Shown here: positions 1 to 64,000 of the stretch, piece after piece
How positions within the stretch are numbered: the first letter of the stretch is position 1
Layout of the letters: every line of letters starts with the position of its first letter
Assembly: GCF_015831355.1 (NCBI RefSeq)
Contig: NZ_JADWYR010000003.1
Span: 1 to 64,000 of the forward strand
Origin: Panacibacter microcysteis
GTDB taxonomy: Bacteria > Bacteroidota > Bacteroidia > Chitinophagales > Chitinophagaceae
Direction of reading: 5' to 3'
Length of the DNA: 64,000 nucleotides
Translations under genes and position numbers: made by a program
The notes under the pieces: model-generated
Databases searched by the model: none
Told to the model about the DNA's origin: nothing
What the model saw: the letters and a program-made list of their open reading frames with translations, nothing else

Positions 1-123
1 TCAAACTCTTTGAGAATGCCTGCAATCTGTGCAGGACTGAATGTGCTTTTTTTCATCTTTTACAGTTTTAAAATTAAACAATTTGTCTACTTTTAAAACG
101 TACTGTTTTTGGGGAGGCTTACC
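1..123 (-). mobile_element. IS3-family element, partial copy (orfA start and terminal repeat)
   Basis: These bases repeat 4527-4649, which is the right end of the complete IS3-family element at 3371-4649. The copy contains the first codons of orfA (reverse strand) and the terminal repeat; the rest lies outside the window. It ends inside a cassette recombination site, so it has removed or displaced the left half of that site. The two copies diverge exactly after the shared motif AGGCTTACC, which fixes the end of the element to within one base. Confidence 0.85.
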
Positions 124-264
124 CAGGCATCAGCAGCGGTTCGGGCTCGACATTCAATGTTCAGCTTTAGTTCTTAACTTCAACAACATATTTTCAAATG
201 GGCATTTGTACCGGGCTGGACAATCAATGAATTCCCTGCCTTCGCAAATACTTTTTCGTTAGCT
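124..264 (+). repeat. attC-like site 0 (right half only)
   Basis: Distal part of an integron-type recombination site. It ends in the right box GTTAGCT (258-264), preceded by an arm CTTCGCAAATAC also found in the site interrupted at 24742-24756. Its middle contains the segments AGCAGCGGTTCGGGC and TTAGTTCTTAACTTCAAC, which recur in the other sites of this window. The left half was lost at the IS3 insertion. The following cassette starts at TT (259). Confidence 0.75.
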
Positions 265-272
265 GGCATTTT

Positions 273-806
273 ATGAGACCATCCTTACTATTAGTAACAT
301 GGACAATTTTAGTTTGCTCTTGTAGTGACACAGGACAAGAAAAAGTTGAGTCTGCTGACACTTTAAAGACAGACCTTTCAAACACCAAATCTTTAGACAC
401 CACAAGCAAGGTAGACAGTAACAATACAAACAAGGCAACATTAACGCTGGACACCTTACCAAACATTTCACTTGGTAAAATGACATTGGTATCAAGTGGA
501 CAAATGTCACCTTACACAACAATTAAAATTGATGGTTGCGATTTTGATTTGGTAACAAATGACAGTGACACAACTTATCTGGCTACTAACGACAAAAAGT
601 TTCAGACACCTGAAGGTTATAAAGTTGGAACAAGGTTTACGGAATTACCAATAGAAATTCAAACCGAATTGACAAAAGAACCAGACTGGGGTTATTATTT
701 CAAATTATTGTCGGGGTGGACATTGGGATTCTGCGAAGGCAATTCATGTACAGACAAGTATCCAGAAAATGGTTCAAAGGTAAAATGGATATTCAAACGA
801 CGATAA
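273..806 (+). CDS. Cassette 1: putative lipoprotein of unknown function
   Basis: A 177-residue protein that starts 14 nt after the cassette boundary. The N-terminus has a short hydrophobic stretch ending in a lipobox-like VCSCS (Cys 15-17), so it is probably an exported lipoprotein. A Ser/Thr/Asp/Lys-rich linker (residues 20-60) is followed by a compact domain of about 110 residues with four Cys (CDF, FCEGNSC) and many aromatic residues. I do not recognise the family. The gene fills its cassette (259-1003), with its stop only 8 nt before the left arm of the next site, the usual layout of an integron cassette gene. No promoter or ribosome binding site is evident. Confidence 0.75.
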   Translation: MRPSLLLVTWTILVCSCSDTGQEKVESADTLKTDLSNTKSLDTTSKVDSNNTNKATLTLDTLPNISLGKMTLVSSGQMSPYTTIKIDGCDFDLVTNDSDTTYLATNDKKFQTPEGYKVGTRFTELPIEIQTELTKEPDWGYYFKLLSGWTLGFCEGNSCTDKYPENGSKVKWIFKRR

Positions 807-813
807 ACAAAAC

Positions 814-1009
814 GCCAGCTAACATTGGGTTTTATGCAAGTTGGGCATGACCAGCAAACATCAACAAATTGCAAATCCAAGCTGTAGTTCGGGCTGGACG
901 AATAAATCTCAACTTTAGTTCTTAAATTCAACTTTATATTTTCAATCAGCAGCGGTTGTGGGCGGACGAATAACAATTCCCAACCTGCATAAAGCCCTGA
1001 CCGTTGGGC
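814..1009 (+). repeat. attC-like site 1
   Basis: A 196-bp site. The left box lies in GCCAGCTAAC (814-823) and the right box is GTTGGGC (1003-1009). Inner arms GGGTTTTATGC and GCATAAAGCCC pair, separated from the boxes by 3 nt on the left and 5 nt on the right, as in the asymmetric spacers of attC. The left end (GCCAGCTAA) is the reverse complement of the start of its own cassette (TTAGCTGGC at 259), as expected for a site that is continuous in the circular cassette. Confidence 0.88.
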
Positions 1010-1056
1010 GTCATGCGGAAGAAACTCAAAACTTAAAAAGACTAACTGATTTGACA

Positions 1057-2397
1057 ATGATTGATAAGCTAATTTACCTTTTACAAGAATTGAAGGACAC
1101 TTTTTCTAAGGAAAAAATGGATGAGACTTTAGAGTGTTTGGAAGATGAGGTGACCCCAAATGCTTTATATATAAACCAAGACGAATTCAGAGAAGCCTTC
1201 AATGGACAACACGAGGAATTTTACAATGAATTGGCAATAAACATTGTTGCTGATTTAAATGAAAACCCAGACTTGTTCTTTTTGATTTGGGATCCGCTTT
1301 TGTACTTCTTTAATCCAGAGACAAAATCCCTATTCTACGAACAGGCTTTAACCAACGCTGATAACACAGACGCTACTGATTTCATTAACGGGTTGATTGA
1401 ACTTGATAATCAACGACCAGAAATTGCCTTATTTCATTTTAACCGAATTGATGATTATGTTGCCTCATATTTCATTGCCTTATGTTACTTTGACTTGGAA
1501 AATTTTGAGAACTCCATTAAAAACAATCTTCTTTTCCTTGAAAATTTCAAGGCAACAATGCGGAATAGCAAAGTTGAAAACGAAACTCTTGAAAGCACTG
1601 ATGAATATCTTTTGGTGAAGTATAATGTGCATAATGATTTAGCATATTGTTACAACAGGATCGAAGATTACTCACATGCTTATGAACACTATAAGGAGGC
1701 TCTAAAAATATTTAGCTTAGAAGAGCTATACTTTTTCCGACATAATGAAAGTGAAGAACAGAACCTTTTTGTTTTAGACCTGAACAACTTTCTTTTAGCC
1801 ATTGAAAAAGTGGGTGAGTATGCAAAAGGAATTGAAATTCTAAACTTTGCAATCGAAAAATATCCACACAATTGTTATTATAAAGAGTTGAAGCAAAAGT
1901 TTGAACAAAAGACTTCTAATCTTTCATTTGCTGATGAACTAATCAAGCAGTTATTTAAAATTAAGAAACCTTTCAACATTGAAAAGTTTGTAGCAACGAA
2001 GCTGTTAGCCAAAGAAAAAATTTTGGAAGACATGATTGTTGAGCAGATAAAGTATGGGTATAAAGTGTTCGGAAAGGATTTGGAAGTTTATCAGGACAAT
2101 AAAATATTTGGGCGACAGTATTACCTTCCAACAGTAAGCGGTATTTTAGATTTGTTGCTTGTCGAAAGAGGCTCGAACACCCTGTATGTAGTGGAATTGA
2201 AACGTAATGAAGCAGGTATAGGAGTAGTTGAACAAATTGAAAGATATATTTTGGGACTGGGACACCTTTTCATTGACAGAGACATAAAAGGAATTATTTG
2301 CTTACACACACCCGACACTAATCTTGTTGAATTAGTTAAGACTAAGCCAAACATTGAGCTATTCAAATACGAGTTTAATTTTAACAGGCTAAAATAG
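1057..2397 (+). CDS. Cassette 2: TPR-repeat protein with C-terminal NucS-like (DUF91) nuclease domain
   Basis: I chose the ATG at 1057; the reading frame stays open further upstream only because it runs through the recombination site. The 446-residue product has helical, TPR-like repeats in its first two thirds (for example the segment YNDLAYCYNR-type helices around residues 190-300). Its C-terminal 110 residues carry the motif GILDLLLVERG followed by YVVELKRNEAG and VVEQIERYI. This D...ExK pattern is typical of the PD-(D/E)XK fold of NucS/DUF91 endonucleases. The likely role is nucleic-acid cleavage guided by a protein-interaction scaffold; integron cassettes often carry defence genes, but no defence role is shown here. 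The stop is 34 nt before the left box of the next site. Confidence 0.8.
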   Translation: MIDKLIYLLQELKDTFSKEKMDETLECLEDEVTPNALYINQDEFREAFNGQHEEFYNELAINIVADLNENPDLFFLIWDPLLYFFNPETKSLFYEQALTNADNTDATDFINGLIELDNQRPEIALFHFNRIDDYVASYFIALCYFDLENFENSIKNNLLFLENFKATMRNSKVENETLESTDEYLLVKYNVHNDLAYCYNRIEDYSHAYEHYKEALKIFSLEELYFFRHNESEEQNLFVLDLNNFLLAIEKVGEYAKGIEILNFAIEKYPHNCYYKELKQKFEQKTSNLSFADELIKQLFKIKKPFNIEKFVATKLLAKEKILEDMIVEQIKYGYKVFGKDLEVYQDNKIFGRQYYLPTVSGILDLLLVERGSNTLYVVELKRNEAGIGVVEQIERYILGLGHLFIDRDIKGIICLHTPDTNLVELVKTKPNIELFKYEFNFNRLK

Positions 2398-2431
2398 ATA
2401 GGCAAAGAGTTCTCATTACGCCAGCACGAAC

Positions 2432-2626
2432 GCCCAACAATCGGTTTGGCGTTATGGCGGCAGGACGTCGGAGCAATCGGGTCATTGCAAATCCCAACTT
2501 AAGTTCGGGCTGGACGAACAAATCTCAACTTTAGTTCTTAAATTCAACTTTATATTTTTCAATCAGCAGCCTTTGTGGGCGGACGAATAACAATTCCCAA
2601 CCTGCATAAAGCCCTGCTCGTTAGCT
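2432..2626 (+). repeat. attC-like site 2
   Basis: Site of 195 bp with left box GCCCAAC (2432-2438) and right box GTTAGCT (2620-2626). Its left end complements the start of cassette 2 (TTGGGCGT at 1004). The middle is nearly identical to site 1 (segment TCAGCAGC...TGTGGGCGGACGAATAAC), while the left arm (GGTTTGGCGTTATGG) is of a different type than the right arm (GCATAAAGCCC). The arms therefore pair worse here than in the other sites, which suggests a hybrid site. Confidence 0.82.
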
Positions 2627-3416
2627 GAAATCTTAAGCCTAAAGCTATAAATTATGTGGGAATTCATAACTCTAGCTATAAGTTCCATCTTAGCGGTTAT
2701 AGGCGCTTCCTTAAATACTGAAAAAGACGAACAAGGTAAAAAAAAGACCGGTAAAGAAGCCTAATCCTATAGGCTGGATAGTCATTATATTATTGGTTTG
2801 TTTATCATTAATTCAAGCAATTATTCAAGTTAACAAGAACGCTGAAGACCGAATAAACTCCGAAATACAGAAAGACAGGCGCATAAGGGATTCACTGAAC
2901 ATCATTACATTGATTCGCAGCGCTAAAGATGATTCATTAAATTTTTCAAAGCAATTAGTGTTGGCAACTAATAGTTACAACAAACAATTGGATGCACTTA
3001 CGACTTCAAATAATATCCTATTAAAAACGAATGCAGTTAATGAGAATGTTACAAGTAATTTTAAAAATAGCTTTGCTGAATTCAAAAAAGTACTACATCA
3101 GTCGAATAGTTTATTAAACCCACTTTTGCCAATGGTGGTTAGTTTTCAACTGAAGATTCCATTTTCTAATAAATGGATGAATGAATATGTAAATCGCATC
3201 ACCGCATATAAAGACTCAGTGACAAAATCAATTCAGTTATTTGATTTAGGTGGTCTAAACAATATTTCAATGGATGGCAATCACTTTGAAGTGACAGATT
3301 CGTTATCTGAATTTAATATCAACGTTGACAAAGATGGTGTTGCTCAAAGATTTTTAAATCCGGGCTACTCTGAAGCCATCCCTTTTTGAGTACGCTTTAA
3401 AAGTAGACGTTTTTCT

Positions 3417-4330
3417 TCATTGCATGTTGTTTTGCTGATGGGTGTAGTGAAGCGAAGGCGTAGCCGAAGCGTAACGGAGCCCATCAGCAAAACAGGGATT
3501 TAATCCTTCCCTGTTTTGCCGGTAGCATACTGGCGTCAGTCCACCGAGTGCATCATGCGGCCGATGGTTGTTATAGTCAATTATAAAATCTTCTGTTATT
3601 TCTCTTACTTCGTTTAAGCTATCAAATAAATAAGCATCCAGCACTTTTTGCCGGTAAGTGCGGTTAAACCTTTCAATGTATGCATTTTGCGATGGCTTGC
3701 CGGGCTGTATATATTTAAACTCTATTTCGTTTGCCTGGCTCCAGTGCTTTGCAAGATGTGCTATAAATTCCGGGCCGTTATCCATTCGTATTTTTTTAGG
3801 CTTGCCATACCGTGCTATTAAATGTCTTAATACCCAAAGTACACGGCTGCTTTTTAGTGAATAATCTGTTTCTATAAAAAGTACTTCACGGTTAAAATCA
3901 TCTATCACATTAAATGACCTGAACTTACGTCCATTGCTTAACGCATCTGTCATAAAATCTATACTCCATGTTTGTGTAAAGGCTGCCGGCACTTCCAGCT
4001 TTTCCTGTATGCGAACAGGTAACCGTTTTTTTACTTTACGCTTTATACGCAATCCCAGTTGTTTGTAAAGCCTGTATACACGTTTATGATTAACCCGGTA
4101 GCCCTGCAGTCTTATGCGATTATAAAACTTTTGATACCCTTCATCTCCCACTGTTGCTGCAAGGTGCCGGAGTAATTGAATGAGCACCTCATCATTCTTT
4201 ACAGATTGATAATGCAAAGAGCTGCGGCTGATGTTTAATATACGACACGCCTTGCCTATGTCTTTAGGCCGTTCTATACGCAGATCATCTACGATAGCCC
4301 GTTTATCGCAAGGCTTTACAACTTTTTTTC
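3417..4330 (-). CDS. IS3-family transposase OrfB (DDE catalytic subunit, made by -1 frameshift)
   Basis: The frame is open from the slippery run to 3417. It contains the HTH_21-like region ([18 protein letters not shown]) and an rve integrase core with the DDE triad: D in WSIDFMTD, D in RMDNGPEF and E in NAYIERFNR. No good start codon lies near the frame start. At 4330-4322 the coding strand reads GAAAAAAAG, an A-AAA-AAG slippery heptamer at the end of orfA. A -1 shift there joins orfA to orfB in the standard IS3 manner, giving an OrfAB transposase. An internal ATG at 4217 would give only the 266-residue catalytic part. The C-terminus looks intact, so the element may be active. Confidence 0.9.
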
Positions 4331-4582
4331 AATGATGTATTTTGCTACGTCAAGCTCCATGGCCAGGTTTGCATACATGCGTTTTAACCGGGCATTTTCT
4401 TCTTCCAGGTCCTTCATACGCTTAAGCTCTGTAGCTTCCATACCACCATAGCGTTGTCGCCATTTATAAAGACTGGCTTTGCTTACTCCGTGTTCACGAT
4501 TAATCTCTTCGGCACTCTTGCCATTATCAAACTCTTTGAGAATGCCTGCAATCTGTGCAGGACTGAATGTGCTTTTTTTCAT
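4316..4582 (-). CDS. IS3-family transposase OrfA (helix-turn-helix subunit)
   Basis: An 88-residue protein with an N-terminal helix-turn-helix of the HTH_Tnp_1 type ([22 protein letters not shown], then [15 protein letters not shown]) and a C-terminal leucine-zipper-like coiled coil ([22 protein letters not shown]). It binds the terminal repeats and, after the -1 frameshift near its stop codon, forms the N-terminal part of the OrfAB transposase. The first codons are repeated in the partial copy at the window start. Confidence 0.92.
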
Positions 4583-5083
4583 CTTTTACAGTTTTAAAAT
4601 TAAACAATTTGTCTACTTTTAAAACGTACTGTTTTTGGGGAGGCTTACCACTCATTTATTTTTTTAGTCAAAAACCGCCCAGATATCATTATAATACCCA
4701 ATCTGATTTGTTTTTACAAGCCACTAAAAAAGTGTCACAACCGTGGCCGACTTCCCCATTTGGAAATGGCTTAATGTTTCTTGACTTTAAAAACAAATTT
4801 CTGTATCTAACTGTTTTTTACAGAATAGATAACTATCCAAATAAAGCTAAACTAAAAGGCTTAAATGACATCCCGGATAAATACCTGTTGGTAACATCTG
4901 CAATGCCAAACAAAGAGTATGAGATTCTAAATATTATATTTTTTACCGGAACAGACTTTTCAAATTACACTGTTATAAAATTGGACGCTAAAGAATGTAT
5001 CTCAGAAGAAAAATTTCCTGCAGGTGGAGTATCACATACAAAAGACTACCTTCACAAAATAACATTAAAAGATCTAGAATAAG

Positions 5084-5107
5084 ACTTCAGCTTACATTGG
5101 TCACTGT
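5084..5107 (+). repeat. attC-like site 3 (left end only)
   Basis: Short remnant. The sequence CTTCAGCTTACATTGG has a left box changed from CAGCTAAC to CAGCTTAC and the ATTGG that starts most left arms in this window. It complements the start of cassette 3 (TTAGCTGAA at 2621). Sequence after about 5107 no longer resembles the sites, so the rest was deleted, probably when the neighbouring transposase gene arrived and decayed. Confidence 0.6.
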
Positions 5108-5208
5108 TGCACAACAATAATTTCAAAAAAATGAAGTTATAATTTCTCCTCATTAGCATTTAGGAGCCATTACAAGGCCGCTGTTTTTTCTGCTCTTCAA
5201 AGCACATT

Positions 5209-5714
5209 TTATAACCAGATAATTCCATTGCCGCTTCCGGGCTTAAAATAAGTTGCAGTAACAGTTTTGTAATCAGCATAAAACCTTCCCTGTATTTTGT
5301 TTGTACCTGTGCCATTGCTTTTATTGCTGTATTGGGTGCACTGAATCGTAACCATTTTTTCAGGCATTTTATTGGTGGCCTCTATACCTCTTGCATTTAA
5401 ACGCTTCATACCCGTGAAGTTTATTAATGTGTCACATACAGGTTCAACCGTACTGCTGCGTTTGCGTTTCATTAACCTGGCCCTTACGGTCTGTTGTCTT
5501 GCTTTAGCTCTTTCCAGTGCTGCTTTGTAAATACTGTGCTGTACTTTTTTTGTTTTGGCTTTATCTCTAAACTTTCTTTACTGGCATTGGCCTTTAAGTA
5601 TGCACCATCAACGGCCTGTGTGTGACCTGCTATCATACCGCTCTTCATGCATTTTTCAAATACCTGCTCAAAGAGTTGTTTGAATACTTCTTCTCCGTAC
5701 AACAAGAGGCACAC
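5209..5714 (-). pseudogene. Remnant of an IS1182-like transposase gene
   Basis: Two open fragments on the reverse strand. The upstream one (5714-5484) has the motif HTQAVDGAYLKANASKESL, typical around the first catalytic Asp of IS1182/IS4-type transposases. The downstream one (5472-5209) has RSSTVEPV...INFTGMKRLNARGIEATNK, typical of the C-terminal part with the catalytic Glu. The region between these motifs is missing and the N-terminal part is absent, so the gene is dead. It is a different subtype from the complete IS1182 transposase at 24802-26427. No terminal repeats were found. Confidence 0.75.
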
Positions 5715-5814
5715 GGAGTCTGCCGAAATGGGTCAGACGAAATCCGTGTTTCAACTTTTTGTTTTGTCTAATTATCTTCACTTTCGGCAATATACTTAAG
5801 CTGTATTTTCGGCA

Positions 5815-7299
5815 TTATTTCTTAGCGTTTAAAAAATTTCGAGCATTCGAGTTGTCAGGATTCAGTTCTAAAGATTTCTTGTAATTAATAATTGCCTCTT
5901 TTCGGTTTCCTGAAGTTTCCAGCATTTCCCCATAGCTATCATATACATTCCAACTATTAGGGAATAATAGTGTATTCAACCTAAAAATTTGCAGCGCTTC
6001 ATTTTTTTTATTTTGCTCCATTAGCTGATACCCCCAGGTGTTGATTTCATCTTCGGTCAGGGTATAGTTTCTGTTTGATTGACTTAATTTCTGATAAATA
6101 TTGTAAGGGTTTTGATAATTACTCTTTATAAGGTATAGTCGTAATATTTTCAGGTTCTTACTCAAACCAAAACCATTTTGAACCTTCATATCCGGGAAAT
6201 AATATCCAGCAATTTCATCGATAAACCATTCTGGATTTGAACCCTGGAGGTTAGTTAATATCACAATAGCTAAACTATCTTGGGGATATACAAATAAAGC
6301 AGAACGCATTCCGCCAACTGGCGCTACTGCAAAATGTTCGTCTCTTTCTACAGTTGGCCAGCCTAATGCGTAGCCATTCGTGAGTTTATTAAATCCACCA
6401 ATTTCACCACTGTTCAATTTTGTTGTTGTAAACATTTGATCAATGCTTTCTTGTTTTTTTAAAAGTTTCCCACTTTGTAAAGCAATCAGCCATTTACTCA
6501 AATCTTCGGCAGTAGAAATAATTCCGGTTGCAGTTCTGAAAAACAACGGAAATGATGCATATGAATTGTGTAATTTACCGTCGTTAATCCATTTGCCATT
6601 TTCGTTGAAAATCGTAGAATATGAGCCGGCGTTATTGGGAATTATGTCGTTGGAATCCCCAAATCGTGTAGCAGTCATCAGACAAGGCGTAAATTGATTT
6701 TCTGCTATGAATTGCGTAAAATGTTGCCCGCTTAACGAATTAATAATTTTTCCCAGAATATAATATCCTGTTTGATTGTAACTAAATTTTTCTCCAGGGT
6801 GAGATTCCATTGGCAATTTCCTAACCATTTCCCAGTTTTTACTTTCCACACCCTCCCCCAGTACTTGTTCCTTTTCATCTATATTATTTGGAAGTCCAGA
6901 AACATTGCTTAACAATTGTTTTATTGTAATTGATTTCCAATTTTCAGGAATATCAGAAATGTAATAAGAAATAGGATTATTAATATTAAGCTTTCCCTGC
7001 TCTTGCAACTGCATTATAGCCACTCCCACAAATGCTTTCGTCATAGAATTAATAGAAAAAGTCGTTTTAGCAATTGTTGGTACCTGATGCTCAATATTTG
7101 CCAAACCATAATTACTCAACTTATCTAGTTTTCCATTTTTGACAATGGCTAACTGAAGTCCGGGTATTTGGAGTTGGGTCATCTTTTTTTTGATAAAAAC
7201 ATCAATACTATCTGAAGTATTCTGAGCTTTTAGTTGCAGTGAAAATAATGTCAGAGTAAGTACCAGAATTAAATCAGTGGTTTTGATCCCTTTTTTCAT
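5815..7299 (-). CDS. Beta-lactamase-family serine hydrolase with C-terminal TPR
   Basis: A 494-residue protein with an N-terminal signal peptide (LILVLTLTLFSLQLKAQ, about residues 10-26). The class C beta-lactamase/penicillin-binding-protein fold follows, with catalytic SMTK (around residue 86, in FSINSMTKAFVG). The second motif reads YNQTGY rather than the usual YSN, and a glycine-rich PVGGMRS stands near the usual third motif. The last 120 residues hold tetratricopeptide-like repeats (YGEMLETSGNRKEAIINYKKSLELNPD). Such enzymes are common in Bacteroidota as periplasmic esterases or peptidases of unknown substrate; a true antibiotic-hydrolysing role is unlikely. It stands alone on the reverse strand between the transposase remnant and a 590-bp gene-poor stretch. 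Confidence 0.85.
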   Translation of the reverse strand: MKKGIKTTDLILVLTLTLFSLQLKAQNTSDSIDVFIKKKMTQLQIPGLQLAIVKNGKLDKLSNYGLANIEHQVPTIAKTTFSINSMTKAFVGVAIMQLQEQGKLNINNPISYYISDIPENWKSITIKQLLSNVSGLPNNIDEKEQVLGEGVESKNWEMVRKLPMESHPGEKFSYNQTGYYILGKIINSLSGQHFTQFIAENQFTPCLMTATRFGDSNDIIPNNAGSYSTIFNENGKWINDGKLHNSYASFPLFFRTATGIISTAEDLSKWLIALQSGKLLKKQESIDQMFTTTKLNSGEIGGFNKLTNGYALGWPTVERDEHFAVAPVGGMRSALFVYPQDSLAIVILTNLQGSNPEWFIDEIAGYYFPDMKVQNGFGLSKNLKILRLYLIKSNYQNPYNIYQKLSQSNRNYTLTEDEINTWGYQLMEQNKKNEALQIFRLNTLLFPNSWNVYDSYGEMLETSGNRKEAIINYKKSLELNPDNSNARNFLNAKK

Positions 7300-7890
7300 C
7301 TTAGCTATTTGTTGTTATGACAATGATGGGATTTTTTGAGTACATTTTCGTGTGAAATTATATTAGCGGAATTATTTGTTGAAGTTGGAATTTTATATTC
7401 ATCAGTTGGGTGTCAGTACCTAAATTTTCTTCTTGGAGTCTGTCATTAATGATTAGTTCTAGATTGATAATAGTTTTCCTATTACAATAATTTAGTTGAT
7501 CATTAAAATTCTTTTAATCCTAAACAAATACGAATTTATGGATGAAAGGCAACATTATTATTTTACAAGTTTGAGGTTTCGAATAATGTTGACGTACAAA
7601 ATCCTTTTCAGTTTTGCAGGTTTTTCAACAACCGTGCTTTCATCTGCGATGTAAAGTCTTTGGGGACCGGAAATCCTGCAGCCTATGACAATGGCCAATC
7701 ATATTGAACATTGCGGTGTTTACGGTGATTTCAACAAATTGGTTTGTCAAGAATGACCTGTAATAGCCTGTGGAATCCTGCTTTTGAAAATGACAACTGT
7801 ATTAAAATGGGGACAAGCCCTTCCATGAATTGAAAATAAAACTTAAGTTTTTCAGAATCCTGGGACCTTTGATCTCCTGCATAAACGGAT
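7300..7890. other. Gene-poor stretch upstream of the serine hydrolase
   Basis: No convincing gene here. The first 230 bases are AT-rich and probably hold the promoter of the serine hydrolase (reverse strand). From about 7560 the base composition rises and short open frames on the reverse strand look like decayed coding sequence, but no family can be named. Confidence 0.5.
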
Positions 7891-8145
7891 TCAAATACCC
7901 AGTAAAGTCGCCCGGATGATCCGGTCCAGCTGGCGGATTGTTTCCGGATAACGTTCACCGAATTCGTCAGATACCCATTCGCTGCCCTCTTTGTGCAATA
8001 CAATCACCGCATGCAAATCCTGATGCACCTCGTGAAGCCTGACCAGGACGATGTTTCCAAAGACTGAAGGATTGTGCAGGATTACACCCTGCAGGGTTTC
8101 ACCCAGGTGGGTGAATGTCACGGGTAATGGATTGCGGTCCGGCAT
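7891..8145 (-). CDS. Small conserved-looking protein of unknown function
   Basis: An 84-residue frame starting at ATG 8145 (MPDRNPLPVTF). The open frame goes 57 nt further upstream, but those residues are Cys-rich and look non-coding. The product is soluble, with a beta-strand-rich first half (VTFTHLGETLQGVILHNPSVFGNIVLVRL) and a helical C-terminus (RYPETIRQLDRIIRATL). I do not recognise a family. Composition and codon choice look like a real protein. It lies 78 nt downstream of the metallopeptidase on the same strand and could share its transcript. Confidence 0.5.
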   Translation of the reverse strand: MPDRNPLPVTFTHLGETLQGVILHNPSVFGNIVLVRLHEVHQDLHAVIVLHKEGSEWVSDEFGERYPETIRQLDRIIRATLLGI

Positions 8146-8222
8146 ATGGATGATGTTGCAGGCAATAAGGCAGCAGCATTGCAGGATGCCGGGCATCAGC
8201 ATCCGGCAACCCGCTGAATCTT

Positions 8223-10862
8223 TTACCGGTGAATGAAAAGTTGGGTCCGGCCTGTTACCAGCCCCTTTTGTTCTAAAATCACAAAATAAGTTCCGTTACC
8301 GATGTTGCCGAGACCCTTGACGGTGATACGGTGATCGCCGGGAGGGAGGCTGCCCGCTTCCTGCAGCAGTAATAACTGGCCTGTTAAGGTGGTCACTTTT
8401 ATTGTTACATGGCCGCCTGCAGCCAGCGTAAAGGAAGCATTTACCGTACCGGCGGATACGGGATTCGGCGAAACGCTCAGCGCCGAAAGGTTGGCGGAAG
8501 ATGTAGCCTGTGCAGCAGTGACCGCAGCGCTGTTCCGTGCAATTTTCAAACTATAATCCTCCACTTCTCCGTAAGTGAAAGCAGCGCAGGGCGACGAGGC
8601 GGGTGCGTTGAGCTGGATCCGCATCCTGGTGTTGCCGGGGGAAGCAGCAGCAGGCACGTTAAAGGTGATGGTACCTGGCGCAGTTCCAAAGGTGGTGGTT
8701 GTGCCAACCAGTTCACCCGCATCGGTAAAATCCCCGTCCGCATTGTAATCGATGTACACACTCCACGGTTCCTGGTAGTTCGTACCCGGGATGGCGGCGG
8801 TGACACCAAGGTTATAGGTGTTATGCTGTGTCAGCTGGATGGTTTTATTAGTATAGTTCCCATAGCCTTTATTGTCCCCGCTTGTGTTGGTGAACCCGTT
8901 GATGGAAATGCGCTGGATATATTCACCACTTGTAAATGAGCCTGCGGAAGTGCAGTAGGCTATCGTGCCGCGCCTTGCCAGCGTGGCAAAGGATGCCTGC
9001 GCAGACCATAAGCCGCTATGCAGTGAGTCACATGTGGACTGCACTCTCCAGTCGTAAGACAATCCTGGTTTTAACCGGGTAAGCCGGTAAAACGTATCCT
9101 GCACATTACCAATGGTGGTAAAAGTGCCGGATGTCGCTAATTTATACTGCACATTGTAACCGATGCCGGGAGCAGGACGCCAGCTCAGCAGCACCGCGTT
9201 GCGCGTTGTGTCTGTTGTCTGTAACTGGTAAGGTGCATCACACCCGTTGGCATCCGGGCCGATACCCACCGCGTAGAAAGCATTTTTGACCTCGCTGACT
9301 TCTGCGGAAGCAGAGCCATAAAGATCGGTTGCCGCGCTGATACAGGCAACCCGCCAATCATAATACTGGGAAGTGGGGGTGAGGTAAAATGCCTGTGACC
9401 GGTAAATGATCTGGGCAGCTTTGTCAAGTCCGATACTTTTGACATCGTATGCATTGCCGTTATCATTGACCCCGGTACCTCCGTGCGCGAGCAGGTAAAA
9501 CATGAAATTACCGACACCGCTGTTGGTATGTACACCACCAAGGTCAAAAGAGGAGGATATCCAGAAAGCACCCTGATAGGTATCCGGCTGTGACAGGCGG
9601 GAGGGGTTGGAAAGATCGCGCAGTTCCCATGCCATGTCGTTGCTCAATACCCAGCTTGAATCAGCAGGTTTGGCCCAGAACTGTACGGATTTCCCCATGA
9701 TATCACTCAGGCTTTCGTTGATCGCACCGGATTCGTAACTGTACACGAGATCGCAGGTCTCCTGCGTTACACCGTGAGTCAGCTCATGTCCGCAAACGTC
9801 GATTCCCGTAACGCCACCGGCATTGCCGTTGCTTCTTTTGCAGAAGTTCATGGCGGTGCCATCCCAGAAGGCATTGTCAGTATACTTCGGGTTGTTAACA
9901 TAACTGGTAAGTGCCGTTCCTTTATTGTCATAACTGTTCCGGCCAAAATGCTGCAGGTAAAAAAGATAAGTCTGCGTTACGCCATAGTGCGCATCCAGGG
10001 CTGCCTGTGCCACTCCGGGCAGTACCCAGTTTTTGCTCCGGCTGGTATAGTCCAGCCCCAGTGAGTCCGATTCGCCGTGCAGGGTTATCACAGCCGTGCT
10101 GTTGGATGAATCTCTCAATAAAAAAACCTGCCCGGCAGTTTTGGCGGTATGAATCGTCTGCACGCCACTGTAGGCGGTGTTGGCGGTACCCGTGGCATCC
10201 GTAAAATGAAGCCGCTCTTTTTTGCCGATCACTTTTCCGTCTGCCGCATCAATATAAAAAAAAGTGCGTCTGAGCGTGTCCATGGAATAGATATCGACCT
10301 GGTAACAGAGCCGGAGCGCAGCTACATCAATCCATTCGCCCGGGCTGAAATAGACCAGCCGGGGCCGCGGAAAATAGGTTGCAGCGGGATTACCGGTTTG
10401 TTTCCTGAGCGCCTGCTCCATTGCGGCATCCTGCCATGCCAATTTTTTGGCGCGGCTGGCGGTGACAGCACGTGATACAGCAGTAGCGGCACTGATTCGT
10501 GCAGTTTTTTGTACCGGGGACAACAATTTGGTGTCAACAATCACTGATCCGCCCGTGCTGTGCAGGCTGCCGTTTTTGGTATGCACGATAAACATGCTGT
10601 TCACGACCGGAATATCGAAGAGTGTCTGGTGCAAACGGTAATGAACGTAACCAAGCGGGTCCGCTTCCACGCGGTCAGTAACAAGCGCGGTATGAGGTGG
10701 CAAACCAAACAAGGCAGCAGCCTGTGATAGCTGAAAGGGGATGTGCTGGCTTTCGAAATCATTGTGCAGGAGACTGACGTCGTTTTTTGCCTTGAGACGA
10801 AGTTGCTGGGCAAAAACCGACAAGCCGGCGGTCAGGAACAACAAGGACAGTAGGTATTTCAT
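8223..10862 (-). CDS. Secreted M4-family (thermolysin-like) metallopeptidase with FN3, GEVED and T9SS sorting domain
   Basis: Start at ATG 10862, which gives a clean signal peptide (MKYLLSLLFLTAGLSVFAQ). The 879-residue protein has an FTP/PepSY-like propeptide (about 25-210) and the M4 catalytic domain with zinc motif HELTH (about 359-363) and the third zinc ligand in NESLSDI (Glu about 383). A C-terminal M4 helical domain contains GGVHTNSGVGN. After it come a fibronectin type III domain (about 555-640), a GEVED domain (YGEVEDYSL at its end) and a C-terminal T9SS type A sorting domain (VSPNPVSAGTVN...RTQLFIHR). It should be exported by the type IX system, zymogen-processed and act on extracellular protein. 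Confidence 0.93.
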   Translation of the reverse strand: MKYLLSLLFLTAGLSVFAQQLRLKAKNDVSLLHNDFESQHIPFQLSQAAALFGLPPHTALVTDRVEADPLGYVHYRLHQTLFDIPVVNSMFIVHTKNGSLHSTGGSVIVDTKLLSPVQKTARISAATAVSRAVTASRAKKLAWQDAAMEQALRKQTGNPAATYFPRPRLVYFSPGEWIDVAALRLCYQVDIYSMDTLRRTFFYIDAADGKVIGKKERLHFTDATGTANTAYSGVQTIHTAKTAGQVFLLRDSSNSTAVITLHGESDSLGLDYTSRSKNWVLPGVAQAALDAHYGVTQTYLFYLQHFGRNSYDNKGTALTSYVNNPKYTDNAFWDGTAMNFCKRSNGNAGGVTGIDVCGHELTHGVTQETCDLVYSYESGAINESLSDIMGKSVQFWAKPADSSWVLSNDMAWELRDLSNPSRLSQPDTYQGAFWISSSFDLGGVHTNSGVGNFMFYLLAHGGTGVNDNGNAYDVKSIGLDKAAQIIYRSQAFYLTPTSQYYDWRVACISAATDLYGSASAEVSEVKNAFYAVGIGPDANGCDAPYQLQTTDTTRNAVLLSWRPAPGIGYNVQYKLATSGTFTTIGNVQDTFYRLTRLKPGLSYDWRVQSTCDSLHSGLWSAQASFATLARRGTIAYCTSAGSFTSGEYIQRISINGFTNTSGDNKGYGNYTNKTIQLTQHNTYNLGVTAAIPGTNYQEPWSVYIDYNADGDFTDAGELVGTTTTFGTAPGTITFNVPAAASPGNTRMRIQLNAPASSPCAAFTYGEVEDYSLKIARNSAAVTAAQATSSANLSALSVSPNPVSAGTVNASFTLAAGGHVTIKVTTLTGQLLLLQEAGSLPPGDHRITVKGLGNIGNGTYFVILEQKGLVTGRTQLFIHR

Positions 10863-11421
10863 ATATTGTACAACGGATGGTGGTATCGGATAGCAACAGT
10901 GGCTGGTTTTTTGCGGCACGTATTGTTATCGGGTGATTCCGGTGAGTGTTATTTTTGACAGCGCGCGAAGATAAGTGTTTATTGTACACTTATTAAAAAA
11001 TTTTGTCTCAGGCGTAATGGTTAAAGGATAAGTTGTAAAAATTATCTGAGCAAAATGAAGGAATGGATGTGTACAAAGCTGTTTATGCATCGTCGAAAGG
11101 ACAGCTACCTGCATGGTGGCATTTGTATTGAAAGTGTCCATTTCATTTTCTGAAAATTCAAAAACTGACAGACCAATCATCGAGCAATCTCCTGTACAAC
11201 GCTGCGGCATGAGGGTGCCTGTTAGTTATGAGATTATCGGCAGAGCTTATTGTACAGTTTGACTGTTGCCTGGCATGCGCTGTTGTGTCACGCACTTGTG
11301 GCTTCCTTTTATCCGCGTTTGGCGAAATGCTTTCCTGTAGTGTTGGAATATACACTTAAAGCGGTATGTTTTTATATTGGTGCCTGCTGTAATTTCACCT
11401 CAATCAATCCTCAACAGGTGT
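10863..11421. other. Divergent intergenic region with one dispersed-repeat copy
   Basis: Separates the divergent metallopeptidase and T9SS-protein genes, so it should hold two promoters; none could be assigned. It carries a degenerate copy of the 19-bp core repeat (TTGTGTCACGCACTTGTGG, 11283-11301). No gene is supported. Confidence 0.55.
11283..11301 (-). repeat. Dispersed intergenic repeat, variant B core (degenerate)
   Basis: Reads TTGTGTCACGCACTTGTGG on the + strand; matches the variant B core TTGTGTCACTCACTTGTAC at 17 of 19 positions. Confidence 0.6.
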
Positions 11422-13089
11422 ATGAAAACTACAACAACCTTAACCAGCCTGCATTATGCAACCTCTTTTGTTACAAACATTGGAACCAGCGTAAATGCAG
11501 TCAAGTTGTATTTTGCCAGAGTTTTACCTACTTTGTATAAAGCACCATTCTTATTGATGGTGCCCGTGTTGTTGTGTATTTATACTAACATTTTTGCACA
11601 ACAGACTTTTGTTAAAAGAATATTTACCGGTTACAAAACGGGTGATGCAAACATTACTACAGCAACAAACGGAGACCAGTTTGTTACACAAAATATCTTT
11701 AACGATAGCAACACACGTAGCGATTTCTATTGTTTACGTTTAGATAATAAAGGGAAAAAAATATGGGAAAAGTCCTATAACCCGCTCAATTCAACTACCC
11801 AACAATACAATAAAGTAATACCCACAAGAGATAATGGTCTTTTACTATTTGCAAAGACCTACGACAACATGCTAAAGCAACATGCCGCCACAGTGATGAA
11901 GTGCGATAGTCTTGGGAATGTTGCCTGGTCTAAGAAGATTCTTGGCTCACCCGGTAATAATTATTTTGACGGTATCCTGGCCATGGAAGACCAGGAAGGT
12001 AATTATGTCCTGGTGTATGTAACTTTTTCACTTAGTGCAACAGAAAAAATGCAACTGATCAAACTAAATAAAAACGGTGAGATCATCTTGCAGCAAGGCT
12101 GGGATCACATTTATGATGAAGGCACTTATCAAAACTTTACTCCACGGGCAATAACAGAGCGTTATGAAAAGGGCTACCTTGTTGCGGTAAGCTATGACTG
12201 TGGCTGGTGCCAGACAGGTCCGAGGTCTTATCTTTTAGCAACCAATGAAAATGGTAAAGTTGTTTCGTATAAAAACTATAGACCGGCACACCGGTATTAC
12301 TGGAGCGATTACCCGATGAAACTGATCAGGAAAGATGAACAGTATTACATGTTGGGTGAATTGGAAACATTCGATTATGAATCCACTAAATATTATTATT
12401 ACCTGGCACCGATTGACAGGGATGGTAATCCGGGTAATGTCGGTGTGGTAAACACTAACATATTTGCCGTACAACAGTATCTAGCACCCATACAGCTAGA
12501 TTTTGGGACGATTGTACGAACAGCCTATACAAAAAAAAGCATGACATCTTTGTCAACGTATGGAGATTATACAAATGGTTATGGATTGCTGGTTGGTAAA
12601 TACAATGCTTCCGGTAGAATTTGTCCTGCTTTTGATGCTCCGGTATATGATTACGATACTTCTACCATAACAATGAATGTTGGCGCCCCGGTGCAGGGTA
12701 TGAGAAGATTTGTTGATGCTGTTGTTTTTACTGACAGGTATGTAACGGTAACGGATGTTGAATATAGCAAAACAAATTGCAGTTTAAAAATGCCTGATGA
12801 GGTTTCTGCAGTAACCAGCACAAATTTAAAAAAGCAGGAAGCTTTGGCCTCGCTGTATCCAAACCCTGCCAAAAGTTTTATTATGTTGTCTTATAATGCT
12901 GAAAAATCAGGTACGCTAAATTTATCGCTCACAGCAACCAACGGGAAAGAACTTCAAAAGCAGAAGATCACCGTACAAAAAGGTATGAATCTGCAAACAA
13001 TTAATGTGTCGGCTTTAAGTAATGGTATTTATTTTATAAGAATTATACAAAATGGCCGGCAAAGAGTATTGAAGTTTATTAAAGAATAA
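11422..13089 (+). CDS. Secreted T9SS protein, probably beta-propeller-like
   Basis: The frame is open before 11422; I chose ATG 11422, but ATG 11557 just before the hydrophobic signal (MVPVLLCIYTNIFAQ) is also possible. After the signal peptide lies a beta-rich region of about 430 residues with repeats of the kind RLDNKGKKIWEKSY and KCDSLGNVAWSKKI, spaced as in bulb-lectin or YD-type propellers. The C-terminal 80 residues are a type A T9SS sorting domain (LYPNPAKSFIMLSYN...GIYFIRIIQNGRQRVLKFIKE). Function unknown. It is followed 57 nt later by a homologous gene, so the two form a tandem pair. An export role at the cell surface is likely. Confidence 0.82.
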   Translation: MKTTTTLTSLHYATSFVTNIGTSVNAVKLYFARVLPTLYKAPFLLMVPVLLCIYTNIFAQQTFVKRIFTGYKTGDANITTATNGDQFVTQNIFNDSNTRSDFYCLRLDNKGKKIWEKSYNPLNSTTQQYNKVIPTRDNGLLLFAKTYDNMLKQHAATVMKCDSLGNVAWSKKILGSPGNNYFDGILAMEDQEGNYVLVYVTFSLSATEKMQLIKLNKNGEIILQQGWDHIYDEGTYQNFTPRAITERYEKGYLVAVSYDCGWCQTGPRSYLLATNENGKVVSYKNYRPAHRYYWSDYPMKLIRKDEQYYMLGELETFDYESTKYYYYLAPIDRDGNPGNVGVVNTNIFAVQQYLAPIQLDFGTIVRTAYTKKSMTSLSTYGDYTNGYGLLVGKYNASGRICPAFDAPVYDYDTSTITMNVGAPVQGMRRFVDAVVFTDRYVTVTDVEYSKTNCSLKMPDEVSAVTSTNLKKQEALASLYPNPAKSFIMLSYNAEKSGTLNLSLTATNGKELQKQKITVQKGMNLQTINVSALSNGIYFIRIIQNGRQRVLKFIKE

Positions 13090-13146
13090 AAGTATAACGG
13101 CGCTGCTTATTAATTGTGAAACGATATTACTAAAATTGACCAAACG

Positions 13147-14655
13147 ATGCTTTTAAAAACAATTAGTTCATATACTTTGCTTCTTACACTGATTTGTGTA
13201 AGTACTTACTCAACGGCTCAAACATTTTCATTGGGTGTAAAAAGTATTCAGTATTCCTATGCATTTGAAAAAGCAAAAAATGAAGATTATTTTTTCGGTA
13301 CTGTAATGTTTTCAAGTGTAGTAAGTAACTACTACTATCTTACCAGAATCGATACTGTAGGAAAGGTAAAATGGGAAAAGTATTTTCCTGCAAACCATCC
13401 TGTTCCCTATATCTGCTTGTCTGCTACATCAGACAATGGACTGATTTTGTTTGCAAAGGACTACGACACAATGAAAAATAATTATTCTTTGCTTGTAAAG
13501 TTGAATGAAAATGGCAATGTACAATGGGCAAAAAGATTTCTTGTAAGCAACAATTTATTGACGACTCCTGTGAGTGTAATCGAAAATGAAAGCCGCGAGT
13601 ATGTATTATTGTACGATGTTGTTGAAAACAATATTTATAAACATAAACGCCCGCAAATAAGCGTATTTAGCAGTACGGGTGTACTCATCTCTCAAAGAGG
13701 TACTTCTCCATCGGTTTTCGGAGGAAATGATTATTACTCAAACAGTTTGTATATAAACAGCAACGGAGATTATATAATTGGTGCCGAAGTGGTGTTGGTA
13801 GATTTCGAGAATAATTCAGCGTCTGAAGTACTCAAGATCTTCAAAGATCATAAAAAGCCAATACTGACAGATATAATTTTTGGTGATTCTTATGATTCGG
13901 ACTGGCCAAACAAAGTGATTGAAAAGAACAACAGGTTATTCATCATAGGCGGTTATGGGGTTTACTCGGATTACCCCCATAAATTTTTATTTACCTACAC
14001 AAATTTTAGTGAGGCGGAATTGGAATGCAAAGTGACCTTGATGGAGCAAGATGTGTTTCTTAATCAACAATTGGTTAATGCAGGTAAAATACCACATAAG
14101 AGAGAACTTTTTCCAAGCATAGACAAGAATGGAAATATGTATGGGTTGTGGTATAACGATGATCATGTAACAATAAACAAATGGACCGCTGAAAGTAAAA
14201 TTTGCCCGGATTATACTGCACCGCTACTTAATACCAGAAGTAAAGTAAGCACAGCACGCATCAGCAGAATGGAAATAAAGGAGAACGTAGACAGTATTTC
14301 ATTGTTAGAAAATTATAACCTTTTACCAGGAGATACAGCATTAATATTTACAGAGTGTAATGATATCACTTTATCGGGGCTACAAAAACCTGTTAAGGCT
14401 GGAAATAGTGCTGTCGGACTTTTTCCCAATCCGGCACAAGACTTTACATTGATCAATTTTCAGTTATCGGCAAAATCAACTGTTACTATTAAAGTTCTAT
14501 CTATAGATGGGATGATACTTCAGTCTATGAAAGAAAATTTATGGTCTGGAAAATACCAACGCAGATTGGATATTGCGACCCTTGCTAGTGGGTGTTATAT
14601 AATTCAATTAATGATCGGAAACCACACAGAAACTTATAAGGTAGTTAAAGATTAA
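13147..14655 (+). CDS. Secreted T9SS protein, tandem paralogue of the preceding gene
   Basis: A 502-residue protein with signal peptide (LLKTISSYTLLLTLICVSTYSTAQ). The central beta-rich repeats resemble the preceding protein (RIDTVGKVKWEKYFP; KLNENGNVQWAKRFL), and a C-terminal type A T9SS sorting domain follows (LFPNPAQDFTLINFQ...CYIIQLMIGNHTETYKVVKD). The shared order and motifs with the gene at 11422 show a tandem duplication followed by divergence. Substrate or partner unknown. It probably shares a transcript with the upstream gene. Confidence 0.85.
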   Translation: MLLKTISSYTLLLTLICVSTYSTAQTFSLGVKSIQYSYAFEKAKNEDYFFGTVMFSSVVSNYYYLTRIDTVGKVKWEKYFPANHPVPYICLSATSDNGLILFAKDYDTMKNNYSLLVKLNENGNVQWAKRFLVSNNLLTTPVSVIENESREYVLLYDVVENNIYKHKRPQISVFSSTGVLISQRGTSPSVFGGNDYYSNSLYINSNGDYIIGAEVVLVDFENNSASEVLKIFKDHKKPILTDIIFGDSYDSDWPNKVIEKNNRLFIIGGYGVYSDYPHKFLFTYTNFSEAELECKVTLMEQDVFLNQQLVNAGKIPHKRELFPSIDKNGNMYGLWYNDDHVTINKWTAESKICPDYTAPLLNTRSKVSTARISRMEIKENVDSISLLENYNLLPGDTALIFTECNDITLSGLQKPVKAGNSAVGLFPNPAQDFTLINFQLSAKSTVTIKVLSIDGMILQSMKENLWSGKYQRRLDIATLASGCYIIQLMIGNHTETYKVVKD

Positions 14656-15119
14656 TGGATTTTTCCTTGTTCAACGACTATCGCATATCATCACATCCAC
14701 AGGTGAGTGGGAGATTGTTTTATGTTCGGGCTTTACGGTACTTGCTGTTGTGCTGACAGTATCCGTGTATTTTGCCCTGTGCCTGTCTAGTAATAAATGC
14801 CATGCTTTTCCACGATTAATTTTCGGGGTTTTTCAAAAAGTCATCCGTTTATGGGAAACCGTACTACCACGCCTGTCGATGCAACTATTTTTGTGTACAC
14901 ATTTGCTGTAAAAGAAGGTAATTATACACCATCTCTTTTGTTGTTCGGCTGCACGGATGAAGTACCAATAACAAATATCAGTTTACGGGCTTTGGTATTA
15001 CATGGCATCACCTGTTGTGTCACTCACTTGTACGTCCGGTTGTTGGAGGAACTGTGGGCTGCGGGTCAAAACCACATAGCAATCTATCCCATCTGTAGAG
15101 TGAAAAGATTTGAATTAAA
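14656..15119. other. Intergenic stretch with a dispersed-repeat copy at the edge of the cassette island
   Basis: No supported gene; an open frame over most of it (14797-15288) has no family features and runs through the repeat. The repeat core lies at 15015-15033. This is the last copy of the host repeat before the cassette region, and so marks the chromosome-island border approximately. Confidence 0.5.
15015..15033 (-). repeat. Dispersed intergenic repeat, variant B core
   Basis: Exact TTGTGTCACTCACTTGTAC. Flanked upstream by GGCATCACCTG, which matches the flank of the copy at 55058 only in part. Confidence 0.8.
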
Positions 15120-15296
15120 ATGTCACAGGAAAACGTCGCAGCAATCCCTGATAAATCAAGCGGCATTATCGGGCAAGTCGAAAGCCCTGATCATCCTGCA
15201 ACATATCATCCGAATTATTCGGCTGGCGGATTGGATTGCTGGCCCAAAGATTTCATACCGGATAAACAATTGCGCAAAGCATATTTGAATGCATAA
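15120..15296 (+). CDS. Putative small protein upstream of the recombinase
   Basis: A 58-residue frame (ATG 15120, TAA 15294-15296) with protein-like composition (GQVESPDHPATYHPNYSA; PKDFIPDKQLRKAYLNA). No family recognised and no membrane segment. It lies 81 nt before the recombinase and on the same strand, so the two may be co-transcribed. It could instead be the end of a decayed gene. Confidence 0.35.
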   Translation: MSQENVAAIPDKSSGIIGQVESPDHPATYHPNYSAGGLDCWPKDFIPDKQLRKAYLNA

Positions 15297-15377
15297 AGTT
15301 TCAAAAAAAATAATATTTTTATGGTATTCAATCCTTGCTGCAAACCCTGTGAGTGAGTTGGCGGCGCATTATCGTCT

Positions 15378-16493
15378 ATGAGTATTTCCCATTCTTTGAT
15401 CAGCTACGAAGGAGAAAAGCGCATTCTGGTAAGCTTTCCACCTAACCGGCATTTAAACGGGCGCATGAATATGGTACCAGGAGCCCGTTGGAGCCATACA
15501 CTCAAAGGCTGGCATATACCCGATACTACAGACAACAGGAAAAAGTGCAAACTGGCCGCTACAGATATAACCACTACAGAAACATCGGTTTCAACACAGC
15601 AAACTGTTTTACCGGTTCAAAACAGTAGTAATAACCAGGAGGAAATGCAAAAATTTTTGCAGTGCCTTACTCTAAAAGCCTATAGTAAATCTACCATAAA
15701 AACTTATCGCAATGAATTTGCACAACTACTGCATCTGTTAAAAGATAAGCCGGTACAGGATTTAGCACCACATCACCTGCAAAAGTATTTCCTCTACTGC
15801 CTGAAACAGGGCATGAAAGAAAATACATTACATAGCCGGATGAATGCTTTGAAGTTCTACTATGAGCAGGTGTTGCACAGGCACACCATGTTTTTTGACA
15901 TACCAAGACCAAAGAAACCATTGCAACTGCCCAAAGTATTAAATGAAGATGAACTGGCAGGTATGTTCAGGGCATTACCAAATCTTAAACACAAAGCATT
16001 GTTGTTTACAGTTTACAGCGCCGGGTTAAGGGTTAGTGAGTTAGTCAATCTCAAACTCCGTCATATAGATAGTGGCAGGATGCAGATACTCATTGAAAAT
16101 GCCAAAGGTAAAAAAGACAGGTATGTGCCCCTGAGCCCCGTGTTACTGGATATACTTAGAAGCTATATAAAGCAGTATAAAACAAAGCCAAAAATGTATC
16201 TTTTCGAATCAGAGCAAACGGGTGAGCCATACCCGACGCGAACGGTACAGAAGATATTCCAGATGGCAAAGCATAAAGCGGGTATCAGCAAACACGCAGG
16301 CATACATGTATTGAGGCATAGTTTTGCAACCCATTTGCTTGAAAAAGGGATTGATATTAAATACATCAAGGATTTGTTAGGTCATTTTAATATTAAAACC
16401 ACTGAGCGATATTTACATGTACGTAAAGACAAGCTGATAAATATTGTAAGCCCCTTAGATGATCTCTGGCAGAAAGGTAAGATAGCATGGTAA
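15378..16493 (+). CDS. Tyrosine recombinase, candidate integron-like integrase
   Basis: A 371-residue tyrosine recombinase. Residues 1-60 form an N-terminal extension with VPGARWSHTLKGWHIPDT, seen in other Bacteroidota integrases, followed by a Ser/Thr/Gln linker. A SAM-like core-binding domain covers about 88-180, and the catalytic domain about 185-365. The catalytic set is complete: Arg218 (SAGLRVSEL), Lys243 (NAKGKKDRY), His310 and Arg313 (HVLRHSFATHL), His336 (LLGHFNIKTT) and Tyr345 (ERYLHVRK). It ends in INIVSPLDDL. Between the Lys and the H-x-x-R box there are only about 60 residues, so the extra segment that marks IntI is absent; by domain it is XerC/D-like. The first cassette begins 102 nt after its stop and is read in the same direction. 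The link to cassette recombination rests on this position only. Confidence 0.9.
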   Translation: MSISHSLISYEGEKRILVSFPPNRHLNGRMNMVPGARWSHTLKGWHIPDTTDNRKKCKLAATDITTTETSVSTQQTVLPVQNSSNNQEEMQKFLQCLTLKAYSKSTIKTYRNEFAQLLHLLKDKPVQDLAPHHLQKYFLYCLKQGMKENTLHSRMNALKFYYEQVLHRHTMFFDIPRPKKPLQLPKVLNEDELAGMFRALPNLKHKALLFTVYSAGLRVSELVNLKLRHIDSGRMQILIENAKGKKDRYVPLSPVLLDILRSYIKQYKTKPKMYLFESEQTGEPYPTRTVQKIFQMAKHKAGISKHAGIHVLRHSFATHLLEKGIDIKYIKDLLGHFNIKTTERYLHVRKDKLINIVSPLDDLWQKGKIAW

Positions 16494-16602
16494 ATTGTAT
16501 TTGCGCCACTACAATTGAAAAAGGCGAACAGTAACATATTGATTGCCAATAGCTCTTTTTTTAAGTTATTTGTTGGAGTGGCGTATATTTAAGTGTTGTG
16601 TG
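16494..16602 (+). promoter_or_regulatory. Candidate attI site between the recombinase and the first cassette
   Basis: The first cassette starts at TT 16596, in the box GTTGTGTG (16595-16602). Unlike the later junctions, there is no 200-bp two-armed site to its left, as expected for attI. Instead a short inverted repeat flanks the space: CGCCACTACAA (16504-16514) and TTGGAGTGGCG (16573-16583), 10 of 11 bases pairing. It begins 10 nt after the stop codon of the recombinase. It could also act in transcription, but no T-run follows it. Confidence 0.55.
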
Positions 16603-16644
16603 TAACCATTCAGCGACACTACTCTACTTCAACAGACAAAGAAC

Positions 16645-17187
16645 ATGAGCGACCATAGTATTTCAATTGTACCAAGACAATCAAGTTATCCAGGCAAAGA
16701 AATTAAAGCAAAAGAAATTTTAGAATGGCTTGTTTCTCTTGACATAGTTAAGTCGACACTTTCAGATTGTGTTCTTAGCTCAAATAACGGTTATGCCATT
16801 TCAAACGGAGCAAAACTTGTTTCAGCAGAGCCAGAACTTTTACCCTTTGACTTAGGCGCAAACGGACTCGAAATAATAACGGAGCGACAGGTTTTTCATA
16901 CAGGAGAAAATGGCATTGAAGAACTATTCTGCCCAAATTGCAAACAGGACATAGCAAGTGAAGATTGGGACTTTTTAAGTGAGTGGGGTGACAATAAAAG
17001 TAACAATTTGACTTGCCCTTTATGTAATGTTGCGACAGACATCCATCAAGTTAAGTTTATACCAGAATGGGGATTTAGCGACTTAGGATTTACGTTTTGG
17101 AATTGGTCAAGTCTGAAAGACAATTTCATAAACGATTTTAAACAAAAGTTGGGGTGTGACATCAATTTAGTTTATACATGGATTTGA
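16645..17187 (+). CDS. Cassette A: zinc-ribbon protein of unknown function
   Basis: A 180-residue soluble protein, ATG 49 nt after the cassette boundary. A zinc ribbon is formed by CPNC (about 92-95) and CPLC (about 119-122). The C-terminal part has the aromatic motif GFSDLGFTFWNWSSLKDNFINDF. I have seen similar CPxC/GFxFWNW proteins annotated only as hypothetical, so no function is given. It is the first cassette after the recombinase and therefore the most recently acquired one if insertion occurs at attI as in known integrons. The stop lies 23 nt before the next site. Confidence 0.75.
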   Translation: MSDHSISIVPRQSSYPGKEIKAKEILEWLVSLDIVKSTLSDCVLSSNNGYAISNGAKLVSAEPELLPFDLGANGLEIITERQVFHTGENGIEELFCPNCKQDIASEDWDFLSEWGDNKSNNLTCPLCNVATDIHQVKFIPEWGFSDLGFTFWNWSSLKDNFINDFKQKLGCDINLVYTWI

Positions 17188-17210
17188 CAGACAACTGCAG
17201 ACCGATTTTG

Positions 17211-17412
17211 GCTACACACAACAGGCGGTTTGGCAATATGGCTGGGCGACGAATACATTCTCAACTTTTTGTTCGCTATTGGGCTTCAGTTCCAGCCGAC
17301 GAATAACACCAAGCAATTGAATAAGCAATGAACTTTTATTTATAAATTTAGCAGCGGTTACGGGCTGACGATTTTCAAATGCCGCCACATCGCCAAGCCG
17401 TAGCCGTTGGCT
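17211..17412 (+). repeat. attC-like site A
   Basis: 202 bp. Left end GGCTACACACAAC pairs with the start of cassette A (TTGTGTGTAACC at 16596). Arms GGTTTGGCAATATGG and CCACATCGCCAAGCC pair; right box GTTGGCT (17406-17412). The middle shares ACTTTTATTTATAAATTTAG with sites E and G. Confidence 0.88.
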
Positions 17413-17472
17413 GCAACTTTTTGACACACCTCAAACTTTGACGAAATAATAATCACTTAACCATATTTCAAA

Positions 17473-17967
17473 TTGACAAAGACTAATTTTTTTCTTGCAT
17501 TGCTTTGTTTGACAGTTTCTTTATCGTCTTGCAAAGCCCAGACAAAAGACAAAATAAATTTAGTGAAAATAATTTTTCATTCAAGCCGTTGTAATGGAGA
17601 TTGCCCAAAGCTTGACTTAGAAATTGACAGTAGCAAAAATTTATTTGTGAGTAGACAATATTTTAAACATAAAGATGAAATCAAAACACCTTACAGTGGA
17701 CAGTTTCAAGGCACTTTAATTGAAACTGACTACAACAAACTAATTGGACTTTTGCAAAATTGTAATTTAGACACTTTAAAATTTCCAGACATTACCTGTT
17801 GTGATGCAGTTATAACAACGATTATAGTTTACTACAATGGACAAAGGAAATATTTAAAATCAATGACACCACCAAATGAAGCAAATGATTTGATTGAATT
17901 TTTGACATTACTTGGTGACAATAAAAAGTTACAAAGAACAAATGAAACAAAAAATATAGAATACTAA
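17473..17967 (+). CDS. Cassette B: putative lipoprotein with DUF6438-like domain
   Basis: A 164-residue protein starting with TTG at 17473; no ATG lies nearby in frame. The N-terminus is a lipoprotein signal (FFLALLCLTVSLSSCKAQ) with the lipid-anchoring Cys about residue 20. The rest fits the DUF6438 pattern: an IIFHSSRCNGDCPKLDLEID strand-Cys motif, a GxYxG-like strand (PYSGQFQG), and a late DAVITTIIVYYNGQRKYLK. Function of DUF6438 is unknown. It lies in its cassette with the stop 7 nt before the next site arm. Family call is from memory of the motif. Confidence 0.75.
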   Translation: MTKTNFFLALLCLTVSLSSCKAQTKDKINLVKIIFHSSRCNGDCPKLDLEIDSSKNLFVSRQYFKHKDEIKTPYSGQFQGTLIETDYNKLIGLLQNCNLDTLKFPDITCCDAVITTIIVYYNGQRKYLKSMTPPNEANDLIEFLTLLGDNKKLQRTNETKNIEY

Positions 17968-17970
17968 AGC

Positions 17971-18170
17971 AGCAGCCAACATTAGGTTTGGCATTATTGG
18001 GGCTTGACGAATATAGCCTCATCATTTGTTCTTTATTGTGCTTCAGTTCGGGCAGGACGTTATAAATTTGCCTGTGAATAAAACATCAGCAATATTGCAA
18101 TCATTGGGCTTCAGTTATGGGCAGACGGAATACTAATTCCCCAACAAACGCCAAGCCTTTTTCGTTAGGT
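17971..18170 (+). repeat. attC-like site B
   Basis: 200 bp. Left end GCAGCCAAC complements the start of cassette B (TTGGCTGC at 17407). Arms AGGTTTGGCATTATTGGGG and CCCCAACAAACGCCAAGCC pair with few mismatches. Right box GTTAGGT (18164-18170). Confidence 0.87.
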
Positions 18171-18178
18171 GCAACCAA

Positions 18179-18676
18179 ATGCGACATTCACTAATTATAT
18201 TCTTTTGCGGACTTCTGATAGTCTCTAACAGTACAAAGTCATTTGCTCAAGTTGACACGGTAAAATATTTGACAGACAAGCACTGGCATCTGGTTAAAGA
18301 CGCTCATCAAACATTTTTGCGGGCGACAATAACCTTCTGCTCTACAAGCCAAGTAAAATCAAAATATCCTAAGGTGACAAAGGAACTAATCGACAATTCC
18401 TACACTTTTTTAAATATTCTAGACAGTACTCAAACCATAGACAGCAGTATCGCTATCAAAATAGATTCGTTAAATTATAATCTTCTAAAATCATTAGTTA
18501 CTTTTTTTGACAAGCTTCAAATGGACAAGGCTCTTTTTAATCAGTCGAAAATAAGAACTCAAGGAAAGAAGGTTGAATATGAAATTGGAAACATTGGACG
18601 ACAAATTCATGAGTTTAATTACTGGATTTATGAGCAAAACCATATAAACATCAAATTCAAGGACATTAGTTTATAA
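18179..18676 (+). CDS. Cassette C: exported helical protein of unknown function
   Basis: A 165-residue protein whose ATG lies 14 nt after the cassette start. A signal peptide (LIIFFCGLLIVSNSTKSFAQ) ends near residue 24. The mature part is almost wholly helical with amphipathic stretches (LNYNLLKSLVTFFDKLQM; EIGNIGRQIHEFNYWIYEQN) and no Cys motif. It vaguely resembles LemA-type periplasmic helical bundles, but I cannot assign it. The stop is 5 nt before the next site, leaving almost no spare cassette sequence. Confidence 0.72.
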   Translation: MRHSLIIFFCGLLIVSNSTKSFAQVDTVKYLTDKHWHLVKDAHQTFLRATITFCSTSQVKSKYPKVTKELIDNSYTFLNILDSTQTIDSSIAIKIDSLNYNLLKSLVTFFDKLQMDKALFNQSKIRTQGKKVEYEIGNIGRQIHEFNYWIYEQNHINIKFKDISL

Positions 18677-18680
18677 ATGG

Positions 18681-18882
18681 CTGCACCTAACATTGCATTT
18701 GTGTTATGTCGGCGGACAGATAACGCCGCTTCAACTGTGTGCTACTATCAACTTCAGTCCCAGCCCGACGTTATAAACTGAGCAATTGAATAAACAATGA
18801 ACTTTTGTATTTTACATCAGCATTTGTACCAACCTGACGGATTTCAAATTCCGCCACAAACACAAATGCTTTAACGTTGGCA
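18681..18882 (+). repeat. attC-like site C
   Basis: 202 bp. Left end GGCTGCACCTAAC complements the start of cassette C (TTAGGTGCAACC at 18165). The arms GCATTTGTGTT and AACACAAATGC are perfectly complementary, with spacers of 3 nt (left) and 6 nt (right). Right box GTTGGCA (18876-18882). The arm sequence is unlike that of the other sites, yet still pairs. Confidence 0.9.
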
Positions 18883-18912
18883 GTAAGTTTAGAACGACTC
18901 CGGTCGACAAGT

Positions 18913-19719
18913 ATGTTAAAGCGATTTTTGAATACCTTTAAATCAAATACACCTATTCAGACAATGTATCCTGAACTTGAAAAAGTCGGTGGACTTCAAA
19001 GTGCAATAGATCTTGAGTTTGAAAAACTTAATTCTATTTTGAGGGTTGCAAATGGCACCGAATTAGAAAACATCCCATTGACTTACGCAAGAATTGAAAA
19101 CGGACAAAAATTTTCACAAGTATATATCGGAGCAGAAGAAAAACTATATCTGCCTGACTTTTGGAGAGACGGTGTTTGCCTTGCACACGGACAAACAAAA
19201 AGTATTACAGAGCTTGTACAAATGTTAGACTTTTGGCTTTGCAATGATATTACTACAAAAGAACTAAATAATAAATTCAGCTTTGTAACTCCAAACAATG
19301 AGGCAAACGCATTTGACGAGAACAAAGAAGTTGAATATACCTGGAACTACATTTTGCAAGACAATTCAAGAGCTGAAATACACGACTTTATTAAACTTGC
19401 AATTAAAGATGAAGTATTAAGTAAATTGTTTCCTTTCACAAGTTTGTACACCTTGTGTTTTAGCAGATGTACAGGTTACCCTTATGATTCGGATGATTTA
19501 CCAAATGTGACACCGAAACAATTTGAAAATTTTGCACCAACTAAAAATCAAAGTTCTTTTACTCAACAAGACACAGAAAAATTGGAAAGACAATTCGTCG
19601 TAACAAAAAATAAGGATGAATATTTAGGTATTGGAAATGCAGAAACAGCACTTAAAATTGTCAAGGAAAATTTACCCGACAATGTTGAACCAGCAAGAAA
19701 AGGAACAGCAGTCCACTAA
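18913..19719 (+). CDS. Cassette D: DUF6193-family protein
   Basis: Start at ATG 18913 (MLKRFLNTF); the frame is open further upstream only through the recombination box. The 268-residue protein matches the DUF6193 pattern: MYPELEKVGGLQSAIDLEFE near the N-terminus, a YLPDFWRDGVCLAHGQT motif, then a TSLYTLCFSRCTGYPY motif in the second half. DUF6193 proteins are best known from actinobacterial biosynthetic gene clusters, with no established activity. A copy in a Bacteroidota cassette suggests horizontal transfer. No signal peptide is seen, so it should be cytosolic. Confidence 0.82.
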   Translation: MLKRFLNTFKSNTPIQTMYPELEKVGGLQSAIDLEFEKLNSILRVANGTELENIPLTYARIENGQKFSQVYIGAEEKLYLPDFWRDGVCLAHGQTKSITELVQMLDFWLCNDITTKELNNKFSFVTPNNEANAFDENKEVEYTWNYILQDNSRAEIHDFIKLAIKDEVLSKLFPFTSLYTLCFSRCTGYPYDSDDLPNVTPKQFENFAPTKNQSSFTQQDTEKLERQFVVTKNKDEYLGIGNAETALKIVKENLPDNVEPARKGTAVH

Positions 19720-19726
19720 GAAAACC

Positions 19727-19928
19727 TACTGCCAACAAATGTATTGCCTCAAATGGGGCTTGACGGAAGAACAATGAGCTGCAAATCGCTACCGTACTCT
19801 ATCCCGGCTTGACGGAATACTGTTCGGCAGTAAGTTGCTAACTTGTACTTTTTACTCATTATTCGGCTGCAGTTGTGGGCAGACACAGCATCAAATATCC
19901 CATCTGCGGCAATACTGGTTCGCTATGT
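19727..19928 (+). repeat. attC-like site D
   Basis: 202 bp. Left end CCTACTGCCAAC complements the start of cassette D (TTGGCAGTAAG at 18877). Right box is GCTATGT (19922-19928), with GTT changed to GCT. The arms GTATTGCC and GGCAATAC pair. The altered right box may impair recombination at this junction. Confidence 0.75.
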
Positions 19929-20514
19929 GCCATACAGCCCGACAGTTTCATCAGCGTTGGAGCGACAGTAAAAGTGTTCCTTATCATTTATGGTTGACTA
20001 AACCCAACGCCCACATCGGCCTGACGTTCTTTGTTCAGCTTTTGAATAAATTTTATTCTTTAGTTTTTCCAAGTTGGCTTTTGTATCGGGTGGACTTTTG
20101 TTCAGGTCATAAGCAAGCGGACATAGTACACGGTTTAACAATCACTGCAACTTTGACAAAAAAATTTTGAGAAGCACGATTCATAACGACAAACAGCAGT
20201 TCATTTTTTTCAACAGAATTTTTTGGTTCGACGTCAATCACTTTGCTTTGACAAAGTTTTTAAACACAAACAGAAAATGCAAAGCTGTTTTCGTTTTTAG
20301 TTGCAGTATTTGGGGCGACATAGCACTTTCGGTTTTGAAACAGCTTTAGAACCAAAATGAATTTTAATTTGCTTTTGTTTATTGCAGTATTTTTCGGTGG
20401 ACACAAAAGATTTATCAATTTTTAAAAAGCATTATTGGCTTGCGCAGTGACAGTTGGTAAAACAAAAAGTTGTTTACAAAATTCAAACACCCAATTCCCG
20501 ACACGAAGAAGTAC
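19923..20514 (+). other. Cassette E body, without a convincing gene
   Basis: This cassette is about 786 bp (19923-20708) including its site, but holds no gene with clear features. An 80-residue frame from ATG 19925 to 20170 (MCHTARQFHQRWSD...) has odd composition. A 60-residue frame from TTG 20167 (ending IWGDIALSVLKQL) and a 22-residue hydrophobic frame from ATG 20355 (MNFNLLLFIAVFFGG) follow. Part of the sequence (TCGGCCTGACGTTCTTTG, near 20015) resembles the interior of the recombination sites. It may be a decayed cassette, a non-coding RNA cassette, or a promoter-bearing cassette. Confidence 0.5.
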
Positions 20515-20714
20515 GGCACATAACAAGCGGTTTGGCAACATGGCGGGGCGACGAATATATTCTCAACTTTTTGTTCGCTAATCGGCTTCAGTCCCAGCCG
20601 TCGAATAACGCCAAGCAATAGAATAAGCAATGAACTTTTATTTATAAATTTAGCAGCGGTTACGGGCTGACGATTTTCAAATACCGCCACATCGCCAAGC
20701 CGTGTCCGTTGGCT
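20515..20714 (+). repeat. attC-like site E
   Basis: 200 bp. Left end GTACGGCACATAAC complements the start of cassette E (CTATGTGCCATAC at 19923). Arms and middle are of the same subtype as sites A and G (GGTTTGGCAACATGG with CCACATCGCCAAGCC). Right box GTTGGCT (20708-20714). Confidence 0.87.
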
Positions 20715-20741
20715 GCTACCTTCAGGCATAATCTATCAATA

Positions 20742-21350
20742 ATGGGAATTTTTTTAAAGGCAATTCATGACCAAAATACTCGACTAAGTAGCAAATACTC
20801 CGATAGAATTTTAAAATTGTTTATTGGTATTTCGTCAGCTTATATATATGAGAAAAGAGAAGCTAGAAAACCAAATACTAATACAATCAAATATAATTTA
20901 GTAAAGCTTGGACATGAGCTTGGATTCCGGGTTTATGCAAATGGACTTACATCAGAACAAAGTCGTGAACAATTTGAAAAGTATGGCTTTGTCAACAGAG
21001 AATTTCTTTATGATGTACACTGGTATGTCGATAAAAAGGGAGAGTTCTATACGCCTGAAGATGTGCCATTAGTTGTTGAATCAGAATTGGGCGATAGAAG
21101 AAAAAATGACACTAGTAAATTGAGAAGTCCTGCGATAAAGTTTGATTTTCAGAAATTGCTTTTTGCAAATGCAGATCTTAGGCTCATGATTTTTAAAACT
21201 AAAAATTTACAGCACCTAAATGAAATCAACTTATATTTCGAAAAAGCAATAGAATCTTTCAGGCTACTTGAAAAGGGTTCGGCTTTTCTTTTCATTTGTT
21301 TTGTACATGATACTAAAGAACTTTATTATTCAGAGAAAAATAAGCAATAA
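20742..21350 (+). CDS. Cassette F: possible PD-(D/E)XK-type nuclease-like protein
   Basis: Start at ATG 20742 (MGIFLKAIHDQN), 33 nt after the cassette boundary. The 202-residue product is cytosolic. An N-terminal helical part precedes a core with DVHWYVDKKGEFYTPEDVPLVVESELGD and, further on, IKFDFQKLLFANADLRLMIFK. The pattern acidic residue - VVESE - DFQKLL recalls a family of restriction-endonuclease-like proteins where the E and D/K residues form the active site, but the lysine is not clear. A nuclease role is therefore only a suggestion. The stop is 4 nt before the next site. Confidence 0.6.
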   Translation: MGIFLKAIHDQNTRLSSKYSDRILKLFIGISSAYIYEKREARKPNTNTIKYNLVKLGHELGFRVYANGLTSEQSREQFEKYGFVNREFLYDVHWYVDKKGEFYTPEDVPLVVESELGDRRKNDTSKLRSPAIKFDFQKLLFANADLRLMIFKTKNLQHLNEINLYFEKAIESFRLLEKGSAFLFICFVHDTKELYYSEKNKQ

Positions 21351-21353
21351 GGC

Positions 21354-21551
21354 AGCAGCCAACATTGGTATTACCAAAAGTTTGGCGGACGTAGTAACAA
21401 TGGGCAGTTATGCACTACTTATCTTCAGTTCGGGCAGACACAGCAACAATCGGCAGCAGTTGTTATCTTCAACAAATATTTTCAATCGGCATTAGTACCG
21501 GGGCTGACGGAATACTAATTCCAAACCTTCGGTAATACCTGGCCGTTGTGC
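21354..21551 (+). repeat. attC-like site F
   Basis: 198 bp. Left end GGCAGCAGCCAAC complements the start of cassette F (TTGGCTGCTACC at 20709). Arms GGTATTACC and GGTAATACC are perfectly complementary; spacers are 3 nt and 5 nt. Right box GTTGTGC (21545-21551). Same subtype as site I. Confidence 0.9.
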
Positions 21552-21588
21552 GTAAGCCTACGGGACAAACCCTAAAATCAATAACGCT

Positions 21589-22288
21589 ATGGGACTTGAC
21601 AGCGTAGAAATATTAATCAAAGTCGAAAACACTTTCGGTATCAAAATTCCAGACCAAGAAGCTGAACAAATTTCAACTGTAGGAGATTTTCACAACGCAG
21701 TTTGGCGACATCTTTCTGGCAAACACAGCGACAAATGTAAATCCCAAAATCTTTTTTATAAGCTACGAAAATCATTTGCTGACACATTCGATTTTTCACC
21801 ACAGAAATTAAAGCTCGACACATCGCCAGAAGAAATATTTCCTAAAACAAACAGACGACGAGTATATTTAAGTTTTGCCGACACAGCAAACTTAAAATTA
21901 CCAGACCTTGTATTGAAAAGCCCTGGACGACACTTTTAACAACTTTTGGTATCGCTACAATTATTGGTGGACTTGCGACATCATTAATTCTTATCAATCT
22001 ATTTGATTTCAGCAAGTGGACACTTTTATTTCCAGTTGCTGGCATTATTCTAACGTTTCTTCTTTCAGACCTACTCAACCCGAACGGACAGCAATTAAAG
22101 AAACAACAGTTCGAGAATTTACACAGCATACTTTGGCGTTAAACTACTCGACACTGGTAGCAAACGAAGGGACTAACAGGCAAGAAATGGAGAGTGTAAT
22201 TAATCATATTATCGCTGACATGGCTGGACTTGATTTAGAAGAAGTAACTTCCGAAAAAAAGATAGCTGACGATTTAGGAATTGACTAA
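21589..22288 (+). pseudogene. Cassette G: acyl-carrier-like protein fused to a membrane segment, with two frameshifts
   Basis: Three consecutive frames read as one protein. The first (21589-21927) begins MGLDSVEILIKVENTFGIKIPDQEAEQISTVGDF, the pattern of helix II-III of an acyl carrier protein with the serine of the DSV motif as possible phosphopantetheine site. It is followed by a linker. The second (about 21927-22130) encodes two membrane helices (TTFGIATIIGGLATSLILINL; LLFPVAGIILTFLLSDLL). The third (to 22288) ends MESVINHIIADMAGLDLEEVTSEKKIADDLGID, the start of another carrier-like domain. Each junction needs a -1 shift. Either the gene is decayed, or there are sequencing errors, or recoding. 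The last frame ends 19 nt before the next site. Confidence 0.65.
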
Positions 22289-22306
22289 TGCAGAAAATAC
22301 AAAGGC

Positions 22307-22508
22307 TATACGCACAACAGGCGGTTTGGCAATATGGCGGGGTGGCGAATATATGCTCAGCTTTTTGTTCGCTAATCGGCTTCTGCTCCAGCAGACGAAT
22401 AACGCCAGGCAATATAATAAACAATGAACTTTTATTTATAAATTTAGTAGCAGTTACGGGCTGACGATTTTCAAATACCGCCACATCGCCAAGCCGTGGA
22501 CGTTGTAC
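22307..22508 (+). repeat. attC-like site G
   Basis: 202 bp. Left end CTATACGCACAAC complements the start of cassette G (TTGTGCGTAAGCC at 21546) with one bulged base. Arms GGTTTGGCAATATGG and CCACATCGCCAAGCC; right box GTTGTAC (22502-22508). Nearly identical in its middle to sites A and E. Confidence 0.87.
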
Positions 22509-22519
22509 GCCACTTTAAT

Positions 22520-23224
22520 ATGACCCGTCTACTAATCATAATATTTTATTTGACTGCATTATTTGATACTTCCTTTGGACAAAAGCCTAAAGTGAAGAAG
22601 TCGAAAGAAAATGTAACAACCAAAACTGTTGACAACAAACAAAACTCTCTTCAAGACACTGCATTTTTAAACCAGTTTGTAAGAATTTATGCAGACAGTA
22701 TTTTGACAATTGTTGACAGCTTATCGAAAGACACAAATTATTTAAAATCAATTGGTGACACTTCTATATTTGGTTATGGAGAATTTGCAAAGGCTGAATA
22801 TAAAATTCGTTTTCCTGCAAGACCTTTAGGATGGACAAGTGATTTTGAAAATATTTTTACAACCAACCAAATCAACGAGTTAGATTCAACAATTAGCAAC
22901 TTTGAAAAGGAAACAAAAAACGAGATCGCAATTGTAACAATCGACAGTTCGTGGACAAATAAAGAAGAGTTTGATGATTTTATATTGACGATTGCAAATA
23001 ATTGGGGAGTTGGTAAAAAAGGATTAAACAATGGAATTACAATTGGTATAAGCACAGGGCTTAGAAAAATTAGAATTTGCAACGGATATGGAATTGAAGA
23101 AAAATTGACAGACGCAGAAACAAAGAAAATCCTGGACGACCTTATACTTCCCGAATTTAAAAAAGGTAATTATTTTGTAGGGACAAAGAGTGGGCTTTTG
23201 GCGTTAATGAAAAAAATCCGTTGA
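22520..23224 (+). CDS. Cassette H: exported TPM-domain protein
   Basis: Start at ATG 22520 (MTRLLIIIFYLTALFDTSFGQ), which gives a signal peptide; upstream in-frame codons lie in the recombination site. The 234-residue protein has a charged linker and a TPM domain at about 110-230. This shows as TTNQINELDSTISNFEKETKNEIAIVTI, then WGVGKKGLNNGITIGIS, then RKIRICNGYGIEEKLTD. TPM domains occur in periplasmic or membrane-anchored proteins (some with phosphatase activity) implicated in photosystem or respiratory-complex assembly. It lacks the C-terminal membrane helix common in that family. Its stop is 6 nt before the next site. Confidence 0.85.
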   Translation: MTRLLIIIFYLTALFDTSFGQKPKVKKSKENVTTKTVDNKQNSLQDTAFLNQFVRIYADSILTIVDSLSKDTNYLKSIGDTSIFGYGEFAKAEYKIRFPARPLGWTSDFENIFTTNQINELDSTISNFEKETKNEIAIVTIDSSWTNKEEFDDFILTIANNWGVGKKGLNNGITIGISTGLRKIRICNGYGIEEKLTDAETKKILDDLILPEFKKGNYFVGTKSGLLALMKKIR

Positions 23225-23230
23225 CAAAGC

Positions 23231-23383
23231 GGCGTACAACATTGGGTTTTGTGCAAGTATGGCTGGACAAACAAACATCAGCCTATTGCAAAGCCAATCT
23301 TCAGTTCGGGCTGGACAAATAACTTTGGGCTTTAGTACTTAACTTCAACTTAATATTTTCAATCAGCAGCGGCTGTGGGCGGA
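23231..23383 (+). repeat. attC-like site H, left part (interrupted by IS110 and IS1182)
   Basis: Left end AGCGGCGTACAAC complements the start of cassette H (TTGTACGCCAC at 22503). The site is closely similar to site 1. It is cut after GTGGGCGGA (23375-23383) by an IS110-family element. It resumes at 24722 (GGACGGAAGTC) up to 24763, is cut again by an IS1182-family element, and ends with GTTAGCG from 26517. Confidence 0.85.
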
Positions 23384-23419
23384 TTTCTATGATCTCACCA
23401 AATAAAAAATCAATCTTAT

Positions 23420-24436
23420 TTACGCCGCCTTTTCGTAATTATTTACATACGGCCTGTCATTTTTCACCACAGCAAATGCCCGTAATACGATCTTGTTTCT
23501 GATTGCATTCAGAATAGCCATCGGATGTTTTCCTTCTTGTTTTTTGCGGTTATAATAATCTTTAAATTCGACGTAATGCTGTATCGCTGATAATGCACAC
23601 ATGTGTAGTAATTTTTTAAGTTCTTTGTTAGCCATTTTATGAACTCTGTGCTTTCCCTTTATACTGATCCCACTTTGGTGATCAAATGGCACCACACCAC
23701 AATAACAGGCCAGCTGCTTTCCGGAGGTGCACATCGTAAAAACATTGGAGCAGCAGATAAGATAGATAGCTGTTACAGGGCCAACTCCAGGTATTGAAAT
23801 CAGTAATTGATAAACATGTAATAGTTGATCATCTTTTTTGATAAGTGTTGTTATTTGATCTTCCACTTTTTTCAATGACTGTTTAAGGCCTTTGATGGCG
23901 GGTGTCAAAAGCTTTTTGGATGTTCTTATAAAGGATACAGGACTAACTACCTTCAATTCGTTAAAGGCTGTCTCGATACTTTTTAACTGCACCAACAATT
24001 TGTTGCGTAGTGTGATCAGATCTTTGAGAGCCAATACATGCTGATGCAGAACAGGAGAAGGTTTCAACCGGTCTGAGTGCCTGGCAGCATAGAGCGCCAA
24101 CCGACGGATATCCACTTTATCACTCTTCCCTCTTGCAATACCCAGGCTCCATTTTACCTGGGCTGCATTTTCAATACAAAGATCAATTTGCTGCTTTGAA
24201 AAGAACTGCCATAACAAACGATGATAGATGCCAGTATTTTCTACCACGACAATGGTTTGCTGATTAAGTGGCACGTTCAGCTGTAGTAACCATCTTTTCA
24301 TTTTTTGTAAGCCTGCCAATGTATTATCAAACTGTTTCCATACCGGAGTGGAAAAAGATTCATTGGTACGAATAATAAAGGCAGCGTCCAGTGTTTGCTT
24401 GGAAACATCAATTCCAATAAAATAATTTTTTGTCAT
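23420..24436 (-). CDS. IS110-family transposase (DEDD recombinase)
   Basis: A 338-residue protein with the N-terminal RuvC-like DEDD domain: D in FIGIDVSKQTLDAAF, E in TIVVVENTGIYHR, and D residues in GKSDKVDIRRLALYAARH. The C-terminal Tnp_IS110 domain has the helix-hairpin-helix LLISIPGVGPVTAIYLI and the serine-bearing VPFDHQSGISIKGKHRV. In characterised IS110 elements the enzyme works with a bridge (seek) RNA encoded upstream of the gene. All key residues appear present, so it may be active. Confidence 0.93.
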   Translation of the reverse strand: MTKNYFIGIDVSKQTLDAAFIIRTNESFSTPVWKQFDNTLAGLQKMKRWLLQLNVPLNQQTIVVVENTGIYHRLLWQFFSKQQIDLCIENAAQVKWSLGIARGKSDKVDIRRLALYAARHSDRLKPSPVLHQHVLALKDLITLRNKLLVQLKSIETAFNELKVVSPVSFIRTSKKLLTPAIKGLKQSLKKVEDQITTLIKKDDQLLHVYQLLISIPGVGPVTAIYLICCSNVFTMCTSGKQLACYCGVVPFDHQSGISIKGKHRVHKMANKELKKLLHMCALSAIQHYVEFKDYYNRKKQEGKHPMAILNAIRNKIVLRAFAVVKNDRPYVNNYEKAA

Positions 24437-24721
24437 AGCTTAGCTTTTAACTGTTATAAAAGACTAACCAAATTGTCTGAAATTATAGTCCTTGATAATG
24501 GGTATCGAACCCTAATTTCTATATGAATATTACAGGCAATCAAAAGTGGCGGCAGATTGTATCCGCCCATGGGTATGCATCCCTACGGAAGTCATAATGC
24601 GCTGCCGCCACTGGTTAGTTTATTCACAAATTATTGTGGATATTAAAAAGAAAAAAGAAGCAAAAAAGAAAAAGTAATAATAGTAGTTATCTTAAATAAA
24701 TTATATTAAAACAAATCTAAA
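24437..24721 (-). ncRNA. Candidate bridge RNA of the IS110 element, with guides matching its own insertion site
   Basis: The region upstream of the transposase is non-coding and structured. A stem-loop with AATGGGTATCGAACCCT (24498-24514) is conserved in the second IS110 element. A perfect 11-bp stem, AGTGGCGGCAG (24545-24555) with CTGCCGCCACT (24602-24612), encloses a loop with an inner GGG/CCC hairpin. On the left side of this loop ATCCGCCC (24561-24568) is the reverse complement of GGGCGGAT across the left junction (23377-23384). On the right side ACGGAAGTC (24585-24593) is identical to the right flank (24724-24732). One guide complementary to each strand is the arrangement known for the IS621 bridge RNA target loop. 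TTTCTATATGA (24516-24526) resembles the left end of the element and could be part of the donor loop. Confidence 0.8.
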
Positions 24722-24763
24722 GGACGGAAGTCTATTCCCCAGCCTTCGCAAATACCTGCCCGT
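24722..24763 (+). repeat. attC-like site H, middle-right part
   Basis: Continuation of site H between the IS110 and IS1182 elements: CGGAAGTCTATTCCCCAGCC, then the arm CTTCGCAAATACCTGCCCGT. The last four bases CCGT (24760-24763) are repeated after the IS1182 element (26515-26518), where the right box GTTAGCG (from 26517) completes the site. Confidence 0.82.
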
Positions 24764-26514
24764 CAGACTGTGAAAAAACCTTCTATTTTTCCAAAAACGA
24801 CCTAAAAAGGTATTGCCCCAAAAGTATAGCGCTTCATTAGAGGAGCCTTTAAAAACAGCGATAAATAATCATACAAAAAAACGACTGGCTTAATTAGTCT
24901 GTAAACAACTTTGATAATAGCCTTTTGTATGGCACAAACTACTTTGTTGTAGTTTGGTTGCCACTTTTGGATTTGTTCGAGCATCTTTTCAAAGCCCAAT
25001 ATGTTTTTAGTGCGCATAAAGTTGTAGCAGAACATGATCAGGTTCATCTCTCCATTTACTTTTTGCAAGCCTTTCAGTAGTGTATGAGTATATCCGAAGT
25101 GTCGCTTGATCGTACCGAAGGGATGCTCTGCGATAGCTTGCCTTCGTTTGTAGTAAGCCGGGTTTTTTTTGATGTTAGTATCATTGATGTCAACTGCGTC
25201 CTGGTATTCGCTGCGTTGTATAATTCGTTTGGGTAATTTGGTGCACTGGTTTTTCAGTGGGCAGGTTTTACGGGCGTCCGTGCGGTATGTTTTAAAACGA
25301 TAACTTGTTTCATTCGCTTCTCCTTTTTTGTGATGCCATGTACCTAATGATGTGAGGGTTGCACCTGCGGGACATACATAAATATCTGTTACTTTATCAT
25401 AGTGAAAGCTTTCTGCTAAAAATTCATTGGCTATATGCTTTACAGAGGGCTGTTCTTTGTAAGCTACATGTGTGATCATGTTTTCCTGCTGACATTGCTG
25501 CAGTTCTGCACCGGTATGGTAACCTTTGTCAGCAAGTATCATTAGTTCATCTTCTTTTTGTAATTGCAGGTTTATTTTGGCTTGCATGGCTGTATTATGC
25601 AAAGCCTTGCCATCATTTGTATTGGTGGCTTGTGTATGTACAATGAGGTTATGTTTATCATCTACGGCATTCTGCGTATTGTAGGCAACCTCTACAATGC
25701 TTTTGGTAATAAGTATGCTGCGGCTGTCGCAGTCAGTAGTGCTTATTTGTTTGTCATCGGTATTGTTCAACTGCTCCTGTATAAGATCATATTTAATACT
25801 ACGTTCTTTGAGTTTGATAAGACCTTGTGTGATCTTTTCTTTTTTTAGCTGAAGTTCATCACCCGCTGTGGTGCTTTCCTGTTGGTCGATTTCATCAAGT
25901 TCCTGCAAATATTTATTGGTTTTGTCTTCTATAAACTGGCGATGCTTATCTATTTTTTTTTGATTGTAATTATTCTTTTTGCTGTTAACTGCTTTGAATT
26001 TACTGCCATCTATAGCAATGGTTTTGTTACCCAGCAGGCCGGAATCACCCAGAAAGTGAACGTATAACCTGAACATGGATTGCAGTGGCACTGCATGCAG
26101 CTTACGAAAGTCTGCAATGGTATGATAGTTAGGCTGCAGGTTTTGCAACAACCATTGCAGTTCTATATTGCGGGTACATTCTTTTTCCAGTTTACGGCTG
26201 CTGCGTATTTTATTTAAATAACCGTAGAGGTATAATTTCAGTAGTACAGCGGGAGCAAATGGTGGACGGCCTTCGCTCTTATGCATTGTCTTTGTGAAGC
26301 CTAATTGTTGCAGATCCAGTTTATCTACAAAGGCATCCATGAGCCGTACTGCATTGTCGGCAGCTACCTGGCCATTAAGTGTGGCAAAATATGTTTGATT
26401 ACGATTGCTTCCCTGTATGAATTGCATAATACCAACACACAAAAATCATACACACTTCGGCCTATTAACATTGTGTGTATATTTGATTTGTAACGATGGT
26501 TTTTTCACAAACTC
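24764..26514 (-). mobile_element. Complete IS1182-family element inserted in the crossover box of an attC-like site
   Basis: 1751 bp. Terminal repeats CAGACTGTGAAAAAACC (24764-24780) and, inward from the right, GAGTTTGTGAAAAAACC (26514-26498). A 4-bp duplication CCGT flanks it. The insertion falls directly in the CCGTTAGC box, splitting the site at the expected crossover point, which should block excision of cassette H until the element leaves. Confidence 0.88.
24802..26427 (-). CDS. IS1182-family transposase
   Basis: Start at ATG 26427 (MQFIQGSNRNQTYF). The 541-residue protein has the DUF772-like N-terminal domain (GRPPFAPAVLLKLYLYGYLNKIRSSRKLE) and a DDE nuclease core with AIDGSKFKAVNSKKNN (first Asp), MILADKGYHTGAELQ (second Asp) and EHPFGTIKRHFGYTHTLLKG (Glu). 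A KQ-rich helical insertion lies between the first and second Asp. The gene is intact and fills its element. A decayed transposase at 5209-5714 belongs to the same family but another subtype. Confidence 0.93.
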   Translation of the reverse strand: MQFIQGSNRNQTYFATLNGQVAADNAVRLMDAFVDKLDLQQLGFTKTMHKSEGRPPFAPAVLLKLYLYGYLNKIRSSRKLEKECTRNIELQWLLQNLQPNYHTIADFRKLHAVPLQSMFRLYVHFLGDSGLLGNKTIAIDGSKFKAVNSKKNNYNQKKIDKHRQFIEDKTNKYLQELDEIDQQESTTAGDELQLKKEKITQGLIKLKERSIKYDLIQEQLNNTDDKQISTTDCDSRSILITKSIVEVAYNTQNAVDDKHNLIVHTQATNTNDGKALHNTAMQAKINLQLQKEDELMILADKGYHTGAELQQCQQENMITHVAYKEQPSVKHIANEFLAESFHYDKVTDIYVCPAGATLTSLGTWHHKKGEANETSYRFKTYRTDARKTCPLKNQCTKLPKRIIQRSEYQDAVDINDTNIKKNPAYYKRRQAIAEHPFGTIKRHFGYTHTLLKGLQKVNGEMNLIMFCYNFMRTKNILGFEKMLEQIQKWQPNYNKVVCAIQKAIIKVVYRLIKPVVFLYDYLSLFLKAPLMKRYTFGAIPF

Positions 26515-26560
26515 CCGTTAGCGGTAATTTCTTGCAGACACTCCGAATTAGATCGATAGT

Positions 26561-26935
26561 ATGACAAAATCTAAAAACTTGCTTTTACTTTTTGTATTAA
26601 TATGTATATCATCCTGTCTTTGGAATGATACAGCTATTACTGAAGATCTAGGAGATAAATATTTTTATTTAGGCGCTGGAAACGAATCTCAAATTCTATC
26701 AGGAGACGAAAAGAAAAATATAGGAATAACCATTATTCCTCAAGAAGTAATAGAATACAATTTTGACAATCGATTTATAATCGCAAAGAGTGTAGCGAAG
26801 CGTAATAGTAATAATGTTCAAGAATTTTGGATCGTAGACAAAAAAAGTAAAGATTTAATAGTAACGGATTCGATTTCCTTTATGAAAAAGATTGAGAGTC
26901 TTGGATTAAAAATAAGGTTGAAACCGAGAAAGTGA
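26561..26935 (+). CDS. Cassette I: lipoprotein, DUF3997-like
   Basis: A 124-residue protein starting 43 nt after the cassette boundary. It has a lipoprotein signal (LLLLFVLICISSCLW, Cys about 20). The mature part fits the small DUF3997-type lipoprotein: a DLGDKYFYLGAG strand motif, then VIEYNFDNRFIIAKSV, and EFWIVDKKSKD near the end. Function unknown; probably an inner-face outer-membrane or periplasmic lipoprotein. The family name is from memory of the motif pattern. Its promoter, if any, may come from the IS1182 element just upstream. Confidence 0.72.
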   Translation: MTKSKNLLLLFVLICISSCLWNDTAITEDLGDKYFYLGAGNESQILSGDEKKNIGITIIPQEVIEYNFDNRFIIAKSVAKRNSNNVQEFWIVDKKSKDLIVTDSISFMKKIESLGLKIRLKPRK

Positions 26936-26945
26936 TCCCCAAAAC

Positions 26946-27146
26946 TACCGCTAACATTGGCATTACCAAAAGTTTGGCAGACGGAATAACAATGAGCAGT
27001 TTGTGCGCTATTCATCTTCAGTTCGGGCAGACAAAGCAACAATCGGCAGCAGTTGTTATCTTCAACAAAATATTTTCAAATCGGCATTTGTTCCGGGGCT
27101 GACGGAATACTAATTCCAAACCTTCGGTAATACCTGGCCGTTACCT
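26946..27146 (+). repeat. attC-like site I
   Basis: 201 bp. Left end ACTACCGCTAAC complements the start of cassette I (TTAGCGGTAAT at 26518). Very similar to site F, with arms around ATTACC and GGTAAT. Right box GTTACCT (27140-27146). Confidence 0.88.
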
Positions 27147-27175
27147 GCAACCTTAAGCGCAACAGAAATAAATCC

Positions 27176-27871
27176 ATGGCAGTAGATAAAGAAGAAATCA
27201 AAAAAAATAAATATTCAGTTATTGGAAGCCTAATAGGTACAGGGATACTTTTTTTAATTTACCACTTTGGGAATGTGCTGGGGTTAACGGAGTCCTCAAA
27301 AGAAACTTCTTATAAAATTTTAATCATAGCATTGTATGCTACGCTCTTCGGTGGAACACTATTTGTTTTATTTGCAAAAAAGCCACCGAAAAAGTCGGTT
27401 AGCAAGCGATTACCTTTGTTCAGAAAATGGGTTAAGGGATTTGCTATCTTTATCTTAATATTTGGCACTAATGGCGTTAGTGTATATTTTACCCGTCAAA
27501 GTGTCGAAAGCATACCTCCGTACCTTGTTAAGATAATTAATAAAACAAATCTGTCCGTGACTCTAAGTAAGAGCGTCGATTTACAAATAACTAAGCCTAT
27601 TTCGCCTTTTGAAGATCAGCAGATAGATTATCAAAGAGGTACTCTTTCTCAAAATAAAATTAGTAAAGACATCTTGGTTGGCCCTAATGATACAGCCTTA
27701 GCGACACTTAATTTTAATTCCTCTCGACAGCTGTATAACTTGTACAAATCAGGTCAATTTGAGTTGACTGTTATTTTTAAAGCAGATGATGGTAAATTTC
27801 CAATTATTAGCAATATTCCATTTTCTAAACCAATAATGGAGAAGGGCTATTCAGAGTGTATAATAAAATAA
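27176..27871 (+). CDS. Cassette J: membrane protein of unknown function
   Basis: A 231-residue protein, ATG 35 nt after the cassette start. It has three predicted membrane helices: VIGSLIGTGILFLIYHF (about 15-31), ILIIALYATLFGGTLFVLF (about 48-66) and FAIFILIFGTNGVSVYF (about 90-106). A C-terminal domain of about 120 residues follows, beta-rich (LVKIINKTNLSVTLSKSVDL; ALATLNFNSS), probably outside the cytoplasm. I do not recognise it. Last cassette of the array before the IS110 junction. Confidence 0.72.
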   Translation: MAVDKEEIKKNKYSVIGSLIGTGILFLIYHFGNVLGLTESSKETSYKILIIALYATLFGGTLFVLFAKKPPKKSVSKRLPLFRKWVKGFAIFILIFGTNGVSVYFTRQSVESIPPYLVKIINKTNLSVTLSKSVDLQITKPISPFEDQQIDYQRGTLSQNKISKDILVGPNDTALATLNFNSSRQLYNLYKSGQFELTVIFKADDGKFPIISNIPFSKPIMEKGYSECIIK

Positions 27872-27872
27872 G

Positions 27873-27901
27873 GCTGCAGGTAACATGGGGTTTTGCTCAA
27901 G
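27873..27901 (+). repeat. attC-like site J, left end only
   Basis: GGCTGCAGGTAAC complements the start of cassette J (TTACCTGCAACC at 27141), followed by the arm ATGGGGTTTTGCTCAAG. The site is then cut by the second IS110 element; the right half is not found beyond the element, where conjugative-element DNA begins. Confidence 0.8.
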
Positions 27902-27947
27902 TTTTCTATGATTTATTTGAGCCATTTTATTATTAATTTTTTCGTGG

Positions 27948-28967
27948 TTATGCACAGGGGCGTACATAGTTATCCTCATAACGCCTATTGTCTCTAATTA
28001 CTGCAAACACACGATGAATGAGTTTGTTCCTGATGGCATTGATGATGCTCATTTTGTTTTTTCCTTCTAACAATTTTCTTTCAAAATAGGCTTTCATTTC
28101 CGAGTCATTTTGCAGGGCCGACATGGCACAGAGGTGTAACAGTTTTTTTAATTTCATATTTGCAAAAGGACTTACTGATGGCTTGTATTTTACGCTGCTG
28201 CCAGAGGTTTTATTAAAAGGCACTACACCACAATAACAGGCAAGCTCTTTGGCATTGTTAAAAGCCGTAAAGCCTTTGGTGTACACCAGCAGGGCTGTGG
28301 CTGTTACTTTACCAATGCCATTTACTGACTGTAACAATTCTACAGTATGATTTAGTTGTTCATCCTGCTTTATTATTTTGTTGATAACAGATTCAATTTG
28401 CAGTTTTGTTTTTTGCAATGCTTTAATAACGGGTTGCTGCAGTTTGAGTACCATATTACCTTCTCCAATGCAACCGCAATCAATTAGTTCCTGTGCAGGA
28501 ACAGTAAGAAGCTTAAGCGTATTAACGACCCTTTCCCGCTGGGCAATAAGATGCTTTATCTTCTCAATGCTTGTGTCTGCTGGCTTCCAGAGCTTTGCCT
28601 GGTCGTGATAACGCAGCGCATACCACGCAATTTTGCAGGAAGCAGATCTGTCATCGCTGCCTCGTTCCAATCCACCAGCCTTTTTTATGCGAAGGGGCAT
28701 TTCTATCCAGATGGCAGCAGAGTGATGAACTAAAAAGTTAACCAGGCCCGTATTGTAAATGCCGGTATACTCCAGGCAAAACAGGGTTTCATTATTGATG
28801 GCGGCCTGGTGAAGTTGCAGCCAATCCAATAACGCTTTGTACCCGTCAGCCGTCTGTGCAAACTGTTGATGCAGCGGTCTAACCGATGACTGCATGGCGA
28901 TAAGTGTAATATCGAACCAGGATTTTGAAATGTCGATACCTACAAAATTTTTAAATAACTTACTCAT
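27948..28967 (-). CDS. IS110-family transposase (DEDD recombinase)
   Basis: Start at ATG 28967 (MSKLFKNFVGIDISKSWFD). The 339-residue protein has the DEDD motifs in FVGIDISKSWF, FCLEYTGIYNTGL and SDDRSASCKIAWYALRY. The C-terminal domain has LLQSVNGIGKVTATALLV and the serine motif VPFNKTSGSSVKYKPSV. It is clearly homologous to, but distinct from, the transposase at 23420-24436. The gene is intact. Confidence 0.92.
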   Translation of the reverse strand: MSKLFKNFVGIDISKSWFDITLIAMQSSVRPLHQQFAQTADGYKALLDWLQLHQAAINNETLFCLEYTGIYNTGLVNFLVHHSAAIWIEMPLRIKKAGGLERGSDDRSASCKIAWYALRYHDQAKLWKPADTSIEKIKHLIAQRERVVNTLKLLTVPAQELIDCGCIGEGNMVLKLQQPVIKALQKTKLQIESVINKIIKQDEQLNHTVELLQSVNGIGKVTATALLVYTKGFTAFNNAKELACYCGVVPFNKTSGSSVKYKPSVSPFANMKLKKLLHLCAMSALQNDSEMKAYFERKLLEGKNKMSIINAIRNKLIHRVFAVIRDNRRYEDNYVRPCA

Positions 28968-29165
28968 ACTTTTAATGATTTGAGAATGAAAAGTTTTAAC
29001 CTGTTTTTTGAACCTGATCAAGACCTTAATAATGGGACTGCAATTCCCTATTTTCTATTTGATCCCTTGTTCAAAAAAGCCGGTGCAGGAGTAAAACTTG
29101 CGATAGGTCTTTAAACCTTGTGGGGCGATAAAGCGCCTGCAACGGCAGGTTGTTTATAAATGTAG
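28968..29165 (-). ncRNA. Candidate bridge RNA of the second IS110 element
   Basis: Upstream of the transposase and non-coding. The conserved AATGGG...TTCCCTATTTTCTAT stem-loop (29031-29058) parallels the first element. An outer stem GCCGGTGCAGG (29079-29089) with CCTGCAACGGC (29136-29146) pairs at 10 of 11 positions and encloses the presumed target loop. In it AAAACTTG (29093-29100) is the reverse complement of CAAGTTTT across the left junction (27898-27905). The right guide could not be matched, as the original right flank is lost. Confidence 0.6.
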
Positions 29166-29183
29166 TTATTCACTTAAAAAGGG

Positions 29184-29663
29184 ATGAACCCTGCTGATGC
29201 AGCGCAGGTCAGCAACAGGTTATTGCATGCAAGGCGGCGGGTGTATGGTACCGCCGATGATAAAGGTGATGTGCGTGTGGTGGTAAGGGGTATCTATACC
29301 AAAGAAAACCTGCTGTTCCTGCAGCTCAGCTTCGAGAATGTGTCTTCTATCCATTATGATATTGATTTTATCCGCTTTAGCATCCAGGACAAAAAGATCG
29401 CCAAACGCACTGCTGCGCAGCAGGTGGAGATGCAACCGGTGTGTACTGCCGGTAATAGCAAAAAGATCAGGGCAAATACTACTTCGGTTGCGGTGTTTGC
29501 CTTTGAATCATTTACCATACCTGATGCGAAGGTTTTTATTATACAGATCGGCGAAGCTGGTGGCGGGAGGCATTTGCAACTGCGCGTGAAAAACAGGGAT
29601 ATCATCCATGCGATATCCGCGGACAGCAATACGCAACCGGGTGAGCACTACACAGATTTTTAA
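29184..29663 (+). pseudogene. traN: Conjugative transposon protein TraN, 5'-truncated (DUF4138)
   Basis: A 159-residue open frame that matches the C-terminal half of Bacteroidota TraN (DUF4138): RVYGTADDKGDVRVVVRGIY, then LSFENVSSIHYDIDFIRFSI and QIGEAGGGRHLQLRVKNRDI. Full TraN is about 300 residues with a signal peptide, so the N-terminal half is missing at the IS110 junction. TraN is part of the mating-pair apparatus of Bacteroidota conjugative transposons. The ATG at 29184 is only the first one after the breakpoint. Confidence 0.82.
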
Positions 29664-29681
29664 ACATCAAAAATTGTTGTT

Positions 29682-30647
29682 ATGACAGAGAAAGAATTGA
29701 GTTTGTTTGAGAAACAACTGATGAAGATCGGTTTGAAAGAGGCTTTCACACCGGAATTGGTCGACAAACTGAAGAGCGGAGCACCCTCCATCGAACATCC
29801 TTTCAAAAAATCGTATGATGGCGATGAAGCAAGTGCAACGCTGCATATTAAAAAGTCGGAGACCTCGGATCAATACTTTTTTAACAAGTACGACCTCAGT
29901 GTGCGGAAGGACGGGCAGGCGGCAGAGATGAAGCAGACCTTCCACCTGAATAATTTCAAACGCAAACCCGATGACGAGCATGCTGCGAAGTTCTACACCA
30001 CTTTTACATTCAAGGAAGCATTCAATTATCTCTCCGGCAGACCGGTCTGGAAAACCTTCAGCAATGCGAACGACCAGCATTACAAGGCCTGGACAGTGGC
30101 CAATCTGAAAAACATCCAGCAAAACGGCAGCCCCGAGCAGAAACAGTATAACCAGCATTACCCGTTCGACCTGGAAAAAGTGCTGGCCGGCTATAGTATC
30201 CGGGAGCTGGCGCATGAGGAGTATAAAACCCGTCTGATGGAATCCCTGCAGCGCGGCAACCTGCAGCTGGCAACATTCATCAGTAATGACGGCAAAGAGC
30301 AAAAGCTGTTTATCTCACCCAATATCCCCCTAAACGCTTTGCGGGTATATGACGCCAACAAGCAGGTGCTACCAACGGACGCCCTGGTCGAAAAGGGATA
30401 CATTGGGAAGGAGTTCGGTGAAAAATTAAAGGAGAGTGTTGAACACATCAGGCAACGCAATGGAAGCGAAACGCGGCAACAGCAGGCACCCGCACAGGAA
30501 AACAGACGGGAGGAACAGCGCGTGGCCAAAGAAGAAAAGGAGAGCGAGACGGCACACACAGCGCATAAACAACGACAGACCAACAGGCAGGTGCAAAAGC
30601 AGGAAGGGGAAATCAAAAAACCGCGGCAAAAGCACAAAATTCATTAA
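29682..30647 (+). CDS. Conjugative-element accessory protein of unknown function
   Basis: A 321-residue cytosolic protein, 18 nt after traN. The N-terminal part has a helical LSLFEKQLMKIGLKEAF followed by a beta-rich domain (ATLHIKKSETSDQYFFNKYDLSV; QTFHLNNFKRKPDD). The middle is helical, and the last 70 residues are a highly charged low-complexity tail rich in Glu, Arg, Gln and Lys. Similar proteins sit near DNA-processing genes of Bacteroidota conjugative elements; I cannot assign a family name with confidence. The charged tail suggests nucleic-acid or partner binding. Confidence 0.65.
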   Translation: MTEKELSLFEKQLMKIGLKEAFTPELVDKLKSGAPSIEHPFKKSYDGDEASATLHIKKSETSDQYFFNKYDLSVRKDGQAAEMKQTFHLNNFKRKPDDEHAAKFYTTFTFKEAFNYLSGRPVWKTFSNANDQHYKAWTVANLKNIQQNGSPEQKQYNQHYPFDLEKVLAGYSIRELAHEEYKTRLMESLQRGNLQLATFISNDGKEQKLFISPNIPLNALRVYDANKQVLPTDALVEKGYIGKEFGEKLKESVEHIRQRNGSETRQQQAPAQENRREEQRVAKEEKESETAHTAHKQRQTNRQVQKQEGEIKKPRQKHKIH

Positions 30648-30672
30648 ATACGGACGAATGAAGTGAAGCAGG

Positions 30673-30993
30673 ATGGTGGCACTAGACAAGATAATGGTGG
30701 ATTTTAAAGCGGCTTTTCATGGCTTTATGCAGGCTGCCGTAGACGATGCAAGGCTTGGTCCGCTGCACATCAGTCTGTATGCAGCCATCCTTCATTTTTA
30801 CAGTGTGCAGGAAGACCAGGGGCCGTTATCTGTGTTTGGAAAACAGTTGATGCAATACGCGAAGATATCTTCCAGTAACACCTATCACCGGCTGATCCAG
30901 GAACTGCACCGGTATGGTTATATCCATTACATTCCTTCTTATAACCCGGTACTGGGTAGCCTGGTTTATTTGCTAAAGCAGGGCTGCAAATGA
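30673..30993 (+). CDS. Small winged-helix-like protein of the ICE remnant
   Basis: A 106-residue protein. Its second half looks like a winged helix: a recognition region ISSSNTYHRLIQELHRYGYI and a hairpin HYIPSYNPVLGSLVYLL. A 31-residue N-terminal helix (FKAAFHGFMQAAVDDARLGPLHISLYAAILHF) precedes it. The next gene encodes a homologue, so they are a tandem pair. Such proteins are common beside integrases of Bacteroidota elements and are probably regulators. Confidence 0.65.
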   Translation: MVALDKIMVDFKAAFHGFMQAAVDDARLGPLHISLYAAILHFYSVQEDQGPLSVFGKQLMQYAKISSSNTYHRLIQELHRYGYIHYIPSYNPVLGSLVYLLKQGCK

Positions 30994-31048
30994 ATATATT
31001 GATCGCCCGGATGAGGCAATAGTCCGTGATTTCACTAAGTAATTGGTA

Positions 31049-31345
31049 ATGTTTATGGACGTAGGGAACATGATAAGAGACTTTATGGAATTGATACAGG
31101 AAGATCCGAGGATTCGTCCTTCGCATATCAGTTTGTTTCTCGCACTCGTCAATTATATCAAGTGTCAGCAAGGCAACATGCCTGTGGTTATTTTCAAAAG
31201 GGAAATCATTAAACAGGCAAAGGTTTCTGCTGCAACATTTCATCGCTGTATCAATGAGCTGAACAAATACGGGTATATAAAGTATTTACCTTCCTGCAAT
31301 GCGGTTGCGGGGAATCTTGTTTCTATTCCAAGATTGAGCGAATAA
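31049..31345 (+). CDS. Small winged-helix-like protein, paralogue of the preceding gene
   Basis: About 98 residues from ATG 31049 (ATG 31055 or TTG 31043 are alternatives). Shares the pattern of the previous protein: IRPSHISLFLALVNYIKCQQ, then KVSAATFHRCINELNKYGYIKYLPS and AVAGNLVSI. Likely a DNA-binding regulator of the mobile element. The pair arose by duplication. Confidence 0.65.
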   Translation: MFMDVGNMIRDFMELIQEDPRIRPSHISLFLALVNYIKCQQGNMPVVIFKREIIKQAKVSAATFHRCINELNKYGYIKYLPSCNAVAGNLVSIPRLSE

Positions 31346-31373
31346 AAAATGCTTCCCGCATAAAATCTTAAGT

Positions 31374-31637
31374 ATGATGAAACGCGATGACGTTGTGATG
31401 ATCCGTGCAATTGCAATTTGCTTCAAGCCTTTTTTGAAACCGGAAGAGGCGTTGATCTATTGTAATCTAAGCAGGACGCAGTTTGCGCTGAAATGTGAAG
31501 AATTTGGTATTTTAAAGACTGGTGGCGGCTACTATAAAAAGGAAGACCTCGACCTCATCTGTACAGGCGGGTCTTCCTTATCTCAGTTAAAAGTTAACGA
31601 GGTTATCACTGCTGTCAAGAACAGGAAGGGCTTTTGA
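31374..31637 (+). CDS. Excisionase-like small DNA-binding protein
   Basis: An 87-residue protein with LKPEEALIYCNLSRTQFALKCEEFGI followed by GGYYKKEDLDLIC, the pattern of a winged helix of the excisionase/MerR kind. It lies at the 3' side of the integrase, tail to tail, and the two coding regions overlap by 51 nt (31587-31637). In related elements such proteins help the integrase in excision. Identification is by pattern only. Confidence 0.6.
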   Translation: MMKRDDVVMIRAIAICFKPFLKPEEALIYCNLSRTQFALKCEEFGILKTGGGYYKKEDLDLICTGGSSLSQLKVNEVITAVKNRKGF

Positions 31638-32708
31638 AGCATCATTGATATTGTTTTGCCGGACTCTTTTTTTGTATCGCTCCAGCACCTGTTTCGCATT
31701 CTTTTGACCCAAAAACGCGGCCACGGTATGAACGTCTACCCCTGCGGCAAGCAAAATATCCGCCACGCTATGTCTCAAACAGTGGTAAGTGATTTTCTTA
31801 TCTATCCCCGCATCCGTTACCCACTCCTGAAGAATATCAAGTACCGTATCGTAGGATGGTAATCTAAATACACGCTCGTCGGGATTTCCACGTTCCCCTA
31901 ATATAGCAGCCACTACCGGGTGCAGTGGCAATGTTAACGGAACACCTGTCTTTGTTTGCCTTCTTAATACGATCTTATCTGTTTTAATCTGCCACCATTC
32001 CAACGGTTCCACATCACACCAGCGCAAAGCGGAATAGAGACTGCTTACCACTGCCTTTCTGACTTCCACATGCCGGCAGTGCGTCTGAAGCAGTTGTAGA
32101 AATTCGGGCACTTCCAGCACATCCTTTTCGGATGATTCATGACTGATACATTTCAGTTTGGCCGCAGGTGACTCCCGGAAATAGCCGGACTCCTGGGCTA
32201 CAGTGAGCATTTTTTTGAACCGCATAAAATAGTCTGCCGGTGTTTCGCCGTTTAAGTTGTCAAGCAGGTGCTTTCGGAATCTTTCACAAAAATTCGGAAG
32301 GATGTCTGCCGCACAGATACGCAGATCATCTGTGTCATTTTCTGTTTTGCCCTGGTCGAGCGCGACAAATTTTTTAAACTGGGAAAAGCAGCAGGACAGG
32401 CTTCGGTTCTTGTCGCTTTTATTCTTTTTTACATACTTCTCAAAAAAGTCCAGAAAATTCTCTTTCATTCTTGCTGGTGAAACAAAGCCGCGTCCTCTGG
32501 TTTGTAAATCGACGAGTGTTTGCGCTTTTATCAGGTCGAGGTTTTTCAGCGATTGGATATTATAGTCTCTTTCGGTTTTGTCTTTGGGTTTTACGTAGAT
32601 AAAGATGCCGGTGGCTAAACGTGCGCCCTTTTTGCGCCCCCATTCAAGGGTGAAAAATGTTTTTGTTCCGTCAGCGGAAACTCTTGGCACTATATTCATT
32701 TTGCACAT
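31587..32708 (-). CDS. Tyrosine integrase of the conjugative-element remnant
   Basis: A 373-residue integrase. Residues 1-90 are an Arm DNA-binding domain (VSADGTKTFFTLEWGRKKGARLATGIF), then a SAM-like domain (FFEKYVKKNKSDKNRSL), then the catalytic domain. Catalytic residues are Arg in SLYSALRWCDVEPL, Lys in VLRRQTKTGVPLTL, His and Arg in ITYHCLRHSVADIL, a second His replaced by Gln in AFLGQKNAKQV, and Tyr in VLERYKKRV. It lies 320 nt from a tRNA-Leu 3' end, which is probably its attachment site. It is unrelated in type to the recombinase at 15378. Confidence 0.9.
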   Translation of the reverse strand: MCKMNIVPRVSADGTKTFFTLEWGRKKGARLATGIFIYVKPKDKTERDYNIQSLKNLDLIKAQTLVDLQTRGRGFVSPARMKENFLDFFEKYVKKNKSDKNRSLSCCFSQFKKFVALDQGKTENDTDDLRICAADILPNFCERFRKHLLDNLNGETPADYFMRFKKMLTVAQESGYFRESPAAKLKCISHESSEKDVLEVPEFLQLLQTHCRHVEVRKAVVSSLYSALRWCDVEPLEWWQIKTDKIVLRRQTKTGVPLTLPLHPVVAAILGERGNPDERVFRLPSYDTVLDILQEWVTDAGIDKKITYHCLRHSVADILLAAGVDVHTVAAFLGQKNAKQVLERYKKRVRQNNINDASKALPVLDSSDNLVNF

Positions 32709-32986
32709 TTTTAAATGATAAAATTAGATGGAGATTAATGCATGAGAAATACATGAATCAATTTGAAAAAGGTGGTGCAAAATGACTTAAGATGTGTCAA
32801 CTTCGCCATGTGTCACACGGATACCTGTTGAATAACAATGGATTAGACCAGGCGCCAGTTCCGGGTGCAATTTTACGGAACTGGTAAAACAAAGGGAATT
32901 TTCATGTGTCATTTCACGTGTCATTTATGTGTCATCAAAAGAGGGAAAAAGCGTGAAAAATCGACACAAAATGACAAGTCCAAAAA
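32709..32986. other. Intergenic region between ICE integrase and tRNA-Leu
   Basis: Promoter region of the integrase on the reverse strand and likely attachment region. The triplet of motifs CATGTGTCATTT, CACGTGTCATTT and TATGTGTCATCA (32903-32938) are close direct repeats of GTGTCAT and could be arm-type integrase sites. No gene. Confidence 0.45.
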
Positions 32987-32991
32987 CAAAA

Positions 32992-33022
32992 AAGTCTTGT
33001 AAATCAATGATTTACAAGACTT
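32992..33022 (-). terminator. Terminator downstream of tRNA-Leu
   Basis: Perfect 14-bp stem AAGTCTTGTAAATC / GATTTACAAGACTT around a short loop, followed on the reverse strand by TTTTTTG. It lies 6 nt beyond the tRNA 3' end. Confidence 0.8.
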
Positions 33023-33027
33023 CCGAG

Positions 33028-33111
33028 TGCCCAGAACAGGAATCGAACCTGCACTACCTTGCGATAACCAGATTTTGAGTCTAGCGCGTCTACCAGTTCC
33101 GCCATCTGGGC
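33028..33111 (-). tRNA. tRNA-Leu (anticodon CAA)
   Basis: Reverse-strand class II tRNA of 84 nt. Acceptor stem GCCCAGA/TCTGGGC with discriminator A; anticodon stem CTAGA/TCTGG around the loop CTCAAAA, so the anticodon is CAA, reading UUG. A long variable arm and the T-loop GGTTCGATTCC are present; CCA is not encoded. The 3' end points to the ICE integrase, the usual target for tyrosine integrases. Confidence 0.95.
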
Positions 33112-33434
33112 GTTTAAATGGGTTGCAAATATAAGCGTAACCACAATTACCTGCCAAAAAGGTTTTTCCTTTTTGCATTACTTACAGCAACGTTTTTTTG
33201 GTAACAGGAACCGCCGTATAAAACCGAGGCAACTGCGCAATAATTTCATGCGGTAAAATTAGTGCTTAATGGCACAGTGGCAAGGCGCTATAGCTTATGG
33301 TATGTTAAACCCGCATCGCTGCATCCGCCCAAAGAACCGAACGATGAGCGGATTGCGACGCAACAGGCGATGCCATACTAACAAAAGTTCGTATCAAAAA
33401 AATATGCCTTACTTTCGCCGCAAAATTACTCGGC

Positions 33435-34631
33435 ATGTTTGCGATCGGGCTTATAAAAGAAGGAAAGAAACCTGGTGATAACCGTGTGGCACTTACCCCA
33501 TCTCAATGTAAATGGTTAAAAGACAACATTACCGGATGCAGCGTAAAAGTGCAGTCATCGGCGCACCGCTGCTTTAGCGATGAAGAATACCGCAAGGCGG
33601 GTATTGAAGTAACTGCTGATGTGAGCGACTGCGATATACTGATGGGCATTAAAGAGGTGCCGGCAGATATGCTGATTGCCAACAGGACCTATCTCTTCTT
33701 TTCGCATACCAAGAAGAAACAGCCATACAACCAGCAACTGATGCATGCGCTGATAGACAAAAACATTACCCTCATAGACTACGAATGCCTGGAACATGAA
33801 GATGGACAACGCATTATTGGTTTTGGCTTTTTTGCCGGCGTAGTAGGTGCACACAATGGTGTAATGGCTTATGGCAACCGTACCGGCGAATTTGAGCTGG
33901 GGCGCGTATACAAACACAAAGATTACCGCGAACTGATACATACTTACTTCGGGCTTCGTCTGCCCAACATCAAAATCGCCGTAACGGGCAGCGGACGTGT
34001 GGCGCACGGTATTCTCGAGATCATGAACCTGATGGGCGTTACCGAAGTGGAGCCCGATGAATACCTGGAGCGCAAATTCAGCTACCCGGTATATGTACAG
34101 TTAAAAGGGCACGACCTGTACACGCACAAAGAGCTGAAGACCTATAAACGCGAACATTTTCATGAAAATGCGGAAGAATACCGCAGCAGGTTTTTGCCTT
34201 ATACGCGCAGCACAGATATACTTATGAATGGTATTTACTGGGAAACCAGCTACCCACGCCTGTTTGAGAAAGAAGATATCAACGAAAGCTTTACCATACA
34301 AACCATTGCAGACATTACGGATGATATGGACGGCTCTGTGCCCATAAACCTGGGCGACCAGACCATACAAGACCCTGTATACGGGGTACACCGCAAAACA
34401 TTTGAAAAAACAGTGCCCTATGCGCACGACAGCATAGATGTAATGGCCGTAGGCAACCTGCCCAATGAATTACCGAGAGATGCAAGCCGCTACTTTGGCG
34501 AGCAACTGCTGAAGTATGTATTGCCCGACCTGCTCGGCAATGGCAGCGATATCATTAACCGCGCTACCATGCTGCAAAAAGGAAAACTTACCGCCGCATT
34601 CAGTTACCTCGAAGATTATGCAAGGCATTAG
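33435..34631 (+). CDS. Lysine-ketoglutarate reductase / saccharopine dehydrogenase-like NAD(P)-dependent oxidoreductase
   Basis: A 398-residue enzyme. The N-terminal domain is of the alanine dehydrogenase/PNT type (FAIGLIKEGKKPGDNRVALTP). A dinucleotide-binding fold follows (IKIAVTGSGRVAHGILEIMNLMGV, about residue 175). The product resembles LOR-type enzymes that condense lysine and 2-oxoglutarate to saccharopine. A saccharopine dehydrogenase lies at 48522-49649, so the two would form a lysine degradation pathway, not clustered in one operon. The call is by motif; a lysine-biosynthetic direction cannot be excluded. Monocistronic, with a degenerate repeat copy about 90 nt upstream. Confidence 0.8.
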   Translation: MFAIGLIKEGKKPGDNRVALTPSQCKWLKDNITGCSVKVQSSAHRCFSDEEYRKAGIEVTADVSDCDILMGIKEVPADMLIANRTYLFFSHTKKKQPYNQQLMHALIDKNITLIDYECLEHEDGQRIIGFGFFAGVVGAHNGVMAYGNRTGEFELGRVYKHKDYRELIHTYFGLRLPNIKIAVTGSGRVAHGILEIMNLMGVTEVEPDEYLERKFSYPVYVQLKGHDLYTHKELKTYKREHFHENAEEYRSRFLPYTRSTDILMNGIYWETSYPRLFEKEDINESFTIQTIADITDDMDGSVPINLGDQTIQDPVYGVHRKTFEKTVPYAHDSIDVMAVGNLPNELPRDASRYFGEQLLKYVLPDLLGNGSDIINRATMLQKGKLTAAFSYLEDYARH

Positions 34632-34713
34632 CAATTAAAATATACATAGCGGCCGGGTGCTGGTTTTGCAGGGTGCGGTATATTTACAGTTCCTCGAAAC
34701 CAAATCTGTACGC

Positions 34714-35823
34714 ATGAAAAATTATGTAGCCATTGCTGCCGCCTCACTGTTATTGTTTTCCTGTAAAAAAGAGTTTACACCCGCTGATGAAAATGCCATT
34801 AGCGCATCTGTTGCATCAAACGCTGCTGCAGGAATAGTGGCAGAAAAAGCCACGTACTGGGATAGTGTGTTTACCCGCTATGGCGGGGGCTGGACGGGCG
34901 GCGACGTTGCCGTATCTTACAAGCTGCCCGACGACCGTGTAGTGTGGATCTGGGGCGATTCTTTTTTGGATACTGTATATGCAGACCGCAGCCGCCCCAT
35001 CATCGGCTTTATACACAACCAGGTAACCACCATGAATATGCAGGGTGGCAATTTTACCACGTATTATAACGGCACCAAACAAAATCCGCTGCCATTCTTT
35101 CCCAATGCCGGGCAGAAGTATTACTGGCCCAACCTCATCTTCATGAACCAGCAGAAAACACAGGTGTATGTGTTCATCAACAAAATAAAAGCAACCGGCG
35201 AAGGTGGTGCTTTTGGTTTTAAAGTACTGGGTGTAGATGTGGCCATTCTCAATTATCCTGATCTTACCATCAAAGAAATAAAACCATTCAGCACCGGCGA
35301 TGCCATTAACTGGGTTGGCGGCGCATGGGAAGGCGATGATGGATACATTTATATCTATGGTGCAGAAAGTACCAAATACAACAAGTTTGCACACGTTTGC
35401 CGCACGCCGTACAATAATCCGCTAAGTACGGTTAGCTACTACAATGGCAGCACATGGACGGCAACCGCAGACAGAAATGGCAGGTTGCTCGGTGGTTTAT
35501 CAGAGAACTTTAGTTTCTTTAAATACCAGGGCAAATATTATCTGCTGTCCCAGGAAAACCTGCTGGGGCCAAACATTTACCTATACGATGCAGCATCACC
35601 AACAGGGCCGTTTACCAATAAAAGACTTGTATATACCACGCCTGCCAAAGTGGGTAGCTGGAACGTGATTACTTACAACGCCACTGCGCATCCCGGGTTT
35701 ATTACGGCAGATGGTAAATTGCTGGTAGGTTATTGCACCAATGAAATTGAGAAAGGAACGGGTATCTGGCGCAATGCCGATACGTATCGCCCATACTTTG
35801 TGTGGGTAAGTAACTGGCAGTAA
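34714..35823 (+). CDS. Lipoprotein with a DUF5005/DUF4185-like beta-propeller
   Basis: Start at ATG 34714 (MKNYVAIAAASLLLFSCKKE), a typical Bacteroidota lipoprotein signal with the anchoring Cys at 17. The 369-residue protein has a five-bladed glycosidase-like propeller: WTGGDVAVSYKLPDDRVVWIWGDSFLD in the first blade, then WPNLIFMNQ, INWVGGAWEGDDGYIYIYG, and SQENLLGPNIYLYDA. The last part has the GYCTN motif. Such proteins are thought to act on or bind surface polysaccharide; no activity can be assigned. Stand-alone gene followed by a dispersed-repeat copy and a terminator. Confidence 0.75.
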   Translation: MKNYVAIAAASLLLFSCKKEFTPADENAISASVASNAAAGIVAEKATYWDSVFTRYGGGWTGGDVAVSYKLPDDRVVWIWGDSFLDTVYADRSRPIIGFIHNQVTTMNMQGGNFTTYYNGTKQNPLPFFPNAGQKYYWPNLIFMNQQKTQVYVFINKIKATGEGGAFGFKVLGVDVAILNYPDLTIKEIKPFSTGDAINWVGGAWEGDDGYIYIYGAESTKYNKFAHVCRTPYNNPLSTVSYYNGSTWTATADRNGRLLGGLSENFSFFKYQGKYYLLSQENLLGPNIYLYDAASPTGPFTNKRLVYTTPAKVGSWNVITYNATAHPGFITADGKLLVGYCTNEIEKGTGIWRNADTYRPYFVWVSNWQ

Positions 35824-35862
35824 TGTTATGTACCCGGCAGCATTGCTACTATGTGGCTTTGG

Positions 35863-35881
35863 TTGCGTCGCACTCTTGTAC
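35863..35881 (-). repeat. Dispersed intergenic repeat, variant A core
   Basis: Exact TTGCGTCGCACTCTTGTAC. Upstream flank TACCCGGCAGCATTGCTACT matches the corresponding flank of the copy at 58162 (reverse complement) with few changes, so the repeat unit is about 60 bp or more. Confidence 0.85.
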
Positions 35882-35951
35882 TGTAGTACAGTTATGCAGC
35901 AATGGCGAAAACGTTACAAAATACCAACCCGTTTAAATACGTTATTACAAA

Positions 35952-35988
35952 AATCAAAGAGATGATCCGAAGGATCATCTCTTTGATT
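35952..35988. terminator. Bidirectional terminator between convergent genes
   Basis: A perfect 17-bp stem (AATCAAAGAGATGATCC with its complement, loop GAA) lies between the lipoprotein gene and the converging SDR gene, with a T-run after it on the + strand (GATTTTC). Confidence 0.8.
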
Positions 35989-36034
35989 TTCAGCTTCCAC
36001 CTTCCTTTCCAACTTATACCTTTCCTTTCCACCT

Positions 36035-36802
36035 TTACACATTGATCCCGCCGCTTACTTCAATGCGCTGACCGTTGATCCAGCGAGCATCTTCCGTACA
36101 CAAGAAGGCTACTACGCCGCCGATATCATTTGCACTGCCCACACGGTTTAGCGGCGATAAACCTGCCAGCCTTTCTTTTAGTTGCGGGTTGTTGCGTATG
36201 GTGGCATTGTTGAAATCTGTTTCAACAGGGCCCGGTGCAACAATGTTGGCAGTAATACCTTTTGGCCCCAGTTCTCTTGCCAGGTATTTGGTCAATATTT
36301 CCATGGCACCTTTCATAGATGCATATACAGAATAACCCGGGTTGGTAAAACGTGTTGTGCCGGTGGAAATGTTTACAATACTGCCGCCTGCATTCATAAT
36401 GGGTGCACATTTCTGTATGAGGAAGTACACACTTTTGAAATGTACATTTAGAAATTCATCAAAAAACTGCTCGGTCACCTGGTCAAGCGTTTTAGAGCCG
36501 CCAATACCTGCGTTGTTGATGAGGAAGTCGAAGTTGCCTGTACCAAATGTTGTACCAAGCGTTTGCTGGAAAGATTGTACAAAAACATCTAAGGTTTCAA
36601 ACTTAGCCATATCGAGTTGCAATACGGCTGCATGGCCGCCGCCGGCTTGTATAGTGTTGGCAACTTCATTGGCTTCTGCTTCATTGGAGCGGTACGTAAG
36701 CACTACATCTATCCCCTTCTTTGCAAGGCTCAGCGCCATGTCTTTTCCCAATCCGCGGCTGCCGCCGGTTACTAGGGCTATTTTTCTTTGTGTTAACATC
36801 AT
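36035..36802 (-). CDS. Short-chain dehydrogenase/reductase (SDR)
   Basis: A 255-residue classical SDR. NAD(P)-binding motif TGGSRGLGKDMA (about 14-25), the NNAG motif (LINNAGIGG), and the catalytic Ser-Tyr-Lys as IVNISTG and YSVYASMKGAM. The C-terminal part has the SDR pattern IVAPGPVETDFN and GQRIEVSGG. The Tyr-x-x-x-Lys is intact (YASMK). Substrate unknown; the closest named family is 3-oxoacyl-ACP reductase or glucose dehydrogenase. It lies 90 nt downstream of an AraC-type regulator on the same strand, so the regulator may control it. Confidence 0.9.
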   Translation of the reverse strand: MMLTQRKIALVTGGSRGLGKDMALSLAKKGIDVVLTYRSNEAEANEVANTIQAGGGHAAVLQLDMAKFETLDVFVQSFQQTLGTTFGTGNFDFLINNAGIGGSKTLDQVTEQFFDEFLNVHFKSVYFLIQKCAPIMNAGGSIVNISTGTTRFTNPGYSVYASMKGAMEILTKYLARELGPKGITANIVAPGPVETDFNNATIRNNPQLKERLAGLSPLNRVGSANDIGGVVAFLCTEDARWINGQRIEVSGGINV

Positions 36803-36892
36803 GGAATCTTTTTGTTTGAAGCAGCAAAGTTCAATCCATGTTAACGAACAAGCATGGTGTTGGCTTAAGAAAAAATGGTGACAGTTTAAGAT

Positions 36893-37276
36893 TTATGTGG
36901 TGGTGTAAAACCGGTCGCGGAATTTTTTTGGTGTTGTGCCGGTATAATGTTTAAAGAATTTGGTAAAGTTGGAAGGGTCGTAAGTAAGTTGTCTTGCAAT
37001 GGCAGCCACACTCATATCTGTTTCGAGCAGCAATGCTTTGGAAACATTGAGCAGCCTTTCTTCATAGAGATCGCATGTAGATCTGCCGGTAACTTCTTTG
37101 ATGGTATTGCTCAGGTGTACCGGGTGTACGTGCAGAATTTTTGCCAGGTCTCTTATTTCATGTGCACGATCGGTTTTACCTTCTTTAAGATCCTGCACAT
37201 GTTTATCTACTTCCTGTATGTATTGTTCAGCCAGTTGCTTTTTTCTTTTGGAGATTACCGGGGCCGCTTGTACCAT
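36893..37276 (-). CDS. AraC-family transcriptional regulator (DNA-binding domain only)
   Basis: A 127-residue protein consisting mostly of an AraC-type double helix-turn-helix: IRDLAKILHVHPVHLSNTIKEVTGRST followed by DMSVAAIARQLTYDPSNFTKFFKHYTGTTPKKFRDRF. The usual N-terminal sensor domain of AraC proteins is replaced by a 30-residue charged helix. It is located upstream of and co-directional with the SDR gene, which it may regulate. Effector unknown. Confidence 0.88.
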   Translation of the reverse strand: MVQAAPVISKRKKQLAEQYIQEVDKHVQDLKEGKTDRAHEIRDLAKILHVHPVHLSNTIKEVTGRSTCDLYEERLLNVSKALLLETDMSVAAIARQLTYDPSNFTKFFKHYTGTTPKKFRDRFYTTT

Positions 37277-37385
37277 GTTGTAAAGTTAGAAAATCTGTGT
37301 ATCAGTTAATGCACACAATTCTTTACCGCCGGTAAAAAGATTACTGGTGCAGACAGTACCCGGCGCTGCCGCATACAGTTATGCA

Positions 37386-37404
37386 GTACAAGAGTGCGAC
37401 GCAA
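37386..37404 (+). repeat. Dispersed intergenic repeat, variant A core
   Basis: Exact GTACAAGAGTGCGACGCAA, in the divergent region between the AraC-type regulator and the Kelch-type gene. Confidence 0.85.
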
Positions 37405-37552
37405 GAGGAGCTGAGCCATATTCAAAAGCCGGGTATATAAATTATCACAATTATCTGCCTAAACAATGTCTGCTATCATGCAGTGTTTTGATAATTGTCA
37501 GCAAAAGAAAAAATATACTGTGCTAATATTTGTATTCTAAAAAAGCAGCCTT

Positions 37553-39052
37553 ATGAAAAAGATTTTACAATTACTTGTGCTTGCAATGTTGGCTTCGATG
37601 TGTAATGCACAAACGACTGCCGGTGTAACTGCCGGCGATACATGGCTTCAGCAGGCAAACTATGGTGGCGGTAACCGGAGTTATGCCGTAAGCTTTGTAA
37701 TCAATAACAGAGCTTATGTTGGCACCGGCATTGATGCGTTTGGTTCGGTAAGAGATTTTTGGGAGTATGACCCCGCTGCCAATACGTGGACACGCAAGGC
37801 AGATTTTGGCGGTGCTGCCAGGGATGCGGCTTCTGCATTTGCGGTGAATGGTAAAGGTTATATCTGTATGGGCAAAAGCGGTGAGTATCCTTTCACCTAT
37901 TACAAAGACTTGTGGGAGTATGACCCTGCAGCAGATACCTGGACAAAAAAAGCGGACTTCCCGGGTATAGACAGGGCCTATGGTACAGCCTTTTCTATAG
38001 GCAACAAAGGGTATTTTGCCTGTGGCTACCGGTACGACTACGGCCCTTACAGTGATGTTTGGGAATATGATCCGTCAGCAGATAAATGGACAAGAAAAGC
38101 TGACTATGGCGGCGGACCAACAAGTAACCCTTACGGCTTGTCTATAGGGAACAAAGGTTACATGGGTGTGGGCTGGAATGGTGGCTGGAAAAGGGATTTT
38201 TATGAGTATGACCCATCTGCAGACAAGTGGACGAGGAAGGCAGATTATGGCGGTGCCGCACGTGAGTATGTTACAGGCTTTAGCGTTGATGGCAAGGGTT
38301 ATATTGGTGTTGGTTATGCCGGTACGGTATATAAAGATGTTTGGGAATACAACCCTGCCACCAACACCTGGGCACGTACAGCAGATTTCAGCGGCGGCAT
38401 ACGGAGCGGCAGTGTGGGCTTTGCTATCAACAACAAAGGTTATATAGGTACGGGTAACCTTGGCTCAACATTGTATGCTGATGTATGGCAGTATGTGAGT
38501 AGCAGTGTTATATGCAATGCGCCGGCAGCATTGAAAGTTACCGGCATAGCAGATACTGCCGCCGTGCTTAAATGGTCATCCGGCGGCGGAGATGTGGCCG
38601 GGTATAAAATTCGTTACCGTGCAGCAGGCACTAATACAGTTGTGAAACGTACTGTGAAAGGATCTGTAAATCATTTGCCGATCTGTGGCCTGCAACCAGG
38701 TACAACCTACGAATGGGACATGAGAAGCAACTGTAGTACAGATACATCTGCATGGGTGTGTGGACCGAGGTTCACAACTACAAGCGGCTCCGTTGCGGGA
38801 ATAAGTATAATGCCTAATCCAACCAACGGGTTATTTACCGTACACCTGCTGGCTGGTAATACTTATGAGCCAACCATTATGCGTTTGTACAACAATACCG
38901 GCAGGCTGGTGTGGCAGATGAATGCAGGTATACTTCCGGGAAATGTGAACAGGGTCGTAACACTTCCTTCAACCATATTACCAGGTATTTATTCGTTTAC
39001 GGTAGAAAGAAAAAATGTTGTGTATAAACACCAGCTTATAATAAACAGGTAA
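37553..39052 (+). CDS. Secreted Kelch-repeat protein with FN3-like and T9SS sorting domains
   Basis: A 499-residue protein with a signal peptide (LQLLVLAMLASMCNAQ). Six Kelch-type repeats follow, each of about 48-50 residues (DVWEYDPSADKWTRKADYGG and variants), which should form a beta-propeller. A fibronectin-type III-like region (IADTAAVLKWSSGGGDVAGYKIRYR) and a type A T9SS sorting domain (ISIMPNPTNGLFTVHL...KHQLIINR) close it. Kelch propellers bind proteins or sugars; the partner is not known. The gene is followed by a strong terminator. Confidence 0.9.
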   Translation: MKKILQLLVLAMLASMCNAQTTAGVTAGDTWLQQANYGGGNRSYAVSFVINNRAYVGTGIDAFGSVRDFWEYDPAANTWTRKADFGGAARDAASAFAVNGKGYICMGKSGEYPFTYYKDLWEYDPAADTWTKKADFPGIDRAYGTAFSIGNKGYFACGYRYDYGPYSDVWEYDPSADKWTRKADYGGGPTSNPYGLSIGNKGYMGVGWNGGWKRDFYEYDPSADKWTRKADYGGAAREYVTGFSVDGKGYIGVGYAGTVYKDVWEYNPATNTWARTADFSGGIRSGSVGFAINNKGYIGTGNLGSTLYADVWQYVSSSVICNAPAALKVTGIADTAAVLKWSSGGGDVAGYKIRYRAAGTNTVVKRTVKGSVNHLPICGLQPGTTYEWDMRSNCSTDTSAWVCGPRFTTTSGSVAGISIMPNPTNGLFTVHLLAGNTYEPTIMRLYNNTGRLVWQMNAGILPGNVNRVVTLPSTILPGIYSFTVERKNVVYKHQLIINR

Positions 39053-39072
39053 TGGGGGTTATATTGTTTATC

Positions 39073-39104
39073 AAAGCCGCTCTTTTCGAAGAGCGGCTTT
39101 TTTG
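39073..39104 (+). terminator. Rho-independent terminator of the Kelch-protein gene
   Basis: Stem AAAGCCGCTCTT / AAGAGCGGCTTT around TTCG-type loop, followed by TTTTG. It begins 21 nt after the stop codon. Confidence 0.85.
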
Positions 39105-39278
39105 TTGTGTATTACCGGCAGGCAATACCATGGGTTGCATATGTAGTTCCTTTCACAAATATTTTTTAAATACCCAAAACCGGATGATTTCGTACGACGT
39201 ATTTAAACTGTGCTTTACATGTAACACGCAACAATCAATTAATAAACATTGCTCCTGGATAGCAAAAAATTTAAACGT

Positions 39279-39833
39279 ATGAAATTCGCAAAATTGTTCA
39301 CATTTATTTTAGGCACGGTAATAATCTCTGCAACAGTAAACGCACAGGAAAAAACAGTAGAAGTAGGTGGCGCACCTATGTATCCATCCAAGAACATCGT
39401 GGAGAATGCTGTTAATTCAAAAGACCATACCACGTTGGTGGCTGCGGTAAAAGCTGCAGGGCTGGTGGAGACACTACAGGGTGCCGGTCCTTTCACGGTA
39501 TTTGCGCCAACAAACGAGGCATTTGATAAACTTCCTAAAGGTGCCGTTGATAACCTGCTAAAACCCGAAAACAAAGCTACCCTTACGAAAGTACTTACTT
39601 ACCATGTAGTAGCGGGTAGGTACGATTCCAAAGCCATTGCAGCGCTGATAAAAGCCGGTAATGGTAAAGCAACTTTGAAAACAGTAAGCGGCGGAGAACT
39701 GATGCTTTCTATGAAAGGCTCAGGCCTTGTTATTACAGATGAGAAAGGTAATATGGCGATGGTTACGATCAAAGATGTGTATCAGAGCAATGGTGTGATA
39801 CACGTTATTGATACAGTAGTTATGCCGAAGTAA
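39279..39833 (+). CDS. Secreted fasciclin-domain protein
   Basis: Start at ATG 39279 (MKFAKLFTFILGTVIISATVNAQ, signal peptide). The 184-residue protein carries one fasciclin (FAS1) domain, with the H1 motif TLVAAVKAAGLVETLQGAGPFTVFAPTNEAF, the YH motif LTYHVVAGRYD and the H2-like GVIHVIDTVVMP. FAS1 proteins take part in adhesion or surface assembly; in Bacteroidota single-domain forms are common and uncharacterised. Monocistronic with a terminator. Confidence 0.93.
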   Translation: MKFAKLFTFILGTVIISATVNAQEKTVEVGGAPMYPSKNIVENAVNSKDHTTLVAAVKAAGLVETLQGAGPFTVFAPTNEAFDKLPKGAVDNLLKPENKATLTKVLTYHVVAGRYDSKAIAALIKAGNGKATLKTVSGGELMLSMKGSGLVITDEKGNMAMVTIKDVYQSNGVIHVIDTVVMPK

Positions 39834-39863
39834 TTTATTCGTGATCACGACCTTTTAAAACCA

Positions 39864-39888
39864 AGGGCACCCGTAAGGGTGCTTTTTG
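39864..39888 (+). terminator. Rho-independent terminator of the fasciclin gene
   Basis: Stem GGGCACCC / GGGTGC(T) around GTAA followed by TTTTTG. It lies about 30 nt after the stop. Confidence 0.8.
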
Positions 39889-39976
39889 TTTTTTAGTGTA
39901 ACATGAATCTTCGGATAACATCTTTCCCGGCCGGTGATGAAAAGTTGTATTTTACAACCTTTAAAAGAATTGTACG

Positions 39977-40858
39977 ATGCTGCAACGATTATTACCAGCC
40001 TTTTCTGTGTGTATGTGTTTGACAACGATGGCCCAACCCGGCGATCCATACAAACCTTCTTTTGATGCACCTGCAGAAAAGGCAGGTTATAAACTGGTAT
40101 GGCATGATGAATTTGATATGGATGGAAAGCCGGACAGTGACAACTGGAAGTTTGAAAATGGCTTTGTGAGAAACGAGGAACTGCAATGGTACCAGCCGGG
40201 GAATGCAACTTGCGCCAACGGCGTGCTGGTGATTGAGGGTAGGAGGGAGCAGGTAAAAAATAATAATCATCAGCCTGGGGCAACTGACTGGCGGCTGAAC
40301 AGGCCTTTTGCTGAATACACTTCAGCAAGTTTAAAGACCAGCGGTTTACACCAATGGTTGTTTGGTGTATTTGAAATACGCGCCAGGATTGATACCGCGA
40401 AAGGTTCATGGCCGGCAATATGGACGTTGGGAATAAACGGCGAATGGCCATCTAACGGGGAGATTGATTTAATGGAGTTTTACAGGGTAGATCACCAGCC
40501 AACAGTGCTTGCCAATACCGCATGGGGCACAGCTAAACGCTATACGGCTAAATGGAACACCAAACGGATACCGTTAGCATATTTTACTGCAAAAGACAGT
40601 AACTGGATAAATAAATTTCATGTATGGAAAATGGAATGGACAAAAGACGCCATCAAACTTTTCCTGGATGATGAACTGCTTAACACAACAGTACTAACAA
40701 CAACCGTTAACCCCAATGGTATCAATCCTTTTCTGCAGCCACACTTTTTGTTACTCAATCTTGCCTTGGGTGGTAATGGCGAAGATCCTGATGCAGCTAC
40801 TAACCTGGTAAAATATGAAGTAGATTATGTAAGAGTGTATCAGCCAAAAGAAAGGTAA
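39977..40858 (+). CDS. Glycoside hydrolase family 16 (laminarinase-like beta-glucanase)
   Basis: A 293-residue enzyme with signal peptide (LQRLLPAFSVCMCLTTMAQ). The GH16 catalytic motif ExDxxE is present as GEIDLMEF (about 174-181), where the two Glu act as nucleophile and acid/base. Other GH16 features are LVWHDEFDMDGKPD near the start, WPAIWTLG before the motif and HVWKMEWTKDAIKLFLDDEL after it, ending in YEVDYVRVYQ. Likely hydrolyses beta-1,3- or mixed-linkage glucans outside the cytoplasm. No T9SS domain is seen. Confidence 0.93.
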   Translation: MLQRLLPAFSVCMCLTTMAQPGDPYKPSFDAPAEKAGYKLVWHDEFDMDGKPDSDNWKFENGFVRNEELQWYQPGNATCANGVLVIEGRREQVKNNNHQPGATDWRLNRPFAEYTSASLKTSGLHQWLFGVFEIRARIDTAKGSWPAIWTLGINGEWPSNGEIDLMEFYRVDHQPTVLANTAWGTAKRYTAKWNTKRIPLAYFTAKDSNWINKFHVWKMEWTKDAIKLFLDDELLNTTVLTTTVNPNGINPFLQPHFLLLNLALGGNGEDPDAATNLVKYEVDYVRVYQPKER

Positions 40859-40864
40859 AGCAGC

Positions 40865-41164
40865 TTAAACCAGTTCATGCCCTTCGCCCTCAGCGGCTAC
40901 GGTTTTCTTTTTTTCCGTTTCTTCTATGGCAATTTTTATAAAAGTTTTCAGCAGCGGGTTAATAGAAGTGTTTTCAGGCATATCGTACCAGTTGCCTTCT
41001 TTGGTGCGGTAAAGTTTACCAATCAGTTCGTCGTTGTCAGATTTGTAGATGGCATATTCCTGTAAAGTAGCCTTTACAATACCTAAAGGGTTTTCCGCAT
41101 TTGCGTAGGAAATGGTGTAGTAATATTGGTTGCCGTCTTTCGCTGTGATCTCCTTCTTATCCAT
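40865..41164 (-). CDS. Small protein of unknown function
   Basis: A 99-residue soluble protein. A beta-rich N-terminal half (NQYYYTISYANAENPLGIVKATLQEYAIYK) is followed by a short helix (PLLKTFIKIAIEETEKKK) and an acidic tail. No family recognised. It converges with the GH16 gene, the two stops being 6 nt apart, without an obvious terminator between them. Confidence 0.7.
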   Translation of the reverse strand: MDKKEITAKDGNQYYYTISYANAENPLGIVKATLQEYAIYKSDNDELIGKLYRTKEGNWYDMPENTSINPLLKTFIKIAIEETEKKKTVAAEGEGHELV

Positions 41165-41463
41165 GTTGTTAGCTTGGAATGCAATAATAATGATTCGGGC
41201 ATATATCGGCGGTATTTATTTGTGCACAAAGTGCCGGGATAAATTAAAAATACCTGAAGATGGGCGTTTTGTCAGTTTAGCACACGTAAAGGTGCGGTGT
41301 TAGCATTGCCCATTGGCAGCAATGGTTTTAACCGGCCAGATATAGTTTCCCTTGCAGGCGGTTGTTATTGAATATAAGAGCAAATGTACAATTGTCTCCC
41401 GGTTGTGCAGGCTGCTACAGGTATTTTTTGTTGCGGGGGTTGGTGCTGCCCAACGAACAGAAC

Positions 41464-41482
41464 GTACAAGAGTGCGACGCAA
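41464..41482 (+). repeat. Dispersed intergenic repeat, variant A core
   Basis: Exact GTACAAGAGTGCGACGCAA, preceded by CCAACGAACAGAAC, similar to the AAAGAACCGAAC that precedes the copy at 53011. Confidence 0.85.
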
Positions 41483-41523
41483 CAAAAGTTTCATTCATTT
41501 ACTGCAGCCTGGCCAATACAATA

Positions 41524-41556
41524 AAAAAATATCCCGCCTCAACGGCGGGATGTTTT
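41524..41556 (-). terminator. Terminator of the ornithine aminotransferase gene
   Basis: Stem CATCCCGCCGTTGAGGCGGGATATTTTTTT when read on the reverse strand, with CATCCCGCC pairing to GGCGGGAT(A), then a long T-run. It abuts the stop codon of the aminotransferase. Confidence 0.85.
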
Positions 41557-42773
41557 TATGCAAGTATTGTTAATGATTTTTCGATTATGCCCACACATTC
41601 ATGCACCTGTTCTGCAGTGATGAGCAATGGTGGCGCGAACCTGATTTTATCGCCATGTGTAGGTTTTGCCAGCAGGCCATTTGCTTTCAGTTCAAGGCAC
41701 AGCTCCCACGCTGCATCAGGGTTGCTGTGCGACACCACAATGGCGTTTAACAGGCCCTTGCCCCTGATGGTAGTAATAAATGGTGATTGCAATTGCTTCA
41801 GCATGTTGCGGAAAAGTTCGCCCATAGCAGCGGCATTATCTGTCATGTTTTCTTCTTTCAATACTTTCAACGATTCTATGGCCACGGCACAGGCCAGCGG
41901 GTTACCGCCATAAGTAGAACCGTGTTCGCCTGGTTTTATATTGAGCATGATATCGTTGTTTGCAAGTACGGCAGACACGGGTATAGTGCCACCACTCAAT
42001 GCTTTGCCGAGTATAAGTATATCCGGCTTTACATTTTCATGATCGCATGCAAGCATTTTGCCGGTACGGGCCAAACCTGTCTGAATTTCATCTGCAATCA
42101 TAAGTACATTGTATTCATTGCAAAGTGCACGAATGCCCTGTATGTAACCATCAGCAGGTACTTTTACGCCTGCCTCACCCTGTATGGGTTCAAACAGGAA
42201 ACCAGCCACATTTTTATCCTGCATGGCTTTTTCCAGGGCGGGTAAATTGTCGTACTCCACCACTTCAAAACCGGGCATAAAAGGACCAAACTTTGTATAA
42301 GAAGAAGGATCTGTACTAAAGGAAATGACGGTGCTGGTGCGGCCATGAAAATTTTGCTCACACACAATGATCTTTGCTTTGTTCTCTTCAATGCCTTTGT
42401 TTACGTAACCCCAGCGGCGTGCAAGTTTGATGGCTGTTTCCACCGCCTCTACACCTGTATTCATGGGTAACACTTTATCGAAACCAAAGTAGCTGGTAAT
42501 AAACTGCGCATACTCGCCCAGCAGGTTACTGTGAAATGCCCTTGAAGTAAGCGTAAGCTTTTGTGCCTGTTCAATAAGTTTATGAATAATACGCGGATGA
42601 CAGTGGCCCTGGTTTACGGCCGAGTAACCACTTAGAAAATCGTAGTAACGTTTGCCATCTACATCGTAGAGAAAAACGCCATCGCCGCGTTCGAGCACTA
42701 CAGGTAATGGATGATAATTGTGTGCGCCAAATTCTTCTTCCAGGTGAAGGTAATGCGCAGTTTTTTGCGACAT
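41556..42773 (-). CDS. rocD: Ornithine aminotransferase
   Basis: Start at ATG 42773 ([20 protein letters not shown]). The 405-residue PLP enzyme has the class III aminotransferase pattern: [59 protein letters not shown] and the PLP-binding Lys in [10 protein letters not shown]. The [15 protein letters not shown]-terminus and overall length point to ornithine-oxoacid aminotransferase, which converts ornithine and 2-oxoglutarate to glutamate semialdehyde and glutamate. It stands apart from other arginine or proline genes in this window. Confidence 0.92.
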
Positions 42774-42942
42774 AGAGGTATGCGTAAGCATCAGCAGAAA
42801 TTTTTTAAATGAATGATTTGAATTACATGCGGAAACAGGCAACATCAACAGTTGCCGGAATAATTACCACGCAGTTCGGTGAAAGAGAAAATCTAAATTG
42901 AGACTGAGAAAATGCATAGAATGTAATTCGGCTGCAAACATA

Positions 42943-43776
42943 CTATTTTTCCCCGTAATATGCCTGCACCAGTTTTATGGTTTCTGCGGCTTCTTTTACA
43001 TCGTGCACACGCAGTATAGACGCACCGTTCAGCAAACTTACCGTGTTTAGCACTGTGGTGCCGTTGAGCGCTTCTTCCGGTTGTATTTGCAAGGTTTTAT
43101 AAACGGTTCCTTTGCGGGACAGGCCCGCCAGTATTGGTTTTTCCAGCATGCTTAGTACAGAAAGACCACGCAGCAGTTCAAAGTTTTGTGCAATTGTTTT
43201 GCTAAAGCCAAAACCGGGATCTATTATGATATCTGTAATACCGGCAAGCCTGCAGGCAGCTATTCTTTCAATAAAATATTCCAGCACTTCCTGTACAATA
43301 TTTTCGTACTGTGTAAACTGCTGCATGGTTTGCGGTGTGCCTTTCATGTGCATGCATATAAATGGTGTTTGCAGTTTTGCGGCTGTTGGCAGCATGGCAG
43401 CATCAAGCATACCACCGCTGATGTCGTTTATAACAGAAGCGCCTGCTGCCACGGCTTTTTCGGCCACTGATGCATAGTAAGTGTCTACCGAAAGAACGGT
43501 GCCGGGAAAAGTATGGTGCAAGGCTTCTATAACCGGAAGCACCCGCTCTGCTTCTGTTTGTGCTGTTACCTGCTCACTACCCGGCCGTGTACTCTGCCCG
43601 CCAATATCGAGTATTACTGCTCCCTCACTGATCATCTTTTCGGCCTGATGCAAAGCGCCCTCAATGGTTTGTTGCCTGCTGCCGCTAAAAAATGAATCGG
43701 GCGTTGTATTGATAATGCCCATTACCACAGGTTGTGTAATGCTTAATAATCTTCCGCGGCAGTTAAGTGTAAACAT
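42943..43776 (-). CDS. folP: Dihydropteroate synthase
   Basis: A 277-residue TIM-barrel enzyme that joins p-aminobenzoate to dihydropterin diphosphate in folate synthesis. The two signature motifs are present: VMGIINTTPDSFFSGSR near the start and VILDIGGQSTRPGSEQV. Other conserved stretches are VLSVDTYYASVAEKAV, ASVINDISGG, ICMHMKGTPQTMQ, IIIDPGFGFSKT and ILAGLSRKGTVYK. It diverges from a DUF1599 gene, a pairing that recurs in Bacteroidota. Confidence 0.95.
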   Translation of the reverse strand: MFTLNCRGRLLSITQPVVMGIINTTPDSFFSGSRQQTIEGALHQAEKMISEGAVILDIGGQSTRPGSEQVTAQTEAERVLPVIEALHHTFPGTVLSVDTYYASVAEKAVAAGASVINDISGGMLDAAMLPTAAKLQTPFICMHMKGTPQTMQQFTQYENIVQEVLEYFIERIAACRLAGITDIIIDPGFGFSKTIAQNFELLRGLSVLSMLEKPILAGLSRKGTVYKTLQIQPEEALNGTTVLNTVSLLNGASILRVHDVKEAAETIKLVQAYYGEK

Positions 43777-43914
43777 TGTTGGCTTTCCTTTATTTTTGAG
43801 CGCAGTAACCTGCTGTAACAGGCACAGGTTGTAAAGTTAAGTATCGGCTGAAGGATGTACAAAGTGCATCGTTTTTGCGCTTCGGTCTTCGCATTGCTGA
43901 GTTCAGCTTCCACA

Positions 43915-43933
43915 GTACAAGAGTGCGACGCAA
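43915..43933 (+). repeat. Dispersed intergenic repeat, variant A core
   Basis: Exact GTACAAGAGTGCGACGCAA in the divergent folP-DUF1599 region; followed by ATACTTATGCAACAGCCGGG, similar to the flank seen at 58181. Confidence 0.85.
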
Positions 43934-43982
43934 CGATGCTCCATACTTATGCAACAGCCGGGTACAAAAACCTGATATCAAC

Positions 43983-44528
43983 ATGAGCAATACGAATGTA
44001 CAGTTTGATGAGGCGATAAAAAGCTGTAAAGATATTTTTATAAAAAAAACAAAAGATTACGGCACATCGTGGCGTGTGTTGCGCACCATCAGCGTGGTTG
44101 ACCAGATATTCATTAAAGCACTGCGCATACGAACAATACAGGAAAAGAGAGAGCAAAAAGTGGGCGATGATATTGCCAGTGAATTCAGGGGTATTATTAA
44201 TTATGCGGTAATTGGTCTGATACAATTAAAGCTTGCAAAGCCTCTGGTAGAAGACGTTCCGGCAGAAACTGTGGGTGACTGGTACGATGAGCAGGTGACG
44301 CTTACAAAGCAGTTGATGATGGATAAAAACCACGACTATGGCGAAGCATGGAGAGATATGAGCCAGCAGAGTTTTGCAGATCTGATACTGGTAAAGCTGT
44401 TGCGCATAAAGCAAATACTGGCAAACGATGGCAAAACACTTATCAGCGAAGGTATAGATGCCAATTATATTGATATACTCAACTACGCCGTGTTTGCGTT
44501 AATTCTTATTGGTGAAGGAAAGCATTAA
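43983..44528 (+). CDS. DUF1599 protein
   Basis: Start at ATG 43983 (MSNTNVQFDEAIKSC); the upstream open frame runs through the repeat. The 181-residue cytosolic protein has two copies of a helical domain with the motif KTKDYGTSWRVLR and NHDYGEAWRDMS, each followed by a KxLRIRxI/LRIKQIL helix. This is the DUF1599 pattern, a nucleotide-modification-associated domain of unknown activity. It lies opposite folP. Confidence 0.88.
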   Translation: MSNTNVQFDEAIKSCKDIFIKKTKDYGTSWRVLRTISVVDQIFIKALRIRTIQEKREQKVGDDIASEFRGIINYAVIGLIQLKLAKPLVEDVPAETVGDWYDEQVTLTKQLMMDKNHDYGEAWRDMSQQSFADLILVKLLRIKQILANDGKTLISEGIDANYIDILNYAVFALILIGEGKH

Positions 44529-44570
44529 GCAAATGATGAGCCCGGCTGCAGTAAGGCTGATCACCGTTCC

Positions 44571-44589
44571 TTGCGTCGCACTCTTGTAC
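44571..44589 (-). repeat. Dispersed intergenic repeat, variant A core
   Basis: Exact TTGCGTCGCACTCTTGTAC between the DUF1599 gene and the DoxX-type gene. Confidence 0.85.
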
Positions 44590-44697
44590 AGTATATCTTT
44601 TGGCAGCAGCTCCGGTACTACCGGCGCACTGCATCATCATACTGTTTTTTTGGCTCATCGCAATTCATAGAAAACAAAAACTTTTAAACCTGGATCA

Positions 44698-45831
44698 ATG
44701 AAAACATTACTGGTCATCATTCGGTGGATTGTTGGGTTACTGTTTATTTTTTCCGGGCTTGTAAAAGCAAATGACCCGCTGGGCCTTAGTTATAAAATGC
44801 AGGAGTTTTTCGAGGTCTGGGGCCTTACCGGTCTGAATGATTATACGCTTGCATTGTCTCTTATCATGAACATCTTTGAGGTACTGGCAGGCGTAGCGGT
44901 AATCATTGGCTGGCGCATGAAACTGTTTAGCTGGCTGTTGTTGTTGCTCATTGTCTTTTTTACTTTTCTTACCGGTTACGCCGCGCTGTCAGGCAAAATA
45001 AAAACCTGTGGCTGCTTTGGTGATTGTATTCCGCTTACGCCTGTCGCTTCTTTTATAAAAGATGTGGTGTTGCTAATATTGATACTTATCCTTTTTATAA
45101 ACAGGAAAAATACTGTTTCTGCTTTGTCTGCACCGCGGGCAATGTTTGTCTTGATTGGTTGCATTATAGCGGTTGCTTTCTTTCAGCAATATGTTATGAC
45201 CTATTTGCCGGTAAAAGATTGCCTGCCATTCCGGGTGGGTGCAAATATTGTGGAGAATATGAAAGTGCTTCCCGGTCATGCAGATATTTACGAGTTAACA
45301 TTCAGGTATAAAAAAGACGGAAAGGAAATGGAATTTTCTGCTGAGCAACTTCCGGCTGACCTTGATTCAACTTACGAGTTTATCGATCGCTACCAGAAAC
45401 TGGTAAAAGCAGGGGAGCAGCCCAAAATTGTTGACTTTGCGCTACAGAATGAAGACGGTGCAGATACCACAGTTGCTGTTCTTAACCAGGGCTACGACTA
45501 TGTAATGGTATTTGTGAACGACTTTACGGGTAAGCAGGATTGGCTGAATAAAGATTTTGATAGTCTTAATAATATGCTTGCATCCAAAAGATTGCCGTTG
45601 TTTGTAGTAACCTCGAGAAAAGAAGATGCGCAGGCTGCCCTGGCCGGTAAAAAAAATGTAACCATTCTTACCTGCGATGGAACGGTAATAAAGACTGCTG
45701 CAAGAGTAAACCCTACCTATTTTGTAATGAACATGGCCAATATAAAAGGCAAATACAGTTATGCAGAGGTAGATGAAGTGATAGCAAAGGTTAAAACGGC
45801 TGCGCCTAAATCTCCTGACCTCGACTTTTAA
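44698..45831 (+). CDS. DoxX/MauE-like membrane protein (BT_3928 family)
   Basis: A 377-residue protein. The first 170 residues are a four-helix DoxX/MauE-like membrane domain (LLFIFSGLVKANDPLGLSYKMQEFFE; FLTGYAALSGKIKTCGCFGDC), with the CGCFGDC cysteine cluster typical of MauE-type disulfide proteins. A further helix (VLIGCIIAVAFFQQYVM) leads to an extracytoplasmic thioredoxin-like domain of 180 residues (YVMVFVNDFTGKQDWLNKDFD; FVVTSRKEDAQAALAG), without a CxxC pair. In Bacteroidota this gene usually follows the DUF1599 gene, as here. It could take part in redox handling in the periplasm. Operon with the permease gene 13 nt downstream. Confidence 0.85.
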   Translation: MKTLLVIIRWIVGLLFIFSGLVKANDPLGLSYKMQEFFEVWGLTGLNDYTLALSLIMNIFEVLAGVAVIIGWRMKLFSWLLLLLIVFFTFLTGYAALSGKIKTCGCFGDCIPLTPVASFIKDVVLLILILILFINRKNTVSALSAPRAMFVLIGCIIAVAFFQQYVMTYLPVKDCLPFRVGANIVENMKVLPGHADIYELTFRYKKDGKEMEFSAEQLPADLDSTYEFIDRYQKLVKAGEQPKIVDFALQNEDGADTTVAVLNQGYDYVMVFVNDFTGKQDWLNKDFDSLNNMLASKRLPLFVVTSRKEDAQAALAGKKNVTILTCDGTVIKTAARVNPTYFVMNMANIKGKYSYAEVDEVIAKVKTAAPKSPDLDF

Positions 45832-45844
45832 TAAGTCACAATAC

Positions 45845-46891
45845 ATGCTGAGCTTAATTATAAAAAAACTGTTGTACGGACTACTGGTGTTGTTCGGTGT
45901 TGTTGTGCTGGTGTTTTTTTTGTTCCAGGGTTTTGGAGATCCTGCCCGGCTGGTAATCGGGCAGACAGGCGATAGCGCCACGATCAATAATATTCGCAAG
46001 GAGCTTGCACTTGATCAACCCAAATGGAAACAGTTTGTCCTGTATCTGAATGATATTTCGCCAATAGGTGTTTACAGCAAACAGGAAATTGAGGCGCGTT
46101 CGCTTAAAGGTATTTTTATTGGCGGTACTACGAAGTTTGCAATTAAGTTTCCTTACCTCCGGCGCTCGTATCAAACAAGAAAAGAAGTATCTGCTGTGTT
46201 AGCGGAGGCATTGCCAGGCACATTGGTGCTGGCTTTAACAGCCATGCTTATTGCAACCGTATTGGGTGTGCTGCTGGGCACACTGGCCGCTGTAAAACAG
46301 CATACGTGGATGGATACATCCGCCATTTTTGTAAGCATACTGGGTATTTCCGCACCATCTTTTTTTATGGGTATTGTGCTTGCCTACCTGTTTGGTTTTG
46401 TATTTACAGGTATCACCGGTTTACACATGACTGGCAGTTTATATGAGTATGATGTTTTCGGGGGTAAACAGTTAGCGTTGCGCAACCTGCTGCTCCCTGC
46501 TATAACACTGGGTATTCGTCCGCTGGCAATTATTACACAGCTTACACGCAGTGCGATGCTCGATGTATTAGGCATGGACTATATAAGAACCGCCTATGCC
46601 AAAGGCCTGGGAAAAAAGGCGGTGATATTCAGGCATGCGCTGCGTAATGCACTTAATCCTGTTGTTACTGCTATTACCGGCTGGTTTGCCGAACTACTGG
46701 CCGGCGCTTTCTTCGTTGAATACATCTTCGGCTGGAAAGGCATTGGTAAAGTAACTGTTGATGCGCTTGAAAAGCTGGACTTTCCTGTTGTAATGGGTAG
46801 CGTGCTGCTTACCGCTACATTCTTTATAATTGTGAATATACTGGCAGACGTTTTATACAGCGTTATTGACCCCCGCGTACGTATTCAGTGA
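45845..46891 (+). CDS. Peptide-type ABC transporter permease (DppB/OppB family)
   Basis: A 348-residue integral membrane protein with six helices. The first is LLYGLLVLFGVVVLVFFLF. The binding-protein-dependent transport motif with the conserved EAA-like loop is seen as DYIRTAYAKGLGKKAVIFRHALRNALNPVV. The long periplasmic loop between helices 1 and 2 fits the DppB type. No ATPase, solute-binding protein or second permease lies near, so its partner genes are elsewhere. It follows the DoxX-type gene closely and is probably co-transcribed. Confidence 0.88.
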   Translation: MLSLIIKKLLYGLLVLFGVVVLVFFLFQGFGDPARLVIGQTGDSATINNIRKELALDQPKWKQFVLYLNDISPIGVYSKQEIEARSLKGIFIGGTTKFAIKFPYLRRSYQTRKEVSAVLAEALPGTLVLALTAMLIATVLGVLLGTLAAVKQHTWMDTSAIFVSILGISAPSFFMGIVLAYLFGFVFTGITGLHMTGSLYEYDVFGGKQLALRNLLLPAITLGIRPLAIITQLTRSAMLDVLGMDYIRTAYAKGLGKKAVIFRHALRNALNPVVTAITGWFAELLAGAFFVEYIFGWKGIGKVTVDALEKLDFPVVMGSVLLTATFFIIVNILADVLYSVIDPRVRIQ

Positions 46892-46972
46892 CCATAAGCA
46901 ACAACCGTACTGATGGCCGTCATACTTTTCCCAGACCGCCCGGGATATTTTTGATATTCAAAATCAACTTCC

Positions 46973-47422
46973 ATGCGCAGCGTCAAAGAAATTCTTCAGC
47001 AGAAAGGACCACAGTTCAATTTCATTGCTCCAGGCCGTACTGTTATTGAAGCCATCAACCTGATGAAGACCGAGAATATCAGCTATCTGATTGTAAGAGA
47101 GAATGGAAACTACCTGGGCATTGTCTCAGAGCGGGATTATACACATAAAGTTATTCTCCTGGATAAACATTCTGATACTACGCTTGTAAAAGATATCATG
47201 AGTAAAGATTTGCCGGTAACAGGTTTAAATGATACAGCAGATCAATGCATGGTGTTGATGAATTCTTCTAAAAGCCGTTACCTGCCGGTGTTTGATGGGA
47301 TGGAATTTCAGGGTGTAATTACCATTCACGATCTTATGCGGGAAGCGATTGCAGAACATGAAAAACACGGTGCGGCGCCACAAGAGCATCATGAGAAACT
47401 GATGCGTGATTACTGGATATAA
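46973..47422 (+). CDS. CBS-domain pair protein
   Basis: A 149-residue cytosolic protein made of two CBS domains: TVIEAINLMKTENISYLIVRENGNYLGIVSERDYTHKV and LNDTADQCMVLMNSSKSRYLPVFDGMEFQGVITIHDLMREAI. CBS pairs bind adenine nucleotides and regulate partners; no partner domain is fused. It converges with a DUF721 gene, with no gap between the stops. Confidence 0.92.
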   Translation: MRSVKEILQQKGPQFNFIAPGRTVIEAINLMKTENISYLIVRENGNYLGIVSERDYTHKVILLDKHSDTTLVKDIMSKDLPVTGLNDTADQCMVLMNSSKSRYLPVFDGMEFQGVITIHDLMREAIAEHEKHGAAPQEHHEKLMRDYWI

Positions 47423-47704
47423 TTATCTTATTACCACTTCACGAATATATTTCTCGCCCATCGCTTCATTGATGCGATCAATGATTGCTTCCTTCTGGTA
47501 TACCAGTTCGTTCTTCAACGGACCTACAGCGGTCTGTATAAAAAGGGTTTGGTTGATCAGCTCAATTTTGTCAGTGTATTTCGCAATGGTTTTACCCATA
47601 ACCTGCTCCCATACACTCTCAATCTGTACTGCGCGAATGCCATTTTTAAGTTTACTTTTTTCAATAAACTGTTTCATCGCATCGCCAATATTCAGTTGTG
47701 CCAT
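47423..47704 (-). CDS. DUF721 protein
   Basis: A 93-residue protein with the DUF721 pattern (IGDAMKQFIEKSKLKNGIRAVQIESVWEQVMGKTIAKYTDKIELINQTLFIQTAVGPLKNELVYQKEAIIDRIN). Members are often encoded near recF/dnaA or secA and may bind RNA or DNA; the role is unknown. Length is typical for Bacteroidota. Confidence 0.88.
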   Translation of the reverse strand: MAQLNIGDAMKQFIEKSKLKNGIRAVQIESVWEQVMGKTIAKYTDKIELINQTLFIQTAVGPLKNELVYQKEAIIDRINEAMGEKYIREVVIR

Positions 47705-47966
47705 GTCGTAAAATTATATACAAAGCGGTAGCACATTTTATTTTTTATCTCGTAATTTTTATGTACCCGGGAGTTGTTTTTTTAGGTATATTTTTTTTGA
47801 CTGTACATCTGTTCCCTTGATGTTCTTGAAAGTCTTTTTCGAACACCTGGCTAAATCGTAGGCTCTTGTATCCACAAAACATACCTTTTTATCATACACC
47901 TTTTACCATATACCATCAACCATACACCTTGTCTCTTGTTTCATTCTTCAGTAGCTTTGCTGCGCA

Positions 47967-48488
47967 ATGAACAACGATTACATTAATATTGGTAAAATAG
48001 TAGGTGTACACGGTTTAACCGGGGAGGTACTGGTTAAACATGCATTAGGCAAAAAGACAACATTCAGGCAGGGAGAGGTTATTTTTGTGGAACAGGTTAA
48101 AGGTTCTTACCTGCCGCACTTTGTGGCCACCGCAAAAGCCAAAACTGCCGAAGAAACGATTGTTCATTTTGACGATGTTGATTCTAGAGAGAAAGCCCTG
48201 AAATTTATTAAAAAACCTGTGTGGTTAGCGCACGATGATTTTGAAAGATATGCAGCTAAAAACTCGCCTATTGCACTACTTGGTTTTATGTTGTTTAACG
48301 ATGGTGAGCAGCTTGGAATAATCGATGAAGTAATTGAGCAGCCACACCAGGTTTTGCTGACCGTTATGATAAATGGCAAAGAGGCACTGATTCCGCTTCA
48401 TGAAGAGACGCTTGACAATATTGACCGCACAAAAAGGGAAGTGCATGTAACACTTCCCGATGGTTTACTCGAAATTTATTTATCCTGA
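47967..48488 (+). CDS. rimM: Ribosome maturation factor RimM
   Basis: A 173-residue protein with the N-terminal RimM beta-barrel (YINIGKIVGVHGLTGEVLVKH) and the C-terminal PRC-barrel (LLGFMLFNDGEQLGIIDEVIEQPHQVLLTVMINGKEALIPLHEETLDNID). RimM binds S19 and helps assemble the 30S head. In many genomes it is next to rpsP and trmD; these are absent here. Confidence 0.94.
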   Translation: MNNDYINIGKIVGVHGLTGEVLVKHALGKKTTFRQGEVIFVEQVKGSYLPHFVATAKAKTAEETIVHFDDVDSREKALKFIKKPVWLAHDDFERYAAKNSPIALLGFMLFNDGEQLGIIDEVIEQPHQVLLTVMINGKEALIPLHEETLDNIDRTKREVHVTLPDGLLEIYLS

Positions 48489-48521
48489 TAACAGGTACGC
48501 AGCAGGGCTGTTTCAACTTTA

Positions 48522-49649
48522 TTAATATTCCCGTTTTATCCAGCGTACGTTCCTGTCTTTGAGGTAGTGCATGATGTAATCAAATACGCGTTTGTCATCT
48601 GCAATCAATTCCGGTGGAAATACTCCTTTTTTTGTAATCAATCCATCCGCAAATGCATTGGCTGCAGCGGTACATGTATAGCCGGTTGTACGGGACATAG
48701 AAGATGTTTTCGACTCGGGATCAAACTTATCAAGCATGGTATATTCAACGGTTTTGCCGGCGTCACCGATCTTACCTTTTACCACAACTTTCATTACGGT
48801 AAATTCTTCTTCCTCCGCACCAAGTTTCCATTCTTTTAATAAAATGGCCGCAGTATAATCAATCGGCCTGATGGATGCACCTTTATAATCAATTATTTCT
48901 TCTGAAAAAAAACCACTTCGTTGTAACGCAACAATCAAAGCCGCGTGACCGGGATAGCGTAATGTTTTTTCTTTTAAGTTAGGAACATGCGGCATGGTAT
49001 ATAAAATAGAGCGAAGGCCGTCAGTATTAAAACACTCCAGTGTTCCTATCTCATCAAAGTCCATCAGTTCAATTTCTGTCATGGCAGGCTTTGTAACAAT
49101 TTGCCCGTTTTCCTTTAAACGCGCAGGTCTTGTGTATTCTTCCACCACATCAATTGGCGAGAAAGGCGCTTTATATTCAAAAGGCTTTCTTCTTGTTTTG
49201 GGCAGGCCACCTACATAACATTCAAAACTGTCGATTTTCATTACCGTATTGTAATAACCAATAACAAGGTTACTTACGCCAGGCGCTACACCACAGTCAG
49301 TTATCGCAGTTACATTTTTTTGTCTGGCCAGTCCATCCAGTTCAAGCGCATCTTCAGGAAAGAACGAAATATCTACCACATTTTTTCCGGCTTCTATCAC
49401 AGCTTTCAATACATTAAAACCCATAAATCCCGGTACGGCGGTAATCACCAGGTCAAATGGCTGAAGCAGGGCGGGGTAGTTTTCATAAGCGGAAAGGTCG
49501 GTTTGTATGGTTTGTATGTGTGTAGATTTTGATTGTAATGTGGCCAGCGCATGTTCGCTTGCATCAAAAGATGTAACAGCATGTTTTTGCGCAAGATCCA
49601 ATGCCATAGTTCTGCCAACCATGCCGCTGCCTAATACTGCTATTTTCAT
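48522..49649 (-). CDS. Saccharopine dehydrogenase
   Basis: Start at ATG 49649 (MKIAVLGSGMVGRTMALDLAQ), which places the Rossmann glycine motif at the N-terminus. The 375-residue enzyme continues with AVPGFMGFNVLKAVIEAGKNVVDISFFPED, AITDCGVAPGVSNLVIGYYN, and FEYKAPFSPIDVVEEYTRPA, the features of Sacchrp_dh_NADP and its C-terminal domain. It oxidises saccharopine in lysine breakdown (glutamate-forming) or the reverse. Its likely partner is the LOR-type gene at 33435. It converges with rimM. Confidence 0.9.
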   Translation of the reverse strand: MKIAVLGSGMVGRTMALDLAQKHAVTSFDASEHALATLQSKSTHIQTIQTDLSAYENYPALLQPFDLVITAVPGFMGFNVLKAVIEAGKNVVDISFFPEDALELDGLARQKNVTAITDCGVAPGVSNLVIGYYNTVMKIDSFECYVGGLPKTRRKPFEYKAPFSPIDVVEEYTRPARLKENGQIVTKPAMTEIELMDFDEIGTLECFNTDGLRSILYTMPHVPNLKEKTLRYPGHAALIVALQRSGFFSEEIIDYKGASIRPIDYTAAILLKEWKLGAEEEEFTVMKVVVKGKIGDAGKTVEYTMLDKFDPESKTSSMSRTTGYTCTAAANAFADGLITKKGVFPPELIADDKRVFDYIMHYLKDRNVRWIKREY

Positions 49650-49733
49650 ATGCGAATAATTTAAAGTGGGCAAATCTAATAAAGAAAGCCCGATACAACA
49701 CCTGCTGCGCAGGCTTATTCAAAACAGGAATAA

Positions 49734-50681
49734 TTATGCGGAAAAACTTTGCTGGATATTTGCGCAGAGATTTGTTTCGATCATTTTTTCTGCAGTGCTG
49801 ATCATGTTCATAAAAGCTTTGTCGTTGCTTATGCCATGGCCGATTACAACAGGTTTCGCCACGCCAAGTACAGGCGTGCCCCCATACTGTTCATAATGAA
49901 AACGGTTGAAATATTCATCATCATGTACATTGCGGTTGAGCGCCACATCGTATACAGACTCTGCCAGTTTAAGAATAACGTTGCCCGTAAAGCCATCGCA
50001 AACAATCACATCGGCTTTATCCTGGAAAACGTCACGGCCTTCTATGTTGCCTGCAAAATTGATCTTCGTGTTTTCTTTCAGCAGTGGGTAAGTCTCTTTG
50101 CAAAGCTGGTTACCTTTCCCTTCTTCTTCACCCACATTCAATAATCCTACCCGTGGATTTTCAATGTTAAGGATGTGCTGTGCATATTGGCTGCCCAGAA
50201 TGGCAAAATGGTTAAGGTGTTCGGGTTTGCAATCTACATTCAAGCCAACATCCAGTAGTAATCCTGTGGCGCCGTTAAGTTTAGGCACAATCGTAGGAAT
50301 GGTTGGCCTGGATACACCATCGATGGTTTTAATGGTGTACATGGTGGCTACAAGCATTGCGCCGGTATTTCCTGCACTAATAAAAGCATCTACCATGCCT
50401 TTGGATAGTAAACCGAAACCAACAGAGATGGAGGAATTTGGTTTTTCCTTTAAGGCCCTTGTGGGGGGCTCGTGGTAACCAATAATTTCCGGCGCATGAA
50501 TGAGCCTGAGGTTACTGTTCCCACTTAGTTTATATTCATCAAAAAGAGGCTTCAACTGAGCCTCATCACCTATACAAAATATAGTAGCCGGACGTGAAGT
50601 ACCCGACAGATAAATCTGCAAACCCTTCACCGCTTCAAGCGGAGCAAAGTCGCCACCCATCATGTCAAAAGCAATATTCAT
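49734..50681 (-). CDS. plsX: Phosphate acyltransferase PlsX
   Basis: ATG at 50681 (MNIAFDMMGGDFAPLEAVKG) is preferred over the TTG at 50690. The 315-residue enzyme has the PlsX pattern: DMMGGDFAP, FISAGNTGAMLVA, TIPTIVPKLNGATGLLLDVGLNVDCKPEHL, VGLLNVGEEEGKGN and CDGFTGNVILK. It makes acyl-phosphate from acyl-ACP at the start of phospholipid synthesis. It lies in the conserved order DUF177 (yceD) - rpmF - plsX, all on the reverse strand. Confidence 0.96.
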   Translation of the reverse strand: MNIAFDMMGGDFAPLEAVKGLQIYLSGTSRPATIFCIGDEAQLKPLFDEYKLSGNSNLRLIHAPEIIGYHEPPTRALKEKPNSSISVGFGLLSKGMVDAFISAGNTGAMLVATMYTIKTIDGVSRPTIPTIVPKLNGATGLLLDVGLNVDCKPEHLNHFAILGSQYAQHILNIENPRVGLLNVGEEEGKGNQLCKETYPLLKENTKINFAGNIEGRDVFQDKADVIVCDGFTGNVILKLAESVYDVALNRNVHDDEYFNRFHYEQYGGTPVLGVAKPVVIGHGISNDKAFMNMISTAEKMIETNLCANIQQSFSA

Positions 50682-50712
50682 GTCCGGCAAGCTATGGAAT
50701 ATATTTTAAAGA

Positions 50713-50907
50713 TTAAGCTTTCAATGGTGCTTTTTCAGCTACCAACTTACCCTTATAATATAATTTGCCTTCGCTTACATGTGCGCGGTGGCGTACATGT
50801 GTTTCACCCGTTGTGGTGTCTTTGCTTAATGTTACAGACTCAGCAATATAATGCGTTCTTCTCTTTGCGCTGCGCTGCTGTGAATGTCTGCGCTTTGGAT
50901 TTGGCAT
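50713..50907 (-). CDS. rpmF: 50S ribosomal protein L32
   Basis: A 64-residue protein beginning MPNPKRRHSQQRSAKRRTHY, the hallmark of L32. It lacks the zinc-binding Cys pairs seen in some versions, so it is a zinc-free (C-) type. It is located between yceD (DUF177) and plsX. A repeat copy separates it from the upstream DUF177 gene. Confidence 0.97.
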   Translation of the reverse strand: MPNPKRRHSQQRSAKRRTHYIAESVTLSKDTTTGETHVRHRAHVSEGKLYYKGKLVAEKAPLKA

Positions 50908-50986
50908 AACTCAAAGTTTTATACTTCTAAAAATTTCGTTTCTTTTTTGGGTTGTGAGCCGGCTGCATTACTACTTTCAGCTTCCG

Positions 50987-51005
50987 TTGTGTCACTCACT
51001 TGTAC
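50987..51005 (-). repeat. Dispersed intergenic repeat, variant B core
   Basis: Exact TTGTGTCACTCACTTGTAC; left flank GGCTGCATTACTACT matches the copy at 55058. It lies inside the DUF177-rpmF gene pair spacing. Confidence 0.87.
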
Positions 51006-51072
51006 GTTCTGTTCTTTATGCAACACGTGCACTACCATCTTACCATCACCCACCGGTTCAACGCCGGGCTAT

Positions 51073-51630
51073 TTATTCTTCTTCCAGGTTTTTGAATTTC
51101 TCCAGGCCTTTCCACACATTGTTAGACTGCTGTTGTTCCTGTGTGGCATCTTTTTGCATCTGCTGCAGTTTTGCCAGCACGTCTTTATTGCACTGCGGTC
51201 CGCCAATTTCATCTTCGGCACACATTTTCTGCATTGGTATGCTCAGCGTAACGAACTCGTAAATCCAGTCTGCTACATAAATGTGGCTTTCTGTTTTACT
51301 GATGTAATATACATCAGGGTCTTCTTCCTGTTCGTTCAGCACCTCTGGTTCATCTACCAGTTTAATGGTTATTCTAAACTCGTCCCAAAGCTGTATTTGC
51401 AAATCGTTACCACACCGGTCGCAATTAACATCTGCGGCACCATCCACATCAAACTTCAGCATCATGAACGAATTACTTTTTTCCAGCTCCAATTTTATTT
51501 TCGCCTTGCAATTGGAAAAATCCTGCTCACCGTATTGTTTAAAGAACTTATCGTCAACCTCGTATTCAAAGTGATGAATACCCGGTTTTAATCCCACAAA
51601 AGCAATTTCATACGCTCTCCGGTTGTTCAT
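51073..51630 (-). CDS. DUF177 (YceD-like) protein
   Basis: ATG at 51630 (MNNRRAYEIAFVGLKPGIHH); an upstream extension looks non-coding. The 185-residue protein has the DUF177 pattern: FEYEVDDKFFKQYGEQDF, then VNCDRCGNDLQIQLWDEFRI with the CxxC pair, and CNKDVLAKLQQM near the end. YceD proteins influence 23S rRNA processing and are encoded with rpmF. The C-terminal tail is Gln/Glu-rich. Confidence 0.9.
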   Translation of the reverse strand: MNNRRAYEIAFVGLKPGIHHFEYEVDDKFFKQYGEQDFSNCKAKIKLELEKSNSFMMLKFDVDGAADVNCDRCGNDLQIQLWDEFRITIKLVDEPEVLNEQEEDPDVYYISKTESHIYVADWIYEFVTLSIPMQKMCAEDEIGGPQCNKDVLAKLQQMQKDATQEQQQSNNVWKGLEKFKNLEEE

Positions 51631-51825
51631 ATGCACTTTTTTTGGGGTGGCAAAGGTAACAGAAAAAATTATTCTATCCAAAGGAATATCAAAGGTCTTT
51701 AAAATCAATTTGCACAAAGGTGCATAAGTGCGTTTGCGCCATATACCAACTGATTTTCAATCTTTAAAGCTTTAGAAACATAAAATTAATGATTTTAGCA
51801 GCCCCAAAAGGGTTAATAATTCTGT

Positions 51826-52911
51826 ATGGCAATGGAAAACAGCAGGAAAAAATGGTTGGGTTTATTGCTGCCTTTGGCGCTTTTTATATGCATCAATATC
51901 GTCGCTTTTTTCCCTACAGTGGTGGAGCGGTATTATTCATCCGGCATTTACACCTACATAAGCATTTTGCTTCGGTTGTTGTTTGGCTGGCTGCCTTTCA
52001 GCATGGGCGATATATTGTACAGTCTTGCAGTCATCTGGCTGATAATAAGACTATGGAAAACTTTAAAAGCCATCATTACAAAAAAGGTTACCGGGCAGAG
52101 CTTCCTGGCATCTCTAAGAAGAACCCTGGCAGTTGTACTATGGGTAAACGTTTTTTTTTACAGTTTATGGGGGCTTAATTACGACCGCCTTGGCATAGCC
52201 TACCAGTTAAAGCTGGACCGTGTTGAATACAACACTGCAGACCTGCAGCAGCTAACCACCTCTCTCATTGAACAGGTGAATAGCACAAGATTGAGTTTGG
52301 GAGATAGTGTGGCATACCCCGGCAACAAAGAGATGTTTGGCATGGCTGTACAATCTTATAAAAAGGCACAACAAAAATTTTCTTTTCTCGACTATAGAGC
52401 CACGAGTGTAAAAAGTTCTATGTGGGGCTGGCTGGGCAATTACACGGGTTTTCTGGGTTATTATAACCCGTTTAGTGCAGAGGCGCAGGTAAATACTACC
52501 GTGCCGCGTTTTGTTATACCTTTTACCGTGTGCCACGAAATTGGCCACCAGCTCGGCTATGGTTCAGAAGATGAAGCAAATTTTTCAGGCTATTTGGCCG
52601 CAACTGCCTCTGCCGATGAACGTTTCCGGTATTCTGCGTATTTCGATTTATTCAGCTATGCCAACAGGGAATTGTTTTACAAAGACTCTGCTGCCGCACG
52701 GGCCAACTATAAAATGCTGGATACATTGGTGAGAAAAGACGTGCAGGAATACAAACGTTTTATTTTAAAACATGAAAACGACATAGAGCCGCTTATAACG
52801 CTTATTTATGGAAAATACCTTGAGGCAAACAACCAGCCCAATGGTTTAAAGACATACAATGAGGTGGTTGGCTGGCTTATTGCGTACCGAAAAAAATACG
52901 GTGACTTATAA
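51826..52911 (+). CDS. DUF3810 membrane-anchored putative metallopeptidase
   Basis: A 361-residue protein. Two N-terminal helices (WLGLLLPLALFICINIVAFF; LLFGWLPFSMGDILYSLAVIWLII) and a third (TLAVVLWVNVFFYSLWGL) are followed by a soluble domain. That domain contains HEIGHQLGYGSEDEANF, an HExxH zinc-peptidase signature with a downstream Glu. This is the DUF3810 family of Bacteroidota. It is probably an active zinc peptidase anchored in the inner membrane; substrate unknown. Confidence 0.88.
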   Translation: MAMENSRKKWLGLLLPLALFICINIVAFFPTVVERYYSSGIYTYISILLRLLFGWLPFSMGDILYSLAVIWLIIRLWKTLKAIITKKVTGQSFLASLRRTLAVVLWVNVFFYSLWGLNYDRLGIAYQLKLDRVEYNTADLQQLTTSLIEQVNSTRLSLGDSVAYPGNKEMFGMAVQSYKKAQQKFSFLDYRATSVKSSMWGWLGNYTGFLGYYNPFSAEAQVNTTVPRFVIPFTVCHEIGHQLGYGSEDEANFSGYLAATASADERFRYSAYFDLFSYANRELFYKDSAAARANYKMLDTLVRKDVQEYKRFILKHENDIEPLITLIYGKYLEANNQPNGLKTYNEVVGWLIAYRKKYGDL

Positions 52912-53010
52912 CTCGTGCAACGCAAATAACCAATGAAGTTGAATATTGGAAAAAGGGCCTGGTTGGTTACGGTTGCGCAGACTGTATAAGTGCTGCATAA
53001 AGAACCGAAC

Positions 53011-53029
53011 GTACAAGTGAGTGACACAA
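53011..53029 (+). repeat. Dispersed intergenic repeat, variant B core
   Basis: Exact GTACAAGTGAGTGACACAA, flanked by AAAGAACCGAAC on the left and CCGCAGCTTAATAGTAGCAG on the right; it represents the unit best. Confidence 0.88.
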
Positions 53030-53063
53030 CCGCAGCTTAATAGTAGCAGTGCAGCCGGCTCAA

Positions 53064-54986
53064 TTATTTTAGATAAACCGTACGCATTTCCTGCGCCAGC
53101 TTTTGTTCTATTTCTTTCAGTTGTTTGTAAATGGTAATGAGCGATATGTATTTCTCTTCGTTTTTTTCCCTGCTTAGCTCATCTTCCAGTTCCAGGTACA
53201 TACGTTTTATTTTTCGCAATTTATATATGCCCAATGCGGAGTTGATGACGGTGCTTATATCGCTGTCGAGTTTTACGGTATAGCCTTCCATGCGGCGGCC
53301 CCAGTCGTGCAACTCGTAAGCAAAATGCAACAGGCCCGCCACAAAAGCGTTCATCTCCGGTTCGCTGCTGTACAAAAATGTTTTCGAATCTATCCTGCCA
53401 TTGGTGTGCAGCATGTCAAAATAAGCTTCAGCAATTTTGTCGAGCTTTTCATTCTTTAAATGAAACTCCTGTAGTACTTCATAAATAGCATCTGCCACCG
53501 TTTTATCTTCTGTAAGTATTTCGTTGCCGTACTCTATTAACCGCTTCACAATTTCTCTTTCCTGGAACTCATCTTCCATTAAAAGATTTACAGTATCATC
53601 TGCTGCCTGTTCACTTTTTTGCGATTCTATAATGCGTGCATCGTTGGCCGCACTTTTCTTCTCGTCTTTCGAAATTCTGTCGCGTATAAACTTGTTTACA
53701 AGATTGGTAAAACCACTCTCGTCAATTTTAAGTATTGAAACGCTTTGCCTGATATATTCCTGCTGCTTGGTAAAATCTTCTGCCTTATTGATCCTGCTGA
53801 TGGTTTCTGCAATATGGTTAACCACTTCATTCTTCCTGTTTACGTCATTGCCTGCTTCTTTCAGCATTACTTCCAGTTGGAAAAGAATGAAATCTTTCTT
53901 ATTCTCCGCAACAAAATCTTTGAAGCCCTGTGCACCAACCAGCCGCACATAACTGTCAGGGTCTTCCTTGTCCGGGATCAGCACCAGTTGTACATTAAGG
54001 CTTTCTTCCAGTGCCATGTCAAGGCCACGCAATGCCGCCTTTACGCCTGCTGCATCGCCGTCATATACGATGGTTAGATTGTTGGTGTATTTTTTTATCA
54101 GCCGCAATTGGTCTGTGGTAAGCGATGTGCCGCCACTGGCCACTACATTTTCCACGCCGGCCTGCGCCAGGGAGATCACGTCTGTATAGCCTTCTACCAG
54201 TAGGCATTCATCGCTGCGGTCAATGGCCTGCCGCGCAAAATATAAACCATACAGAATTTTACTTTTGATGTACAGTTCATTCTCGGGCGTATTAATATAT
54301 TTGGGTGCTTTATCGGCTTTGCCAATAACCCTTGCGCCAAAGCCAATAATTTTCCCCGAATTGTTGTGTACCGGGAAGATGATCCTGTTCCGGTAATTAT
54401 CTGCCAGCTCCTCGTACCGGTTCACCACCAGGCCGGATTTAAGCAACACTTCTTCACTAAACTGGTGCTGCAGCGCATGTTTTGCAAACACATCTCTTGC
54501 CTGTGGGTTATAACCAACCTGGAACTTATGCAGCGTCTCGTGCGTAAAACCCCTTTCTTCAAGATAGCTGAGTGCTATGTTGCCACCTTCTTCGGTTTCA
54601 AAAAGCTGTTGGGCAAAAAACTTTTGTGCAAAAGCATTCAGGATATACAAACTCTCAGCCACCTGTTGCTGCTGCTTTACTTCATCACTTACCTGTGTTT
54701 CCTCCACCTCTACATTGTAACGTGTGGCAAGCCAGCGCAGTGCTTCCACATAGCTGATCTTCTCATGCTCCATCAAAAATGTAATGGTATTGCCGCTTTT
54801 GCCGCAACCGAAGCACTTATAAATTTCTTTCGCCGGAGATACTGTAAAAGATGGCGTTTTTTCACCATGAAAAGGACAAAGCCCTAAGTAATTGGCACCT
54901 CTTTTTTTCAGTTTAATAAATTCACCAATCACATCAATAATATCAATGCGCGATGTAATTTGCTGTATCGTATTCGGCGTAATCAT
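53064..54986 (-). CDS. dnaG: DNA primase
   Basis: Start at ATG 54986 (MITPNTIQQITSRIDIIDVIG). The 640-residue protein has the CHC2 zinc-binding domain (LGLCPFHGEKTPSFTVSP...YKCFGCGKSG), the DnaG catalytic core (RNRIIFPVHNNSGKIIGFGARVI), and TOPRIM (CLLVEGYTDVISLAQAG with the Glu, and IVYDGDAAGVKAALRG with the DxD-like metal site). The last 200 residues are the helicase-binding region. It makes RNA primers for replication. Monocistronic with repeat copies on both sides. Confidence 0.97.
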   Translation of the reverse strand: MITPNTIQQITSRIDIIDVIGEFIKLKKRGANYLGLCPFHGEKTPSFTVSPAKEIYKCFGCGKSGNTITFLMEHEKISYVEALRWLATRYNVEVEETQVSDEVKQQQQVAESLYILNAFAQKFFAQQLFETEEGGNIALSYLEERGFTHETLHKFQVGYNPQARDVFAKHALQHQFSEEVLLKSGLVVNRYEELADNYRNRIIFPVHNNSGKIIGFGARVIGKADKAPKYINTPENELYIKSKILYGLYFARQAIDRSDECLLVEGYTDVISLAQAGVENVVASGGTSLTTDQLRLIKKYTNNLTIVYDGDAAGVKAALRGLDMALEESLNVQLVLIPDKEDPDSYVRLVGAQGFKDFVAENKKDFILFQLEVMLKEAGNDVNRKNEVVNHIAETISRINKAEDFTKQQEYIRQSVSILKIDESGFTNLVNKFIRDRISKDEKKSAANDARIIESQKSEQAADDTVNLLMEDEFQEREIVKRLIEYGNEILTEDKTVADAIYEVLQEFHLKNEKLDKIAEAYFDMLHTNGRIDSKTFLYSSEPEMNAFVAGLLHFAYELHDWGRRMEGYTVKLDSDISTVINSALGIYKLRKIKRMYLELEDELSREKNEEKYISLITIYKQLKEIEQKLAQEMRTVYLK

Positions 54987-55057
54987 TGCATGACAAAAGA
55001 CTGCGAATTTATGCAATTAATTATTGTGCGGGCTGCATTACTACTATTAAGCGCCTG

Positions 55058-55076
55058 TTGTGTCACTCACTTGTAC
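55058..55076 (-). repeat. Dispersed intergenic repeat, variant B core
   Basis: Exact TTGTGTCACTCACTTGTAC; left flank GGCTGCATTACTACTATTAA is the complement of the flank seen at 53029-53050. Confidence 0.87.
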
Positions 55077-55278
55077 ATGCTGTTCTTTACGCAGCATATG
55101 CTGCCGGCGTTACAGGCACTGCCTGCCTGCATTTTCAGTCATAAATGACATATTGATAACAATCAGCGCGGGCTACATATTTTGTCGCGGTATTTTTAGC
55201 CTTTGTCTCTTTTGGAAACTTCCAGGCTTTACGCCATTGTATTTTTGCAGCATTAACTAATTGTAATTTTTCTGTCAT

Positions 55279-55294
55279 TTAAACAAACGTTTAA
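55279..55294. promoter_or_regulatory. Palindrome resembling a TetR-type operator upstream of the efflux operon
   Basis: TTAAACAAACGTTTAA has 6-bp arms TTAAAC and GTTTAA around AAAC. It lies 150 nt before the tolC-like start. TATTTTTG at 55314-55321 fits the Bacteroidota -7 box (TAnnTTTG) about 20 nt downstream, so a repressor here could block the promoter. No tetR gene is adjacent. Confidence 0.45.
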
Positions 55295-55443
55295 TTAATG
55301 TCAAACAAATTACTATTTTTGCGCTCCGTTAGTTGCTGACGCCCAAACTTTGAGTTTCGCCAACTGCTTTCTTGCCTGCCATTGCAGCTTTCAATGCTGC
55401 GTAGTAACTTGTATTGATTATTGAAATGTTTATAAGAGAAAGT

Positions 55444-56754
55444 ATGAAAAGAATCTTAGGATTTATCCTCGTTATTTTATTAATAAAAGAAAATGCTGCA
55501 GCACAGGCAGATTCCCTGCTCCGGGAAGCAACATTACAAAACGTTGTGCAATATGCTTTGCAGAACCAGCCATTGCTTAAGCAATCTGTAATTGATGAGC
55601 AGATAACAGAACAAACAATCAAAAGCAAACTTGCAGACTGGTATCCGCAGGTGAATTTTGGTTACAATTACCAGCACAACTTCCAGCTTCAGCAAACTGT
55701 TTTTGCCGGTAATACTGTAAAGATTGGCGTAAACAACACATCGGCCCTAACATTTACCGGCACACAAAATATTTTCAACAGGGATGTTTTGTTGGCCAGC
55801 CGTACCGCAGAAGATGTACGCCGCGCTGCAAGGCAAAATACAGCCGGTAACAAGATAGATGTGGCAGTTACTGCAACCAAAGCTTTTTATGATGTGCTGG
55901 CCACGCTGCAGCAGATAAAAGTGGCAGAAGAAACCATTACAAGACTTGAAAGAAGCCTGAAAGATGCCACCGCACAATACAACGTAGGCATCACAGATAA
56001 AACAGATTATAAACGTGCAACCATTGCACTTAATAACGCCAAAGCATCTAAAGCTGCCAATACTGATCTGTTAAATGCGAGAATTGAATATTTGAAAACA
56101 GTTATTGGTTATCCCGTAGACAAAAACCTCAACATTGTTTACGACAGCCTGGCAATGGAGCGGGAAGTATTTACAGACACATTGCAACGTGTTGACTATA
56201 CGAAAAGAATAGAATACCAGCGGCTGGCAACACAAAAGAAATTACAGGAGGCAAACCTGAAATATAACCGCTGGAGTTTTATTCCAACAGTATCAGCTTT
56301 TGGTGCCTATAACCTCAATTACTTTAATAATTCATTCAGTAAGTTGTACAATACCGCCGCACCAAACTCCTATGCAGGTCTCACTGTTGCGTTTCCTATA
56401 TTCCAGGGCTTTAAAAGAACAGCCAATATAAGGCAGGCGGAGTTGCAGGTAAACAGGGTAGACTGGGACATCATCAGCCTGCAAAAAAGCATTAATGCAG
56501 AATATGCGCAGGCACTGGCTGCTTACAAAGCAAATTTCGAAAACTACAAAGCACTTAAAGAGAATGTAGATCTTGCGCAGGAAGTGTATGATGTTATTCA
56601 GTTGCAATATAAAGCGGGCGTTAAAACATACCTGGAAGTAATCACTTCTGAAACAGATTTAAGAACAGCACGAATCAATTATTACAACGCTTTGTACCAG
56701 GTGCTTGCCAGCAAAACAGATGTACAAAAAGCGCTGGGGCAGATTAATTACTAA
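55444..56754 (+). CDS. TolC-family outer membrane efflux protein
   Basis: Start at ATG 55444 (MKRILGFILVILLIKENAAAQ, signal peptide). The 436-residue protein has two OEP repeats with the coiled-coil pattern: LKQSVIDEQITEQTIKSKLADWYPQVNFGYNYQ, then VAVTATKAFYDVLATLQQIKVAEETITRLERSLKDATAQYNVGITDKTDYKRA, and a second set ending QYKAGVKTYLEVITSETDLRTARINYYNALYQ. It forms the outer-membrane channel. First gene of a three-gene RND operon with the adaptor and pump. Confidence 0.94.
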   Translation: MKRILGFILVILLIKENAAAQADSLLREATLQNVVQYALQNQPLLKQSVIDEQITEQTIKSKLADWYPQVNFGYNYQHNFQLQQTVFAGNTVKIGVNNTSALTFTGTQNIFNRDVLLASRTAEDVRRAARQNTAGNKIDVAVTATKAFYDVLATLQQIKVAEETITRLERSLKDATAQYNVGITDKTDYKRATIALNNAKASKAANTDLLNARIEYLKTVIGYPVDKNLNIVYDSLAMEREVFTDTLQRVDYTKRIEYQRLATQKKLQEANLKYNRWSFIPTVSAFGAYNLNYFNNSFSKLYNTAAPNSYAGLTVAFPIFQGFKRTANIRQAELQVNRVDWDIISLQKSINAEYAQALAAYKANFENYKALKENVDLAQEVYDVIQLQYKAGVKTYLEVITSETDLRTARINYYNALYQVLASKTDVQKALGQINY

Positions 56755-56773
56755 GATCTAAAGAAGGGTTATA

Positions 56774-57991
56774 ATGAATACAGTACAAGTAACAACTAAA
56801 ACGAACAATTCAATTTATATGTCAGCTAATCAAATCGGCAATATCATTTTTCTTGGCAGTATACTCTTTATTGCCTCCTGTGGCGATAAGGGCCAGCAGG
56901 CACAACAACAAGGCCCGCCACCCGCTGTTCCGGTGACCGTTACACAGGTTGTATCTACCGATGCAGTGTACTACGATGAATTCCCTGCCACAGTTACGGC
57001 TTTGAATGAAGTGCAATTGCGGCCACAGGCAACAGGGTTCGTTACAGGAATATATTTTAAAGACGGAGACCGCGTAAAAAAAGGCCAGAAACTTTATTCA
57101 ATAGACCAGCAGCAGTACGAAGCAAATTACCAGCAGGCCCTTGCCAATCTTGAGGTACAGAAGACCAACCTGCTAAAAGCACAAAAAGACGCAGACCGCT
57201 ACCACGAACTGGATAAACAGGATGCTATTGCCAAACAGCAGGTAGATTATGCCGACGCAGCATTACAGGCCGCCGAAAAAACTGTTGCGGCAGCACAGGC
57301 CAATGTGCGTGCAGTACAAACAGGTGTTAAATACACCACTATCTATGCCCCGTTTGATGGTACAATTGGTATATCGCAGGTAAAGGTTGGCGGACCAGTT
57401 TCTGCAGGACAGACTATCTTGAATACCGTATCTTCTGATAACCCGATTGCTGCTGACATAGCAGTTGATCAGCGGGAGCTATACCGGTTTACACAGTTGC
57501 AGGAAAAGAAGATGCAACCCAAAGATTCCACTTTTACACTTGCTTTCGGAACAATGGTTTACCCGTATAGTGGTAAGATCAGTTTAATAGATCGCGCAGT
57601 AGATCCGCAGACAAGTACCATAAAAATGCGTATTGAGTTTCCTAATCCAAAAAATGAACTGAAAGCGGGAATGACCGGTACAGTGCGTGTGTTGAGCAAT
57701 GCCACAGAAAAATCGCTCATGATTCCTTTCAAAGCCGTAACAGAGCAACTGGGCGAATTCTTTGTGTACGTGGTGGGAGACAGCAGTAAGGTATCTCAGC
57801 AAAAAGTTGTACTGGGCAAACAGATAGGCACCAATGTGATCATTAAAGACGGTGTGAAAGAAGGCAATACAGTGGTAGTGCAGGGTGTGCAGAATCTTAA
57901 AGAAGGTTCCGTAATAAAGCAGGATTCTGCTGCGCAGAATAAACCTGCCGCTCCGGCGCAGGCAAAACCTGATTCTGCCAAAACGAAGTAG
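56774..57991 (+). CDS. RND efflux periplasmic adaptor (MFP) lipoprotein
   Basis: A 405-residue protein 19 nt after the tolC-like gene. I keep ATG 56774 because GAAGGG lies 8-13 nt before it; ATG 56819 (MSANQIGNIIFLGSILFIASC) would give a standard lipoprotein signal. The lipid-anchored Cys is in FIASCGDK. Adaptor features: barrel-sandwich (ATGFVTGIYFKDGDRVKKGQKLYSIDQQQYEA), coiled-coil hairpin (QQALANLEVQKTNLLKAQKDADRYHELD), and membrane-proximal strands (TIYAPFDGTIGISQVKVGGPVSAGQ). A Pro/Ala/Lys tail ends the protein. It links the pump to the outer membrane channel. Confidence 0.93.
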   Translation: MNTVQVTTKTNNSIYMSANQIGNIIFLGSILFIASCGDKGQQAQQQGPPPAVPVTVTQVVSTDAVYYDEFPATVTALNEVQLRPQATGFVTGIYFKDGDRVKKGQKLYSIDQQQYEANYQQALANLEVQKTNLLKAQKDADRYHELDKQDAIAKQQVDYADAALQAAEKTVAAAQANVRAVQTGVKYTTIYAPFDGTIGISQVKVGGPVSAGQTILNTVSSDNPIAADIAVDQRELYRFTQLQEKKMQPKDSTFTLAFGTMVYPYSGKISLIDRAVDPQTSTIKMRIEFPNPKNELKAGMTGTVRVLSNATEKSLMIPFKAVTEQLGEFFVYVVGDSSKVSQQKVVLGKQIGTNVIIKDGVKEGNTVVVQGVQNLKEGSVIKQDSAAQNKPAAPAQAKPDSAKTK

Positions 57992-58161
57992 CTGTTACTG
58001 CACAAATGCAGAAACGCTATAGCGGCTTATGATACAGATGGCCATCAGTCGGCTTACTGCAGTGTTTTTAAACGGTACGGTAATGAACATTACCGGATGA
58101 CGGCACCGGCTGAAGGTTGTAATGGCACTGGGGGCTGCACAGTGGCGAGGCATATTCTGTT

Positions 58162-58180
58162 GTACAAGAGTGCGACGCAA
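58162..58180 (+). repeat. Dispersed intergenic repeat, variant A core
   Basis: Exact GTACAAGAGTGCGACGCAA, followed by CAGCAGCTTAATAGTAGCAA. Located inside the efflux operon between the adaptor and pump genes, so it would be transcribed. Confidence 0.87.
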
Positions 58181-58276
58181 CAGCAGCTTAATAGTAGCAA
58201 TGGCGCCGGGTACATTAACAGCCGGCACTGCACAGGAAGCGGATAAATTACAAATAAGAAATTTCAACTAACCAGG

Positions 58277-61200
58277 ATGATAGCAGATACTTTTATTAAA
58301 AGACCGGTTACAGCAATCGTTATTTCGGTGGTAATAGTACTCGTTGGGTTAATTGCAATGAGCACATTACCTGTGGCGCAGTACCCTAATATTACCCCAC
58401 CAACTGTTTCAATAGCAGGAAACTTTACAGGTGCCGATGCGCAAACAGTGGAACAGACAACTACCACCGCTATTGAAACGCAGGTAAACGGTACGCCGGG
58501 CATGACATACATGAGCAGTAACAGCACAGGTAGTGGCCAGGCATCCATTACGGTAAACTTTGAAGTAGGAACAGATATAGATATTGCAACACTGGATGTG
58601 CAAAACCGTGTAAGTGTTGCTGAACCTACATTACCAGACGCCGTAAAGCGTTTGGGTCTTACGGTGCGTAAGCGTAACCCAAGCATTATGGTGGCACTGG
58701 CATTGTACTCGCCCAATGGTACGCATGATGCCACCTTTTTAGGCAACTACGCAAACATCTATTTAAAAGACGCGCTGCTGCGTGTAAAAGGCGTTGGTGA
58801 CATCTTTACCAGGGCCGATGATTTTAGCATGCGTGTATGGCTTGATCCTGTAAAGCTTGCAAGCCTTGGTCTTACACCAGCAGACGTTACCGCGGCGCTT
58901 ACAGAACAAAACCTGCAGGTAGCAGCCGGTACCATTGGTGGTAATCCTCAACCGGGCGTACAGGCGTTTGAATACAATGTATTAACCAACAGCCGCATCA
59001 ATACGCAGGATCAGTTTGAAGGCATTGTAGTAAGAACAAACCCTGCCGATGGAAGCCTGGTGTACTTAAGAGATGTAGCAAGAGTGGAACTGGGCAAGTT
59101 TGATTACGGCATAAATGCATATGTAAACAGTAAGCCTGCTGCGTTCGTGCTTATTTACCAGGCACCGGGTGCAAATGCGCTGGAAACATTTGAAGGATTG
59201 ACAAAAACGCTGGAAGAGTTAAAGAAATCGTTTCCAAAAGATGTGGACTACCTGATGCCGCTTGAGACCGCAACCGTAGTAAAAGTGTCTATCAGTGAGG
59301 TGTTGCATACGCTGGTGGAAGCATTGATACTGGTGGTGATCGTGGTGTTTCTCTTTTTGCAGAACTGGCGTGCAACGCTTATTCCGTTACTGGCTATCCC
59401 GGTATCGCTTATTGGTACATTCATTTTCTTTATACCATTCGGCTTTACCATCAATACACTTACGTTGTTTGCCTTTGTACTGGCCATTGGTATAGTGGTA
59501 GACGATGCCATTGTGGTGGTGGAGGCCGTACAACATTACATAGACCACGAAAAAATGTCGCCTAAAGAAGCCACCCAAAAAGCGATGAAAGATATTTCCG
59601 GGCCGGTGGTTGCCATTGCGCTTATTCTTGCAGCGGTGTTTGTACCCGTAGGCTTTGTGCCCGGTATTGTGGGGCGACTGTATCAGCAGTTTGCCATCAC
59701 TATCGCGGTGTCAGTTATTATATCAGCATTTGTGGCCCTGTCTTTAACACCGGCGCTTTGCTCTACCATGTTAAAGCCATCCAGAGAAGCCACTGCCAAA
59801 AAGAACTGGCTGGAAAAGTTCTTCGCTTCTTTCAACAGGGTATTCGGAAAAATGACACGTTCTTATACCAAAGGCGTAGGTAAATGGATAAGAGCAACAC
59901 CTTATGTGCTGATCATGATGGTATGCCTGTTTGTTGGTTTGTTTTTCCTCTTTAAAACAAAACCCACAGGCTTTATTCCAACGGAAGATGAAGGGCGCTT
60001 ATATGTAACTTACGAAATGCCAGAAGGAACTTCTACTACCCGCAGTGTGGAAATGCTGAAAGAGATCATGGGTCGTGTACAATCCATGCCTGCAGTAAAA
60101 GTTGTCGGTGGCCTGGCTGGTTTAAATATCATCAGCTTCTCCAATAAATCAAACGTGGGTACCATGTTTGTAAACCTCAAACCGTGGGAAGACAGGAAAG
60201 CTGCCGAATTGCAGATCAAAGGTGTAATAGCCGAGATACAAAAGCGAACAGCGAACATAAAAGAAGCCAGGGTGCTACCTATTGCGCCACCCGCTATTCC
60301 GGGTCTTGGCCAGACTTCCGGTTTTACTTTCGAGTTACAGCAAACAACCAGTACAGACAATATTCAACAGTTTGAGCAGGTAGCCAAAAATTTTCTTGGC
60401 GCATTATACCAGCGCCCTGAAATTGGTGTGGCATATACCTTCTTTACTACCAAAACACCCAGCTACCAGATTGATGTGGATAAAGACAAGGCAAAGAAAC
60501 TGGGTGTAAATGTGGCAAGCGTATTTTCTACATTGTCTACCTTACTTGGCAGCTCTTATGTAAATGATTTCAACCTGTATGGAAGAAACTTCCGGGTAAT
60601 GGCGCAGGCAGACAGCAGTTTCCGTACATCGCTGGATAACCTGCAACAGTACTACGTACGCAACTCGCAGGGCAATATGATACCCCTTGGTTCACTTGTA
60701 ACCACGAAACTCGTGGAGAACCCGGCATTGATCTCTCACTACAACATTTATCGTTCTGTTGAGATAAACGGTACACCCAAACCCGGGTTTAGCAGTGGCC
60801 AGGCCATTGATGCATTAAGAGAAACTGCCGAAAAGGTATTGCCTGCCGGTTACGGCTACGAGTTTTCCGGAATGAGCCGCGAAGAGATTGCCGCAGGCAA
60901 CAGCACAGGTATTGTATTTGCCATTTCCATTGTGTTTGTGTTCCTCTTCCTGGCCGCTTTGTACGAAAGCTGGTCTATACCATTCTCCGTGTTGTTTGCG
61001 GTACCAATCGGCGCGTTTGGCTCCATTCTTACACTTACATTATTGCCCAATCTTACAAACAATATTTACGCGCAAATTGGTTTAATAACATTGATCGGGC
61101 TGGCTGCCAAAAACGCTATCCTTATCGTGGAGTTTGCAAAAGAACGTGTAGACAGGGGCATAGACATTGTGCATGCAACATTACAGGCAGTAGAACTTCG

Positions 61201-61465
61201 TTTGAGACCTATTGTAATGACGTCGCTGGCATTCATACTCGGGGTGCTGCCGCTGGCATTTGCAAGTGGTGCAGCTGCAGAAAGCCGTAAAACCATTGGC
61301 TGGACGGTGTTTGGTGGTATGATTGCAGCCACCACACTGGCAATATTCGTGGTGCCGGTACTCTTTGTACTGATCACCAAAATAGCATATGGTAAAAAAC
61401 TAAAGAAATTACAGGAACAACAAAGACTGGAAAGAGAAATGGATGAATCGGCGATACGTACGTAA
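58277..61465 (+). CDS. RND multidrug efflux pump (HAE1/AcrB family)
   Basis: A 1062-residue inner-membrane transporter with the full AcrB architecture. An N-terminal helix (FIKRPVTAIVISVVIVLVGLIAM), a first porter domain, and the membrane block with the proton-relay motif in GIVVDDAIVVVEAVQ (the DD pair of helix 4) are present. A second half shows the GxGTxE-like GLAAKNAILIVEFAKE and the C-terminal basic tail. Both halves carry the conserved motifs, so it should be a functional proton-driven drug or solvent exporter. Third gene of the operon. A terminator follows. Confidence 0.96.
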   Translation: MIADTFIKRPVTAIVISVVIVLVGLIAMSTLPVAQYPNITPPTVSIAGNFTGADAQTVEQTTTTAIETQVNGTPGMTYMSSNSTGSGQASITVNFEVGTDIDIATLDVQNRVSVAEPTLPDAVKRLGLTVRKRNPSIMVALALYSPNGTHDATFLGNYANIYLKDALLRVKGVGDIFTRADDFSMRVWLDPVKLASLGLTPADVTAALTEQNLQVAAGTIGGNPQPGVQAFEYNVLTNSRINTQDQFEGIVVRTNPADGSLVYLRDVARVELGKFDYGINAYVNSKPAAFVLIYQAPGANALETFEGLTKTLEELKKSFPKDVDYLMPLETATVVKVSISEVLHTLVEALILVVIVVFLFLQNWRATLIPLLAIPVSLIGTFIFFIPFGFTINTLTLFAFVLAIGIVVDDAIVVVEAVQHYIDHEKMSPKEATQKAMKDISGPVVAIALILAAVFVPVGFVPGIVGRLYQQFAITIAVSVIISAFVALSLTPALCSTMLKPSREATAKKNWLEKFFASFNRVFGKMTRSYTKGVGKWIRATPYVLIMMVCLFVGLFFLFKTKPTGFIPTEDEGRLYVTYEMPEGTSTTRSVEMLKEIMGRVQSMPAVKVVGGLAGLNIISFSNKSNVGTMFVNLKPWEDRKAAELQIKGVIAEIQKRTANIKEARVLPIAPPAIPGLGQTSGFTFELQQTTSTDNIQQFEQVAKNFLGALYQRPEIGVAYTFFTTKTPSYQIDVDKDKAKKLGVNVASVFSTLSTLLGSSYVNDFNLYGRNFRVMAQADSSFRTSLDNLQQYYVRNSQGNMIPLGSLVTTKLVENPALISHYNIYRSVEINGTPKPGFSSGQAIDALRETAEKVLPAGYGYEFSGMSREEIAAGNSTGIVFAISIVFVFLFLAALYESWSIPFSVLFAVPIGAFGSILTLTLLPNLTNNIYAQIGLITLIGLAAKNAILIVEFAKERVDRGIDIVHATLQAVELRLRPIVMTSLAFILGVLPLAFASGAAAESRKTIGWTVFGGMIAATTLAIFVVPVLFVLITKIAYGKKLKKLQEQQRLEREMDESAIRT

Positions 61466-61491
61466 TAAGATGAATGAATGATTGAATAAAA

Positions 61492-61521
61492 GTCCCGCTG
61501 TGTATGCAGCGGGATTTTTTT
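61492..61521 (+). terminator. Rho-independent terminator of the efflux operon
   Basis: Stem TCCCGCTG / CAGCGGGA around TGTATG followed by TTTTTTTA; 27 nt after the pump stop codon. Confidence 0.85.
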
Positions 61522-61556
61522 ATGTAGCCAGCAGTTGAAGCGTTGTGCATCGTCCC

Positions 61557-61575
61557 TTGCGTCGCACTCTTGTAC
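61557..61575 (-). repeat. Dispersed intergenic repeat, variant A core
   Basis: Exact TTGCGTCGCACTCTTGTAC. A second, oppositely oriented copy lies 170 nt downstream. Confidence 0.85.
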
Positions 61576-61745
61576 AGCAGATCAGTATGCATCATTCCAA
61601 TAACTGTGGCCGCAATATGTTATTTACCCGTTGCCGATCGTAATGCCGCAACAGGCAATCGTTTAACCGGCAGGCCACGGAAGGCTTGCTAAAAGCAGGC
61701 CTGTAAAAATGCCGGCGGTAGCACGTGCTGCGTAGCATTGTTGCA
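61576..61745. other. Spacer between two inverted repeat copies
   Basis: The 61466-61849 region has no gene. It holds a terminator, two repeat copies in opposite orientation, and a second terminator. The region between the copies (GC-rich, with CCACGGAAGGCTTG) shows nothing recognisable. Confidence 0.5.
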
Positions 61746-61763
61746 GTACAAGAGTGCGACGCA
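61746..61763 (+). repeat. Dispersed intergenic repeat, variant A core (18 of 19 bases)
   Basis: GTACAAGAGTGCGACGCA, ending in GG instead of AA. Flanked by GATAGTAGTATTGCAGCC, similar to the flank at 53029. Confidence 0.8.
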
Positions 61764-61801
61764 GGTGCCCGATAGTAGTATTGCAGCCTGGATCATACCA
61801 T

Positions 61802-61831
61802 AAAAAAAGCCCACCGGAAGTGGGCTTTTAC
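61802..61831 (-). terminator. Terminator of the DUF1573 gene pair
   Basis: Stem AAAGCCCACTT / AAGTGGGCTTT-type (AAAAAGCCCACCGGAAGTGGGCTTTT), with a T7 run when read on the reverse strand. It lies 19 nt after the stop of the DUF1573 gene. Confidence 0.85.
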
Positions 61832-61849
61832 TTTTATTGCAAATGCTGT

Positions 61850-62221
61850 TTATGGCTTCAGTACTTCTCCGTCAATTGTAAGTACAATTGGCTCGGCTGT
61901 TCCGGCTAATTTCACCGTTACAGTCTTGGTAAAATTGCCTACAGAAGCAGCATTGTATGTAACCTTGATAGTTGCAGATTTACCTTTCATAATTGGTGTT
62001 TCAGGATACTCTGGTTTGGTGCAACCGCAACCCGCAACAGCGCTTTCGATAACAACAGGTTTGTCTGATACGTTGGTAAAAGAGAATTCCGTTGTTACAG
62101 GTTTGCCCTGCGCTATTTTGCCAAAAGAATGTTTTGTTTCTTTAAAGCTTACAGGAGCGTTTGTTTGTGCTAAAACAGGGATGGCAATTACAAATGCCAG
62201 TGCCGCTAATAGTTTTCTCAT
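61850..62221 (-). CDS. Exported DUF1573 protein
   Basis: A 123-residue protein with signal peptide (LLAALAFVIAIPVLAQT). The DUF1573 Ig-like domain has FKETKHSFGKIAQGKPVTTEFSFTNVSDKPVVIESAVAGCGCTKPEYP with the conserved GCGCT and a C-terminal VTVKLAGTAEPIVLTIDGEV. Function unknown; such proteins are abundant in Bacteroidota. Twin of the adjacent gene, separated by 12 nt, so the two are an operon. Confidence 0.93.
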   Translation of the reverse strand: MRKLLAALAFVIAIPVLAQTNAPVSFKETKHSFGKIAQGKPVTTEFSFTNVSDKPVVIESAVAGCGCTKPEYPETPIMKGKSATIKVTYNAASVGNFTKTVTVKLAGTAEPIVLTIDGEVLKP

Positions 62222-62233
62222 GGTTTAGAATGT

Positions 62234-62692
62234 TTATTTGTTAGGTCTTATTTTTTCAAGCGCACCATTTCCGGGTGCTGCGTTATCCGGTGTTTTGTAA
62301 GTCTGGCCATGAAATTTGATTACCTGGCTCATACCATTACTAAAGAAAACAGTTACCACTTTTTGAAAAGCGCCATCTGTGTTGCCGTTGAAACCGATAC
62401 CGATTTTAAAAGTTTCGCCGGCTTTGTAAGGGCCGGGCTGCCATTTTGGGGTAGTACAGCCGCAACCAACCTGTACATTTTCAATTCTAACGGTATCATT
62501 AGAGATATTTTTCATCTCCAGCTGAAACTCAGCGGGTTTTCCAAAAGGAATTTTGCCAAAATCGTGGTCCAGTTCTTTGAATTCCACTACTTTGGTAATA
62601 TCGGGTGCAGGTTTTTGTTCCTGTTCCGTGCTTTGTGCATGTAACAGCATTACTGCAAAGAACGCAGGAATCATTAATAGAGCTTTCTTCAT
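62234..62692 (-). CDS. Exported DUF1573 protein
   Basis: A 152-residue protein with signal peptide (LLMIPAFFAVMLLHAQ). The DUF1573 domain has FKELDHDFGKIPFGKPAEFQLEMKNISNDTVRIENVQVGCGCTTPKW and VVTVFFSNGMSQVIKFHGQ. First gene of the pair. Likely periplasmic. The paralogues share the GCGCT motif and domain order, so they are duplicates. Confidence 0.93.
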   Translation of the reverse strand: MKKALLMIPAFFAVMLLHAQSTEQEQKPAPDITKVVEFKELDHDFGKIPFGKPAEFQLEMKNISNDTVRIENVQVGCGCTTPKWQPGPYKAGETFKIGIGFNGNTDGAFQKVVTVFFSNGMSQVIKFHGQTYKTPDNAAPGNGALEKIRPNK

Positions 62693-62885
62693 CGTTTTTT
62701 AGTTTACAATTGTAAAATTATACAAATGTCTTTTTGTAAAATCTTTAAAATGATAATTGTTCTTTAAAAGTTATCTTTAAATAAACACAGAAAGGCGCCT
62801 CTTTATTTTACAAATGTGCCGTAGATGTGCATTTTATTTTGCCGGTTATTTTTTCCTTACGTTCTGTAAACTATACATTTGTCGC

Positions 62886-64000
62886 ATGGAAAACAGCTCT
62901 GCAATAATCCAGCAACCCGATGGTATGCTTTCATATGACGATTTCAGAAATGAAGTATTGAAAGATTACCGCGTAGCGCTTGAAAGTCGTGAGGCAAGTT
63001 TACTTGGTCGCCGCGAGGTGCTTACCGGTAAAGCCAAGTTCGGCATTTTTGGCGATGGAAAAGAAATTGCCCAGATTGCAATGGCCAAGTTTTTTAAACC
63101 CGGTGACTGGCGTTCCGGTTATTACCGCGACCAGACTTTTGTGTTTGCAACGGGTATTGCCACCACACAGCAGTTTTTTGCACAACTATACGCCGACCCC
63201 GATTCTGAACATGAGCCCTTTAGCTCAGGCAGGCAGATGAGTAGCCATTTTACTTCCAGGAATTTTGATGATGATGGCCATGTATTACCACTGGCAACTA
63301 TTAAAAACGTAGCTACCGATATGGCGCCTACGGCATCTCAGATGCCGCGCAGCCTGGGGCTGGCATTTGCATCAAAGTTGTTTCGCAATTCGCCGGCGCT
63401 GAAAGATGAAAAAAACCTGTCAACCGGCGGCAATGAAGTGTGCTTTTGTACCATTGGTGATGCTTCTACTTCAGAAGGGCATTTCTGGGAAACAATCAAT
63501 GCGGCCGGCGTAATGCAGGTACCGCTCGCTGTTTTTGTGTGGGATGACGGCTATGGTATCTCCGTTCCAAAAAAATACCAGACCACCAAAGGCTCTATTT
63601 CTGCTGCATTAAAAGGTTTCCAGAAAAAGCCTGACACAAACGGTATCGATATTTACACAGTGAAAGGCTGGGATTACGCAGGCATGTGCGAGGTATTTGA
63701 GGCCGCACTTGATAAGGTCAGGCAAACCCATGTACCTGCAGTATTTCACGTAGAAGAAATAACACAGCCTCAGGGGCATTCAACCTCCGGCAGCCATGAA
63801 CGCTACAAAGATGCTGACCGCCTGCAATGGGAGAGGGACTGGGACTGCCTGAAAAAAATGCGGGAATGGATCATCGAAAATGAAATTGCAACAGATGATG
63901 AACTGCTCGCCATTGAGGAAAGCGCCAAAGAAAAAGTGAAGCAAAGCCGCATCCGCGCTTGGGAAGAATATACGGCCGCCATCAGGGTTGAAACGGCGAA
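62886..64000 (+). CDS. 2-oxoacid dehydrogenase E1 component (thiamine-diphosphate dependent), truncated by the window end
   Basis: Starts at ATG 62886 (MENSSAIIQQPDG) and runs off the window after 371 codons. The N-terminal part is an E1-alpha-like domain with RDQTFVFATG, and the ThDP-binding region as IGDASTSEGHFWETINAAGVMQVPLAVFVWDDGYGI. The ending HVEEITQPQGHSTSGSHERYKD fits the pattern. The acidic alpha-like region is followed by no stop, so it may be the fused alpha-beta E1 known in Bacteroidota, used for branched-chain 2-oxoacids or pyruvate. Substrate not determinable here. Confidence 0.88.
   Translation, partial: MENSSAIIQQPDGMLSYDDFRNEVLKDYRVALESREASLLGRREVLTGKAKFGIFGDGKEIAQIAMAKFFKPGDWRSGYYRDQTFVFATGIATTQQFFAQLYADPDSEHEPFSSGRQMSSHFTSRNFDDDGHVLPLATIKNVATDMAPTASQMPRSLGLAFASKLFRNSPALKDEKNLSTGGNEVCFCTIGDASTSEGHFWETINAAGVMQVPLAVFVWDDGYGISVPKKYQTTKGSISAALKGFQKKPDTNGIDIYTVKGWDYAGMCEVFEAALDKVRQTHVPAVFHVEEITQPQGHSTSGSHERYKDADRLQWERDWDCLKKMREWIIENEIATDDELLAIEESAKEKVKQSRIRAWEEYTAAIRVETA

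Follow-up and report, generated by a model that had tools for sequence, protein, structure and literature searches.

A tyrosine recombinase with a HARP-like N-terminal module beside attC-like cassette arrays in Bacteroidota, a candidate integrase of a separate integron lineage

The window analysed here, 64,000 nucleotides of a Panacibacter microcysteis contig (NZ_JADWYR010000003.1), holds a tyrosine recombinase gene that points into a row of repeated sites resembling the attC sites of integrons. In the integron integrase IntI, an inserted helix grips extrahelical bases, and this enzyme lacks the corresponding segment. The locus raises the question of whether such a recombinase can be the integrase of the array beside it and, if so, by what means it would recognise folded sites.

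The recombinase gene and the cassettes behind it

The open reading frame at 15378-16493 (+) encodes a complete tyrosine recombinase of 371 aa, with Pfam matches to Phage_integrase (residues 187-350) and to a SAM-like domain (90-168). The catalytic residues are all present, and they are invariant among 14 family sequences and 22 more distant ones, or at least 90% conserved in the case of Y345 in the distant set. The initial annotation had read the protein as lacking the IntI-specific segment, and measurement bore this out. Lys243 and His310 of the HxLRH box lie 67 positions apart (66 residues between them); among the rows that a script could measure, this spacing was 64-69 in 88 of 142 non-IntI rows (the 142 include the host's two Xer-type rows and one remnant) and 106 or 107 in 6 of 23 IntI rows, the remaining rows of both kinds having failed the motif pattern for the landmarks. 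The figures first proposed, about 60 against 90-95, were slightly low, and the difference of about 40 residues was right. In the alignment to IntI4 (2a3v) the gap falls at residues 272-288 of the query, where 17 residues face the 57 of IntI4 189-245. Among named models, the best was XerA-like, with 207 bits against a cut-off of 220; the cut-offs of XerC (TIGR02224) and XerD (TIGR02225) were missed by far (190 and 175 bits versus 335 and 330), and so was that of the integron integrase TIGR02249 (162 bits in two pieces versus 265 curated). Passages of PMC9668308 describe the IntI-specific segment as necessary for integron recombination, and it is used there for finding integrons.

Downstream of the recombinase and on the same strand, cassettes start with GTT followed by about 9 nt and end in the near reverse complement of those letters, and neighbouring cassettes are separated by sites of 180-185 nt, counted from AAC to GTT. 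This GTT.../...AAC pattern is the border logic of integron cassettes. The features of the window are the following:

258..2438, + strand: two further cassettes (258-823, 1003-2438) and an attC-like site (824-1002), at the contig start, away from the recombinase
15378..16493, + strand: tyrosine recombinase, 371 aa, ATG start, R218 K243 H310 R313 H336 Y345, without the IntI-specific segment
15378..15545, + strand: N-terminal HARP-like module, residues 1-56 (conserved Trp, predicted fold, profile and fold searches)
16575..16597, + strand: attI-like site, GCGTATATTTAAGTGTT, about 100 nt past the recombinase stop; a 97.6% near-copy locus diverges exactly at its end
16595..17222, + strand: cassette 1 (gene 16645-17187), border pair GTTGTGTGTAAC/GCTACACACAAC
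17223..17405, + strand: attC-like site, spacing 184, stem score 19
17406..17980, + strand: cassette 2, DUF6438 gene (Pfam, borders)
17981..18163, + strand: attC-like site, spacing 184, stem score 19
18164..18691, + strand: cassette 3 (borders)
18692..18875, + strand: attC-like site with two single-base bulges, like canonical attC
18876..19736, + strand: cassette 4, DUF6193 gene (Pfam, borders)
19737..19920, + strand: attC-like site whose downstream border is degenerate (sequence inspected by eye)
20525..20707, + strand: attC-like site (read by eye; repeat D1)
20708..21363, + strand: cassette (borders)
21364..21544, + strand: attC-like site (site scan)
21545..22318, + strand: cassette (borders)
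22319..22501, + strand: attC-like site (site scan)
22502..23240, + strand: cassette, TPM-domain gene (Pfam, borders)
23241..23391, + strand: attC-like site cut by an IS110 element (Pfam; cut read by eye)
26517..26955, + strand: cassette (borders)
26956..27139, + strand: attC-like site (site scan)
27140..27884, + strand: cassette whose own site is cut by a second IS110 (Pfam, borders; cut read by eye)

Some observations of the window and its genome stand apart from this array. The contig start (1-2640) is part of another cassette array, with about 12 kb of other genes between it and the recombinase. Two IS110 elements (about 23391-24436 and 27915-29021) lie inside attC-like sites, and by eye both start TTTCTATGAT at the cut; attC-targeting IS elements likewise insert inside attC sites. 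Rfam gave no match at 14000-28000. A second dispersed intergenic repeat of different sequence, with cores GTACAAGAGTGCGACGCAA and GTACAAGTGAGTGACACAAC, occurs in both orientations at 11266, 14998, 35852, 37379, 41457, 43908, 44562, 50976, 53011, 55047, 58155, 61548 and 61739. The host genome has two more arrays, one with a near-identical recombinase gene broken by a stop (C1:6479-7593, L057) and another with no more than a remnant of the gene plus an attI-like site (C4:42001-42168, L058).

Folding of the sites and breakpoints at the attI-like sequence

Site lengths in 40 fetched loci and the window clustered at 116-122 and 180-190 nt, whereas shuffling every sequence once yielded a total of 3 hits, with both bins empty. 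The lengths are stepwise, many sites being near 119 and 184 nt and only a small number near 154 and 165, which would suit an inner part that grows by modules. Longer stems had been suggested as one way in which the enzyme could recognise its sites; we gave it up, since among relatives the class of 116-122 nt (91 sites) is as common as that of 178-190 nt (84).

Alignment of 40 sites of the 118-nt class gave a consensus fold with an 18-bp stem, in which 17 of 18 pairs show compensatory changes, in up to 22 of the 40 sequences. Throughout 175 sites of the two main classes, an A of the 5′ arm faces a C of the 3′ arm 299 times and the reverse occurs 35 times; at least one A·C opposition was present in 168 of the 175, mostly at position 15-16 after AAC. 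Read on the bottom strand, the opposition becomes a T·G wobble. The bottom strand folded better in 73 of 91 (116-122 nt) and 55 of 84 (178-190 nt) full sites, and in 72 of 91 and 70 of 84 when stems alone were folded; a small class near 165 nt had no such bias (3 of 10). Because it folds better, the bottom strand is the probable substrate. Canonical sites analysed with this script (aadA1 on a class 1 integron and IntI-adjacent sites in L166, L168 and L169) have two single-base bulges seven positions apart, whereas most sites here carry the A·C opposition and rarely two bulges, in a comparison of four clear canonical sites with other candidates (2 of 3 and 15 of 18) mixed or probably not attC. 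A 5′-arm bulge was seen in 8 and A·C in 3 of the 18 IntI-adjacent candidate sites. Since canonical examples are few, 51 of our 175 sites have a 5′-arm bulge and one site of the window (18692-18875) has two, we regard the difference from canonical attC as a tendency.

To the 5′ side of the array, the end of the first cassette was compared with the best GTT past the recombinase stop in 105 loci with a downstream site. At least 10 of 12 letters matched in 63 of the 105 loci, as against 80 of 2081 swapped partners, the three letters of GTT always matching and counting toward the 12. The 34 nt before GTT in the 68 loci with at least 9 matches have CgtatATatA.ga in common, which gives the attI-like consensus CgtatATatA.gaGTT. 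Its GTT lies 95-139 nt past the stop in 31 of the 68 loci and ranges from 37 to 563 nt, a few of these sites being plainly not attI.

Comparison of related loci showed where their similarity ends. Up to GTT the window is 97.6% identical to its near-copy L057, which lies on a different contig of the host genome; thereafter the two differ. The similarity of L054 and L071 (91%) stops exactly at GTT; it ends there also in L221/L224, L229/L243 and L128/L130, and one letter later in L119/L121. Similarity ends 15-700 nt past the stop in 163 locus pairs altogether. In 32 of them the end falls at a common GTT (0-7 nt back), compared with 22 of 978 control positions; the pairs are not independent, and a few of the 32 are due to chance. 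The other 131 pairs do not end at GTT, many of them diverging before the attI-like site. Two Chryseobacterium plasmids, NZ_CP041688.1 (L398) and NZ_CP094530.1 (L399), have two backbone blocks in common (86% and 89.7%), the second of which runs through the integrase gene up to the attI-like GTT and is followed by different genes; L399 yielded no convincing attC-like site beyond the attI-like one. Besides a cassette that has no gene and whose site is present four times, the array of plasmid L398 (10149-18000) contains an IS110 transposase gene along with a group II intron gene.

Within arrays, the one good case of a cassette that may have been exchanged as a unit is a segment of 1326 bp in genomes of two families (L219/L225). 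Its copies are 99.3% identical; the right end falls exactly at CGTT and the left end about 30 nt ahead of GTT, in the tails of two preceding sites that differ from each other. A cassette common to L103 (18644 region, oriented) and L225 (11053, oriented) is 93.6% identical, and its similarity ends at AACAA, where L103 has no recognised site, so that this pair suits exchange as a unit less than fully. Judged by comparison, the breakpoints show different DNA joined at the attI-like site past the recombinase gene, and together with the shared segment they are what cassettes inserting at attI and being exchanged would leave behind. Two features that define an integron are thus found here: a recombinase gene beside an attI-like site where, by comparison, cassettes would enter, and a cassette array in which each member has a foldable attC-like site and complementary borders. 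On these grounds the system very likely works like an integron.

Arrays beside homologs and the N-terminal module

Homologs were found at E≤1e-40 in 115 of 294 genomes of the host's family and at E≤1e-50 in 99 of 395 genomes sampled from the phylum. We fetched 140 stretches from homologs and the host, chosen from match lists and not at random. There were 130 homologous loci scoring at least 200, of which 62 had at least 3 kb downstream (the other 68 were shorter, mostly because the contig ends). Within 8 kb downstream, at least one attC-like site was present in 51 of these 62 loci and at least two in 39, and no site was detected in 11. In total, 180 sites lay in 444 kb downstream of the homologs and 25 in 446 kb upstream, while one shuffle of each sequence gave 4 and 5. 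These results support the view that the recombinase family adjoins attC-like arrays far more often than chance would have it, and an ordinary chromosome-dimer or phage integrase clade without nearby arrays, the outcome that would have counted against the initial annotation, was not what we found. Named carriers with at least two sites include Flavobacterium aciduliphilum, Algoriphagus ornithinivorans, Winogradskyella ursingii, Seonamhaeicola aphaedonensis and Algibacter onchidii. Viral homologs with at least 3 kb downstream (n=67) were never scored as having the N-terminal module, and their 22 sites in 496 kb do not exceed, per kb, the upstream flanks of homologous loci.

Fused double recombinases of 676-720 aa occur in Anaerophaga thermohalophila, Alkalitalea saponilacus and a Bacteroidetes MAG (L270:9317-11476, L273:9440-11467, L277:8555-10666). 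By eye they have two N-terminal modules; the first core, whose alignment covers only the stretch ahead of the H/R/H/Y residues, has K, T or E in place of R218, and the second is intact. The MAG form (L277) is followed by five sites, each 116-118 nt long. A chain with one live and one dead core would fit single-strand exchange. Many Acinetobacter plasmids carry short recombinase genes, 53% identical to residues 155-363 and annotated as tyrosine recombinase or TnpF.

An added N-terminal module had also been noticed in the initial annotation, and it proved to be real. Trp residues W38 and W45 are invariant in the module of 14 family sequences, with W38 alone kept at 90% or more in 22 more distant ones, and AlphaFold2 predicts for the module a beta-beta-alpha-beta-beta-alpha fold (pLDDT 87.5) that recurs in the whole-protein prediction. 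By a motif-or-score test the module is present in 115 of 142 non-IntI rows; 2 of 23 IntI rows passed by score alone, without the motif. Among fetched loci with at least 3 kb downstream, module-bearing ones had at least one site in 46 of 57 cases and at least two in 36; for module-less fetched loci the figures were 8 and 4 of 12, two of those four (L042, L073) being truncated genes. In a contig search we considered the best 80 of 588 matches, where the module was called by motif or early alignment start, so that a few calls may be misplaced. Here at least one site accompanied 11 of 13 module-bearing loci and 6 of 36 scored as module-less, and at least two sites 10 of 13 and 1 of 36, respectively (Fisher 3.6e-7 for at least two). 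The sole "module-less" locus with at least two sites in this contig search, L277, has by eye two module-like stretches, and Pfam HARP is absent from it.

Several searches pointed to the HARP domain of SMARCAL1 (4o66). It ranked first and second with Foldseek (E 0.29 and 0.40), ahead of the XPB N-terminal half in third place, and first when a profile of 20 modules was run against PDB sequences (E 0.011). Pfam HARP (PF07443) matched 4 of the 20 modules, at best with 5.7e-7, and the module of the window had no match to it. The gathering score of 25 was reached by 1 of 10 whole family proteins scanned, L268 (26.2 bits), a MAG contig without a site in its 1.4 kb downstream. Among the rows that VIA-align showed for the module (Z at most 3.8), XPB chains were present and 4o66 was not; with the whole model, VIA found only the recombinase core. 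Searched as a single sequence, the window's module matched only DUF5710 in Pfam (E 0.058); the many-member scan, in which DUF5710 also matched 8 of 20 modules (best 0.0027), pointed instead to HARP. The module and the HARP domain have in common a size of about 60 residues and, over a 42-position profile alignment, the pattern Y..ELIa..K.lP......K.W; in SMARCAL1 the domain is fused to a helicase and here to a recombinase. Since three partly independent lines agree, the module is probably HARP-like, the likeness being moderate.

HARP domains bind branched DNA directly, and the module is our candidate reader of the folded site or of its single-/double-strand junctions. It may instead bind attI or arm DNA as duplex, or hold subunits together, and this alternative, although the less probable, deserves serious weight: similarity to HARP is moderate, sites also lie beside some module-less homologs, and, according to PMC8138268, phage and ICE integrases use added N-terminal domains to bind arm DNA. 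Against it, the fold search places HARP and XPB N-terminal domains in the first three ranks and the module tracks with folded-site arrays among the best 80 of 588 contig matches.

Competing enzymes and a proposed mechanism

We considered whether the arrays could be of the CALIN type, moved by an ordinary IntI from elsewhere, with the recombinase as a neighbour that has another job. True IntI is common in the phylum, with TIGR02249 above cut-off in 105 of 395 sampled genomes, and 4 of 20 extra-family loci fetched (L230, L232, L235, L237) come from genomes that have it. In the host genome, however, nothing exceeded this cut-off, and in the host's family only 1 of 294 genomes did, with a partial copy containing a stop; IntI is for this reason no candidate in the family. 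Sites are also far commoner 3′ than 5′ of the recombinase gene, which is followed by the attI-like sequence in 68 loci. Mobilisation by an IntI from elsewhere is hence unlikely.

Could the recombinase itself be a recent IntI that lost its insert, so that this would be a classical integron whose integrase is reduced? It has a C-terminal SP(L/F)D motif in common with IntI and is close to it overall, which would agree with that. In trees of core columns, however, IntI rows formed one clade (support 99 in one tree, 100/100 in another), and the family fell outside it, in a wider group to which module-less recombinases of other phyla also belong. An exclusive clade of HARP-bearing rows plus IntI was rejected (p-AU 0.015), as was a clade of HARP-bearing rows alone (p-AU 0.004), both groups having been tested after the tree was seen. 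As module-less homologs sit among the HARP-bearing rows, loss or repeated gain of the module must be assumed. A recently reduced IntI is accordingly quite improbable. The recombinase of the window is not IntI, because three defining tests fail: it has no IntI-specific segment, does not reach the TIGR02249 cut-off and lies outside the IntI clade. That the repeats derive from REP or IS sequences and the recombinase is a phage or dimer-resolution enzyme is very improbable, even if the window also holds intergenic repeats of other kinds, given the border pairing, fixed spacing, compensatory stems and breakpoints, the grouping of the host's two other recombinase genes with Xer-like rows, and XerC and XerD model scores far below cut-off.

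All in all, the recombinase is quite likely to be the integrase of a separate integron lineage. It resembles IntI with its attC arrays in being a tyrosine recombinase beside attI, in the GTT.../...AAC borders, foldable sites and GTT breakpoints and in the SP(L/F)D motif; it differs in the segment, cut-off and clade named above, in the extra HARP-like domain, in the A·C opposition of most sites and in orientation, the gene being directed toward the array with attI beyond its 3′ end. XerA, XerC and XerD have the same core fold and Lys-to-HxLRH segment length, without the array association and N-terminal module. For the integron-like subgroup of simple tyrosine recombinases, the relevant passages of PMC8138268 describe no cassette arrays, attI or N-terminal module in insertion-less members. 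Among the open-licence PMC papers, other than preprints, that were listed for this system, no such enzyme appeared, and none was found that paired an integron integrase with HARP. Our reading is of an unrecognised integron lineage with its own integrase class, in which the recombinase would be active and would bind hairpins.

By comparison, the recombinase gene lies directly upstream of the cassette array on the same strand, and different DNA is joined at the attI-like site shortly past its stop, with the change at GTT. After each cassette comes a site with two arms that pair into a stem of about 18 bp, kept by compensatory change. In the mechanism that we propose, as in classical integrons, the enzyme would recombine one folded strand of a cassette site, probably the bottom one, with double-stranded attI, and one strand would be exchanged. 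With the IntI helix missing and A·C oppositions in most sites, the HARP-like N-terminal domain may read the folded site or its junctions. The suggestion that recognition proceeds by other means than in IntI is supported in part, in that arrays adjoin the family, breakpoints fall at attI-like sites and the module resembles a domain of a branched-DNA remodeller; its appeal to longer stems fell away.

Tentatively, cassette capture through folded sites may have arisen a second time in Bacteroidota or have diverged there long ago, a HARP-type domain replacing the IntI helix and T·G-wobble sites co-evolving with it; such systems could have spread over much of the phylum, in plasmid-borne forms as well, and been missed as searches demand the IntI-specific segment. 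If a widespread family does the integron job without that segment, folded-site recognition would have more than one solution, and Bacteroidota would hold a large hidden reservoir of cassettes. Reading of hairpin DNA by a recombinase would become testable by swapping a domain of about 60 residues, and the fused forms, in which one core is dead, would be a direct test of single-strand exchange.
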